The translations under genes and the position numbers were made by a program. This document shows positions 1-64,000 of a stretch of 64,000 nucleotides of DNA, one piece after another. The notes under the pieces were generated by a model. That model saw nothing but the letters and a program-made list of their open reading frames with translations, ran no database searches and was not told the DNA's origin. Source of the DNA: Ananas comosus (Eukaryota; Streptophyta; Magnoliopsida; Poales; Bromeliaceae); the NCBI RefSeq assembly GCF_001540865.1, contig NC_033641.1, positions 6,414,966-6,478,965 on the forward strand, written 5' to 3'. The first letter of the stretch is position 1. Every line of letters begins with the position of its first letter.

Positions 1-243
1 GATTAACATTGATCTTTGTAAGTATTTTCAGCTTTCCTTTTCCTTCTTCCTAAGATCGCTTTACATCTATGTTCCTATACATATATATACATACATACAT
101 ACATACATACATATACGTGTATATATAATTATCTATACAACTTGCATTTTCAATACTTTTTTCATATTCAACTTGAATTTATTACAAGAAGTCTCTCACA
201 TTATTCTAATTTTTTACTCTATTTTTCAGTAGGTTACAATAGT

Positions 244-1477
244 ATGGATCAAATAGAATCGGCCAAGAAGAACAGATTAAAGAGAAAATTAATTCTTAAG
301 CAAAAAAGGCATCAAAGTAATGTTAAAATAAGACATCAGGATAGTGAAATCATTCAAAATCATAGAATTCTAGAGATAGAATCAACATCGTATGATGTCG
401 ATGAACAAGTTACAAACACCTTAACTGAAATTCCTCTAATACGAGTTGAAGGTACGTGTGCTGCTGAAAATGAAGCCTCTTTTCAAAAGAATACTTTATT
501 ATTGCAAATAGAAGGTACCAACAATTCTTTTATAAATTAAATATTACTTTATCTGTAGTGTGGGGTTGTTAGCTCAAATATTTTATGTTTCTTATATCGC
601 AGCTATTGATGATCAAAGTTTCAGCAGTCACACAGAGGATTATCAAAATTTATCTAGACATAGAAGTACATGTAAGTAATAAGATGTCAAATAAAATATT
701 ATACTGTAAATTAAAGAGCACATAATCTTAATTTTGTGCTCAACTTATTCACATTATGTAGGTGCGATTAGCGAACCGATGTATCTTGGAACACCAGAAT
801 ATATGTGTCAATTTTGTGGTGTGCAGTTTTGGTATGAAGAACGAATCGGCAAATCAAATCGTGCAAATCCTAAATTTTCTTTGTGCTGCAAGAAGGAAAA
901 GTGAATCTGCCACTATTAAACAACACCCTCCATTTTTGATACTTTACTAGATCATAAAGGAGGCATGCGTTCTACAAAATTTGAGAAAGCATTCGAGCCT
1001 ATAATTCTATGTTTGCATCCACATCAATTGAGCGAAGGTAGACAATGAAATAAATAGAAGATCTGGACCATACATATCAGAATCAATGGGCAAAATCACT
1101 ATAGAATGGGTTCACTACTTCCAATTCATGGACAACAACCCAAATTTGCTCAATTATATATTTATGATACCGAAAATGAAATTGACAATAGGATAAGAGC
1201 TTTTAATTCAGGATCTGAATTGAGTATCCGATAGAAAATTGTTGAAGAATTGATAAATATGTTTGATTCTCACAAGCAATAGTAAAGGCATTTCGCATGG
1301 CAAGAGGTCGTTTTGAAGAAACAGATTTGTGCCTATTCGATTAAGATTAGTGGAAAGCGAGATAGAATAGTCAGTTGTATAATCCTCCTTCCTCCCCTGA
1401 AATTGCCGGTTAATAGTTGGCGCCATAGGAAGTGTTGATCGTCAACGTGATATATTGTCGAACACAAAACTGAAGGA
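244..1477 (+). pseudogene. Helitron replicase N-terminal exons, decayed
   Basis: Begins plausibly at ATG 244 (MDQIESAKKNRLKRK, a basic N terminus) and runs through short exons (about 244-514, 601-671, 763-1477) with GT/AG-like edges. The segment at 763-950 reads MCQFCGVQFWYEER followed by SLCCKKGKV, the C-x2-C ... CC-x-GKV zinc-finger-like block common at the start of plant Helitron proteins. About 1060-1270 still encodes NGQNHYRMGSLLPIHGQQ and FAQLYIYDTENE, but several stops and frame changes interrupt it. It precedes the intact replicase frame in the usual order. Exon limits are approximate. Confidence 0.7.
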
Positions 1478-4400
1478 TTGAGACAAATAAGTGATTTGCA
1501 CCCTAGCTTTATGGCTATGCAGTATCCTATTTTGTTCCCATTTGGTGAAGATGGATTTAGATTAGGTATAAAATATGTAGGAAGCAAGGTGAAAAATTCA
1601 AATTCTAGACAATGTGTTACAATGAGAGAATTTTATGCTTACAGGTTACAAAATAGAATAGAGGAAGGGAAGACATTGATAAGAGGAGGAAGATTATTTC
1701 AGCAATACATAGTTGATGCTTTTTCATGCATTGAAGAAGAAAGACTTGATTACATCAAAAGAAATCAGCCAAACCTGAGATCAGAAATTTATCAAGGTAT
1801 CAAAGATGCCGTTGTTAGAGGAGATTCTGATGGAAATGCCATAGGAAAAAAAATTATTTTGCCATCATCTTTTACTGGCAGTCCTCGATATATGATTCAA
1901 AATTATCAAGACGCCATTGCTATTTGTCGATGTCATGGGCAACCTGATCTGTTCATCACCTTTACATGTAATGCTCAATGGTTAGAAATAAGAAATGCTT
2001 TAAATTTCATTCCTGGACAAAAACCTGAAGACAGACCAGATTTCGTTAGCAGAATTTTCAAGATAAAGCTTCAGAAACTAATGGATGATATTAGAAAGCA
2101 TCAATTTTTTGGTCGAACTACTGCAGGTATACATATACTTTATCTATAATTGTCACTATACATTGTTTGCTATAGTAAATTCTCTAATTACTAAATACTT
2201 ATAGTTTTCTCTTGCACTTTTTCAGTGTTATACACCATAGAGTTTCAAAAACGTGGGTTGCCACACGCACATATTTTAGTCTGGCTGCAACAAGAGGACA
2301 AATATTTGACAACTGAAGCTATAGATTCAATTATTTCTGCCGAAATACCAGATAGAGATAGTGACCCCCTTGGTTATGAAAGTGTTGCGAAGTTTATGAT
2401 TCATGGTCCATGTGGAACACTTAATTTTGATTCACCGTGTATGAAGAAAGGTCATTGTTCAAAACACTTTCCAAAAGAATATCGGCAGAAGACAATCATA
2501 AATGAGAATGGTTTTGCTATCTATAAAAGAAAGGATGATCAACGATATGTCAAAAAAAGTGGAAATAATTTAGACAATAGATTTGTTGTTCCTTACAATC
2601 GAGATTTAATTGTAAAATATCAAGCTCACATTAACGTTGAATGGTGTAACAAATCAAGAATGATCAAATATTTGTTCAAGTATGTTAGCAAAGGACCAGA
2701 TAGAACACGAGCTGTGATAGAAGATAATGTCACAATAAATGAAAAAGGTGATCGACAATATGAAGAAATCGATGAAGTAAAGAAATATTTGGATTGTAGA
2801 TACTTATCAGCATATGAGGCTATGTGGAGGTTATTTGAATTCGACATTCATTTTAGAGAACCAAGTGTTGAACGGCTAACTATCCATTTGCCATTGATGC
2901 ATAAAGTCACATATCATGCAAGTCAATTCTTGGAATATGTTTTAAATAGACCAGATATTGGAAAAACAATGTTCACCGAATGGATGCATACTAATGAAAT
3001 ATTTGAAGATGCACGTGAGCTTACTTACGCAGAATTTCCCACAAAATGGGTTTGGAATGCGAAAGACAAAATTTGGACTAGAAGAAAACAAGGAAATCGT
3101 ATTGGAAGAATTGTCCATATTCATCCCACATCAGGAGAGTTATATTATCTAAGAATTCTTTTAAATGTCGTCAAAGGTGCAAGAAATTATGTCGACATTA
3201 GAACAATAGATGGTATAGAATACCCCACTTACCAATCAGCATGTCATGCATTAGGTTTGCTAGGTGATGATAGAGAGTGGGATCAAGCATTGAATGAAGC
3301 TGCAAATTGGGCATCATCTGATAAGTTAAGACAACTTTTTGTGACCTTATTAATGTTTTGTCAAGTTGCTGACCCAACGAAATTATTGGAAACCCATTGG
3401 ACAATGCTTATGGATGATATTGGATACAAATTACAAAAACTTCTTGACATACCAAATCTGAAAATTCCTGATGCAGAATTAAAAAATCATCTTTTACTAG
3501 AGTTGGAAATCTTGTTCAACAAAAACTGTAGCTCTCTTCATGAGTTCAATCTTCCATTGCCCAATAGAAATCTTTTTGAACAAACAAATAATAGGCTGAT
3601 AAGAGAGGAGTTGAGTTACAATATTGAACAACTTCAGAATGAGCACGTTGAATTAGTAAAAGGTTTGAATGATGAGCAAGAGATCATTTATAATGCAGTT
3701 GTCCAATCTGTTTTTGGGAACAAAGGTGAATTCTTTTTTGTTTATGGGCACGGAGGAACTGGAAAGACTTATCTTTGGAAAACAATCATTTCAAGAGTTC
3801 GATCTGCAGGAAAAATAGTTCTAGCTGTTGCTTCATCTGGAATTGCTTCGCTTCTGCTACCTGGAGGTCGTACCGCACATTCGAGATTTAAAATACCAAT
3901 TCACATTGATGAGTATTCTATCTGTGAAATAAAAAAAGGGACTCAATTAGCAAAACTACTTGAACAAACAAATTTGATAGTCTGGGATGAAACTCCAATG
4001 AATCATAGAAACTGTTTTGAAGCTTTAGATAGGTCACTAACTGATATTTTGGATTCGAGAGATTCACATATAGAAACCAAATTATTTGGAGGAAAAACAG
4101 TACTTTTAGGAGGGGATTTCAGACAAATTCTTCCGGTCATAATAGGAGGAAGTAGACAAGATACAATTAATGCTTCACTTAGTAGATCATCTTTATGGGC
4201 AAGTTGCAAAATTTTTCGACTAAAGAAAAATATGAGGTTATTAAGCAATTTGATTGATAGTAATTTGAGAACTTCCATGAACACTTTTGCTGAATGGATT
4301 TTGAATATTGGGGATGGAAAAATAGCTGCCAGAAAATTTGAAGAAGAAGAAGATGAAGCAACTTGGATTAAAATTCCTGAAGACTTGCTTATCAAAAGTA

Positions 4401-5152
4401 CCGATGATCCAATTCATGACATTGCCTCAGTAATTTATAGTGGTATAGAAGAAAAGTATTATGACATTATGTATTTAACAGAACGGGCCATTGTCACTCC
4501 TACAAATGAAACAATTGATAAAGTGAATGCATATGTGTTGTCGTTGATTCCAAATGAAGAAAGAATATACTACAGCTCTGATTCAATTTGTAAAGCATCA
4601 ATTTGTGAAGAGGACCAAGATATACTTTATCCTATTGAATTCTTAAATTCTTTGAATTTTAATGGCCTTCCAAAGCATGAGTTACGACTAAAAGTAGGTG
4701 CACCGATAATGTTGTTACGGAATATCAATCAAAATTCAGGTCTGTGTAATGGTACTCGGCTAATAATAACTCAGACAGCTACAAGAGTAATTGAAGCAAA
4801 AATAATCACCGGTAATAATGTCGGCACCAAAGTCTATATCCCTCGCATTACAATGCAAGCAACTGAGCATAAGTGGCCTTTTATTTTCAAGAGAACTCAA
4901 TTTCCTGTTCGACTTTGCTATGCCATGACCATCAATAAAAGTCAAGGACAAGCATTGAAACACGTGGGATTGTATCTACCAAAACCAGTATTCTCACATG
5001 GACAACTATATGTTGCAGTTTCCCGTGTTACTTCATGTGAAGGTCTTAAGATTTTGATAGAAAATGAAAGCCCGGAAAAGGAAGGCTACACCAAAAATAT
5101 AGTCTATAAAGAAATTTTTGATGATTTGATTTCAAATAATACTTCAGGTTAA
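1478..5152 (+). CDS. Helitron replicase/helicase (HUH Rep plus PIF1-like helicase)
   Basis: Two exons, 1478-2126 and 2226-5152, separated by a 99-bp GT..AG intron. The split G|TG codon restores the frame into LYTIEFQKRGLPHAHILV. Exon 1 carries the Helitron-like N-terminal domain (FMAMQYPILFPFGEDG, DLFITFTCNAQW). The second exon has the HUH motif (HAH in GLPHAHILVWL) and the tyrosine motif KYLFKYVSKG with the two Tyr used in strand nicking. The helicase part has Walker A GHGGTGKTYLW, Walker B LIVWDETPM, GGDFRQILPV, and the C-terminal NKSQGQ and YVAVSRV motifs of PIF1-type superfamily 1B helicases. The protein nicks and unwinds element DNA for rolling-circle transposition in the nucleus. The frame from 1478 is open throughout, unlike the decayed upstream exons. 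Confidence 0.9.
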
Positions 5153-5417
5153 TATTCTTTTATATATTAGTTAAACATTATGCATCTATTTTTGTCATTT
5201 TCTTTAATTATGTACCGTCAAAATAGAGACATTATATATTTACTATTTTAAATATGTCAATCTCTATATTTTTGCATGTATGTATGCATCCAAAATTGGA
5301 ATAATTTTTTTTGTAACGTAAATATAGGATATTTGGATTATGATTTTCCTACATAGCAAAATATGACAACCAAATTATAACTAACCATTTTTTCTATTTG
5401 CAGGGTAGAACTCACCA

Positions 5418-6976
5418 ATGGATTATGATATTGTTTCACAAAAATCAGCAAGCAAAAAAAATTGCAGAATCAAAGTAAGAGTTGTGAGAACTTGGGATTC
5501 AATCATTCCTCCATTTCAGAATCTAATCAGTACTGACTTCCTTTTGCTGGATGAGCAAGTTAGTAAAACTCTGCTTTATGTAAAGTACTTTCTTTTTCAA
5601 ATTATTATTACAAATTTTGCTATCCTCATCTATTAATTTTTGTATGTAGGAAAATTCTATTCAAGCATTCGCTCGGAAGCAAGAAGCAAGTGATTTTAAA
5701 GATTTGCTTACAGAGGGCAATGTCTATTATCTTGCAAACTTTAATATCCTTCCAAACAAAAAAAGTTATAGAGCTGCGAATGGAAAATATATTATTCAAC
5801 TAACGAGGTCAACAACTGTTAATGAAACAAAGGATCATGTAGATGCCATCCCTTTGCATAAATTTACTTTCACTGATTTTCTCGATATTTCAGATGATAA
5901 TGAAAACAATGTTAATCTTCTAGGTACGTCTACTTTTAGCTAANTTATAGAAAAAGAAATAAGTACTAACGTAGAAGTAGTTTCAGGCAACGTTTGAACA
6001 GGATATTACATTGTCCATTAAACAGGAAGGATATTCACAACACATCTTTAAGAGTTTCTTTACGTTTACTTTTTTTACTTTCTATTATCGTTATATATTT
6101 CACATTTACATTGAGTGGAGTTTAAGACATAAAGATGCTAAGAAAAACCTCAATTGAAGCCAGGTCGTATCTCTACACATTCTCTTGGTTGTCTATATTA
6201 AACTGGTTATTGAAGACATCATCTCTTTTTTTTTTCCTGTTATTATCATATTTGTAGGAATGACAGTTAAAACTTTCAAAGGTTAGATTTATATTTTTTT
6301 GTTTTCTGTCTTTATTTTCTATTAAAAAATGTTGTATGCTATTAACGCCATTGTATATATAATTATAAGCTACATTTTTTTGTTGATTTTACATCTCTAG
6401 AAAAAGTGACCTATGCACTTCATCAGCATCAAGATTTTATGTGAACTTGCAAATTCCAGCAGTCGAAGAATTTCATCTCCGGTTTGAAAGTTTTTTTTCT
6501 TATTTATACACAATTATACATTTATATTTATAAGTCTAATGATGCAGACTACAATCACAAACTTACCAAATACAATTGGTAGAAGAAAAAAATTAACCAA
6601 TTCTCACTTTAGAGGAAGAAATAGCTACAAATACAAAGTCACTTGCAGAACTGCTGAAACTTGATTGGCAACACTTTCAAGTAAGAAATCAATACATATT
6701 TTCTTGCTTTTATACTTATTTTACAATACAATTTTTCCTTCCATTATACCACACTTTGAATTGTACCTAATCACACATTACAAAAAATTTAAATTTTATG
6801 TTTACTATTATTTCTTAGGGTACAAAATTTATCTGTAAAGCTCAACTAAAATCCATTGACACAACATATGGGTGGTGGTATCGAGCTTGCTATCGATGTA
6901 AATGTGTAGTCAGAAATTATGGAGAAACTTTTTGCTACAGCAAATGTGGTCGAAATGATAAACCACCCATTCCATG
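5418..6976 (+). pseudogene. Helitron RPA70-like protein, 5' exons
   Basis: Replication protein A large-subunit-like ORF typical of plant Helitrons, presumably coating single strands during transposition. Exon 5418-5558 starts MDYDIVSQKSASKKN. Exon 5650-5923 encodes SIQAFARKQEASDF and EGNVYYLANFNILPN, the first OB fold. A later exon near 6590-6680 reads LEEEIATNTKSLAELLKLDW. Exon 6819-6976 holds a C-x2-C-x11-C-x3-C zinc site (ACYRCKC ... CYSKCG) matching the RPA70 DBD-C region. The middle exon near 5985-6030 has a stop. The last GT donor (6977) now runs into gypsy A, so the gene is cut; its 3' exons lie at 32296-32851. One N lies at 5944, just after an exon. Confidence 0.75.
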
Positions 6977-7017
6977 GTAATTTGATAACTACTTTTTTTA
7001 TTCTTTACATTACATTC

Positions 7018-7985
7018 ATGAGGAGCACTTGAGGACTGTGCTACAACTTCTGCGACAGAAGAAGTTGTATGCTAAGTTGAAGAAGTGCGAGTTCTGATTG
7101 CGGGAGGTTGCTTTCTTGGGTCACATGATTTCTGCAGAGGGAGTAGCAGTGGACCCGAAGAAGATCGATGCCATTCGGGATTAGCCCAGACCAACGACGG
7201 TGACAGAGGTGAGGAGTTTCCTAGGACTTGCTGGTTATTACCGTCGGTTTGTGGAAGGCTTTGCGAAGCTTTCCACACCCCTCACTCGATTGACTCGAAA
7301 GGGGATTCGGTTCATCTGGAGTGAGGATTGTCAGAGGAGCTTTGATGAGTTGAGACAGAGGTTGAAGTCAGCTCCTATCCTTGCCCTTCTTGTGATGGGG
7401 GAAGGATTTGTGATCTACAGGGATGCATCGCACAGCGGGCTGGGATGTGTGCTGATGCAGCATGGTAGGATAATTGCTTATGCTTCACGGCAGTTAAAGG
7501 ATTATGAGAAGAATTACTCTACGCATGACTTGGAGCTTGCCGCGGTAGTCTTTGCTTTGAAGTTGTGGCGGCATTACTTGTACGGCGAGCACTGCGAGGT
7601 TTTCACCGATCATAAAAGTCTCAAGTATCTGTTCACCCAGAGGGAGCTGAACCTGAGGCAGCGCCGGTGGTTGGAATTATTGAAGGACTATGATGTTAGT
7701 ATTCAGTATCATCCCGGCAGGGCGAATGTGGTGGCAGATGCGTTGAGCAGGAAGGCAGTGCAGAGCCTGAGTTCGATGATCACACAGTAGAGGCCGCTAC
7801 TCAAGGAGCTGTAGCGACTAGGGCTCGAGATAGTGTCCCCTGGGTCTACTGTGAGACTGATGTCTTTAGTCTTGCAGCCCACTCTGTTGGATAGGATCCG
7901 AGAGAAACAGAGTGGAGGTCCACATTTGTTGAGGATTCGAGAGCAGTTAGACAGGGACAGGCTGAGGGCTTTGTTGTAGACAGTT
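7018..7985 (+). pseudogene. Gypsy A pol fragment: reverse transcriptase end, RNase H, linker
   Basis: The translation begins at the HEEHLRTVLQLLRQKKLYAK segment after the RT palm, then FLGHMISAEGVAVDPKKID, with stops at the CEF* and IRD* positions. From 7200 a clean frame reads [17 protein letters not shown] and the RNase H core [17 protein letters not shown], then [20 protein letters not shown] and [15 protein letters not shown]. After 7790 only a degenerate linker remains (LQPTLLDRIREKQSGG). The frame then hits the inverted LTR ends and assembly gap at 7987. RNase H removes RNA from the RNA:DNA hybrid. The fragment cannot make a working pol. Confidence 0.85.
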
Positions 7986-7986
7986 T

Positions 7987-8428
7987 GTCACGCCCCGGGG
8001 CCGATTTTAAAAGCCTTTTTAAAATAGAGTTGCGGAAAGCGTGCCATTTTTTTTTTTTTTTCAACCTGGCCCACGCGACGTACAGANNNNNNNNNNNNNN
8101 NNNNNNNNNNNNNNNNNNNNNNNNNNNNNNNNNNNNNNNNNNNNNNNNNNNNNNNNNNNNNNNNNNNNNNNNNNNNNNNNNNNNNNTGTGAATGGTGAAT
8201 GTATGCATGTATAGCTATCTGTATATTCATTTAGTTGTGGTTGTATACTGTTTGTACTTTTGTACTTGTGCGATGCCGTGCAAATACAGGAGAGACTCTG
8301 TCCGTGTGAACAGTGGATTCCCTGTATTTGTGGCGGATCTGACATACTCTGGGGTCAGGTGTTTCAAAAAAAAATTTTAGTCGTTTCCGCTGTTTTTCCA
8401 AACTAAAAAGGGACCCCGGGGCGTGACA
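7987..8428. other. Inverted pair of LTR ends flanking a 100-N assembly gap
   Basis: The segment starts TGTCACGCCCCGGGG and ends CCCCGGGGCGTGACA, a perfect 15-bp inverted repeat. Between them are exactly 100 N (8087-8186), the convention for a gap of unknown size. The right part (8187-8428) is a direct copy of the LTR tail seen at 17640-17915. The left part (7987-8086) is the reverse complement of a related tail, including its poly-A stretch. It sits inside the integrase gene of element A, whose zinc-binding and first catalytic parts are missing. One or more LTR elements, or a foldback pair, lie in the gap. No flanking target duplication is visible. Confidence 0.75.
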
Positions 8429-8430
8429 AT

Positions 8431-9301
8431 TGTATCGGACAGGGACCCGAGGTTTGTTTCGCATTTTTGGCGGAGTCTTCAAACAGCCTTAGGTACACAG
8501 CTGCATTTTAGCACGGCGTTTCACCCATAGATAGATGGTTAGTCAGAGAGGACCGTACAGACTCTAGAGGACATGCTGAGGGCATGCGTCCTGGACTTTG
8601 GAGGAGGGTGGTATCGACATTTGAGACTGGCTGAGTTTGCGTACAACAACAGCTATCAAACACGCATCCAGATGGCTTCGTTTGAGGCGTTGTATGGACG
8701 CAGATGTTGATCCCCTTTGTTTTGGAGTAATGTGGGTGAGAGGAAGACACTAGGGCCTGAGATCTTGCTAGAGGCTGAGGAAAAGGTGAGAGTTGTTCGA
8801 CGACACCTTTTGACAGCCCAGAGCCGCCAGAGAAGCTACGCCGATACCCGGAGATGAGACTTAGAGTTTCAGGTTGGAGATCATGTATTCCTCAAAGTCT
8901 CACCGTCCAGAGGGATTCGCCGATTTGGAGTACATGGAAAGCTCAGTCCACGTTTCGTTGGCCCTTTTGAGGTATTAGAGCGAGTTGGACCGGTTGCCTA
9001 CAGTATTGCTCTACCTCCACGGTTAGCAGACATTCACGATGTGTTCCATGTCTCGGCTTTGAGGAGATATGTTTTCGATCCTTCGCAAGTGATCGACTTC
9101 ACTCCATTAGAGATTGGCGAGGATCTGAGATACGAGGAGCGACCGTTGCGGATTCTTGCTTGGGAGACGAAAGAATTGCGCAATCGGGTCATCCCGTATG
9201 TAAAAGTGCAGTGGAGTAATCACGAGGAGCGGGAGGCGACTTGGGAGCTAAAGACGGTGATGAGGGAGTCCTATCCCTACTTGTTTGATGCTCAGGGTTG
9301 A
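8431..9301 (+). pseudogene. Gypsy A integrase C-terminal half and chromodomain
   Basis: Resumes at [18 protein letters not shown], around the second catalytic Asp of the integrase DDE core. It continues through [17 protein letters not shown] with the catalytic Glu region, the GPY/F-like module (GKLSPRFVGPFEVLERVG) and VFHVSALRRYVFDPS. It ends with a chromodomain-like tail (NRVIPYVKVQWSNHEERE, ATWELKTVMRES). Several in-frame stops (for example HP*ID and RC*SPL near 8529 and 8706) and the lost N-terminal half make it a pseudogene. Chromodomain integrases direct insertion to marked chromatin. The stop near 9301 is followed by the 3' end of the internal region. Confidence 0.85.
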
Positions 9302-9308
9302 GGTACAT

Positions 9309-9348
9309 GTTAAGTTTCGAGTACGAAACTTTTTGTAGTGAGGGAGGG
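9309..9348 (+). promoter_or_regulatory. Polypurine tract of gypsy A at the 3' LTR border
   Basis: After the pol stop the sequence holds the inverted motif AAGTTTCGAGTACGAAACTT and then the purine-rich GTGAGGGAGGG, directly before the LTR start TGTGGTATCCC at 9349. This is where plus-strand primer would be made during reverse transcription. The same layout recurs in elements B, C and D. Confidence 0.7.
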
Positions 9349-9735
9349 TGTGGTATCCCTAGTGTACAGCAGTAGAGGCTTGTCGACAGCTCTGGAGAGT
9401 GTTGGGATAAGTCCGAGTTGTGTTGGTGCGAAATAAACGCAAAACAGATTCAGCGGGGACGCGGGAGCAGGATTTAGCTTTAAAATCTGCAAATTACAGA
9501 TTTTCTGCTTGTTGTACCAGTACAACCACCAAGGCGTACCGGTACACTTTCTGTACCGGTACAACCAGCAGGGCGTACCGGTACACTTCGCCAGATTTTT
9601 GCGCAGCTGCTCTCGGGTTGCCATTTGTACCGGTATAACTACCCGTGTACCGATACACCAGGGTAGGCGAGGGGCAAATTGGTCTTTGCCATGCCTCGTA
9701 CGTGTCACCCCTCTCCCCCAGCTATATACAGGTGT
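9349..9735 (+). repeat. Gypsy A 3' LTR, first part, with GTACCGGTAC palindromes
   Basis: Begins TGTGGTATCCC after the polypurine tract. Between 9510 and 9660 it holds a cluster of the palindrome GTACCGGTAC and decayed forms: ACCGGT cores near 9538, 9554, 9576 and 9629, with variants GTACCAGTAC and GTACCGATAC. It ends with the host copy of GGTGT (9731-9735), where element C entered. The rest of this LTR is at 30812-32295. Confidence 0.75.
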
Positions 9736-12700
9736 TGTCGCGCCCCGAGCCCGCCTATTTGGTCGGTTTCGGGCACGCCAACAGGCCGCCGAACGAACAG
9801 GGTTTCCCCTGTACCGCGGACAGAGTCTCCCCTGTACATTGAAGGCATCGCAATCAATACAATATACGATGTTCCAACCAGAAACACATTTCAACCAAAG
9901 ATTGCATAAGGAAGTATCAAAAACATAATTCTACTTGCTATTACAAGCACTCATCTCACATATTACATTTTACATTACAAATTATATTCTTTTACATTCA
10001 ACTTCCAAATACAATCCAGTTATTACAAATTTACTACAAGTTTGATACATCTTGTTCTTTCATTTTTCTCTACCCCTAGGCTATGCCGACTTGGGGTACC
10101 ATTATCTCTGGTCTCTGGGCAAGGCGCTATCTACGGAGCTACGCCCTTTTCTTGTGCCGCCGCCCGCTCACGTGTGAACCTGTAACACCTCAAAACAATG
10201 TGGGGTGAGAACCAACTCTATGGTTCTCAGTGGGTACGGCCACCCAAGAGAAGAGCTCGACCATTAGGCCCAAAGGAGGCAAACAACATGTTAGTGCAAT
10301 AGATAGATATAAAATCATAAATCATGCAACTAACATTACTATGCTTTTGCCTCACAACATGCAATATGTAAATTATGCAACTCATATAAGTAGATTAATC
10401 GCTTCTACACTTTATTCTTATACATTCTTTACTCTTAGTCATTCTTTACTTTACTAGCTATTCTTTAACATTTGCCTTTCTTTATTCTTTATTACTTGCC
10501 AATCTTTAGCATTAGCCCTTCTTTATTCTTTATTCTTTATTCTAAGGGTACTCACACCTTAGCCATGTTATACACATTGCCATTCTATCCTAAGGTTACT
10601 TTATCTTAGTCCAACTATGCCACTCGACTCGGACTTGAGTTAATCATATGCGGATAATCCGCGCTCTGTCAGTCTCGAGGTGAAGGACTATCACATGCAC
10701 CTCAGCCATCAATCTACAAACTACATCGCTCAAAGGGTCGCCCAGAGCTGCGTATACCCGTGGTCAGGGATCCCCCGGTAGGAGAGGAACATGCCGCACA
10801 CACCAGCAACCGAGATCCCCGATAGGGAAAGGAACATGCCACATGCACCCTAGCGCTCAAGATTCTTGCTCAATTACAAGTCTCGAAGTTCTTCCGGTGG
10901 GAGAAGAACTTGCCACATGCACCCGCGGCCAAGAACTATCGAGCTCGTATGCTGCACTCGCAGCCGCTGCACTAGCAGCAGCGATTCCGGAATCCACTTT
11001 ACATCTCTCAAGGGTTGGTCTCACCCTATAGTATCGACCTACCTAGGTCCAAGCCTTTACTCAACCTAAGTTAATACGTTAGGTTCAACGTTATTATTTT
11101 CTTAGCCTAGGTTCATTAACACTAGGTCTAATATTCTTTATCACCTAGGTTCATTTGACTCTAGGTTCAATGTCATTATTTTATTGTTTTCCTAGTTGTC
11201 CACACCTAGGAATTATACTTGACATGCCACTCGTGAATAACATATGTTCAATGACACTAGGTTTAATGCCACTCATCATTCTAGTTATTTTTACTTAGGA
11301 TTCTTTACATACCACATTTATTGAGTTTCTTACTTTACTTAGAGTTCATTGACTCAAGTTCAACCTTCACGTTATTCTAACATATTCTCATAATATGAAT
11401 CATACATATATTCTTTAGCATCTCATGCACATACTTATGTTCTTCTCAAATGATCATTGATTTACACTTTAGCTTACAACTCATACATTCTTACTTAGCA
11501 CATATCTCATACATTCTTTATTAACATTTCAATTATTCATCCATTTCTAAAACATGCATCTAGCTCATGTTACTTGGCATTTAACTCATGCATTTATCTA
11601 GCATATGTCTTACTCATTTAGCATTTAGCTCTTGCATTCATTAGCATACTTCACATGCATTTACTTAGCATCTAGCTCATGCCATTATATGCATTTATTA
11701 GCATCATTATGGTGTATTCTTACTTAGCATTCTTATCATGCATCAATAGTGAAACACACTACACTTTGGCATGAAGGCGACCTAGTCGCTTCGGTAAGCA
11801 CAACCCACCTCTTAACGCGTTCCGATTGCTTGTAGTCACTTGCAATCGGCCTCCCGCGGCACCCGTGACCCGGTTTGGCCCGAGCTCTTGCGCGACCACC
11901 CGAACGGTCACCAATCCGCAATCTGTCTGCTCTGGAGTTTAATCCTCGATACCACGATGCTTCAGACCATTTTCATGAATTTTGGACGTCTATCCCACGT
12001 GCTGCGGCTATCTGTACCAAAACAGACCGTTTCGTCAATAACTTCGCGTACACTCATCGGATCATCGAACCGAGCATTCCATCGCGTTCGTCTGATCCCC
12101 AATTAGGTTTAAAAAGGGTCAATTGAGATCAAATCCAACTATTTACAAAAACTCCCTTTTTGGAGCCCTAGATGCTACTATAGCAAAATCCATCATTTAA
12201 CTTCATGAATCATGCATTAACCATCTATTTAGCATCCTAGGATTCCACTAAAATCATCTTTAGAGTATAAGAACTTAACCCTAAAGATCTACCATTAAAG
12301 CTCCAAGAAGCTTACCTCAATAAACTCTTCCCATGGTGAGGAAGAAATGAGAAGAAGAAGTTTCCTCTTCTTAGCTTCCTTCTCCTCCTTTCTCTCCTTC
12401 ACTTTCTTCTTCTCTTCTCCTTTTCCTTTTTATAGAGAGAGGGAAGGTTTGGGGGATGAAACGGTGAGGGAAAGAAAGAGAGAGATGTTCTAATCCCCTC
12501 TATACTCATAACTCATGCACAAAATGCCAATAAGCCCCTCAATAATGCTTCTCTTGCAACAGCCCGAACTGGGCATTTTTGGGCTTCGGGGACCGGTCTC
12601 CCCGACAAGGGACCGGTCCCAGAGAGCTTGCCCCGCGGGCAGCAAAGGCTCCCGCGCGATGCAACCGGTCTCTCCCACAGGGACCGGTCTCTCGGGGACC

Positions 12701-12992
12701 GATCTCTCCCCGCAGGGACAGATTCCCGAGAGCAGGTTTTTCGGGACTTAGCCATATTTTCCCCTTTCTCACTTTTCACGCGTACGGGGACAGGTCTCCC
12801 CGACCAGGGACCGGTCCCCGAGAGCTGAAATTTGCAGTTTGCAGAATTATGACTCTTTAGCTCTCGAAGATCCCTTTAAACGCACTTTTACTCACTTTAA
12901 CACCTTCGGACTTTCCGAAGGGTACCAACCTCGCACTTTGATCAATTTGACTAAAGTTCGATATTTATTTACCGAAGTTTTGGTATATTACA
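9736..12992 (-). repeat. Gypsy C 3' LTR (left copy)
   Basis: On the minus strand it starts TGTAATATACCAAAACTTCGG and ends GGGGCGCGACA. It is homologous over its full length to 27524-30806. The part from about 11100 to 12992 is nearly identical to its partner, while 9736-11100 differs by many indels that lie in the partner's error-rich stretch. It contains an ACCGGT-rich block (12590-12820) and a CT-rich block (12340-12480). Low-complexity AT-rich sequence with many GCAT/TTAGCAT-like words fills 11390-11740. ORFs inside it are chance. Confidence 0.85.
12590..12820. repeat. GGGACCGGTCCC palindrome cluster in the C 3' LTR
   Basis: Five ACCGGT cores within about 230 bp (near 12592, 12612, 12664, 12683, 12810), most in the context GGGACCGGTCYC. 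Variants GGGACCGATC and GGGACAGGTC also occur. The matching block in the other C LTR (30400-30630) has six cores, and the D LTR (57899-58195) has eight. GGGACCGGTCCC is a perfect 12-bp palindrome. The role is unknown; regulatory or structural roles are guesses. Confidence 0.8.
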
Positions 12993-13106
12993 TTCTCCAC
13001 CCCTTAAAAGAATTTCGTCCGCAAAATTCAAACTACGTCTCAATTCAGCTCCTCGAGCAATTGAGGGCACCAATGCACTTTTCCACTTCGGAAGGGTTTC
13101 ACACTC
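12993..13106 (-). promoter_or_regulatory. Polypurine tract and 3' internal end of gypsy C
   Basis: Read on the minus strand, GGACGAAATTCTTTTAAGGG leads into GTGGAGAA and then the LTR start TGTAATATACC, the standard plant gypsy polypurine-tract junction. The remaining roughly 90 bp is non-coding internal sequence, cut by the single N at 13107. Confidence 0.75.
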
Positions 13107-13107
13107 N
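13107..13107. other. Single-N assembly join
   Basis: The interior of element C breaks here. To the right begins the non-complemented reversed block, so this is a contig boundary rather than one ambiguous base. Confidence 0.7.
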
Positions 13108-14795
13108 CCACAAACCTCCCGCCGTGACATCCGTCCCTCGCCGCCTCCGCGCGCCTCCGTCTCTAGCGGGTTCGAGCCGAGCGAGCTCCCCTTCCACAAA
13201 CCTCCCGCCGTGTCGTACCTGCCGCCCCTTACCGCCGCTGCCGCGGCCTCCAGCTCCCCTTCCACCGCGCGGGCTGACACCCGCCGCCGCTACGCGCCTC
13301 CGCGACGCTCGAGTTCGAGCCGGGCGTGGCCCAGAACCGCCCGCGTCTCTCGTCTTCGCCGCCGGCCCCTGGAGCCCCCGCCGCCGCTGGCCGCTCTTGC
13401 TGTGGCCTCTACCTAGAGCCGGTTCCCTTCTACCAACGCATCCAAATCCACGGAAGGGCTCGAGCCGCCGACTCCTTCCACCTTCCTTTTCACCCCTTCC
13501 ACCACCTCTTCTACGACTCCTCCCAAAAGACCGCCGGCCTTGTCGGACGGCCGCCGGCCCCGTGCGCGTGCTCCACCCGTCCCCTCTCGATTCTGTCGTT
13601 CCTCCCGTTCCAATCGACCCCTACCTAATCCCAATCCCAAAGGAAACACTTTGGGATCGTGGATGTATATATGTATCCACATTTATCGTTCTTCCAGGAG
13701 GGTCTCAAAGGAAACACTCAGGGACGGTGCCGCACGCAAAGTGCGTATGCATGGAGGTACAAACTTAAGTGCGTTAAGCTATGTATTTTATAATCCAGTA
13801 GCGCTAAATTGGCAAAACGGTTAAACTGGAGAGTCGCTTCTAGAACACTAAGGGTTTCTAGGCAGGTAGCCTAAAGGCTAGCCTAGCGCGGTTGCGCAAG
13901 TCGTGCCGACTCCGTAGATTAGATCGTAGAAAGAACAGGCTAAACCAGAGGCTAAGCGCTGCCTTGGTTGTGAGAAACGAAGGTGGTTATTGATGTATAT
14001 AAATATATACATTTTGGTTAGTTTGGGGAAAAAGAGCTACTGGCACGTAGTCTTGAGTTAAGGCAGTCACGGTAACCCGGGTCTTGTCAGCTCAGCAAGC
14101 TTTGCTCGATAACCTAGCGATACTCGCCTCAGGCTATGCATGGCTTTCGGTTGAGATAAGGAATCAAAGAAGCTTTTTGGCCCAATGATAAGTGAAATTC
14201 ACTTTTGATTATTAGCGCATTGAAGAGGCAAGATTGAGTAAAAGAGGACTTTGAACTGCTCACGAATACATTAATTTAATGTGTATATTTGTAGCAGTTG
14301 TCTCTCAAATCAACGTGACATTTTTAGAGTCAGGAATGTAATAGGGGGGAAATTTTCTTCAAAGCAGGAGCTTTGAACTGGTACATGGGTCGCATTAGCT
14401 TAAGCCTATAATGAAGGTGGTAACACCATAGTGGGAACTCATAACCAGTTAATGTATAGGTACTTAAACCTGTCTAGTTAGAGGCTTATTCCCTTCTTAT
14501 CCTGATGCCAAGGTAAGCCTGTTCTACTCCCTTTTGAATGTCTAAGCTTTAGGTACCTGGTTGTTGAGTGACCCTAGCTGTGGTAAGATGTTGGACACCT
14601 GTTTTTGTCAGGGCGCTGGTTCTAATAGGCTAGGGTTTAACGGTTAAAACTCTATTAATTAGTTGTAAGTCTTTAAGATCCAGGTAAGATGGAACCAGGC
14701 GTATCGGCATTGGTTGAACTGATGCAGCGTTCAAGTGCATCTTTTCAGTGCTTTGTTAGTGAAATTAGACCTCAGATAAATGCATCTGACTTTGT
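13108..14795. other. Mirror block: literal reverse, not complement, of 19895-21598
   Basis: Written backwards without complementing, this block matches 21598 down to 19895. I compared it line by line. 13840-14795 matches exactly, base for base (position p pairs with 34690 minus p), including the polypurine tract, the LTR start and about 450 bp of internal region. 13108-13840 matches at roughly 95 percent with a few 2-3-base indels. The match ends at 14795/14796 and starts at the N at 13107. The next base, 14796, continues the LTR at the equivalent of 21600, so the block looks reversed in place. DNA synthesis cannot copy with parallel polarity; a data-processing error is the likely cause. ORFs here mean nothing. 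Confidence 0.95.
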
Positions 14796-16093
14796 CCGGC
14801 GACCTCCGGCGTGCATCCCCGGACGTCCCAGTAGCCGCCGCCCGCCGCTCTTCCACTCTACGGCCGTCCAGAGCTGGTGCGGGCCGAGGCCAAGCCACCT
14901 CGGCCACCGCACGATGCCGCCGCCCACGGAGGGGCGCATCATGATCCCCTCGGCCTCCAACGACGGATCGACGTCGCCCCGACCTCCTCCGACCACCGCC
15001 GCGCCGCCGAGAACCCATGAACCCGAGAGCAAGTCGAGGAATTGATCTCCTCCGCCGCGCCACTGGCCGCCTCCCGCCGCCGGCAAGCAGGTTCCCGGGA
15101 CCCCTTGGACCAGCCGCTCCCATCTCCGGCTGAAACGCTCGCCGTTCGGCCGCCGGCGGCCAACCCTAGCTCCCTGCTCTCCGGTAAGGCTGTTTTTGTG
15201 TTACAGCTTACTGTTTGAGGTTTCTGGTCGCCATTCCGGCAATCCAAAGGCACCCCGATGACAGTGGAAGTGAGCACGATCATCGTTACTCCGTGCCAAG
15301 CATCGTGCTCACCTCCGTCGGGGTCAACGGTTCCCCGGTTTGCGTGTTAGATGCGATTTAGGCTTTGTGCGCGCTGTTTCACCGATGTTTGCGTCGCTCG
15401 TGCGCCCTCCACAGTGTTCGGCAGTGCTCCGAAAGGTGAGCACGGCCTCCGGCACGCTGAGACCTGTCAGCAGGTATCTCAGCTTCACTGATTCATTTCT
15501 GGTTTGTGCAGACGGACCATAAAAGCGCCGAAATCGTATGAAATAATGCGATTTCGGGTAATTGGGAAGGCTTTTATGTATTTTGGGTTGTTGCGGCTGC
15601 TGTTGGCAGCATGGGTGAGTAGTGGGTAACCTTTGGACTGATTGTCCAAAGCCCCAAGCCCTTACGGAGACCGTAAAGTGATTTTAGCAAGTCATGTTAG
15701 TGGGTTTCGGTTCGGAATTCTTCCGACGGTACTTGGTGATTATTTGCGTCGTCACTGAGCCTTGTTGGCTGGTCACCCGCGTCGTTTCGAGGGTTCGGAA
15801 ACGACGGGTGAGCGACGGTGGAGTTCCGGTGCGGTTTTCGGGACTTCCGGCTTGTTCGGTAATCAGTTTTAGGAAACCAGTTCTCGTGGTTCTGATGAGT
15901 GGGGATTGTGTGTTAGCAAGTCATGTTAGTGGGTTAGATTCTAACTCGTTGGACCTTTCGTAGGTTCGATTGTTCCGTCTTCACAGTCGAGAGATCTTCA
16001 TCAGACACGTACAGGTGGGTACTTCGATCCGACGTCGGTACAGTGGTGTACGCTCGGTGATGGTTTCTTACCTTTGTTCTCTCGTTATTTTCT

Positions 16094-16130
<37 letters not shown>

Positions 16131-17915
16131 TGATATATAGTGTTGAGCCTAGCACCATGTTGTTTCAGTTATGCTCTACTCGGTTATTTTCGTTATATCT
16201 AGTATCATGAGTAGGAGTAGAGTAGTTATTCCATGTTTCTTTGTTACTCAATTTAGCTGTTCTGCATATCCGGTATCATGTATAGAGTAGAGCATCTTCG
16301 TGACTTTCAATGTTTGATGACTGTTGAGGTCGGTATACCCTGAGGGGTGAGATTGTCGGTTAATGGACGACGGATGATTATAGTTTTCACAGATCCGTCA
16401 TTTTGACCCTTTGTGACCTAGTCTGTCAGTTCTGGATTCTTGTCGTTTAATGACCCACGAGGTCGGTGTACCCTGAGGGGTAGGATTGTCAGCTAGTGGC
16501 TAACGGCAGTTCCAGATTATAGTGATACATTCCTGTGACTTATTGGTTGATTCTTGCATATATACTTTAGTTGATCCATCGAGCAGCTTTTCCATACTTT
16601 TGAGAGGATGTTGAGTCGATTTGTTGTGCATATATCCTAGTTGACCTGAGTGGTCAGTCCTTGTGTTTCATTGAGTAGTACTAGCAAATGTTTGAGAGGA
16701 TGTCGATGTTGTCCCATCCTAGTTGACCTAAGTGGTCGGTTCTTGTGCTTCCTTACAGTTGGATGACCTTTTGGCGGTCAGTGGTGATTGTCGGCTGATT
16801 GCCGACGGTTGGCTATTGATCATATCCGTATTGATCGCCACAGCTCGAGTGCATTTCACGTACACCAGCGGGTTGATCCCCCGCAGGAGGGTGTTCTTTT
16901 CTGGAAAAGTGGTCGTACATCCGACCCGTGAGCCCAGCGGTGTTCTCTTTGTGCTAGCTAGGGTTACATGCCAGGTGTGAGCAGGTAGTGGCTTTTGCCT
17001 GAGGTCCTTAGACCGATAGGGCGGTTTAGATTGGGTACTTTTGGACTTCTCGTCCGGTTGACGCATATAGCTATAGTAGCGGTTGTTGCATATATACTTC
17101 TAGTTCTTTCTTTACAGTTGTCTTGCTACTATAGTTTTGATATCCTTGTATGCTTGCAGTTGTACATTACAGTAGCGGTAGTTGTGCTTTCATATATATA
17201 TCTCATTTGTTCATTATCGTTGCTACTGTATTTTACTTACCCATACTGTTGTTTATCTCTTCCTTATCCGGTGAGTACTCCTCGCCTTCTTCGGCTTGCG
17301 GTACCCACTGGGAGGGGAGACATGTTTACATGTTCTCACCTCCCCTACTATTTTTCAAGTATCGCGGGCGGTGAGGTTGAGACGAGACGTGAGACATGTG
17401 GATAGCTGTCGTTAGAGCCTCCGACCCGGTTTGTACTATTTAGTTATTACCCTATTATTTCTGGTGATATATAGCATAGTCGGTCTATATGGTTCAGTAT
17501 TTCATTATGTTAAAATATTCAAGGATTTCTGAATTTTCGTAAATAGAAGATTTTCTACCCCTCGTGGTAGCGTTTTTAAAAGATAAAAGTATCCGTGTAG
17601 GGAACAGTTTTCAAAAGATTTTCTGTGGAATTATGTTTAAACATTGAATGTAAATCTGTGATGTGAATGGTGAATGTATGAATGTATAGTTATCTTTATA
17701 TTCATTTAGTTGTGGTTGTATCCTGTTTGTACTTTTGTACTTGTGCGACGCCGTGCAAATATAGGGGAGACTCTGTCCGTGTGAACAGTGGATTTTCTGT
17801 ATTTGTGGCGGATCTGGAATTCCCTGGGGTTAGGTTTTCAAAAAAAAAAAAAAAAAAAAAAATTTAGACGCTTTCGCAATGCTTTGAAATCAAAAAGGAA
17901 CTCCGGGGCGTGACA
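14796..17915 (+). repeat. Element B left LTR, 3' two-thirds
   Basis: Direct homolog of 21600-24838. The first part (14796-15180) is very GC- and CpG-rich. It then holds unique sequence, an (AT)n run at 16099-16128, and the tail from about 17640 that is shared with 8187-8428. It ends with GGGGCGTGACA. Differences from the 3' LTR are few up to 16080; the many indels after that belong to the other copy. ORFs on both strands of the GC-rich part are composition artefacts. Confidence 0.85.
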
Positions 17916-17923
17916 GATTAAAG

Positions 17924-17936
17924 TGGTATCAGAGCC
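17924..17936 (+). promoter_or_regulatory. Primer-binding site of element B (initiator tRNA-Met)
   Basis: TGGTATCAGAGCC, 8 bp after the LTR end, is complementary to the 3' end of plant initiator tRNA-Met. It fixes the LTR edge at 17915 and the plus orientation. Confidence 0.9.
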
Positions 17937-20333
17937 AAGTTACAACCACAACACCATTCACAGGTTGTTTTGAAAAATAAATGAAACTTAACCATTGGTT
18001 AGGTTGACCCATAGGAAGACCTACGGTGTATAGGCATGTGAGTGCGGGGTTTGGGCTTGTGTCCCGGTGTGCATTCGAGTTTGGTAAACTCGAAGCGCAT
18101 GGTGTTTCTGTATGTGTTACGGTTCGCACAAACTGGTGTCTAAGTCGAGAGTAGTGGCAGTGTACTTCTTCGGACATCGAGTGGTAGGGCGACGTCCCCC
18201 ATGTGTTGCCACTCCTGTCAAGTGGGGCCTTGAAGGGCCAAGTGAGATTTTCGGGCCTAGGCGAGTGTCATAATTGCGGACGCCCAGGCCACTCTCTCTA
18301 CTTAGGACACGAGAGCTGTTGCGAGTGTCCCTACAGAGACGGCACTGTGATCAGTTACGATCGTGACTTTAGTCGGGCTACTAGGGCGTAGCCCAGGGTT
18401 TGGATAGCGGTCGTTTCGGCGACTGCATTGTTAGTGTTGCTTCCGCAGATCTTTGGGTGGGGTTGTGATGCCTACCTATCCTCCTTGATTGCTGATTGGA
18501 ATCAGCGGTTCGGGTCTTTTGACCTTTACCTCGTTCATTCTTCCTACTAGAGTCGGAATGACACAATTTTGGTGTCAAGTTTTCATTGATGCATACATCG
18601 TATGCGATTATTCTAACACCTAAATTGGTGTGTTGTGGGTTAATTTGTGGTTGGTGATAGGTTTCGTCTTGATTCGAGAGACTCCAGGTTATTGTCGGAA
18701 TTCTCGGAGCTTTGATTATAGCTCGGTTGAGGTGCGAAAATCGGTTAGAGAAACCGTTTTCTAAAGCCTCAATTAGTACGGTGCGCGGCTTAGTGTCGCT
18801 AGCAGCTTTCGGATGTTGAAAGTTATAAGACTCCCTGTGAGTCGGTTCACAGTCGTTCTGATTTCGAATGTCGACTTATAAAGTCGATGTAATGGTTGTG
18901 AACTCTTGGTTCAGTGAAGAGGTATCAGGTGGCTTGATACTTCGATGTGTCGCGCTTCCAACTTGTTGTTGGTAGTGAATCTTGGATATTTCGCTCTCTT
19001 TTGATAAGAACATTGGCTGCAGACAATATACTGTCGAAAGTTAAAATGAAATACTCATTTTCCGTGTGGAACTTTTGGGTTGGGTCAGTATTCGCTCTAG
19101 CTTGTCTTAGGAGAAAGCTTAAGTGATGATCATCTTTGATCATGTAGCGAGCCTTGGATTATTCCCTGGCAGGTTTTGTGCAGTTGACTTATCGTCACTG
19201 CTGATGGTTCTGACGTTGGTTCGAGTCTGGGTGCTTGTTAGCTCTTTAGTTGTACCTGTTACAACTAAAAGGTTTGTTTGGTTAGTAGTCTCGATCTGTT
19301 TGCCAGGAGGTTCTGAAGCACAGTGTTGAGTGACTTGAGCCTGGTTGTTGGCTTTGATTGTCACCATATGTGATAGCGTATAAGGTTTGCGGCTTGGCTT
19401 ATTGTGCAAACCTAGAAATGGTATGCTTGTCCAGTCAAATTGGTGACAGGTGCGCCTGGGTCTCAATGAGACATGCATTTGGTGTTGCTCAGAACATCAA
19501 TCGCTAGGGTCCCTGGTAGGACAGCAGCGACAGGGTCTCGTGGAGACAAATATTGAGCATCGTCGACGGTTCAACCTGTGTATCAAGTGATGGACTTGCA
19601 AAGAGCATTTGGTGGTCTGTTGGTACCGCATTAAGTTTGAGGAGACAAAATTGTCTAGCTCAATTGGTATTGTCAGTTGGACCTTTTGGCCAGGTGGAAA
19701 GTAAGGTCTTGGAACTAGGACTATAGATTGTCGCAGGTGACTTTCCGTTGATGAGATTTTGGCAATTTGTGTGGTTATCTGGTGGGAGATTGTGGTCTCC
19801 ATAGTGAGTGTTATTGTCTTGGTTGTCGGAACAACGTTTCGTATTTGCTCATGGTGAGCAGGTTTACGTTGTTGAATAGTCGGAGTTTTTTTTTTGTTTC
19901 AGTCTACGTAAATAGACTCCAGATTAAAGTGATTGTTTCGTGACTTTTCTACGTGAACTTGCGACGTAGTCAAGTTGGTTACGGCTATGCGGACCAAGGT
20001 AGAATGGACCTAGAATTTCTGAATGTTGATTAATTATCTCAAAATTGGCAATTTGGGATCGGATAATCTTGGTCGCGGGACTGTTTTTGTCCACAGGTTG
20101 TAGAATGGTGTCGATCCCAGTGAGTTGTTGGTCCATGGATTTCGAATCTGTAAGTTTTCCCTCATCTTGTCCGAATGGAACCGTAGTCCTATTCTTCCCT
20201 TATTCGGAGATTGATCTGTCCAAATTCATGGATATGTAATTGACCAATACTCAAGGGTGATACCACAATGGTGGAAGTAATATCCGAATTCGATTACGCT
20301 GGGTACATGGTCAAGTTTCGAGGACGAAACTTC
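17937..20333 (+). other. Non-coding internal region of element B
   Basis: About 2.4 kb between the primer site and polypurine tract without any long ORF, and without RT, protease, RNase H or integrase motifs. The only protein-like relic is the knuckle fragment at 18203-18391. The base composition is T- and G-rich on the plus strand. The last roughly 450 bp (from 19895) is the part that reappears reversed at 14340-14795. Confidence 0.7.
18203..18391 (+). pseudogene. Relic of a gag zinc knuckle in element B
   Basis: The translation includes CHNCGRPGHS followed shortly by a Cys pair (GHESCCECP), resembling the C-x2-C-x4-H part of a retroviral CCHC knuckle, as in the intact knuckle of element D ([14 protein letters not shown]). 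The last Cys spacing is not canonical, and the frame is open for only 62 codons. It probably marks descent of B from a gag-coding gypsy element. The reading rests on one short motif. Confidence 0.45.
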
Positions 20334-20350
20334 TTTTAAAGGGGGGATAA
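20314..20350 (+). promoter_or_regulatory. Polypurine tract of element B
   Basis: GTTTCGAGGACGAAAC followed by TTCTTTTAAAGGGGGGATAA immediately precedes the LTR start TGTAAGGACTG at 20351, the canonical plant gypsy junction. Confidence 0.85.
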
Positions 20351-22897
20351 TGTAAGGACTGAGATTTTTACAGTGCAACTAAACTCTCTGTTGACGATGT
20401 TTATATGTGTAATTTAATTACATAAGCACTCGTCAAGTTTCAGGAGAAAATGAGTTAGAACGGAGAAGTTACGCGATTATTAGTTTTCACTTAAAGTGAA
20501 TAGTAACCCAATTTTCCGGAGAAACTAAGGAATAGAGTTGGCTTTCGGTGCGTATCGGACTCCGCTCACAGCGATCCAATAGCTCGTTTCGAACGACTCG
20601 ACTGTTCTGGGCCCAATGGCACTGACGGAATTGAGTTCTGATGCACGGTCATCGAGAAAAAGGGGTTTGATTGGTTTTACATATATAAATATATGTAGTT
20701 ATTGGTGGAAGCAAAGAGTGTTGGTTCCGTCGCGAATCGGAGACCAAATCGGACAAGAAAGATGCTAGATTCGATGCCTCAGCCGTGCTGAACGCGTTGG
20801 CGCGATCCGATCGGAAATCCGATGGACGGATCTTTGGGAATCACAAGATCTTCGCTGAGAGGTCTTGGCAAAACGGTTAAATCGCGATGACCTAATATTA
20901 TGTATTGAATTGCGTGAATTCGAACATAGAGGTACGTATGCGTGAAACGCACGCGCTGGCAAGGACTCGGCTAAAAATATAAAGCTCTGGGAGGACCTTC
21001 TTGCTATTTACACCTATGTATATATGTAGGTGCTAGGGTTTCACAAAGGAAACCCTAACCCTAATCCATCCCCAGCTAACCTTGCCCTCCTTGCCGTCTC
21101 AACTCTCCCCTGCCCACCTCGTGCGCGTGCCCCGGCCGCCGGCAGGTTGTTCCGGCCGCCGGAAAACCCTCCTCAGCATCTCCTCCACCACCTTCCCCAC
21201 TTTTCTTTCCACCCTCCTCAGCCGCCGAGCTCGGGAAGGCACCTAAACCTATGCAACCATCTTCCCTTGGCCGAGATCCATCTCCGGTGTCGTTCCCGCC
21301 GGTCGCCGCCGCCCCCGAGGTCGCCGGCCGCCGCTTCTGCTTTCTGCGCCCGCCCAGACCCGGTGTGGGCCGAGCTTGAGCCCGCAACGCCTCCGCGCGT
21401 CGCCGCCGCCCACCGTCGGGCACGCCACCTTCCCCTCGACCTCCGGCACCGTCGCCGCCATTCCCCGCCGTCCATGCTGGCTGTGGTGCCACCTGGACTC
21501 GCTGCAGCCGCCCAGACTCGGAGCGAGCAGAGCTTGGGCGATCTCTGCCTCCGCGCGCCTCCGCCGCTCCCTGCCGACAGTGCCGCCCTCCAGACACCTC
21601 CGGCGACCTCCGGCGTGCATCCCCGGACGTCCCCGTAGCCGCCGGCCGCCGCTCTTCCACTCTGCTGCCGCCCAGAGCTGGTGCGGGCCGAGGCCGAGCC
21701 ACCTCAGCCACCGCACGACGCCGCCGCCCATGGAGGGGCGCATCATGATCCCCTCGGCCTCCGACGACGGATCGACGTCGCCCCGACCTCCTCCGGTCGC
21801 CGCCGCGCCGCCGGGAACCCATGAACCCGAGAGCAAGTCGAGGAATTGATCTGCTCCGCCGCGCTACTGGCCGCCTCCCGCCGCCGGCCAGCAGGTTCCC
21901 CGGACCCCTTGGACCAACCGCTCCCATCTCCGGCCGAAACGCTCGCCGTCCGGCCGCCGGCGGCCAACCTTAGCTCCCTGCACTCCCGTAAGGCTGTTTT
22001 GTGTTACAGCTTACTGTTTGAGGTTTCTGGTCGCCTTTCCAGCAATCCGAAGGCACCCCGATGACAGTGGAAGTGAGCACGATCCACGTTACTCCGTGCC
22101 AAGCATCGTGCTCACCTCCGTCGGGGTCAACGGTTCCCCGGTTTGCGTGTTAGATGCGATTTAGGCGTTGTGCGCGCTGTTTCACCGATGTTTGCGTCGC
22201 TCGTGCGCCCTCCACAGTGGTCGGCTGTGCTCCGAAAGGTGAGCACGGCCTCCCGCACGCTGAGACCTGTCAGCAGGTGTCTCAGCTTCGCTGATTCATT
22301 TCTGGTTTGTGCAGACGGACCATAAAAGCGCCGAAATCGCATGAAATAATGCGATTTCGGGTAATTGGGAGGGCTTTTATGTATTTTGGGTTGTTTCGGC
22401 AGCTGTTGGCAGCATGGGTGAGTAGTGGGTAACCTTTGGACTGATTGTCCAAGGCCCCAAGCCCTTACGGAGACCGTAAAATGATTTCTGATGCGTTTCT
22501 CGGCGAAATCCGCCGACGGAACGCGAGTTTCGGTTCGGAATTCTTCCGACGGTACTTGGTGATTATTTGCGTCATCACTGAGCCTTGTTGGCTGGTCACC
22601 CGCGTCGTTTCGAGGGTTCGAAAACGACGGGTGAGCGACAGTGGAGTTCCGGTGCGGTTTTCGGGACTTCCGGCTTGTTCGGTAATCAGTTTTGAGAAAC
22701 CGATTCTCGTGGTTCTGGTGAGTGGGGATTGTGTGTTAGCAAGTCATGTTAGTGGGTTAGATTCTAACCCGTTGGACCTTTCGTAGGTTCGATTGTTCCG
22801 TCTTCACAGTCGAGAGATCTTCGTCAGACACATACAGGTGGGTACTTCGATCCGACGTCGGTACAGTGGTGCACGCTCGGTGATGGTTTCTTACCTT

Positions 22898-22931
<34 letters not shown>

Positions 22932-24838
22932 TGATAATAGTGTTGAGGGCCTACACTAATGTTGTTTCAGTTAATGCATGCGTACTCGGTTATTTCGTGT
23001 GTATATCTCGAGTATCGGATGGAGTAGGAGTAGAGTATTTATTGCCATATTCTCTTGTTATATGTCTATTGCTAAGTGGCTTTCGTCTAATGACCGGTCT
23101 ATCAGTGTTATAGGTAAGCAACTTCGTGACTTTCAATTGTTTGATGACCGTTGAGGCGGTATAAGGTTGCCATCTGAGGGTGAATTGTCGGTTAAAATGC
23201 CGATAGCAGAGTGATTATATTCCAGATGGTTTCAACAGATCCGTCATTTCGACCCTGTTGGGACCTGATCTTCCAAGTTGCTGGATTCTTCTCGGTATTA
23301 ATGTTACCGCACGAGGTCGGTACGCCTAGAAGGGATAGATTTGGTCAGCTAGTTGGCATGACGCAAGTTCCAAAGAATTATAGTGAAGTAGCATCTGCCT
23401 GTTACTTATTGTTGATTCTGTGTCATATATCACTATTATGTTGATCCATCGAGCAGGTTTTTCCCATGACTTTGAGAGTATTTAGCTCGATTCGTTTGTG
23501 CATATATCCTAGTTGACGCTGATGGGTCAGTCCTTTGGTTCATTGATAGTAGTACTTCGCATATGTTCTGGAGGATTCATTCGTTTCTCCATCTTAAGGT
23601 TACCGTGAGTTGGTCGGTTTCTTGTGCTTCCTTACAGTTGGATGACCTTTTGCGGTGCAACGCTCCCAGGCGTGATTGTCCGCTGATTGCGCGACAGTTG
23701 CTATTGATCATATCCGGCATTGATCGCCAAGTCAAGTGCATTTCACGATACAACGAGCGGGTTGATCCCCCGCAGTATGGGTGTTCTTTTCGCAGGAAAA
23801 GTGGTCGTGCATTGCCGACCCGTAGCCCAGCATCGTTCTCGTTTTGTCTTAGTTACATGCCAGTGTAGCTAGGTATTGGCTTTTGCTTGAGAGTCGCTTA
23901 GACCGACACGCCGCGTTTTAGATTGGGCGTACTTTTGACTATCTCGTCCGGTTGACGGCATATAGCTATAGTAGCGTTGTTGGCATAATATACTTCTAGT
24001 TCTTTCTTTAGGCAGCAGTGTCTTGCTACTGATAGTTTTGATATCCTTATATAGCAACTTGCAGTTGTAATCATTAGACAGTAGAGTTAGTTGTGCTTTC
24101 ATATATATATCTCTCGTCATTATGTTGCTACATAATATTTAGCTTAGCGCTCATACTGTTGTTTATCTCTTCCGTGATCCGTGAGTACTCCTCGCCTTCT
24201 TCGCTGGGCAGTACCCACTGGTGAGGAGCACATGTTTACATGTTCTTCCACCTCCTCCCACGTATTTTCAGCTATCGCGGGCGTGAGGTTGAGACGAGAC
24301 GTGAGACACGTGGTTATGCTCGTTAGAGCTCCGACGCGCGGTTTGTAACTGATTATTATTACCGGTCTATTATTCTGGTGATATATAGCTTATCGGTTCT
24401 ATATGGTTTCTGAGTATTTCATATAGTGTAATAAATATTCAAGATTTCTCGATTTTCGTGAAATAGAAGGTTTTCTACCCCTCGTGGTATCTGTTTTTAA
24501 AAGATAAAAAGTTTCCGTGTAATGAAGCAGTTTTCAAAGATTTTTCTGTGGAATTATGGTTTAACATTGAATGTAAATCGTGATTGAATGGTGAATTAGA
24601 AATGTATAGTTTATCTTATATCATGTTAGTTTGTGTTGTATCCTGTTTGTACTTTTGTAACTTGTGCGACGCGTTGCAAACATACAAGGGAGACCTCTGT
24701 CCGTGTGAACAGTGATTTTCTTGTATTTGTGGCGGATCTGTCATTCCCCTTGGTTAGGTTTTCAAAAAAAGAAAAATAATAATAATAATTAGTACACTTT
24801 CGCAATGCTTTGAAATCAAAAAGAACTCCGGGCTGACA
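20351..24838 (+). repeat. Element B 3' LTR (about 4.5 kb)
   Basis: Starts TGTAAGGACTG after the polypurine tract and ends with a damaged tail (CTCCGGGCTGACA against CTCCGGGGCGTGACA in the left copy). It contains a GC-rich block (21060-21970) with overlapping ORFs on both strands, of which the longest (283 codons, minus) is low-complexity Arg/Gly and not a gene. From the (AT)n at about 22900 onward it carries dense one-base insertions and deletions relative to 16100-17915. The length is unusually large for an LTR but not unknown in plant gypsy elements. Confidence 0.85.
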
Positions 24839-27504
24839 CAAACTCTCGATAAGGCCGCCGGGCCAAATCGCTTCCTCGTTTTCATTGTGTGTCCAAAGCC
24901 ACCCATACAGGGGGGGGTACTAGTGCCTACAGCCTAAACCTGTCTCAACATACGTGGTCATCGGCCTCTCGCTCGCAGAGCTAGACCCAATCATAACTTG
25001 GGGCGAAATTCTCACTTCAATTCGCACACAATCACCAAATCAAGGAGCAACCAGATGATCCCAACCGTAAATCACAATTCTCGGGTTGGATCACAACCAG
25101 TTACTCTCAGTGTACCATCAAATTCACACAACACGCTCTGTCGAGCAAGCACGTATCAAACTCGCTCGCTATGGCCACCTAGTTGCGAGCCACCAGCCCG
25201 TACACGAGTGATTCATGGCATGCTTCACACCTTTGCCGAGCCGGAATGTCTACTTCCAACAAACTCACCAGCCGATCCTATATTCCACTCGACGAGTACC
25301 TGTAGTCGGGCGTTTACCTATACTATAGGGCGTGCTACAATAAGGCCTTGGTTTTGGGCATATCTTGCCCCACGCGACACGTTACCACATTCTCGCCTGC
25401 CTCACATTGAGGTACAACTAGCCGCACAGCCAAACCGGTACTAACCAACTATTCCTCTTCAACAGTGATTCCTTTCACTGTTCCGATCTACCGAACAACA
25501 TTGAATTCTCGACTACTCAAATCCACCCAGCATCATAACTCAACTCTCCTGGCAATTTTGCTACATACACATTGCTTTGGTCGAGTGCTCCATACGTTCC
25601 ATCTCACTATGAGTCTCATCACCGCAGACACACATACAACTCGCTAGTGTCCACACAGCTCGGCATACCTGCACGTAGATAACTACGCTCTCACAAGTAT
25701 GACACAACATGCGGCGTATCTACATTTACCCCTCCCTTGTCCCTTCATAATTACCACTATATAGTAATAAGTGACTAATATCTCAATGCATGCAATGCAC
25801 GCACTATTACACATCATGGGCAGAAATACATATACGCATTAACTAAACCATAACCGTGCCACACCCGTCAACAGGGCAGGTCCCCAACTGGTCGTCAATG
25901 TCGCAATAGCACTGGCGCCTGCTCGAATCCTCGGTGCAATCAGCTGTCATCGCTCGCTCTCTACCCGACCGTCCGCAGTGGCACAGCCCAGCCGCTGTCC
26001 CGGAGAGAAAAAGCGTCGCCAACGCAAGGCCCTTGCTGATCACCTTGCGCACACTGCCATCCCGGCATATAGGCCTGGCTGTCCCACAAACTGATACATC
26101 TTCCATCACGCAACACACAGCCGGCGCTTGGTGGAATCCACCAACAAACCACACAACCATGGAAGGATCGAGTAGTAGTGACTGGCTTTCGAATGCGCCT
26201 AGAACTTGAATGCTCCCTCCGAACGCTCAATAACGACCTCTGCCGCCCCGCTCATGGCTTATAGATTCGGGCAGCTCCATATGCACTGAAACTCTCGCCA
26301 CTGCTCTGCCATTAATGCTCGTCCAACACCTCCGCAAGGTTTGAGCTTGAGGATTTGCAATCTTCTCGTAAATATCTGTCGAAGTCCACATAAGAACATA
26401 TGCCATATACTTGTCATCCCCGTACCAGCATCCGGGACACATCCCACGAACGGGAACATCCCATTCGTACTCCGCACTGATCATCTGCCTTGATGCACGC
26501 TTCCTGAACCTGTCGCTGAAGCTTTCTCTTCTCACTGTCGGGAGTAGCTGTAGATATACATCCCCGAAACTCATCCCATGCCACAAGGAGAAAATAGGCG
26601 ATCGTTCCGCGAAATTCCTTTCCACCATAGCTTCGCCGATTGCTTCAAGCAAATGCAACGGCTAGACGCAACCTTCGTCCTGCTCCAAAATACTTAAACG
26701 CTCCTCGAAGAGCGTTTCCATTGGAGTCAATCCACAATATCCACAATCCAGGATCGACATTCTCTCCATCGAAGTATGTGGATCAAACTTCTTGAATCAT
26801 GAGGCCACCAACCCGCTATTTCTCCCGCCTCCGCAATGCAGCTTTCGGGAGTCGGAACGCCCTGACCCCGACGGAAACATCTCTGCGCAAGTCCCCGCCC
26901 TCTCAGACGAGCGCGCAAACTGGCCAGCACACCAGCTGGCTCTCACGCTCCTGAGTCTCTTGATCCAGTTCTTCCTGTGGCGCATAGCCAGCCTCCTGCT
27001 GAGCTCTGCCACTACGCCCACAAACATTCCCAATTGTTCAGCGGAGCTCCAGTTCCCACTCGCATCCGAATTGCTCAGGACATCGACTTTCCCATCCCGC
27101 ATCGATCTACCCAAAGATTGTCTAGCGCCGGTGCCACGTTTTCTGAAACAGACAATCGATTATTCTCAACCCTTCTAGGTCGAAGTCCAAAGCGGAAAAC
27201 ATTTGACATAATCCAAATCGCGGCATAAGTCATACAAAGTCATACTATCTGCATCTCGCGGTTCATGTTGTACCGTCCAACATGAACAGCACTTGGGCCT
27301 GAGATAAACCCATAACTTGATCTATCCTCCTAAGCATCGATTATAGAGTTCTACCACATAACCACCAATTCCATTATCCCTTTCGCCCCAAACAATTCCT
27401 CTCTGTCTCTCATGCGAGGCCTTAAATCCCTATGGTTTAGCTATCCTAGGTCTCCATAGGTCCAACTAAAACTATTTTTGCTATCCTCTTTTATGGTTCT
27501 TTTA
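24839..27504 (-). pseudogene. Gypsy C gag-like region, frame-scrambled
   Basis: On the minus strand, 26690-26790 matches the gag of element D (the SMETLFDD segment appears as PMETLFEER). Near 26060-26100 a damaged zinc knuckle is readable across frame changes (GRCY ... GQPG). No frame stays open for more than 143 codons. Indel density is high here, as in the flanking LTR copies, so much of the frame disruption may be sequencing error rather than decay. It lies just inside the 5' LTR and primer site, as gag should. Nothing beyond gag was recognised in 24839-25840. Confidence 0.6.
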
Positions 27505-27516
27505 GCCTCTGATACA
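27505..27516 (-). promoter_or_regulatory. Primer-binding site of gypsy C, imperfect
   Basis: GCCTCTGATACA on the plus strand corresponds to GCTCTGATACCA, the complement of the tRNA-Met primer site, with small indels. It lies 7 bp before the LTR start TGTCACTCCCC at 27524. The intact form is present in element D at 63516-63527. Confidence 0.65.
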
Positions 27517-27523
27517 TCTTATC

Positions 27524-30500
27524 TGTCACTCCCCGAGCCCCTTTGGTCGGTTTCAGGCACGCCAACAGACCGCCAACGGGACAGAGTTTTCCTGTACCGG
27601 GCGACAGAGTCTCCCCTGTACATTCAAGGCGTCACAATCAAATACAATATACGATATTCCAACCAGTGAACACATTTCAACCAAAGATTGTATAGGAAGT
27701 ATCAAAAACATAATTCTACTTGCTATTACAAGCATTCATCTCGCATATTATATTTTACATTACAAATTACATTCTTTTACATTCAACTTCCAAACACAAT
27801 CCAGTTATTACAAATTTACTACAAGTTTGATACATCTTGTTCTTTCATTTTTCTCATACCCTAGGCTATGCCGACTCGGTACTACTATCTCTGGTCTTTG
27901 GGCCATGGGCGCTATCTACCGGAGCTACGCCTTACCTGCGCGCCGGCCGGCGCCGCTCACGGTGTGTGAACCTGTAACACCCAAAACAACGTGAGGTGAG
28001 AACCAACTCTGCATGTTCCCAGTGGGTACGGCCACCCAAGGAAGAGCTCGACCATCAGGTCCAAAGGAGCGCAAACAACATGTTAGTCCAATAGATAGAT
28101 ATAAAATCATAAATCATGCAACTAACATTATACCATTCTTTGCCTCACAACATGCAATATGTAAATTATGCAATCATATAAGTAGATTAATCACTTTCTA
28201 CACTTTATTCTTATCCATTCTTTACTTTTAGACATTCTTTACTTTACTAGCTATTCTTTAACATTTGCCTTTATTTATCTCTTTATTACTTGCCAATTTT
28301 TGCATTAGCCCTTTTTTATTCTTTATTCTTTATCTAAGGGTACTCACACCTTAGCCATGTTATACACATTGCCATTCTTTCTAAGATACTTTACACTTAT
28401 TAGTCCAACTATGGCACTCGACTCGGTCTTGAGTCAATCATATGGGGATAATCGCGCGCTCTGTGTCAGCCTCGAGGTGAAAGACTATCACATGCACCTC
28501 AGCCATCAATCCACAAACTATATTGCCCGACGGTTCGCCTAGAGCTGCGTATACCGTGGTCCGGGATCCCCTGGTGGAGAGGAACAATGCCGCATACACC
28601 CACCGCAGCCGAGATCCCCCGATAGGGAGAGGAACATGCCACATGCACCCTACACTCATGATTCTGGCCTCAATAACAAGCCGCAAGTTCTTCCAGTGGA
28701 GAGGAACTTGCCAAGCATCACCGCAGCCAAGAACTATCGAGTTCGTATGCTGCACTTGCAGCCGCTGCACTAGCAGGCACGATTCCGGAATCACTTTACT
28801 TACTCTCTCAAGGGTTGGTCTACCTATATAGTATCGACACTATCTAATCCAAGCCTTTACTCACCTAAGTTAATACGTTAGATTCAACGTCATTATTTCT
28901 TAGCCTAGGTTCATTAACACTTAGGTCCAATATTCTTTATCACCTAGGTTCATTTGACTCTAGGTTTAATGTCATTATTTTCTTATTTTCCTAGTTGTCC
29001 ACACCTAGGAATTATACTTGACAGCCACTCGTGAATAACCTATGTTCAATGAATACTAGGTTTAATGCTACTCATCATTCTATCTACTTTTACTTAAGGA
29101 TTCTTTACATAACCAACATTTATCTAAGTTGCCTCTACTTTACTTAGAGTTCATTGACTCAAGTTCAACCTTCACGTTATTCTAACATATTCTCATAATA
29201 TGAATCATACATATATTCTTTAGCATCTCATGCACATACTTATGTTCTTCTCAAATGATCATTGATTTACACTTTAGCTTACAACTCATACATTCTTACT
29301 TAGCACATATCTCATGCATTCTTTATTAACATTTCAATTATGCATCCATTTCGAAAACATACATCTAGCTCATGTTACTTGGCATTTAACTCATGCATTT
29401 ATCTAGCATATGTCTTACTTACTCATTTAGCATTTAGCTCTTGCATTCATTAGCATACTTCACATGCATTTACTTAGCATCTAGCTCATGCCATTATATG
29501 CATTTATTAGCATCATTATGGTGCATTCTTACTTAGCATTCTTATCATGCATCAATAGTGAAACACACTACACTTTGGCATGAAGGCGACCTAGTCGCTT
29601 CGGTAAGCACAACCCACCTCTTAACGCGTTCCGATTGCTTGTAGTCATTTGCAATAGGCCTTCCGCGACACCCGTGACCCGGTTTGGCCCGAGCTCTTGC
29701 GCGACCACCCTAACGGTCACCAATCCGTGATCCGTCTGCTCTGGAGTTTAATCCTCGATACCACGATGCTCGAGATCCGTTTTCATGATTTTTGGATGTC
29801 TATTCTGCATGCTGCGGCTATCTGTACCAAAACAGACCGTTTCGTCAATAACTTCGCGTACACTCGTCGGATCGTCGAACTGAGCATTCCATCGCGTTTG
29901 TTTGATCTCCAATTAGGTTTACAGAGGGTCAATTGAGATCAAACCCAACTATTTACAAAAATCGCCTTTTTGGAGCCCTAGATGCTACTATAGCAAAATC
30001 CATCATTTAACTTCATGAATCATGCATTAACCATCTATTTAGCATCCTAGGATTCCACTAAAATCATCTTTAGAGTATAAGAACTTAACCCTAAAGATCT
30101 ACCATTAAAGCTCCAAGAAGCTTACCTCAATAAACTCCTCCCATGGTGAGGAAGAAGATGAGAAGAAGAAGCTTCCTCTTCTTAGCTTCCTTCTCCTCCT
30201 TTCTCTCCTTCTCCTTCTTCTTCTTTTCTCTTTTTCCTTTCTAGAGAGAGAGAGGGAAGGTTTGGGGGATGAAACGGTGTGGGAAAGAGAGAGAGAGATG
30301 TTCTAATCCCCTCTATACTCATAACTCATGCACAAAATGCCAATAAGCCCCTCAACAATGCTTCTCTTGCAACAGCCCGAACTGGGCATTTTCGGGCTTC
30401 GGGGACCGGTCTTCCCGACAAGGGACTGGTCCCAGAGAGCTTGCCCCGCGGGCAGCAAGGGCTCCCGCGCGATGCAACCGGTCTCTCCCAGAGGGACCGG

Positions 30501-30806
30501 TCTCTCGGGGACCGGTCTCTCCCCGCAGGGACCGGTTCCCGAGAGCAGGTTTTCTGGGACTTAGCCAAATTTTCTCCTTTCTCACTTTTCACGCGTACGG
30601 GGACCTGTCTCCCCGACCAGGGACCGGTCCCAGAGAGCTGAAAATTTGCAGTTTGCAGAATTTTGACTCTTTAGCTCTCGAAGATCCCTTTAAACGCACT
30701 TTTACTCACTTTAACACCTTTGGACTTTCCGAAGGGTACCAACCTCGCACTTTGGTCAATTTGACTAAACTTTGATATTTATTTACCGAAGTTTTGGTAT
30801 ATTACA
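27524..30806 (-). repeat. Gypsy C 5' LTR (right copy)
   Basis: Homolog of 9736-12992, with the same minus-strand start TGTAATATACC (30806 leftwards) and end (27524). The segment 27524 to about 29130 has many one-base indels against its partner; from about 29130 to 30806 the two are nearly identical. The ACCGGT cluster is at 30400-30630 with six cores. GGTGT follows at 30807-30811. Confidence 0.85.
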
Positions 30807-30811
30807 GGTGT

Positions 30812-32295
30812 GAGGAGAGCTAAGAGAGATTGTTTCCCTGCTTCCTTCCTTCTCTCTCTCTAGCTTGACCGATTGTGGAGGAGCTCGGGTGGTGTTGGAG
30901 TTTCGCCGACGTCACACCGTGGTGCCGTTCGAGCGTGCGTTCGTCGTCGTAGCATCGCGAGGAGACCGGGCGAGGGTGCGATTCCGCCATTCTCGACGTC
31001 GCGCCGGATTGGGATTAGCTATCGAGGTGGGTTAATCGTCGGTTACTTTCTAAGTATATAGATTGTCGACATGTGTTGTTATGTTGTTTCGTTGATAGAA
31101 ATTGCTCGATTCATGGATTTTGGCATGTTTAACTATAGAATCTGAATTGGAGCTTAGTATTGTGACTAAGTATTTACACATGTTGGACTTGGATATGACT
31201 TAGGAGAAAACCTGCGATTTGAATCTGTCACATGCTTAAACTACCTGATTTAGCTCTAAGATCCATTGTTATTTTGTATCACCGCAGTATCAGCGTGGTG
31301 GATACCTAGGTAATTTAGATAGCTGTTACGCTCGTGCTGGGATGCCGAGTGTATTTTTATAGTAGCGTTCATACTGTTCCGGACTGTTGGGTATCGTCGG
31401 GGTTGACGGTGGACCCATATCGCCGTTTTGAGCGTCAGATTGTGCTGAGGGCACGTGACATGTTGGTTGTTAGACCAGTTGAACCCTGTTACTTGAGTTT
31501 GGCTTGTGAGAGCATGATTGAGCTCGACAGAGATACGCTGGCATACTCAGTTGGGTAGCTCCCACGAGTGCCACTTCGGAGACGGGCGCTGTGCTTTCGC
31601 GTTGGTGTCGTTCGTGCAGGTTGGACTTGCTCTCCACGGACTGCTTAGAGTGGAGGTAGCTATATAATCGCAACCGGGCGGGACAGGTGTGTTCACAGTC
31701 CCAGGGATGGGTAGGCTTACAATCCCAGCTCGATTGGGTCGAGATTGACACTTCCTACGGTTGGTTAGTGTAGAGCATGATAATGTAGTAGCTATAGAGT
31801 TTCTTCCAGCATTTCATACTATCCTTGCTCCCTTCTGTAGACTTAGTGGGTAGACCGACGATGTTTAGGGCGGTACCCACTGAGGACTATTTATTTTTAT
31901 AGTAGTTCTCACGCCCAGTTATTACCCTGTTTCTGCAGAGCCTGCTGTTCCGGCTGATGCTTCCTCGGAGACTTAACGTGGCAAGGGTGTTGCCAGTTAG
32001 AGCCCTTCCCAGTTACTGTTGTTCGAGAGGTTACCAACTGCAGATGGTGCTAGTTTTTGAGTTTCTTATACATATTTGTTGTATCTTGCTGGGGGAGTTT
32101 TTTGTGTACCTGAACGTATGCATGTATATGAAACTTGTTCCTGTTTATACCAGTTTTATTCGAACAGCTCTATACTACTGTTTGTAGTATTGTATGTTTT
32201 ACAGGTACAGCTATCGCTTCGTATACAGGAAAAATTATTTTGTATATGGCGGATTTGTCGGCGCGCCCGGGAAACGTGCAATCTGGGGCATGACA
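30812..32295 (+). repeat. Gypsy A 3' LTR, second part
   Basis: Continuation of the LTR begun at 9349, after the duplicated GGTGT. It ends ATCTGGGGCATGACA at 32295, after which Helitron RPA coding sequence follows at once. A chance 74-codon ORF (31334-31558) and others are not supported. Total LTR length is about 1.87 kb. Confidence 0.75.
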
Positions 32296-32851
32296 ACAGT
32301 GACAACAAATTTCACTATATATGGAAAATTGGCCCAAGATTTGATACAAATACCGGCATCCCAACTTGCCACAGCTACAAATGCTGACAGATACACACTC
32401 CCACCTATAATTAGTACTATTCTTGGAAGTATGCATATCTTTCAAATTATTCTGAGCACACCAACCTTCAATACAGAAAGTATGAGTTTCAAAGTAGTTA
32501 GAATTTTATCTCCTCCTGAAAGAGAAACGGCAACAACATCTGAACAGTTTGCTTCTTCATCCTCTTATACAATTTCTTCACATAATCATACTCAACAAGC
32601 AAAAAGAAATAGAGAAGATCAACTAGAGTTATATTTAGAACATACACCATCAGAGCAAGAAATGAGGTATTGTTATTTACTATAACTCTCTTTCTAAATA
32701 CGTTCTTAATATTAAATTTACTATATTGATGAGTAGCATTCTTATATTTCTGTATTGCAGCATCCCGGATGTGACCTCTCCTTATGCAAATTCTCCTAAA
32801 TCTCCAGAAGATACAGTCTCAACACCACCTGCCAAAAATATCTTCAAGTAA
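32296..32851 (+). pseudogene. Helitron RPA70-like protein, 3' exons
   Basis: Exon 32296-32666 reads VTTNFTIYGKLAQDLIQIPA and SMHIFQIILSTPTFN, the C-terminal OB-fold pattern of RPA70-like Helitron proteins (DBD-C end). A GT..AG intron follows (32667-32760), then a short last exon (32761-32851, SIPDVTSPYANSPKSPED ... NIFK stop). The upstream exon with the matching zinc site is at 6819-6976, on the other side of the nested insertions. A few residues expected between the two halves are missing, pointing to loss at the junction. Confidence 0.75.
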
Positions 32852-33296
32852 TGGTATATGCAAATTCTACCATCTCAAAATTAGATTTTTTTTTTGTTTC
32901 ATGCAAACTAATGTTTATTCATTTTCCTTTTCTTTGTTTTCATGACACAGCAATCCCACAAGGACAAATTAGCAATCTATACATAGATACAGTTCTAAAC
33001 TGAAGCTATACATAACTAACTATGCTTTTTGTATCAATGTAGAATTTTATGTATGTATAAGGAAATGAATCTGCACAACTACAAACTATTTTTTTGAGGT
33101 GCTTTTTGTTACTGGCACTTTGTATATGTCAATCGCAAACTATGCTTTTCAACTCCTTTTAACAAACTACTTCTCATATACTTCTTTCTTTCTCTTTTCG
33201 GACAAAAGTGTTTTCTTATTTGGATAGAATTATCTAATATTTAGCTAAATTATATAATTGTGTTGTATATTAAGTGCTGTCAATTAAATTTAACTT

Positions 33297-33324
33297 CCGC
33301 AGCAATGCGCGGGTCTTTTACTAG
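33297..33324 (+). other. Helitron 3' terminus (hairpin plus CTAG)
   Basis: CCGCAGCAATGCGCGG forms a 4-bp-stem hairpin, followed 8 bp later by CTAG and then T, the rolling-circle termination signal of plant Helitrons. The same core CCGC..GCGCGGGT..CTAG|T is found at 40287-40312 and 56940-56967. Confidence 0.85.
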
Positions 33325-35060
33325 TATATATCAAGCTGGATCTGTTACGCTTCGAGTGTTTTCAAGATCATTAATACACTCTTTAGCTCGAGTGCCAATT
33401 ACTATAGAAAGGAATTAGTATCTTGAAGCTTTATATCTGAATAAAGGACTTAAATAAGATTAATTTTATTCGTAAGCTATAAAAACGTGCCAATATTTTT
33501 CTCTTAGTGTTCTTCCTTAATAATGGGGCTAAACCTCAATCATGAGTACTCCTCATTGCTAAAGCTCAATTAATTAGGTGGCAATGGCCCAGAGCGGAGT
33601 ACGTAGTACATTTGGAATTGTTATATTTAAAATCTTTATACATGCAGGTACTAATTCTGAATGATCTGGTCTAAGATCAAAAAATGATAGCCATGCATCA
33701 CGCTTTCCTAAATTTATAAGACGAAGTTACGGAGCAAAACACGCGTTGTCTAACAATCAAATGTAGGTTTTGCTTGAGTTGATTTCTCTTAGGAGAATAT
33801 ACATGATCATTTTTGGGGTCTGGTTCACGATTTGTAATATTTCAATAATTCTTCATTTTTTTGAAAATATTTAAATCATTATTATTCAAATCAAGTTCGC
33901 TAGTCATAAAAGATACTGGTGAAATAGTAAAATTATTGTAGATTTTCAACTAATAAGAATATTAGATGAAGATTTTTTCATTCCCATACTTGATGTGAAT
34001 CATTAGTTATTCATTAATAAAAATATATAAGTTCCTAACAACCTTCTAACTCAAGCGTGCGGCATGACCAGTTAGCAAACAAACTTGTCATTCTAAATAT
34101 AAAATACTTAAAACTTTAAAATATTATAAACTTTGAACCGAACTATCCCATAGTGTATGTAAAACATGCATTGTGGTGGCTAAAAGAAGAACAAATTAAG
34201 GATTTAGATGGAAACAAATTATTGTCTATTCATAACATGTGGTGATTGAATAAGAAATTTAGGCAATTAAGCCACATGCATGTTGGATTCTCTCTACTTA
34301 AATTGTCGTTTAGTTTCGGAGGAAAACAAGGAGACGTGTATAATCAATCACATGCAATTAAAACAACATGATCACAATCATGAAGTACAAATGTTTCAGA
34401 TTCCATTCACTAATCAACGATCTAATTAAGTAGATTAATAAGAGGGATTCGGAGATCAACGCAAGCACATGCATGCATGCGCTATCTCCAATTGAAACTC
34501 ATCTAACATTAATTATCATAAACATGCATTTTCATTGATCTGGGATCGTTTTATGAATAAGATATAGTTAAACTCCGAATCTATTCCTACTATGTTTATA
34601 TATGCTTATGTTTATTATAATACCAAGACAAGATGAAGTCTTGGATTCGATCCAAAGAGGTAGAGATGACAATCCCAAATAACGTCCCATAACATGACTC
34701 AAACACGGCACGAAATTTCTGAAAGAAACTGATATCGACACGATATGAACCCCACTATCCCTAAATAATAGGAGAGGACATGATTAATGTCACACGAATT
34801 ATTTTCTTGAACATTTTGAATCAAGTTCTGAACATTTAAAGATGATTCTCAAGTCGACACGGCTGACCTAATTATCAAATGCACAAACACGACCCGCAAG
34901 CAAAACTCGCCACTCCTACAGAAAATGTATGAAAATTCTCTGGTCTAATTAATCCCCCTAATCTTTACTCTAAACATTTAGACCATGTTTAGACGTCGCA
35001 ATTAATTATCCAAGTATAACTTATTTGGTATAATATTCTTTTGTTTATTTACTATTGTGG

Positions 35061-35096
<36 letters not shown>

Positions 35097-35339
35097 CTTA
35101 AGAGGTCTTTGTTTATTATTTATTATTGCCTAAAATGGGCCCAACTCCGTGCTTTGTGATAGGCCTAGAATATTAATAAGTTGAGTTGGGTGAGACCAAT
35201 AAGTTAAGTGGGCTGCGGTCCGCAATAAATCAAACGGCAAAATGTTAAACAAAAGACCTAATGTTCAGCTGAGTTGAATCAGATCAAAACCCGTAAGCAT
35301 TGTAGTCGAACGATGTGTGCATTCTTTCTATCCGTATAT
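33325..35339. other. AT-rich intergenic DNA, no gene seen
   Basis: No ORF of note, no RNA gene. It contains a T run at 35067-35092 and scattered MITE-like words (for example AAGTATAACTTATTTGG near 35010). Confidence 0.6.
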
Positions 35340-35880
35340 ATTTTTGGGACAATTAGTTAGTGCTTACGATCCATAGTCTTCACATCCATAATTTGATTGG
35401 ATAATATAATTTTATCTTGAGATGATCTATTTATTCCAAAAGAGGACTTGAAGACCAAATTTAATATCAAATCCTAGACATTTGGTCACACTACTAATCT
35501 ACCAAATATATAAATTTCTCAAGTAAATTATGGAGATATACTTAATAATTATTCAAGAATCCAAGTAGACCGTAGGCCCTATTTGGAAGGTGGAGTAAGT
35601 TATTCAAAGATAACTTATTTGATATAAGAATTTTTTAGTGTAATTGTAAGGAAAGAGTTTGATCATTGCTTCTTGAAAGCTTTCGATATCTATAATTTGA
35701 TATGATAGTATTTTTTATCTATGTGGTGATTTATCTTATCCAAAAAAATAACTTTAAAGCTGAATATATATAATATTTATACTAGACATTTGATCACACT
35801 CTTCATCAACCAAATGTACAAGCTTCTCAAGTAAGTCAAAGAGATGTAACGAACAAGATTCGTACATCCAAATCGGACCA
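35340..35880. repeat. Two adjacent diverged copies of a MITE-like repeat
   Basis: 35380-35575 and 35640-35880 share an ordered set of words: CTAGACATTTG(G/A)TCACACT, CAACCAAAT/CTACCAAAT, CTTCTCAAGTAA and AAGAATCCAAG/AAGATTCGTACATCC. The second begins near GGCCCTATTTGGAAGG, similar to Tourist-type ends. Related copies with AAGTTATCTAACAATAACTT lie at 37105-37370 and 38072-38330. Superfamily not assigned. Confidence 0.45.
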
Positions 35881-36184
35881 AAGAGTAAATTACACTTTTG
35901 GCTTGCAAACTATGCGATGCGTGGCGGTAGGTCCTTAAACTTTTATTTATTTCAATTTCTGACTTGAATTTTCTAAATTGTTGCAAGTCAAGTCCCAACG
36001 TCCAATTTAGTCAAGCTAAATATTGACAAATTATGATGTAAAAATAATGTGAAAATATTGGATTGATGATGCGACAATAATTAAATGTTACATCATTTAT
36101 AATCAATAATTTTTTAATATTTAACCAACTAAATTGGATTATAATAAATTATAACAATTCAAAAAATTCAAATAAGAAATTATA
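35881..36184. other. AT-rich intergenic repeat-like DNA
   Basis: Begins AAATTACACTTTTGGCTTGCAA-like, a wording common in plant dispersed repeats, then AT-rich sequence to the TRIM at 36185. No coding potential was seen; a 73-codon minus-strand ORF is chance. Confidence 0.4.
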
Positions 36185-36662
36185 ATAAATTAAAGTTAAG
36201 GGAGGTCACCCATCCTAAAACTGCTATAATCCTAACACACTTAACCTTTTAATTAGCTAGGTCAAAGGTTTAGCTTTATTATATCTTATATAAAATTATT
36301 CTAAATCTTTATCACATTTCTCTCTTTTTTAAGTCCTAACATCCTCGTCAACTCAAGAACACTCACAAGCATCAGGTGATGTGAGACTCGTCTCATTAGC
36401 CTCGTCATTCAGACTTTAGCTTACCGTGTCATTTTCAAACCCTAACTCAGCCGAGACTCATCTCATACTTTCGACTGATGAGTGGCTCTGAGACCAACTA
36501 TGTCGCCTTGTGTTTCAGGAAAAGTGGTCCATTCTAAAACTACTCACCCTTTTATCTTCTTGGTCCTAATTAATCGCTGCTTAAAATGTTATAGCAGGAC
36601 TAAAAACTTTAGTTCTATTATATCCTATATATGAAGCTATCTCAAATTCTGAAAATGTCACA
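36185..36662 (-). mobile_element. Degenerate Cassandra-type TRIM with 5S rRNA-like LTR
   Basis: Short LTR pair without coding capacity: left LTR about 36185-36316, internal 36317-36500, right LTR 36501-36662. In the left LTR, 36200-36247 reads GGAGGTCACCCATCCTA ... CTTAAC, the reverse complement of the 3' half of plant 5S rRNA with a damaged middle. The internal region ends in GGCTCTGAGACCA (36484-36496), a one-base variant of the tRNA-Met primer site in minus orientation, directly before the right LTR. Both LTRs share AAAACT..CT, TAGCT/TAGTTCTATTATATC and ..ATGTCACA / TTATCACA ends. Cassandra is the known TRIM family whose LTRs carry 5S sequence. LTRs shorter than usual suggest deletions. 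Confidence 0.7.
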
Positions 36663-38432
36663 GCTTCATAGTTTGAATACACTTTATCCAAACATTTAAG
36701 ATAAAATGAAAATGACCAAAAAATATGTACCAGGCTGCATATAACTCTTTCTAGCTATCACACATTGTCCAATTAGGTAGGAGCTTGCTTTAATTTGGCA
36801 TAGTTGCATTCGAAAAAAAAATTTACGAAGATTGTCATGGTAATAAGATCATTAAATCCACCATCAATTACTGCTATTGGATCAAGCATAGCACAAATTC
36901 CACACTTAAACCAATTATAGTGTTTAGACATCCTACAAAGTTTTGCACTAAAAACCCTAAGGTGACATTGACCATCCCTAGCGCAAGTGGCAAAAGGCTT
37001 AGTGCATGGTTGATACCCGATGTTCTAAGTTTGAATTCTAGTTGATTCACATTTTCAGCTAAGTTTATTTTTAAAAGCTACCTTTCTCTTAAAAAATATC
37101 CTAAGGTGCTGCTTGGATGTAGAATAAGTTATCTAACAATAACTTGGATAATTTATTCAGTAGAAAAATTTTCTGGTATAATTGTAAATAAAAATTTTTA
37201 TTTTTATTTCTTAGAAGATTTTGCTATATAAATGATTTTATAAGATAGTATATTTCATCTAAGAGGTGAAATATCTTATTCTCAAAAAATAATTTGACGG
37301 CCGAATATGATACTTTATTCTAAACTTCTTATCGTTAAATAAGTTTAAAAAATATACCAAAGAAGAAGATATTTATATATATATATATATATGGAAACAT
37401 AGGCTAAATTTTCTTTGATGATACTCAAAGCAAACTAAAGACCCACCTCCCTGATCATTACCCTCAACTAGGGTTTTCGAAAACATCAATCAATCAANTC
37501 TAAAACTACTCACCCTTTTATCTTCTTGGTCCTAATTAATCGCTGCTTAAAATGTTATAGCAGGACTAAAAACTTTAGTTCTATTATATCCTATATGTGA
37601 AACTATTTCAAATTCTGAAGATGTCACAGCTTCATAGTTTGAATACACTTTATCCAAACATTTAAGATAAAATGAAAATGACCAGAAAATATGTACCAAG
37701 CTGCATATAACTCTTTCTAGCTATCACACATTGTCCAATTAGGTAGGAGCTTGCTATAATTTGGCATAGTTGCATTCGAAAAAAAAATTTATGAAGATTG
37801 TCATGGTAATAAGATCATTAAATCCACCATCAATTACTGCTATTGGATCGAGCATAGCACAAATTCCGCACTTAAACCAATTATAGTGTGTAGACATCCT
37901 ACAAAGTTTTGCACTAAAAACCCTAAGGCGCTACTGACCGTCCCTAGCGCAAGTGGCAAAAGGCTTAGTGCATGGTTGATACCCGATGTTCTAAGTTTGA
38001 ATCCTAGTTGATTCACATTTTCATCTAAGTTTATTTTTAAAAGCTACATTTCTCTTAAAAAATATCCTAAGGTGCTGCTTGGATGTAGAATAAGTTATCT
38101 AACAATAACTTGGATAATTTATTCATTAGAAAAATTTTCTGGTATAATTGTAAATAAAAATTTTAATTTTTATTTCTTAGAAGATTTTGCTATATAAATG
38201 ATTTTATAAGATAGTATATTTCACCTAGGAGGTGAAATATCTTATTCTCAAAAAATAATTTGACGGCCGAATATGATACTTTATTCTAAACTTCTTATCG
38301 TCTAAATAAGTTTCCAAAGAAGAAGATATTTATATATATATATATGGAAACATAAGCTAAATTTTCTTTGATGATACTCAAAGCAAACTAAAGACCCACC
38401 TCCCTGATCATTACCCTCAACTAGGGTTTTCG
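36530..38432. repeat. Direct near-identical duplication around the N at 37498
   Basis: 36530-37497 and 37499-38432 align end to end with few substitutions and small (TA)n and indel differences; the first ends in ATCAATCAATCA exactly where the second continues past it. This pattern, with one N between, is what two overlapping contig ends look like when abutted instead of merged. Each copy holds the right half of the Cassandra LTR and one MITE-like repeat. No gene. Confidence 0.85.
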
Positions 38433-38630
38433 AAAACATCAATCAATCAATTAGAAAGAAACCCAACTTGCGCTTCCATTTTAATCGGTAGTGACCAACC
38501 ATGAATATATAAATATAATATATATATATATATACCATAGGATTACTCCTACAACCGACCAATGTGTATGATTGTGTTGGCCCACTAATCAAGCAAAGCG
38601 TGTTGCATACTTGCATGCCCACCCCCATGT

Positions 38631-38631
<1 letters not shown>

Positions 38632-38666
<35 letters not shown>
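38632..38666. repeat. (CT)n microsatellite
   Basis: About 17 CT units, just downstream of a (TA)n tract at 38515-38534. Confidence 0.9.
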
Positions 38667-38970
38667 ATTATTATCTGAACCTGGTGTCTGTGTACAATTC
38701 ATGCACCGGACCAAATATTTGATGATCAAAATCTTATAATAAAAAATATATAATATGATAAATGTGATTAATTTTAAGTATAATAATCTCATATGTGACA
38801 CAACTTAAGATTTTAGCCCGTACATAATATGGATGGCATGTCCCCCCTAATAGCTTAAAATTTTTTCTAGAGTTCAAACCTTTTAATAATCTATATCTAT
38901 ACCTATACATTATTTCTCATGAAGTCTTGCCACGTGGCAGTCCCTCCTTTATCCTTATCTTCTCATCTCT

Positions 38971-39300
38971 TCTCTAATCATAATTGTTAACCTTTGATAT
39001 TCCAATCAATGAACGATTTTAAATCCATACTCTTCATCTCCCCATTAAGGAGTTACTAACGCATCATTAACTTTAATAATTACGATGATCCACACAATTA
39101 GCACCACTAAAACCCCATCATCATCATTCTTCTCTTCTCTAATCACAATTATTAACCTTTGATCTTCCAATCAATGAACAATCTTAAACCCACACTCTTC
39201 ATCTCCCCACCAAGGAGTTACTAACGCATCATTAACTTTAATAATTACGATGATCCACACAATTAGCACCACTAAAACCCCATCATCATCATCTCATCAT
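38971..39300 (+). repeat. Two tandem copies of a 165-bp unit inside the Helitron
   Basis: 38971-39135 and 39136-39300 both run from TCTCTAATCA through CTTTGAT(A/C)TTCCAATCAATG and CACACAATTAGCACCAC to a CAT-repeat end. They differ by a few transitions. Confidence 0.85.
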
Positions 39301-39363
39301 TCTTCAAAACCAAATACCACACTCCAACAATGTTCTATGTTACAAACCAACTCTTCTTTCTAT

Positions 39364-39663
39364 TATTCTTATTATTATTCTCGAACGCGAGTACGAACCC
39401 GTCAACGCCATTCAGGTCGAGCCATAATTGTTCGGGCGCGTTGTTTGGGTTCAATGAATGCTTCGAGTTTGTGGAGGGCGGGGCGAACGGGGCCTAATCG
39501 GGGTTGTTGCTTTGGGATCGGTCACATGCTGAGCCGGAGCGTCACATGCCTCTGTGAAGCCACACGAGAAGGGGCGAGGCTAGGCGTACCCGTGAACGTC
39601 ACCAAAACTCTCGCTTTGCCCTCACTTTGTGGGCTCTCCTACACGCCAATAGTCCCCTGTTAC
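39364..39663 (+). pseudogene. Captured non-specific lipid transfer protein fragment (8-Cys motif), frameshifted
   Basis: In the frame ending at 39663 the translation reads GCCFGIG ... VTCLCEATREGARLG then VPVNVTKTLALPSLCGL and a final Cys (IVPC). CC, CxC and the two last Cys in this spacing, plus the INVTKALALPxxCG-like signature, are those of plant nsLTPs, mainly the GPI-anchored (LTPG) type. The first two Cys (NCSGALFGFNEC, about 39425-39465) are in another frame, and the frames meet at a G run near 39485, so one extra G breaks the gene. The region before is Ser/Thr-rich with a hydrophobic start (FLLFLLLFSN). nsLTPs bind lipids in the secretory pathway and cell wall. Here it is a gene piece carried by a Helitron, not a host gene. 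Confidence 0.7.
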
Positions 39664-40312
39664 AAAAGTAAGAGATGTATTTTTTTTATGGTCCAATTTT
39701 ATATATACAAATTGCTTTCATAAGAAAAAATAAGTAAAATAAGATTTATTCGTACTCTTTTTTTTTCATTTTTTTGGCGCATAAGAATGGTTCATATTTT
39801 GTAATTTTTTTAATTTTTTTCTTTTTGTTTTTAAATTGTATGTGTACTGAAATTAGAGTTTCGTGGATTGTAGTGCAGTATCGCCGGAGAAAGCGAAAAT
39901 AGATTTGGAGTCAATAAGAGGAAAGAAGTGGTAGATTTGGAGAGATCTGTAGAGAATCAACGTGGCTGTGATGAAAAAGGAGCTCGACGTTGATAATGAC
40001 GACAAAGGTAATGTGGAGATGGGGATTCGTCTTTCCGATGTCGGTAGTGCGATCAAGATGCGTATAGAATAATAATTCTATTGCTGCTTCTTTCATTACT
40101 ATGTTTTATAATTTATTTACTAAAGTTATAAATTTTGTTACATTTGTACGTATATCTGTTTCATCTCTTTTATATATTTGTATATATGTTAATATATATT
40201 ATCTTTATTTATTAATGTCTTATGTCAATTCAAAAAATTTAAAATTTTTATTTTGTGAATCTTCTGTCTTTTATAGCATCAGCCCACCGCAATGCGCGGG
40301 TAACTTCACTAG

Positions 40313-41314
40313 TTAACAATATATCATAATTCTATGTATGAAAATCATGCTTTTTGTAAGCCTATTTATCGCCTCGTTGGCACTAATCATTAATCCCAAA
40401 AGCTCAAATTGTTAGAAATATATAGTCAATTTACTTAAAGCGTACAGATATAGCGCCAATGGTCTCAATTGTGAGCCTCACGTCAATCCAATCCAACTTC
40501 CTACCATTTCAAATTAATATGATTCGACCTGACCTGACTTCCAGTCACGTAGCAGAATGTTATTCCTTTAAGCCAATACTATTCCAAAGGGAATAGCTTT
40601 TCAATTAGTTAACAAATGTAAAGACTATTAATTGATTTGGAAAAAAAAAATTAGTGCCCAATATTTATCATGTTTGATATGTAAGCCTTTTAAATGATTT
40701 TAGAAATATGATATGAGAGATATATATATCTATACACTGAGTGGAGGCAATAATTAATTTCTTTCTCTCTCTCTCTCACAAACAAAAGAAACTCCCACCA
40801 CAAACACAACTCTATATTCTATTCATGCCACTCCAAAATATTTGCCCCCCTTTAGCAAACAAAGCGCATAGAAAAGGCTAAAGATCCTATTTCTTTTTCG
40901 AGTACTTCAACAGAGAGCCTTTAGAAAAAGAAACTTATATATCAGAGCCATGCCTCTCCCTTCCTCTTTACACATCTACACAAACACATAAAAAAGGTAC
41001 TAGGAGCCCTAAACTATATAGGGATATTAAAATAAGGCCCTCATTTTTATTTTTTTTTTGGTTGAGACGATCGACTTTAACTTTTAGTTTTTTTTTATTT
41101 GAGGAAATCTAATTAGTTCAGTTGAAAACTTTATTAGATTTAATCATTGATTGTTCTAGCTTTATTCGCTTCGAAGCAATCAAAGTCATTAAATTTGACA
41201 AAATGATTTATGTGTTTAGCAGAACACTACATCTTGATTAACCAACCGACTTAATTATGCTATACTATACTGTACTTTACAAATTTTTTCACTTCGTGTA
41301 CTAAACTATTTTTT
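40313..41314. other. AT-rich intergenic DNA, no gene seen
   Basis: No coding or RNA features were recognised. A (CT)n-like run sits near 40764-40780. Confidence 0.55.
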
Positions 41315-41865
41315 CCATTACAACAATATTGGCATTTAGCAACATTTTTCTAGCAACACTTAAGCATATGCCACTATTTATTTTATTTAGTAACACACAA
41401 ATAAAAGTGTTGCTAAATATATAAATTTATCAACATTATATAATAAATGTTGCTAAAGGCTATAATTACTGGCATATATTATTATATGTCACAATAAAAA
41501 TTAATATTTAAAACTTGTATTCAAAAATAATTATATAAAATAACTATGGAAATTACATAAGTTATAAAAAATATTGGTAGTTAATTAAGAAAACTTATAT
41601 ATTTTTTAATTAACTTATAGTTTCAAATTGAATCAAAGGTTAGATAGAAATTAAAAGTTTAATTTTTAGACTTAAATTTTTAATCAAAAATTTTAATGTC
41701 AAATTTTAAATTTATTTACGAATTAAAATTATGAATTTAATAATTATTTAAGATTTGAATTCAAATTTCAATTTACAATTTAAATATAAAGTTCAAATTT
41801 AAATTTGATTTTGAAAGTAATTTTAGTAATGCATTTTAACTTGAATATGAATGTTGTTGTAATTT
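41315..41865. mobile_element. Possible CACTA-derived MITE
   Basis: Left end CATTACAACAATATTGGC and right end ATGTTGTTGTAAT are near-inverted (ATTACAACAAYATT). The left part holds subterminal words TTTAGCAACA, TAGCAACACTT and the inverted AAGTGTTGCTAAA, as in CACTA elements (CACTACAA termini). The end motif is decayed, and no target duplication was confirmed. No coding content. Confidence 0.4.
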
Positions 41866-42594
41866 TTTCAAAGTCACCACTCAACTATTCTTTTTTATTA
41901 AAAAAAATTCTATACTATAGACAATAAACCTATTATTTTATATAAAAATATTTAAAGAATACTAATTAAAAGTGACAGAGCATATATTGACATGAGAAAT
42001 AATAAAAATACATAAAAATAACAACAAAATAATTAAAAATAACTTGATAGAAACTATTAATGGGTTTATCATGGATATTTATTTTATATATTTTTACTAT
42101 TTAACAAATGCCTCTTAATAAAATTGTTACACTTTGTCTAAAATAATAGATTTGTTAACAGTAATGTAGAGGTTGGCAAAAAAAAAAAAATTTAGTATTA
42201 TCATCTATGAACAAAATCATACACAATAAAAAAATAAAAATAATTTTAAAATACAGTATAGAGAATATTATTAAATTACTGTAGTACAATGGTATCATCG
42301 AGAAAAAATAATAGCACAATTTAGGAAATAAAAATAACACTAAATTAAGTACAATTAATGTAGCAAAGTGTAATTAAGCCCGGACAAAATTACTTATTTT
42401 ATTTTTTACAAAAAAAAAAAGGGCAATGGGACCATTTGTAAATATATGATACTAGAGGGGTCCTCTTACGTACATTTTTATCCAAAAAAGAAAAAGAAAG
42501 AAAGGAAAAAAACAAGAAAAAAGTTGCTTGTCTCTCTCAATATATGTTCTCTTTATACAATTGCACGCTTTTAAAGCCTGTCCCAAAACCTGCC
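41866..42594. other. AT-rich upstream region of the BAG-like gene
   Basis: Long A/T-rich stretches with poly-A runs at 42180 and 42410. No ORF or element was recognised apart from the gene promoter that follows. Confidence 0.5.
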
Positions 42595-42751
42595 TATAAA
42601 TACGCCCCTTCCAAACCACTCTCTTGCGCACACAACCGCCACATACATAATTAAGCACATAAGATCGATAGAGGGAGATCAGAGAAATAATTAAAGAAGA
42701 AGATTATATATCTTAGAATAGTAGGAGTACTAGCTAGCTAGCTAGTTGAAG
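42595..42751 (+). promoter_or_regulatory. TATA box and 5' leader of the BAG-like gene
   Basis: TATAAATA at 42595-42602, followed by a C-rich stretch (ACGCCCCTTCC). Plant spacing would put the transcription start near 42627-42635, giving a leader of about 120 nt to the ATG at 42752. The leader ends in GCTAGCTAGCTAG repeats. Confidence 0.6.
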
Positions 42752-45348
42752 ATGATGAAATTGAGATCGAAGAAGCTGTTCAAGAGGAGCTCTAGCAAGC
42801 TCAGCGGAGGAGGCGGGGCGGCCGCGGTGGGCGTCGGCGGCCGCGGGGAGATCGAGTGGGAGCTGCGGCCCGGGGGGATGCTGGTGCAGAAGAGGGAGGG
42901 CCGAGGAGTGGCTGGAGAGCTCATCACTGTGAGAGTCTCCACTACTGCAGGGTCTAGTGCTAATTGCCATGACTTAACCATTGGAGCCACTTCCACCTTT
43001 GGTACGTAACCACTATAATAATGTTACGGAATTTATCTAAACTATAATCTACTTTGAATAAGCTATCCAATCTTTTATCTGAACTATATATAGCCGTTGG
43101 CGTCAGTCAACGATACTGTAACTTCAAATTTTAATCTAATCAATTATTTTATTTTAATAAATTTATAGTTGCGAAAATTACATAAAGTTTATATATTAAC
43201 TAAAGTTGTAAAGATAAATAATATATTCAAATTTTAAAGTGAAAATACTGTTTACTGACTCAAATCAAATAAATTAAAAAATTAGATAGTAAAATCAAAG
43301 TTTTAAAAGATTGGATAATCAAATTAAAATAGTTTATATTAATTGCAGGTGAGTTCGGCACGTTATCTGTAACTATCGTCATTAACTTGTCCGCCTTTTG
43401 CTTTAATTAGCTCGTAATGTAGGGCGGTGCAACACAATAATGCCTGAGTGTTGTTTGAAAAGTATCATTTCGTGCAGTAGCTTCTACCAGCAACAAGAGA
43501 ACGAAATACTTAAAATTTATGTAGTCTTATATATATATAGTGTGGACCAGTGCAACATAGTAGTACCCGAGTGTTGTTTGAAAAGTACTATTTCGTACAA
43601 TAACTACTACCCGCAGCAACGGAATGGGAAACTTATAATTCGCTTGATCTCACTTACTTTCTAAAACTGAACGGACTCGAAATTACTTTTGAAAACTGCC
43701 TTCCTTGAGCAGGTTAATCCGAACAACTACTTGGTTTTAACTTTGCACATGTAGACACAAACTGCGAGATGATGAGCGAAATAAAATAAGAAATAAAACA
43801 AATAAAATATATACAACTTTTCATCTTCTATATATATATATAGAGAGAGAGAGAGAGATAGAGAGTTGGCTGGAATACTATCGGTAGCAAACCGGCTCCA
43901 TTGCTACCCATTTGTTTTCGATGATGGAACCTCCAAATCGATGATCGACACCGTTGAATATGATCTATACCGCTTAAAGTATCTAAAAATCAAATTTCAT
44001 GCTTTTTCGATATTATTCTCTTGTCCATCAGGTGGGCGGAAAAATGAACGGCTGAAAATGAATATCCTCTAAAAAGTGATGATAAAAATTTTATAATCAA
44101 AATCGAGAGTATAGATCTTATTTTAAATAGTTTAAAGAATTTTCTAACCAAAATTCAATTAATTTGGATAGCTTTACACCGTTAAACGTGAAAACACTTC
44201 ATATCTATCATTAAAATTATAAATTTTGAAATCATTTGATCATTAGGTCAATGATATTGAAAAGATTTGAAATTTGGTTTCTAAATACTTCAAGTGGTAT
44301 AAATCATGTTCAACGGTGCCGATCGTTGATTCGGAGGCTCCATCATCGAAAACAAATGGGTGGCAACGGAGCTCATTTGCTACCGATAACATTCCAGCTC
44401 AACTCTATATATATATATATACATATATATAGATACATACATATATATATATATACATATATATATATACATACATATATATATATATACATATATATAT
44501 GTATAAAATTGAGCTCCTATGTTTTTAAAAGTACAAGTTATTGGTGCTTGTAGATTTTTAGCCATTGGATTAAGAGATNATCTTTTATCTGAACTATATA
44601 TAGCCGTTGGCGTCAGTCAACGGTACTGTAATTTCAAATTTTAATCTAATCAATTACTTATTTTAATAAATTTATAGTTGCGAAAATTACATAAAGTATA
44701 TATATTAACTAAAGTTGTAAAGATAAACAATGTATTCAAATTTTAAAGTGAAAATACTGTTTACTGACTCAAATCAAATAAATTAAAAAATTAGATAGTA
44801 AAATTAAAGTTTTGAAAGATTGGATAATCAAATTAAAATAGTTTATATTAATTGCAGGTGAGTTCGGCACGTTATTTGTAACTATCGTCATTAACTTGTC
44901 CGCCTTTTGCTTTAATTAGCTCGTAATGTAGGGCGGTGCAACACAATAATGCCTGAGTGTTGTTGTTTGAAAAGTATCATTTCGTGCAGTAGCTTCTACC
45001 AGCAACAAGAGAACGATCGAAATACTTAAAATTTATGTAATCTTATATATATATATATAGTGTGGACCAGTGCAACATAGTAGTGGTCGAGTGTTGTTTG
45101 AAAAGTACTATTTCGTACAATAACTACTACCCGCAGCAACGGAACGGGAAACTTATAATTCGCATGATCTCACTTACTTTCTAAGACTGAACGGACTCGA
45201 AATTACTTTTGAAAACTGCCTTCTTTGAACAGGTTAATCCGAACAACTACTCGGTTTTAACTTTGCACATGTAGACACAAACTGCAAGATGATGAACGAA
45301 ATAAAATAAGAAATAAAACAAATAAAATATATACAGCTTTTCATCTTC

Positions 45349-45411
<63 letters not shown>

Positions 45412-46271
45412 TTGGCTGGAATACTATCGGCAGCAAACCGGCTCCGTTGCCATCCATTTGCTTTTAATGATGGAGCCTCCAAATCGATGATCTACACCGT
45501 TGAACATGATCTATACCGCTTAAAATATCTAGAAATCAAATTTCATGCTTTTTCAATATTATTCTCTTGTCCATCAGGTGGGCGGAAAAATGAACGACTG
45601 AAAATGAATATTCTCTAAAAAGTGATGATAGAAATTTTATAATCAAGATCGAGAGTATAGATCTTATTTTAAATATTTTAAAGAATTTTCTAACCAAAAT
45701 TCAATTGATTTGGATAGCTTTACACCGTTAAACGTGAAAACACTTTATATCTATCATTAAAATTATAAATTTTGAAATCATTTGATCATTAGGTCAATGA
45801 TATTGAAAAGATTTGAAATTTGATTTATAAATACTTCAAGTGGTATAAATCATGTTCAACGGTGCCGATCGTCGATTCGGAGGCTCCATCATCGAAAACA
45901 AATGGGTGGCAACGGAGCCCGTTTGCTACCGATAACATTCCAGCTCAACTCTATATATATATATATACATCTAAGTGGTATAGATCATTTTCAACGGTAC
46001 CGATCGTCGATTTGAAAGCTCCATCATCGAAAANTATACTTTTATCAGTATAAAACCCATTATACTTATAAATTTTTAACCGTTGATTGATGGAATGTGT
46101 GGTTAGGATGATGGTGGCCCACACTTAAAATGATAGTGGTCCCCTAGGGTTGAGTGGGTAGTTGGTTGAATAGTATGATCTAACAGGTGAAAATGATCAA
46201 TGAAATAAATCTAAGAGCCGAAAACTTATGAGGATATGGGAGCCAATACTTATAAAAGTATAGTAGCCGGA

Positions 46272-46308
<37 letters not shown>

Positions 46309-46783
46309 GGTGGAGTGATAGACGTCCTTCATGTGGGACAAAAAATTCAATTGTTGTTAAATATTGAACGAGAATATCGGATGCCCTTCTGCATATATAT
46401 ATATTTTAAGTTGCCTTGCAGTCCTCAGTCTTCAATCCAATTATTATGGAAAAAAGGCAGAATTCACGGGGAGTAGGGATTACGCATGCAAACTCATCTG
46501 AATGAATGGCATCCAACCCTTTCCTCCTGTTGGAAGTTAGCTTCCTCACTAAATTTTTGTCGTCTTAATTTTGTGGACAGTCTAGTCTGCAATATTTCAA
46601 TTTATCACTACAGTTGTGGTGGCCGGACTCAACTATATATATACCACTCCCGGCCGGCATCCCTCCCTCCCACCGCACGAAGAATAAAGTAAAAAACTTA
46701 ACTTCAATTAAGCGCATGCATGTCCATATATAAATCAACAGCCATGCATAATATATAATGCATTTATTTATTTTTTGGCTATA

Positions 46784-46821
<38 letters not shown>

Positions 46822-47223
46822 CTTACCCTAGCTCTTTAAATTTTATAATCTTACCATTTTATTTTGTTTTTTTTTTTTTATGTACAGTTTTTGGGTCGGT
46901 AGCTTCTAATAAGTGTCTAATAATTAATCGTCGTCTCTATATATACACGCTAGCTGAATATACATATGAAAATTAATTAATTTGCAGGTGAGATGAAGGA
47001 GGCGCTGTCAATGCTGACAGGGCTGGAGCCGAGGGAGCAGAGGCTTGTGTTCAAGGGAAAAGAGAGGGAGGATGGAGATCACCTCCACATGGTGGGAGTG
47101 AGGGACGGGGACAAAGTGCTCCTCCTGCAGGACCCAGCAATCAAGGAGAAGAAGCTGCTGCTCCTGCAGCAAGCAATGGCCGGACTGGGAAGCACTAATT
47201 GCCACACCATTATTCAGGTCTAA
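42752..47223 (+). CDS. BAG-like / ubiquitin-like domain protein, two exons, 161 aa
   Basis: Exon 1 is 42752-43001 and exon 2 46988-47223; the intron (GTACGTAA ... TTTGCAG) splits a Gly codon. The start is the first of two adjacent ATGs, giving MMKLRSKKLFKRSSSKL, a basic Ser-rich N terminus. Residues 34-47 (IEWELRPGGMLVQK) are the segment that opens plant BAG1-4 proteins, and residues 57-133 form a ubiquitin-like fold (ITVRVST ... TFGEMKEALSMLTGLEP ... RLVFKGKEREDGDHLHM ... KVLLLQDP). No BAG domain follows: only 28 residues remain (IKEKKLLLLQQAMAG), so it cannot bind Hsp70 like true BAG proteins. This matches small plant BAG-related ubiquitin-like proteins of unknown role. The intron is nearly 4 kb, filled with MITEs and an assembly duplication. 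Exon 2 is repeated at 48658-48893. Confidence 0.88.
43395..43665 (+). repeat. Two tandem diverged repeats in the intron
   Basis: Both units carry (C/T)GAGTGTTGTTTGAAAAGTA followed by TTTCGTRCARTARCTWCTACC-like sequence and GCAACRRRA, spaced about 130 bp apart (near 43445 and 43570). Purpose unknown. The pair recurs in the duplicate at 44930-45170. Confidence 0.6.
43863..44405. mobile_element. Long-terminal-inverted-repeat MITE in the intron
   Basis: The left arm, starting GAGTTGGCTGGAATACTATC and continuing past ACCCATTTGTTTTCGATGAT, is mirrored as reverse complement by the right arm ending CATTCCAGCTCAACTC. The arms are about 100 bp, and both include the CTCCAAATCGA / TTCGGAGGCTCC segment. 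AT-rich microsatellites flank it, so the target duplication cannot be read. Non-coding. A second copy at 45409-45951 lies in the duplicated contig. Confidence 0.75.
45409..45951. mobile_element. Second copy of the intronic long-TIR MITE
   Basis: Same ends as the copy at 43863-44405 (GAGTTGGCTGGAATACTATC ... CATTCCAGCTCAACTC) with a handful of substitutions. It belongs to the duplicated contig 44580-46033, so it may be the same locus seen twice. Confidence 0.7.
46035..46278. repeat. MITE-like fragment in the intron
   Basis: Begins right after the N with TATACTTTTATCAGTATAAA and ends near ACTTATAAAAGTATAGTAG, partly inverted ends. ACCGTTGATTGATGG inside is typical of plant dispersed repeats. 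Its left end is cut by the join, and a related end lies at 44505-44578. Confidence 0.4.
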
Positions 47224-47694
47224 TTAAATTAAGGTGGCTCTGCTCCTGCTCCCCAGCATCTGGTTTTACTAACTACTACTACATGGGAGGGGGCTGTTTA
47301 AAAGAAAAGAAGATAGAGAAGGTCATCCATGTTATGTAACTTAATGAGCAGTGTGATGTGATGCTATATATATAAAAGTTGCATGTAATTTAGCTGATGC
47401 AGTGTGAGGTGTTTGTGCAGTTTTGAGTTGCATTCCATATGTAATTTTGTTATTATGGAATGGAATGGAAACTGGGAATCCCCTATTACTGTATTTTCGG
47501 CCTCATATTTGTGCTGTCTTTTTTTTTTCTTTTTTTCTTTTTTTTTTTTGATGATGGAAGTATAATAGTTGAGAGAAATTTTTTTTTTTTTCCAAAATTA
47601 ATGGTTACTATTGAAGTGTTGCTTTCTGTTACGGGCTCTAGCTTTTTTTTAACTTTTTTAGCCTTCTTACTTAAAAGCTAACTTCTCAGGAATA

Positions 47695-47948
47695 AAGCTG
47701 CACAAACACCCAAAAACCAACCACCACAGGGAACAAAGACAGCTCTTTCTTTTCAGAAGTGGCGCAACTGAAAACGCACTGTGAAGGTCGATAGATCATT
47801 TGTGGCGACTTCAACAGTATTAGAAAGCAAGAGGAGTGGAAAGGGAAGACTTGGAGTGCTAGAAATATGACGCTTTTTAACAATCTTATAAGTGAACTAG
47901 AACTTATAGACCCACCGTTGACGAATCAATCCTTCACGTGGTCCAATA
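47695..47948 (+). mobile_element. LINE 5' fragment cut off at the contig join
   Basis: Matches 49376-49621 (endonuclease segment of the LINE) with some changes, including a small insertion near 47785. It ends at the N. It is part of the duplicated contig end. Confidence 0.8.
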
Positions 47949-47949
47949 N

Positions 47950-47984
<35 letters not shown>

Positions 47985-48657
47985 GGTGGAGTGATAGACG
48001 TCCTTCATGTGGGACAAAAAATTCAATTGTTGTTAAATATTGAACGAGAATATATCGGATGCCCTTCTGCATATATATATTTTAACTTGCCTTGCAGTCC
48101 TCAGTCTTCAATCCAATTATTATGGAAAAAAGGCAGAATTCACGGGGAGTAGGGATTACGCATGCAAACTCATCTGAATGAATGGCATCCAACCCTTTCC
48201 TCCTGTTGAAAGTTAGCTTCCTCACTAAATTTTTGTCGTCTTAATTTTGTGGACAGTCTAGTCTGCAATATTTCAATTTATCACTACAGTTGTGGTGGCC
48301 GGACTCAACTATATATATACCACTCCCGGCCGGCATCCCTCCCTCCCACCGCACGAAGAATAAAGTAAAAACTTAACTTCAATTAAGCGCATGCATGTCC
48401 ATAAATCAACAGCCATGCATAATATCTAATGCATTTATTTATTTTTTGGCTATATATCTATCTATCTATCTATCTATCTACTTACCCTAGCTCTTTAAAT
48501 TTTATAATCTTACCATTTTATTTTGTTTTGTTTTGTTTTTTGTGTACAGTTTGTTTTTGGGTCGGTCGGTAGCTTCTAATAAGTGTCTAATAATTAATCG
48601 TCGTCTCTATATATACACGCTAGCTGAATATACATATGAAAATTAATTAATTTGCAG

Positions 48658-48893
48658 GTGAGATGAAGGAGGCGCTGTCAATGCTGACAGGGCTGGAGCC
48701 GAGGGAGCAGAGGCTTGTGTTCAAGGGAAAAGAGAGGGAGGATGGAGATCACCTCCACATGGTGGGAGTGAGGGACGGGGACAAAGTGCTCCTCCTGCAG
48801 GACCCAGCAATCAAGGAGAAGAAGCTGCTGCTCCTGCAGCAAGCAATGGCCGGACTGGGAAGCACTAATTGCCACACCATTATTCAGGTCTAA
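48658..48893 (+). pseudogene. Duplicate of BAG-like exon 2 (likely assembly or allelic copy)
   Basis: Encodes the same 77 residues plus stop as 46988-47223 and has the same TTTGCAG acceptor. There is no second exon 1 before it: the sequence to its left starts at the N join. As it stands it would be an orphan exon. The simplest reading is the second haplotype or an unmerged overlap, not a paralog. Confidence 0.8.
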
Positions 48894-49389
48894 TTAAATT
48901 AAGGTGGCTCTGCTCCTGCTGCTGCTGCTTCTGCCTTCTGGTTTTACTAACTACTACTACTACACGGGAGGGGGGTGTTTAAAAGAAAAGAAGATAGAGA
49001 AGGTCATCCATGTTATGTAACTTAATGAGCAGTGTGATGTGATGCTATATATATAAAAGTTGCATGTAATTTAGCTGATGCAGTGTGAGGTGTTTGTGCA
49101 GTTTTGAGTTGCATTCCATATGTAATTTTGTTATTATGGAATGGAATGGAAACTGGGAATCCCCTATTACTGTATTTTCGGCCTCATATTTGTGCTGTCT
49201 TTTTTTTTTCTTTTTTTCTTTTTTTTTTTTGATGATGGAAGTATAATAGTTGAGAGCAAATTTTTTTTTTTTCCAAAATTAATGGTTACTATTGAAGTGT
49301 TGCTTTCTGTTACGGGCTCTAGCTTTTTTTTAACTTTTTTAGCCTTCTTACTTAAAAGCTAACTTCTCAGGAATAAAGCTGCACAAACA

Positions 49390-52300
49390 CCCAAAAACCA
49401 ACCACCACAGGGAACAAAGACGGCTCTTTCTTTCCAGAAGTGGCGCAACTGAAAACGCACTTCAATGGATTATTTGTGGCGACTTCAACAATATTAGAAA
49501 GCAAGAGGAGCGGAAAGGGAAGACTTGGAGTGCTAAAAATATGACGCTTTTTAACAATCTTATAAGTGAACTAGAACTTATAGACCCACCATTGACGAAT
49601 CAATCCTTCACGTGGTCCAATATGCAAAAAAATCCGACTCTTGCAAGGCTCGACCGATTCCTAATTTCAACAGGGTGGGATCAGGACTTCCCATTGTCCA
49701 AGGTTGTTGCGCTACCCCGTGTCACGTCGGACCACTGTCCTATATTGTTAATGGTTGAACGAGGCAACAAAGGAAGACAGAAAATCTTTCGATTTGAGGA
49801 GGCGTAGCTCAATCATGATGGTTTCCTAACCAAAGTACTTGGTTGGTGGGCGGAGGGAACGATAAAAAGTTCTGCTGTGCTTACGTTTACAGCGAAACTG
49901 AGACACTGTCGACAAAGGATTAAAGAATGGTGCAACAATGAGTTCTACAGCATTCGGGAACACAAGAATTATTTAATGGCAGAAATTCACCAGATTGATA
50001 TAGCGGAGGAATTTGGGACGCTGTCTGAGGAGTGGGTCGTGAGAAGGGAGGAGATAAAAGGAGAATTGCGGCGTGTCTTAAACGATGAAGCCGCCTTGTG
50101 GAGAGCTAGGGCTAATCATCACTGGCTGCGTGAGGGGGATAACAACACGAAATACTTCCATAGTACTGCTAATGGGAGAAGACGGGCTAATGGAATTGGT
50201 GTCGTTACCGACAATAGGCGTTTTTATCAATCAGAGGATGATAAGAAGAATTATTTTTTTCGCTACTTTAAAGATCTTTTTACGCCTGAAACCTCAGCAC
50301 CACACTCCTTCGACGATTGGAGTGGTCTCTTTACCTCTAGACGGGTTTCGGCCCCCACGGCGAGGCGTTTAACAGAGAAGTTCAGTATCGAAGAAATAAA
50401 AGAAGCGGTATTTCAACTGGGTAGCGACAAAGCACTGGGACCTGATGGTTTCCCTTTAAGATTTTACCAAACCTTCTTGGACATTATAAAGGGAGACCTT
50501 CTCAAAGTGTTCCACGAGTTGTATGAGGGCAGGATTTCTACTACTCCTTTAGATTACTCTTATATCTGCTTAATCCCCAAGAAAGAAGGGACGGAAAGAG
50601 CAAATGAGTTTCGACCTATCAGTCTCATTAACGGTATCCAAAAGATCATCTCGAAGGTCCTAACAAATCGGCTCGCAGCTGTTATGAACGAGCTAATCTC
50701 TCCCTCCCAATCCGCTTTCTTGAAAGGGAGAAATATTACCGACGCATATGTCACCATCTCCGAACTAATTAGATGGGGTAGTAAGGAGGCTACTAAGGGG
50801 GTCGACATAAAAGCAGACTTCGGAAAGGCTTACGATAGGATTTATTGGCCCTTCCTTTTTAGTATTCTCCGATGGTGGGGGTTTGAGGAGCAATGGTGTG
50901 GATGAATCGAACAATGTGTTTGCAACGCTAAAGTAGCTATTTTGTTCAACGGTGAGCGACTAACTGGATCAAAACTAAGAGAGGTGTACAACAAGGGGAT
51001 CCACTTTCACCATTCCTATTCCTGTTGGTGGCGGAGTGTCTCGCTAGATTAACCAACAAGGCTGCCGCAAACAACCTCTTCTAGGGTATCGGTCCTTCAC
51101 ACAAGAGTATAACGGCACTTACACAGTTTGCGGATGATACTTTCTTTTTCTCCGTGGCTAGGAAACGATATATAAGAAATATGCGACTGATGTGGAACCT
51201 ATTTGAGTGGGCGTCTGGATTGAAAATCAATAGAGAAAAATCCGAGCTCTATTACCTGGGACAGACTGAGGGAAAAGCGGCGAGACTTGCGCAGTTGCTT
51301 GACTGCAAAGTTGGTACCCTCGCCACCACGTGGCTGGGGTTTTCCCTCTCACCTAAACCCCCTACAAAGGAGGTGTGGAGAGGGGTTATCCAGAAATTGC
51401 AACACAGAATCGACGGATGGCAGGCCAAACTTCTCTCGAGAGGGGGTAGACTCATCCTTGTTAATGCGGTGCTTACCAACCTACCACTCTACTTTCTGTC
51501 CGTGTTTAAGGCACCTAGTTAGGTGATCAAGCGTATCGAAGCACTACGCAGAGACTTCTTCTGGATTGGCCAAAGAAACTACCCTAGCATGGGGTGCCTG
51601 GTCGCATGGAAGAACATTTGTTTGAGCAAAAAGGCAGGTGGATTAGGGATTCTTGATGTGGCAGTCATGAATAAGGCGCTCCTAGTCAAATGGTGGTGGC
51701 GATTCCATACTGCACCACATCTGCCGTGGATTAAAATTATCCGGGCCTTATATTATCGCAGAAGAATGCCGCTGTGAGAGGGGAGAGGTTTCAGGCCTCC
51801 CTCACATTGGTAGAAAGAGGTTTTAACCACTAAAGATATTTTCAAATGGGGGATCAACTATAATCTAGGCAATGGGAGTTCGGTTGATTTTTGGTTCGAC
51901 AGATGGTGTGGGGATACCACACTTCAAGCGTCCTTCCCGGAGGTGTACACGCAGTTGGATTGCAAACCAATTTTGGTTAGGGATTGCTTTGGAAGCGGCG
52001 ACTGGAATTGGAATAGGATCCTGGGCGTTGAATCCTCTGCTCCGCCGAGCCTGTGCCCCACCCTCTCAGAGCTCAAAGAGAGAGTTACTAGCTTTAATAT
52101 TGGGCATAGGGAGGACAGGATAGGTTGGAGATGGGGCAGCAATGGTATTTTCTCAATCCAATCGACCTATCGAATGCTGAATGACGGGGGCACGAGAGAC
52201 GGACGCGGTAACCTGATTTGGAGACTTCCAATTCCACTTAAGATTAAAGTGTTCTGTTGGCTAGTCCTTAGAAAAAGAACACCTACGGCCGACAACCTCA

Positions 52301-52757
52301 GTAAGAAAGAATGGCCTGGAAGCACGACTTGTGTGTTGTGTGGGGTTTTTGACGAGTCGGTGGACCACCTGTTCACCCAATGCATCTTTACCAAGTTTAC
52401 CATGGTGACGGGACTCGAGGACGTTCAACTGGAAAACCTGGGTGACGATGTACATGTTGTCTGGGATAGGTGGAAGGGACGGTATGGTGTACAAAGTAGG
52501 AGGAATGGGCTAGCTAAATTGGTTGCACGCTGGTGGACTATTTGGAAGGCCAGAAACAACCTGATCTTCCATAACGTACAGCTAGGCCCGGCTTTAGCGG
52601 TGAGTAGTCTCAAGCAGCTGTTGTTTTTTGGAAAGACCTTATGACTGCGACATTTTTTTTTTTTTCCTTCCCTTGAGATCCTGGGTGCCTCACCCCTGTA
52701 GCTTAATTCATATTTTCAATGAATGAAGTAGGTAGCGCGCTACCTATTCTCAAAAAA
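49390..52757 (+). mobile_element. L1-type LINE, 5' truncated and decayed
   Basis: Non-LTR retrotransposon lacking its ORF1 and the start of the endonuclease. It starts close to the 3' UTR of the BAG-like gene and ends in a short A run (CAAAAAAAG, 52750-52757) after GTAGCGCGCTACC. Order of parts: endonuclease C-terminal half, reverse transcriptase, zf-RVT-like C terminus. A convincing target duplication was not found. The insertion is present in both duplicated contigs. Confidence 0.85.
49457..52644 (+). pseudogene. LINE ORF2: endonuclease, reverse transcriptase, zf-RVT
   Basis: Endonuclease: ICGDFNNIR near 49465, then RLDRFLIS and SDHCPI with the catalytic Asp-His pair (to 49807). RT fingers and palm: KALGPDGFPLRFYQ, YICLIPKKEG, FRPISLINGIQKIISKVL, SPSQSAFLKGRNI, DIKADFGKAYDRIYW, then after a frameshift RGVQQGDPLSPFLFLLVAE and the catalytic box QFADDT near 51130. 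C terminus: WRLPIPLKIKVFCWLV and a zinc motif CVLCG ... HLFTQC. Stops at 49805, 50903, 51083 and 51520, plus frameshifts near 50970, 51780 and 51940, show it is dead. ORF2 nicks DNA and copies the element RNA into the target. Confidence 0.88.
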
Positions 52758-53057
52758 AGCTCATATAGTTGGTTTATCATGCGAATCAAGTGAAAGGAAG
52801 AGTGGCAGGCAGCCCTGCAATGCTGTTGGTATAATGCTTGTAATCTTGCCTGCATCCCAAGAACATTTATTAATAGGGGCCATTTATTACATACAAATAC
52901 AACCACAATATAGTAATAACTATATATAGATCCAAATACGGTCTTTGGCGTGGTACATTTGAGTCCAACTACTGTAGCTGAACTGTATAAAAACACTCAA
53001 CTACTACAAAAACCCAAAATAACCAATTCTAGCTATAAGAGCCGAAGAGAGTAAATC
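52758..53057. other. Intergenic DNA, no gene seen
   Basis: A chance 97-codon minus-strand ORF overlaps it. No motif was recognised. Confidence 0.5.
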
Positions 53058-53334
53058 AAGGATTTAAGTGCCGTGACCCAGAGTTGTATCAGAAACTTCC
53101 CGGCACGGTGCATGCCTGATCGTACCGATGTGTGCTGGTCACAAAATATACATATGTGTGACATGTAATAACATAAAATATTTATTTTTTTTAGCAAAAA
53201 AATATTTTAACTATTTATTATGAATATCTTTATCAAAGGATGGAGGGTTTTAAACTGTACAATCAGCACTCTATCATGCCGATATCCTGTTGGCACAATA
53301 AATACGGCTAGTACCGATGGACACTTAAATCCTT
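53058..53334. mobile_element. Short MITE with AAGGATTTAAGTG termini
   Basis: Starts AAGGATTTAAGTGCC and ends GGACACTTAAATCCTT, an inverted repeat of about 14 bp over a 277-bp element. Inside are CGGCACGG and CGTACCGAT words near both ends. Non-coding. The target duplication is unclear, so the superfamily is not assigned. Confidence 0.6.
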
Positions 53335-54412
53335 CGAGTAAATTCTAAATAAGCTACAAATTTACTTATATGATCAACTTTTAAACAAAAATTAGTTTTC
53401 TCTTATATTAGGGATAATCTCACCACTCTTAGATATAGTTCCCAATTATATGTAATCAACCAAATTATTTATAATTACAGTGATTTCTTTTGTATTAAGA
53501 TAAACAAAATTTCTATAGTTTTTTAACTATTGTATTGTGTTTTCAATTGCATGTATCTACAGCTACACCGCATGGCCCCCTCATTGAATCTATTTAATAA
53601 TTTCAAAATTATGTTCTTAATAATTATTATTCAAACAATAATGTAAGCCGATCCCACTTTACCAGAGTAGATCGTATTCATTGAATCTAGTTAAATTTAT
53701 GATCGATCAAATCTGATTTGGTGAAGAGATTAATATCTTATCAGTGTCACTCGTCTTAATAGAGCTCATTTTGATATTAATAGGTAAGTTCATTGAATTT
53801 GGTCATTATTTGCTAGCTGCTCAAATTTAAGCCAAATTCAATCTGTGAAAAGCAACTAAATTCTATTAATCTATCTATGAATGATTAGTACATTAATGCT
53901 GCCAATTAATTTCTTTAATAATTAGTGTCTGATATCTAATGGAGTTATTAATTTAACAAAATTTCCAGCTTAAATAAAAAATTAATTCAAACGTAAAATT
54001 ATAGAAAGTTGATGGGTGCCAAGAAAAACAATTAATGTCGAGAAAAATGTTGAAGGCTCTATTTCCAAATAACCTCTAGTTGAGAAAAAATTCTAAAATG
54101 CACAAGTTATATTGGTGACGTGCATCCCCATCAATCAAATAAATTTTTTAAAATTTATCTGTCCCATCATAATTATAAAAAAAATTTATTATATTTTTTT
54201 TAAAAAAAAATATGATTAGCTTGTTATTGACGATGTGATGCAAGTGTAACATAGTAGACTTCCTCCTAGTTGAGAGGATTTCCATACATGATTACGAAAA
54301 TAAAATGAGCAATGCTATCGAAACACCTTTTTCATTCAAAGACTATCACTTTTTTACTTATTACATTAACCTTTTTTTAACTAAAAATTATTTGAGTTTT
54401 TGTGAATTCTAA
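53335..54412. other. AT-rich intergenic DNA, no gene seen
   Basis: No open frame, RNA gene or recognisable repeat beyond poly-A/T runs. Confidence 0.55.
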
Positions 54413-54421
54413 GATAGAAAG

Positions 54422-55204
54422 GAACCTTTTTATAAAATAACCCTTTAAAATGTCATAATTTGCGAAATAATTCTGCCAAATTTATATTTGGCAAACTAAC
54501 CCTCTTTTCACCACGTAGGTGCCACGTGGGTTTATTGGTGCCACGTGGGTTTATTTTTCGAAAAGCGGTGAATCGTTTGTCGTATTCTCTCATATCTTTT
54601 AAAGGCGGTGAATCGTTCCCCGCATTTTTCAAGTTCTTTTATAGGCGGTGAATCGTTCATCACTTTTCCTATTTCTTTTACAGACGGTTAATCGTGGATA
54701 TATAGGAAATAGAAAAAGCGAGATTGTTAGGATTATATGCGGATCATTAGAAATTTTATTTGATTGTTAGGATTATATGGATAAATTATTAGGATTTTCA
54801 GGTTGTTAATATTATATGAAATTGTATAGAACTATTAGTATTTTTAGAATGTTAAGATTATATGAAATTATATGGATAGACTATTAGGATTTTCAGTCTG
54901 TTAAGATTATATGAAATTGTATGGATAAATTATTAGGATTTTCAGATTGTTAAGATTATATGTGATTTGTTAAATTTTCTATGTGGTTATTAGGATTATA
55001 TGTGAGATATAGAAAAAAAATAAATAAGTGAAAGGCGGTGAATGATTCAAGGCCTTTGTGGGGTGGTAAACGATTCACCACCTTCATAAGAAATATCCGC
55101 CCCACGCCTACGTGGCGAAAGGAGGGCTAGTTTTATAAATATAATTTAGAGAGGGTTATTTCACAAATTTTAAAATTTTAAAAAGTTATTTTATAAAAAA
55201 GTTC
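54422..55204. mobile_element. Mutator-type non-autonomous element with 9-bp target duplication
   Basis: GATAGAAAG flanks the element on both sides (54413-54421 and 55205-55213), the 9-bp duplication expected of Mutator-like elements. The termini are long inverted repeats of about 90 bp: left GAACCTTTTTATAAAATAAC, right (reverse complement) GAACTTTTTTATAAAATAAC, both running on to CACCACGTAGG / CGCCACGTAGG. The interior has GGCGGTGAATCGTT-like words and tandem AT-rich units. No transposase frame. 783 bp. Confidence 0.88.
54560..55085. repeat. Internal repeats of the Mutator-type element
   Basis: GCGGTGAATCGTT occurs three times in direct orientation (near 54565, 54605, 54646), with decayed forms GACGGTTAATCG near 54682 and GGCGGTGAATGATT near 55034, and once inverted (AACGATTCACCACC near 55069). 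Between them, 54725-54990 holds about four units of a 60-65-bp motif containing ATTAGGATTTTCAG and TTAAGATTATATGAAATT. Confidence 0.75.
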
Positions 55205-55213
55205 GATAGAAAG

Positions 55214-55410
55214 TGTAAGATTTGTACTTCCTCTTGGGGTATACGAATAGAACATTCCAAATAAATAGAGAGATCTACTTTATGGGTTATAGTCAGGGGA
55301 ATCTACGTACATTTATACCTAAATATAATCAAAGATTTTGGTAAAATCGTTTTAAGAGGCTTGCAATATAATCCATACAAATACATAATTTGATGGTTGT
55401 GACAATAGAT
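55214..55410. other. Short intergenic stretch, nothing recognised
   Basis: No coding or repeat signal was identified; it may contain the unseen 5' end of the third Helitron. Confidence 0.4.
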
Positions 55411-55455
55411 GACACGCCCCGTCCCGAAACCACTACCAATTTGGCACGGCTTGGC
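55411..55455 (-). repeat. Fragment of a D-family LTR end
   Basis: GACACGCCCCGTCCCGAAAC followed by CACTACCAATTTGGCACGG matches the LTR end at 63536-63580 (TGTCACGCCCCGCCCCAAAA). The match stops after about 45 bp. It is either the far end of the D 3' LTR separated by later insertions, or a captured fragment. Confidence 0.55.
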
Positions 55456-55603
55456 CTGCATGGCTTGGCCTCGTTTGTTTTTTTGCCTCTTCTGCCTAGC
55501 TCCTTCCTTGGCTCCTTCCCAAAAACCTTGGCTCCTTCCTTCCCAAAAATCTTGGCTCCTTCCCAAGATTGGACCAGGTTGGTCTTATTCCCGAGGATTT
55601 ACC

Positions 55604-55607
<4 letters not shown>

Positions 55608-55636
<29 letters not shown>

Positions 55637-56370
55637 ACTCTCTCTCTCATCCACTCAATTCTCTCATCCAGCTGGCTACCTGTTTCTCTCTCTTTCCTCC
55701 TCTCTATCTTAGCCCCCCTCTCTCTCTCTCGTCGTCGCCCGAGGTTGGCAAGGGAGAGCACAGCGGCAGCAGCAACGGCCACGGAGGCCGCGGCGAGGGC
55801 CGTGGGGGCGTCGAGGGGGGAGATGTCTGCCGCCGAGGGAAGGGCCGGCGTGCGGGTGGAGAGTGAGCGGCAGCAAGCGGGGAGATGACTCCCTATTTCT
55901 CTCCCTTTCCTCCTCTCCCATACTCTCTCTCTCTCTCTTCCCTTCTCCTCTCTATCTTAACTCCCTTATCTCTCTCGCCGCCGCCCGGGGTCGGTAAGGG
56001 AGAGCACAGCGGCAGCAGCAGCGGCCACGGAGGCCGCGGCGAGGGCTGCGGGGGCGTCGATGGCGGAGATGTCCACCGCCGAGGGGAGGACCGGCGCGCG
56101 GGTGGAGAGCGAGCGGCGGCAAGCAGGGAGATGGCTCCCTATTTCTCTCTCTTTCCTCCTCTCCCATACTCTCTCTCTCTCTTCCCTTCTCCTCTCTATC
56201 TTAACTCCCCTCTCTCTCTTGCCGCCGCCCGGGGTCGACAAGGGAGAGCGCAGCGGCGGCAGTAACGGCCACGGAGGCCGCAGCAAGGGCCGCGGGGGCG
56301 TTGAGGGCGGAGATGTCCGCCGCCGAGAGGAGGGCCGGCGTGCGGGTGGAGAGCGAGCAGCGGCAGGCGG
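55608..56370. repeat. CT-rich tract and three GC-rich tandem repeats of about 245 bp
   Basis: Units begin CGCCCGAGGTTGGCAAGGG (55737), CGCCCGGGGTCGGTAAGGG (55983) and CGCCCGGGGTCGACAAGGG (56227), periods 246 and 244 bp. Each has a GC-rich half (GGCCACGGAGGCCGC, GGGGGCGTCGA, GCCGCCGAG) and a CT-rich half (CTCTCTCT..TTCCTCCTCTCCCATAC). ORFs of 126-177 codons on both strands follow from the repeats and are not credible genes. The unit looks like a gene first exon or leader that was copied and amplified. Confidence 0.85.
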
Positions 56371-56939
56371 GTTTTTTTTTGTGTGTGCTTTTTTGCTTTT
56401 TTTAGCTTTATTTGATCCTTTGGAACACTAAAGGAGAGTCCTTTCGGTAGTTTTTGGGCTTTTTGATCGATTATATGGAGCTAGCTTCTTTTTTTTTTTT
56501 CCTTCCTGTTTTTTTTTTAAAATTTATGGTTAAAATTGGTAACCTAGAGTTTGATTTTTTTTTTTTTAATTGGTTTGATCTTCACTCTTCAGATTGATGT
56601 GTTTTTAATCCCAATCATGAGCACCCAGTTTTGCAAAATGGTGTTGATCATAGTTATGAGATAGCAAATTATACGTACGCTGGGTTTCATTACCATCTCC
56701 TTTTCATTTTTTTTCCCCCCTTTTTTAGTCCAAATATGTGATTACCATTTATACCTAATCTCCTTAAATTGATCCATTGTAGTATTGTAAGAATAATCCT
56801 CATTGAGCTTCAGAGGCATGTATCAATATGCATTGTTAATAACAGGACATTTATTTTTATTTTTATTATATTTTTAAATTTATATTTTAAATTTTAAATT
56901 TTAAATAATTATATTTTATTTAATTAAAATTTTATTTAT

Positions 56940-56967
56940 CCGCAACGAAGCGCGGGTTTTATACTAG
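56940..56967 (+). other. Third Helitron 3' terminus
   Basis: CCGCAACGAAGCGCGG hairpin (56940-56955), GTTTTATA, then CTAG (56964-56967) and T. It closes a non-autonomous Helitron that probably includes the GC-rich repeats at 55737-56370 and the sequence to 56940. No reliable 5' TC start was identified. Confidence 0.75.
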
Positions 56968-57078
56968 TATGTATAAGATGGAAGAATTTCAAGTGATTTT
57001 GTAAAAAGTGTTGCTACTCCTACAACCACTTTGGGGCGGTATAGTTTGGCCCTCCCATCAATTTTTTTTTTAATTTGT

Positions 57079-57430
57079 GACATCTCAATAGTCCCACATT
57101 GAATAATGTAGAAGAGTGTGATGGATTTATAAGTGACGGACAAACTAGAATAAGAACGTCAGGACAAAAACGGATGGAGTCCCTGACACTGGAATAGGGG
57201 ATTGTCTTTGGTATATAAGATATCATGGACATTAATAATAATAATAACTAGGTTTAAGTATTTTTGGCTAGTGATTTGGGATCAAGTATTTGGACTAGTA
57301 GTTTAGGCTCAACGAGTTATTATTACTATTGTTGCTAGTGGGTCAGTTCGTTATATAACTATAACTAAAAAAAATAAAAAGGTTGGGTGAACTATTCTGG
57401 TCCATTGCAAGGGTGTTGTAAAATTTACGA
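57079..57430. repeat. Possible degenerate solo LTR
   Basis: TGTGACATCTCAATAGTCCC followed by ACATTGAATAATGTAGAAG and a TTTATAAGTG promoter-like word resembles plant LTR starts with the AGTCCCACATTG motif. The right border is not defined, and no partner LTR is present. Confidence 0.3.
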
Positions 57431-57435
57431 CCACC

Positions 57436-57586
57436 ATTTCTAGGGATGGCAAACGAGCGAGCCGGCTCGCGTTCGACTCGTGTTCGGCTTGATATTTGGC
57501 GCGCTCGAGCTCGACTCGAAATTAAATAAGCCGAGCTTGAACAAAATAAAAGGCTCGAAATTTATTTCAAGCCGAGCTTGAGCATT
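57436..57586. mobile_element. hAT-like element end, cut by an N
   Basis: TAGGGATGGCAAACGAGCGAG, then GCTCGAGCTCGACTCG and AAGCCGAGCTTGA repeats, is the typical start of many plant hAT elements. It is cut at the single N at 57587, so the other end is unknown. Confidence 0.5.
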
Positions 57587-57587
57587 N

Positions 57588-58361
57588 AACCCTAAGTATT
57601 CAAAGCTAGGGTTTGTAGCTTACCTCTTAAGCTACACCAATGGAGAGGAGAGAAAGAGAGGAAGATGCTCCAAGCCTTCTTCTTCTTCTTCTCCTCCTTC
57701 TTCTTCTTCTCTTTCTCCTTCTTCTTCTTTGTTATCTCTAGAGAGAGAGGGAGCAAGAGAGAAATGAGAGTGACGGAGAGAAATGAGAGGCTGAGAGAGA
57801 GGGAGTGGGCTAATATGCCCCTCTATTGTAACAAAATCCACTTTAGTTCCTCTACTTTTCACCTCTTACGCAGCTGTCACTAGGCAGTTTTCGCCCAGAG
57901 GGACCGGTCTCCCCGACAAGGGACCGGTCCCCGAGAGCTCTCCCTGCAGTCTGGGGACTTTTCGCGCTCGGGATCCGGTCCTCACCTTAGGGACCGGTCC
58001 CTGGGAGACCGGTCTCTCCTAAGAGACTGGTTCCCGAACGGGGAACCTTCAGAACTTAGCCAATTTTGGCTTTCTCCCGCGGGTGTCGCGCACGGGGACC
58101 GGTCCCCTCAGCCAGGGACCGGTCGCATCGACCTCCCCCACGACCATCAGCTACGGGGGACCGGTCCTTCCCTCCAGGGACCGGTCCCCGAGAGCAAAAA
58201 TCTGCTGAATCCAGATTTCGTCCGTTTGCTCTCGCGGACTCAACTCCAAAGCACTTTTTGTGTCTTAGACATTCTTGACTCCCACAAAGGGTATTCTCTC
58301 GACGATCAGTCAATCCTGGATGAAGTACAATCCTCGAATTTCGAGAATTCACTTCCTTACA
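57588..58361 (-). repeat. Gypsy D 3' LTR, truncated by assembly join
   Basis: On the minus strand it starts TGTAAGGAAGTGAATTCTCG after the polypurine tract. 57899-58195 holds eight ACCGGT cores in GGGACCGGTC contexts, as in the LTRs of C. A CT/GA-rich block lies at 57640-57800. The outer end is missing beyond the N at 57587. Confidence 0.8.
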
Positions 58362-58392
58362 TCCTCCCCTCCTTAAAAAGAGTTTCGTCCTC
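58362..58392 (-). promoter_or_regulatory. Polypurine tract of gypsy D
   Basis: On the minus strand GAGGACGAAACTCTTTTTAA leads into GGAGGGGAGGA and then the LTR start TGTAAGG. Confidence 0.85.
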
Positions 58393-58432
58393 GAAACTAA
58401 CTCATTTCTTCACTTTAATTTAAATTCATACC

Positions 58433-61400
58433 TTATTCCTCAAATAGATGAGGATGGTGCTTTCTCATCAGATCCTCGAGTTCCCAGGTGGCTTCGCGAT
58501 CCTCGTGATTGCTCCACCTGACCTTCACATAAGGAATTTCTCGATTTCTCAATTTTCGCACCTCTCGGGCGATAATCCCTACCGGAAACTCTTCGTAGCT
58601 CAAGTCTCCTTGAAGTTCCGGCGGTTCATACAGCATTGCGTGCTCGGGGTCGTGAATGTACTTGCGGAGATTGGAGACATGGAACACATTGTGCACATCC
58701 GCGAGTTTCGGCGGCAGAGCAAGTCGATACGCCACTGTGCCGACTCGCTCCAATATCTCATATGGCCCAATGTACCGGGGACTCAGCTTTCCCCGTACTC
58801 CAAACCGCTTCACACCCCGCATTGGTGAAACCTTCAGGAATACGCGGTCACCTACCGCGAACTCTATATCTCGACGGCGCCTATCTGCGTAACTTTGCTG
58901 TCTCGACTGCGCCGTGAGCAACCTCTTGCGAGCAAGGCGGACTTTCTCTTCCGCTTCTCGCAACACATCTGGGCCGAACTCAGCACGCTCGCCTACATCG
59001 CTCCAGTGTATAGGAGATCGACACGTCCGCCCATAGAGAGCCTCGAACGGTGCCATCTCCACACTAGCATGGTAACTGTTGTTGTAGGCGAACTCGGCCA
59101 TGGGTAGGTGGTCACACCAACTTCCCTTATAGTCGATGACACACGCTCGCAACATATCCTCCAGAGTTTGAATGGTTCTCTCCGTTTGCCCATCGGTCTG
59201 AGGATGAAATGCGGTGCTAAAGTCGAGCCGTGTGCCAAGGGCTCCCTGCAGGCTCTTCCAAAAGTGTGAAGTGAACCGGGGGTCACGATCCGACACGATC
59301 GATTTCGGCACCCCATGCAGTCTCACTATCTCGTCAAGGTATACCTGCGCTAACTTGTCACCCGACCACGTGGTGTGGATCGGCAAGAAGTGAGCCGACT
59401 TCGTCAATCGGTCCACAATTACCCAAATTGCATCGTGGCCGCCCGTTGAGCGAGGCAAGCCGACCACGAAGTCCATCGATATATCCTCCCATTTCCAAAC
59501 GGGGATTGGTAGGCTTTGAAGCTTTCCCGCTGGAAATCGACGCTCTGCTTTCACTTGTTGGCACGTTAAGCACTTCGCCACAAAGCGCCCAATATCACCC
59601 TTCATTCCCGGCCACCAATAATGCATTTTCAATCCTCGATACATTTTGGTGCCGCCCGGGTGATCAGCATACGGAGATCTGTGTGCTTCTTGTAGAATCA
59701 ATTCGCGAAGCTCTCCATCTTTCGGCACACACCATCGGTTTCTAAACCGAAGCGCACCATCGGCGTTTATACTGAAATCGCCGCCACGCCCTTCCTCGAT
59801 GTTTCGCCGCACCTTTTGGAGCTCTGGGTCTGCGGGTTGCAGATCTTTAATCCTCTCCAACAAGGTCGGTTGGACAACGAGTGCCATCAGCTGAGTCGGG
59901 ACCTCGGGAGCGACCACTTCAAGGTCCAATCGCTCCATATCCAGCCACAGAGGTGTTTGCTGGGTAACATCAAATGCGAGGTTCTTCGCCGACTTCCTAC
60001 TTAGTGCGTCCGCGACCACATTTGCCTTCCCGGGGTGGTAGAGGATATCGACATCATAATCCTTTAACAGCTCCAACCACCGCCGCTGACGCATATTGAG
60101 CTCCTTCTGAGTAAACAAGTACTTTAAGCTCTTATGGTCGGTATAAATCTCACAGTGGGCACCATATAAATAGTGCCTTCACAGCTTTAAGGCGAAAATC
60201 ACTGCCGCTAGCTCCAAATCATGGATAGGATAGTTCTTTTCATAGCTCTTCAGCTGACGGGATGCATAAGCGATCACTTTCCCGTTTCGCATCAATACAC
60301 ACCCCAATCCAAGATAGGAGGCATCACTGTAGACTACGAAGTCTTCGCCTTGCACCGGTAGAGCGAGCACCGGAGTAGAAGTTAATCGTTGCTTCAACTC
60401 TTTGAAGCTTCGGTCACACTCCTCGCTCCAAACAAACTTGGTGCTTTTCTGGGTCAGGCGGGTAAGTGGAATTACTATATTGGAAAAGCCTTCCACAAAC
60501 CGCCTATAATAGCCCGCTAAGCCCACGAAGCTTCGAACCTCCGTGACATTCGTCGGGCGCGGCCAATCCTTGATTGCCTCAACTTTCCTCGGGTCTACAG
60601 AAACTCCACCCGCGGAAATTACATGCCCTAGAAATGCGACTTCTCGGAGCCAGAAGTCACACTTCTTCAACTTAGCATATAGCTTCTCCTCCCGAAGGAC
60701 TTGAAGCACTATTCTCAAATGCTCGGCATGTTCCTCGTCACTACGAGAATAGACCAATATGTCGTCTATAAATACCACGACGAATCGATCCAAATACTTC
60801 TTGAAGACACGGTTCATCAAGTCCATAAATGCCGCTGGGGCATTTGTGAGCCCAAATGGCATGACCGTGAATTCGTAATGTCCATACCGCGTACGAAATG
60901 CGGTCTTCTGCACGTCCTCCGGCTTGATCTTCAATTGGTGGTAGCCGGATTGCAAGTCTATCTTCGAGTACACGCACGACCCTTGCAACTGATCGAACAA
61001 GTCATCGATTCGGGGTAGTGGGTACTTATTCTTGATCGTGACTCTGTTCAATTCTCGGTAGTCCACGCAGAGTCGAAACGATCCGTCCTTCTTCCGTACA
61101 AACAACACCGGGGCTCCCCACGGTGATACACTGGGCCGGATAAATTGCTTGTCGAGGAGGTCTTGCAGTTGACTCCTCAACTCCTTTAGTTCCGCCGGCG
61201 CCATGCGGTACGGGGCCTTCGAGATCGGTGCGGTGCCGGGAATCAAGTCTATAACGAACTCGATCTCCCGATCCGGCGGTATCCCCGGCAACTCCACGGG
61301 AAACACATCCGGGAACTCCCGCACCACCGATAGCTCTTCCAATGTTGGAGCTACTCGTTCCACTTCCACAACAGTTGCCAAAAATGCCGCACAACCGTTG

Positions 61401-63169
61401 CTCACCAACTTTCTTGCCCTTGTCGCCGACACCGTCGCGACGAAGCACGAGCTCTGGCAAGCTTGATAGGTGAATTCTTCTTGTCCTGGCTCACGGAACG
61501 TGATCACCCTGCTCTTGCAGTCGATCGTTGCATGATACTTCGAAAGCCAGTCTATACCCAATATGACATCGTACGCCTCTAGTTTCGTGAGTTCCAACGT
61601 CCGGATTGGCATAATCCATTCGCCTATTTGCACCGGACACGAGGCGCACTCCGAGTAGGTATTAAATGTCGACCCAGGGCCCTCTACTCGCCACTTGTCA
61701 CTCGCTTCTATATGTATGCCATGCATGCGTGCGAATGATCTACTTATGAATGAATGCGTGGCTCCTGTATCAAATAAAGCCCTGGAGCGAACTCCGTTAA
61801 TTAAAACCATACCTGCCACAAGGCGATGCTCCTCCGCCTCCGCAGGTTCCTCAGCTTGGACCTGAGCGGCGAATACCCGTCCGCTCGGGGCCGATCGCGC
61901 CACCTCAGGTTGACGCGGCATCATCGCGCGTCCAGTCGACGCGGCCGTCGGTGGAGCTCCTCCATAGTGAGCCGGAATCGCCGGCGCCGATGCAATCGAA
62001 GGGGCAGGTGAGGCTCCTCCTCCCGGGCAATCTCGAATGAAGTGTCCCGGCTGCCCACATTTGTAGCACTTGCCTCGGCCTTGTTCACAGCGCGAGACCG
62101 GGTGGTCTCCGCCGCATACAATGCATCGCCGCGCTCCACCGCCTTTCTGTTGAGTGCGCGGATACTTCGGGGGTTTCTTGTAACGTGTCTGACCACCCGA
62201 ACTACCGCCGCCTTGGCGTTTCTTGCCTTTATCCTTGGACTCCGCCAAAAGCTCACGCTTCTCCCGAACGTGGGCGTCTCCGTGCTCCGCCCATAGCGCT
62301 CGATCAAAGACCTCAGCAAAGGTCGTGAGCTTAAGTATTTGCACGGCCTTGTAGATTCCCGGCCGAAGTCCTCGCAAGAACCACTCGGCCCGGTCCCGGT
62401 CATCCTTGACAACATCCGGGACGCAATCGATAATATGGGAGAATTCTTGTTCATACTCCGCCACTGAGCGGTCCCCTTGCTCTAGCTTGCGGAACTTCTC
62501 CTAGAGCTTCCGCTTTAATGTGTCGGGAAAATAATTGGCGAACATCTCCCGCTTAAATTCCTCCTATAACATCGGCGGAAGGCCGGGAAACCGATACCGC
62601 TTAACGCGCTTCCACCAAACCTTCGCCGCCTTCTCCAAGCAATGGGTGGCGAGGTACACCTTGTCCCTCTCCAAGGTACGCAAGTCGTCGAAGAGGGTTT
62701 CCATCGAGTCGATCCAAGACTCGACCATCTCCGGTTCCACCTTCTCGCTCTCAAAAGTTGGCGGATGGAACTTGTTGAACTTGATAAGAGCCGCCAATGC
62801 GTGCTCCCCCTCCACATCTTCGGCCGACACATTGGGTGTAGCCGATCCCGATGCCGCCTGTGGTGCGATCGCTGGCGGTGGGCGTGCCGTCACCGGAACC
62901 GCCGCTATGCCCTCACCCTCTGCCGCTCTAGGTATATGAGTCCAGGGTGCGGGCGGACCACCGCCTTCATTTGCTGTCGCAGCCGCCGCCGCAATCTGCC
63001 GCTCCAATAGATCTTGGAGCCGCTCGAATCGGGTCTCCTGGCGCTGCACCACGTCTGTCAGCGCGGTCACTTGCGCTTGCAACCGATCGATCAGGCTCGA
63101 TTCCTCCTGCTCGGGCACCTCAGGAGCCGGTGCTGGGGCAGTCCTACGCGTGTAGCGTCTTGGAGACAT
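58433..63169 (-). pseudogene. Gypsy D gag-pol with three in-frame stops
   Basis: One frame of about 1578 codons from ATG 63169 (MSPRRYTRRTAPAP). The ATG at 63211 is also in frame, but the GLMSPRR site fits gag starts better. Gag: HPPTFESEKVEPEMVESW, SMETLFDDLRTLER, CCHC knuckle [14 protein letters not shown] (about residues 368-381). Protease: [10 protein letters not shown] (about 467). [22 protein letters not shown], catalytic [11 protein letters not shown] (about 800). RNase [14 protein letters not shown]. Integrase: DHPGG ... CLTCQQ zinc site, [29 protein letters not shown]. Chromodomain: [20 protein letters not shown] at the end. Stops: TAG near 62563 and 62502 in gag, TGA near 60180 in RNase H where relatives have Trp (FALKLW). 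Otherwise well preserved. Confidence 0.92.
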
Positions 63170-63515
63170 TAGCCCCTGAAACGCAATTACTCGGTCAGTC
63201 ATCTTAACCAATTACCTCGTCGCAACTACGACACATGACGACTCATCAACACAATCGGGCGGAAGCACACAAGTGTACTCGTTCTAGACTCTTGGTATCA
63301 TGTCGTCGGCCGCCGACACAACCACCTCAAGACAAGAACTCACACAACTCGAATCCGTCTCTAATCACAACTAGAGACCTACACCAACTTCGACCTAATC
63401 GATTTAACCCCCGCCACCGCTATAGGTTCACGTTCCGCTCACGCACCTATAACGTTAAAGCTTGCCAACCTAGGGTCTCCTAGGTCATCCTAGACTCTCT
63501 TTACTTGCTCTTATT

Positions 63516-63527
63516 GCTCTGATACCA
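63516..63527 (-). promoter_or_regulatory. Primer-binding site of gypsy D (tRNA-Met)
   Basis: GCTCTGATACCA on the plus strand is the reverse complement of TGGTATCAGAGC, the initiator tRNA-Met primer site. It is separated by 8 bp from the LTR start TGTCACGCCCC at 63536. Confidence 0.9.
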
Positions 63528-63535
63528 CAAAAGAC

Positions 63536-64000
63536 TGTCACGCCCCGCCCCAAAATCACTACCAATTTGGCACGATTCGGCCGTGGCGACAGACCGCCGA
63601 ACGGACAGCACCTCCCCTGTCCGCCCAAGGCTCCACAACAAGAATGTGTACAAGAATTTACCCAGGACTTTAAACTCTAAACATACACATTCAACGAGGG
63701 CACAAACAGTGCCAACAATAAGAAGAGCAGGTAATCCACAAGATATACGAGTGAAATAAAGAGAGTACTTTACTAACTATTACAATAGTTGCATTCTTTA
63801 TATCATTTTTCGTCCAAAATACATAGCTCTCCAAATCCTCACCTACAATAAATCTCTCTCTATACATAGGTGACTAATGCAAAAGGGAAAGCTACTATAC
63901 TACCACGGTCTCACTGGTCGGGCGCGACGCCCTTGCCGCGGTCCTCTCTCTGCAGCCCTGAACCTACCACTGGAAATAGAGTGGGGTGAGAACTATCTTC
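63536..64000 (-). repeat. Gypsy D 5' LTR, runs off the window
   Basis: Starts TGTCACGCCCCGCCCCAAAA next to the primer site, and the LTR end motif is shared with A, B and C family ends. The remainder lies beyond 64000. No gene is seen in it. Confidence 0.8.

What the first reader, a model, noticed from the sequence alone, without database searches (positions are those of the whole stretch)
13108..14795. A 1.7-kb block is the plain reverse, without complement, of sequence 5-8 kb away
Writing 19895-21598 backwards reproduces 14795-13108. I checked it line by line: 13840-14795 is an exact match (p pairs with 34690 - p), and 13108-13840 is about 95 percent with small indels. Reverse-complement alignment fails. 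The partner has a normal polypurine tract and LTR start; here these read backwards (GGGGGGAAATTTTCTTC). Polymerases and recombination preserve strand polarity, so no ordinary inversion gives this. The block begins exactly at the N at 13107 and rejoins direct LTR sequence at 14796 as if flipped in place. The likely source is a gap-filling or contig-extension step that reversed without complementing. If reads confirmed it, it would have no known mechanism.
Basis: seen in the sequence. Interest (0 to 1): 0.95.

Follow-up and report, generated by a model that had tools for sequence, protein, structure and literature searches.

The report
Assembly error: a backwards-written LTR piece
A 1.7-kb stretch of a plant retrotransposon really is written backwards without being complemented in this sequence, but its position against a gap mark and its exact join show that it is almost certainly a software mistake made while a contig end was extended, not real DNA.

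Summary
Read backwards without complementing, 13108-14795 aligns end to end with 19895-21598 (1636 of 1709 columns). Direct, complement and reverse-complement readings score like shuffles. It is the only kilobase-scale plain reverse found in the window and starts right after a single N.

Best explanation: a leftward contig-end extension pasted in growth order. Turned back, its inner end meets the direct LTR with no base lost or gained (21598|21599). Near that seam it diverges from the partner much as the adjoining LTR does. Its outer 615 nt are identical to the partner and carry the internal 3' end and polypurine tract, which cannot lie upstream of the 5' LTR that follows. So the extension drifted into the 3' LTR copy, stopped at a T10 run, and its buffer was not reversed.

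Three of the other six single Ns lie between near-duplicate sequences, as unmerged contig ends would. The species is probably pineapple. The program was not identified, and neither reads nor the whole genome could be examined. Not a real feature; low biological interest.

The parts
13107..13107 (.). single N, taken as a contig boundary or unclosed join; the block starts at the next base
   Evidence: one of seven single Ns in the window
13108..14794 (.). block written in plain reverse (not complemented); 14795 (T) fits both block and direct LTR
13108..14339 (.). plain-reversed first part of the LTR (partner 20351-21598)
   Evidence: alignment; LTR start read
14340..14794 (.). plain-reversed 3' end of the element's internal region with polypurine tract (motif starts at 14368 in the plain-reversed string); the outer 615 nt, 14181-14795, are identical to the partner
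14796..17915 (+). rest of a 5' LTR in normal orientation, ending ...CGTGACA
   Evidence: direct match to 21599-24838; sequence
17924..17935 (+). primer binding site motif TGGTATCAGAGC (recalled as tRNA-Met-type), which identifies 14796-17915 as a 5' LTR
19895..21598 (+). partner: internal 3' end, polypurine tract (20322-20346) and first part of the 3' LTR, normal orientation
19886..19895 (+). T10 run in the partner at which the reversed block stops
20351..24838 (+). 3' LTR (TG...CA) of the same element; from about 22930 rich in small indels against the 5' copy
9736..12992 (-). left contig: LTR, taken as belonging to another, minus-strand element (second copy at 27524-30806), with a polypurine-like motif just beyond it and then sequence cut by the N
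   Evidence: orientation read by eye from the motif

Best explanation
It is a software artefact. The contig that begins at about 14796 starts inside a 5' LTR. A contig-extension or gap-filling step walked leftwards from it for about 1,687 nt. It went first through this LTR copy and then, because 5' and 3' LTRs are alike, drifted into the 3' LTR copy. It crossed that copy's start into the polypurine tract and internal region and stopped at a T10 run. The walked bases were stored in the order in which they were added and put in front of the contig without being reversed (equivalently, a minus-strand walk was complemented but not reversed). The result did not meet the left contig, so a single N was left between them. 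Shown: the plain reverse, the seam, the divergence pattern, the LTR grammar and the N. Inferred: the walk, the buffer error and the tool.
For: (1) Only the plain reverse aligns, full length, E=0. (2) The block starts at the first base after a single N. (3) Turned back, its inner end is flush with the direct LTR: partner 21598|21599 corresponds to block end|14795 with no base lost or gained. (4) Substitutions per 100 nt next to the seam are 3-11% inside the block (partner 21095-21594) and 5-7% in the first 500 nt of direct LTR beyond it, but 0 in the outer 615 nt. (5) The outer part carries the polypurine tract and internal 3' end, while 14796-17915 is followed by a primer binding site motif and so is a 5' LTR; that order does not occur in one inserted element and points to drift into the 3' copy. 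(6) The polypurine/LTR-start motif reads in normal sense only in the plain-reversed block, which also matches another element of the window at 58354-58398 on the strand of its pol genes, 89% over 46 columns. (7) The outer end stops at a T10 run. (8) Three of the other six single Ns (37498, 44579, 47949) have nearly the same 1-1.7 kb sequence on both sides (93.8-96.0%), as unmerged contig ends would. (9) No known polymerase, recombinase or repair route copies a strand in parallel (established knowledge, recalled).
Against: No raw reads, no other assembly and no other copy of this locus could be examined; the window's own genome could not be searched. The divergence inside the block is uneven: the bins at 20595, 20795 and 20995 also have no substitution, so the drop to zero is not smooth. 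The other three single Ns (5944, 46034, 57587) show no duplication beyond short repeats. None of the 13 other flanks of single Ns shows a kilobase flip, so the error is not shown to be systematic; most have no partner in the window that could reveal one. A k-mer test for reversed text was inconclusive. I found no publication describing this error in a genome assembly. The one gap-closer algorithm of which I read the closing rules leaves 100 Ns or a computed number of Ns and describes no reversal (PMC6324547 section 8).
Confidence: 0.96

Rival explanations
1. The flip arose after assembly: a string-handling error while contigs were merged, oriented, converted or cut into this record reversed 1.7 kb that had been assembled in normal orientation.
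For: Any tool that handles strands can reverse without complementing; plain-reversed text is an ordinary internal object of sequence software, for example Bowtie's 'mirror' index (passage seen, PMC2690996) and SPUMONI 2's null reads (passage seen, PMC10197461).
Against: The flip begins exactly after the N and ends where the turned-back sequence continues seamlessly. The reversed part includes the stretch that drifts into the wrong LTR copy. A later, unrelated error would have no reason to pick these bounds.
Confidence: 0.03
2. Ordinary biology: an inversion, an inverted repeat, a mirror repeat or another LTR copy that the first reader misread.
For: The window holds several LTR copies and inverted arrangements.
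Against: Direct, reverse-complement and complement readings score 24-35 against 3052 for the plain reverse. Natural mirror repeats are short and simple (recalled); the other plain-reverse matches listed here are at most 100 columns and those printed are simple repeats or AT-rich runs.
Confidence: 0.002
3. Real DNA: an unknown process copied or joined 1.7 kb with reversed strand polarity (parallel-strand synthesis or 3'-3'/5'-5' rejoining).
For: The sequence as given shows it; no read data exclude it.
Against: No known enzyme does this (recalled). The block abuts an N, has a seamless in-place boundary, carries the wrong-copy drift typical of repeat mis-extension, and stops at a homopolymer.
Confidence: 0.002

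Closest known systems
Repeat-induced mis-extension in gap filling (short- or long-read gap closers)
   Same: Sequence put in at a gap mark, drawn partly from the wrong copy of an LTR, ending at low-complexity sequence, with the join left open by an N.
   Different: Such fills are normally written as direct sequence or reverse complement (recalled); this one is a plain reverse.
Haplotypic or unmerged contig overlaps separated by a minimal gap
   Same: Three other single Ns of the window look like this (37498, 44579, 47949), so the same kind of contig boundary is probably present.
   Different: There both copies are in direct orientation, and the differences look allelic in the two pairs listed; here one side is plain-reversed.
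Plain-reversed text as an internal object of sequence software (mirror index of Bowtie; null reads of SPUMONI 2)
   Same: Character order reversed without complement.
   Different: It is not meant to reach an output sequence; no link of this assembly to those programs is shown.
Mirror repeats (H-DNA-forming)
   Same: A sequence and its plain reverse on one strand.
   Different: Natural mirror repeats are short and low-complexity (recalled); this is 1.7 kb of complex LTR sequence.

Membership tests
Assembly artefact from contig extension / gap filling | Anomalous sequence is bounded by a gap mark or contig end | tested here: met
   Starts at 13108, next to the single N at 13107
Assembly artefact from contig extension / gap filling | Sequence continues the contig when the error is undone on paper | tested here: met
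   Block inner end corresponds to partner 21598, direct LTR to 21599, no base lost or gained
Assembly artefact from contig extension / gap filling | Material drawn from the wrong repeat copy | tested here: met
   615 nt identical to the 3' LTR side, internal 3' end upstream of a 5' LTR
Assembly artefact from contig extension / gap filling | Spanning raw reads do not support the sequence | not testable with these tools
   No reads held
Assembly artefact from contig extension / gap filling | Recurrence at other gap marks of the assembly | tested here: inconclusive
   1 of 14 flanks of the seven single Ns shows a kilobase plain reverse; the whole genome could not be searched
LTR retrotransposon (the substrate) | LTR pair with TG...CA ends, primer binding site and polypurine tract | tested here: met
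   LTR parts 14796-17915 and 20351-24838, primer site motif 17924, polypurine tract 20322. The start of the 5' LTR is not seen in normal orientation; target-site duplication and lineage not tested, and no Pfam search was made of the 2.4-kb internal region
Genomic inversion or inverted repeat | Reverse complement aligns | tested here: not met
   Score 24 against 3052 for the plain reverse

The most novel reading that the evidence does not exclude
The block is real DNA: a 1.7-kb LTR segment was copied or rejoined with reversed strand polarity, which would need parallel-strand synthesis or an unknown joining chemistry.
Probability: 0.002. Interest if true: 0.98.

Novelty: not a real feature. Interest (0 to 1): 0.1.

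Why it matters
As biology it does not matter. As a data-quality case it is useful. A plain reverse is not seen by aligners that compare only direct and reverse-complement strands, so such a block looks like unique sequence, can open false reading frames (a 338-codon frame, 12752-13768, runs across the N into the block), and hides a wrong fill. Comparing assemblies with their own plain reverse, above all next to Ns, is a cheap test that would show how common the error is.

Tried and rejected
K-mer test: a leave-out k-mer score for text that looks reversed was inconclusive. With k = 4 the lowest of 253 windows (13001) overlaps the block, but 15501 and 31251 are almost as low; with k = 2 and 3 the lowest is 15501, in direct LTR.

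Other flips: a plain-reversed BLAST of the whole window and of the 14 flanks of the seven single Ns found no second kilobase block. Of 42 plain-reversed open frames of at least 110 aa I printed ten outside the block and its partner and put six of those to Pfam, leaving out four by eye; 0 of 6 had a domain at E<=0.01. This says little, since 36 of 42 were not scanned and most flanks have no partner.

Public record: a frame encoded by the block as written (13109-13765, +) had no relative at E<=0.001 among 5488 candidates, so no published protein showed that the block as written is in an annotated assembly.

Raw-read explanation of the single-N duplications: the listed differences of the 37498 and 47949 pairs are more often substitutions than indels, many of them transitions, with several indels in simple repeats; this looks allelic rather than like raw-read error, so I dropped the idea that they are noisy fills. 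True tandem duplication is not excluded. The 44579 pair was not listed this way.

Which software: not determined. Three pineapple assembly papers that I asked for by DOI are not held. For MD2 v2 I read section 2.3, which names LR_GapCloser (PMC8774480), and the gap-closure section of its paper (PMC6324547). Its N rule does not explain these single Ns, and nothing shows that the window is from that assembly. Passages of two further gap-closer papers gave no lead (PMC6733440; PMC7476103), nor did the listings (20 of 454 papers; 20 of 73; 20 of 34).

Full report
OBSERVATION. The finding is right about what is in the sequence. The plain reverse of 13108-14795, without complementing, aligns over its full length to 19895-21598: 1636 identical of 1709 columns, 47 mismatches and 26 gap columns, BLAST 95.7%, 2728 bits, E=0. 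As controls, the same local alignment scores 34 for the block as written, 24 for its reverse complement, 35 for its complement and at most 28 for 20 shuffles, against 3052 for the plain reverse. The other plain-reverse or plain-complement matches listed for the whole window at E<=1e-6 are at most 100 columns long; the 15 stretches of them that I printed are simple repeats or AT-rich runs.

The register p + q = 34690 holds for 13840-14795 with 949 of 956 matches, not all of them. The exact run is the outer 615 nt, 14181-14795 against 19895-20509. Beyond partner base 20850 there are 687 matches, 40 mismatches and 26 gap columns. Base 14795 fits both the block and the direct sequence that follows it.

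ANATOMY. The partner lies in an LTR retrotransposon on the + strand. A polypurine tract at 20322-20346 is followed by the LTR start TGTAAGG at 20351, and the 3' LTR runs to 24838. The direct sequence from 14796 to 17915 matches 21599-24838, ends in CGTGACA and is followed eight bases later by TGGTATCAGAGC at 17924, which I recall as the primer binding site for a tRNA-Met. So 14796-17915 is the rest of a 5' LTR, and 20351-24838 is taken as the 3' LTR of the same element. A pattern for the polypurine motif, run on all four readings of the window, matched the + strand at 20322 and the plain-reversed string at 14368 and nothing else. The pattern was modelled on this element and misses looser relatives: one lies on the minus strand at 58354-58398 and matches the block only in plain reverse, 89% over 46 columns. 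The partner's reading is therefore the native one.

THE BLOCK IS FLIPPED IN PLACE. Turned back, its inner end corresponds to partner base 21598 and the direct sequence begins at 21599, so nothing is lost or gained. In the five bins next to the seam (21095-21594) the block differs from the partner by 3-11 substitutions per 100 nt; the direct LTR in its first 500 nt beyond the seam differs by 5-7. The outermost 615 nt are identical, of which about 456 nt are internal region and about 159 nt LTR. The fall is uneven: three 100-nt bins further in (20595, 20795, 20995) also show no substitution. From 20510 on there are 47 mismatches in 1068 aligned bases, 4.4%. At that even rate 615 identical bases would have a chance of about 1e-12, and at the 2% of the nearest 350 nt about 4e-6 (my arithmetic; the real rate is not even, so these are rough, and gene conversion between LTRs could equalise the LTR part). 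The turned-back order would be internal 3' end, polypurine tract, LTR, primer binding site. One inserted element does not have that order. It is what results when an extension that starts inside a 5' LTR wanders into reads or contigs of the 3' LTR. Recombined LTR arrays could have the order too, but would not explain the flip. The outer end stops at a run of ten Ts in the partner.

SURROUNDINGS. The block begins at the base after a single N. The window has seven single Ns and one run of 100. At three of the other six single Ns the two sides carry nearly the same sequence in direct orientation: 36533-37497 and 37499-38450 (96.0%), 43070-44424 and 44580-45970 (93.8%; the first copy stops 154 nt short of the N), 46274-47948 and 47950-49622 (96.0%); the remaining three (5944, 46034, 57587) show nothing of the kind beyond short repeats. 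In the first and third pair, the two that I listed, substitutions outnumber indels, many are transitions, and several indels lie in simple repeats, which looks allelic. At these places single Ns probably separate overlapping contig ends that were not merged. The left contig at 13106 appears to belong to another element, on the minus strand, with LTR copies 9736-12992 and 27524-30806 and a polypurine-like motif just beyond 12992. If so, the natural sequence left of the 5' LTR should be that host element. It is missing, which would explain why the join stayed open.

MECHANISM. The simplest account is a leftward extension of the contig that begins at about 14796. A program adding bases one by one to the left, or walking on the opposite strand, must turn its buffer before output. 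Here the buffer appears in growth order: the base nearest the contig is at 13108 and the last one added is at 14794. The flip, the seam, the identity to the 3' side and the N are shown; the walk and the buffer error are inferred. Plain-reversed text is a normal internal object of sequence software. Bowtie keeps a 'mirror' index of the genome 'reversed (not reverse complemented)' (passage seen, PMC2690996), and SPUMONI 2 uses reversed, non-complemented reads as a null that should not match the reference (passage seen, PMC10197461). I do not claim that either was used here.

SOURCE. The Helitron frame at 2195-5152 is identical in 502 of 506 residues (its residues 5-510 of 985) to an annotated pineapple protein (LOC109726322, Ananas comosus). 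Of the three relatives found for the lipid-transfer-like frame at 39178-39723, two are from pineapple and the third shows no species in the part printed. So the source is probably Ananas. Which assembly it is was not found. A comparison table lists contig N50s from 0.02 to 2.97 Mb for four pineapple assemblies (passage seen, PMC8824783). The search of the window's own genome did not complete.

LITERATURE. Searches for plain-reversed assembly errors brought up nothing on the subject. They returned 0, 1, 1, 2, 6 and 59 papers (20 of the 59 listed, none about DNA assembly by title). I opened passages of five: PMC8920891 (reversed motif models as a control), PMC10282599 (oligonucleotide controls), PMC6366073 (unrelated uses of the words), PMC2690996 and PMC10197461. 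The others I know from the listing only. This covers open-licence papers only.

VERDICT. It is not a real biological feature. A real plain-reversed block cannot be formally excluded without reads, but I put it at about 0.2%.

Noticed in passing
36533-38450, 43070-45970, 46274-49622: Direct duplications on both sides of single Ns (93.8-96.0%): probably unmerged, allelic contig ends; sequence counts here may be doubled falsely.
   Followed up: partly
22930-24838: 3' LTR part with many small indels against 16128-17916, starting just after an (AT)n run at 22897-22929; it may be a noisy patch, though in a three-way comparison of its last 280 nt the third copy (8187-8433) had as many private indel columns (14 against 12).
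   Followed up: partly
7986-8428: By eye, two LTR 3' ends face each other in opposite orientation across the 100-N gap, next to an RNase H domain frame at 7185-7790; perhaps a further misjoin.
   Followed up: no
1451-5152: Helitron Rep/helicase in two long open frames; half of the second is nearly identical to a pineapple protein.
   Followed up: partly
58433-62500 (minus): Ty3-type element with protease, reverse transcriptase, integrase zinc-binding and a chromodomain at the Pfam cut-off; a primer binding site motif at 63527 on the minus strand.
   Followed up: no
9736-30806: A minus-strand LTR element (LTR copies 9736-12992 and 27524-30806) appears to host the plus-strand element of the finding.
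   Followed up: partly
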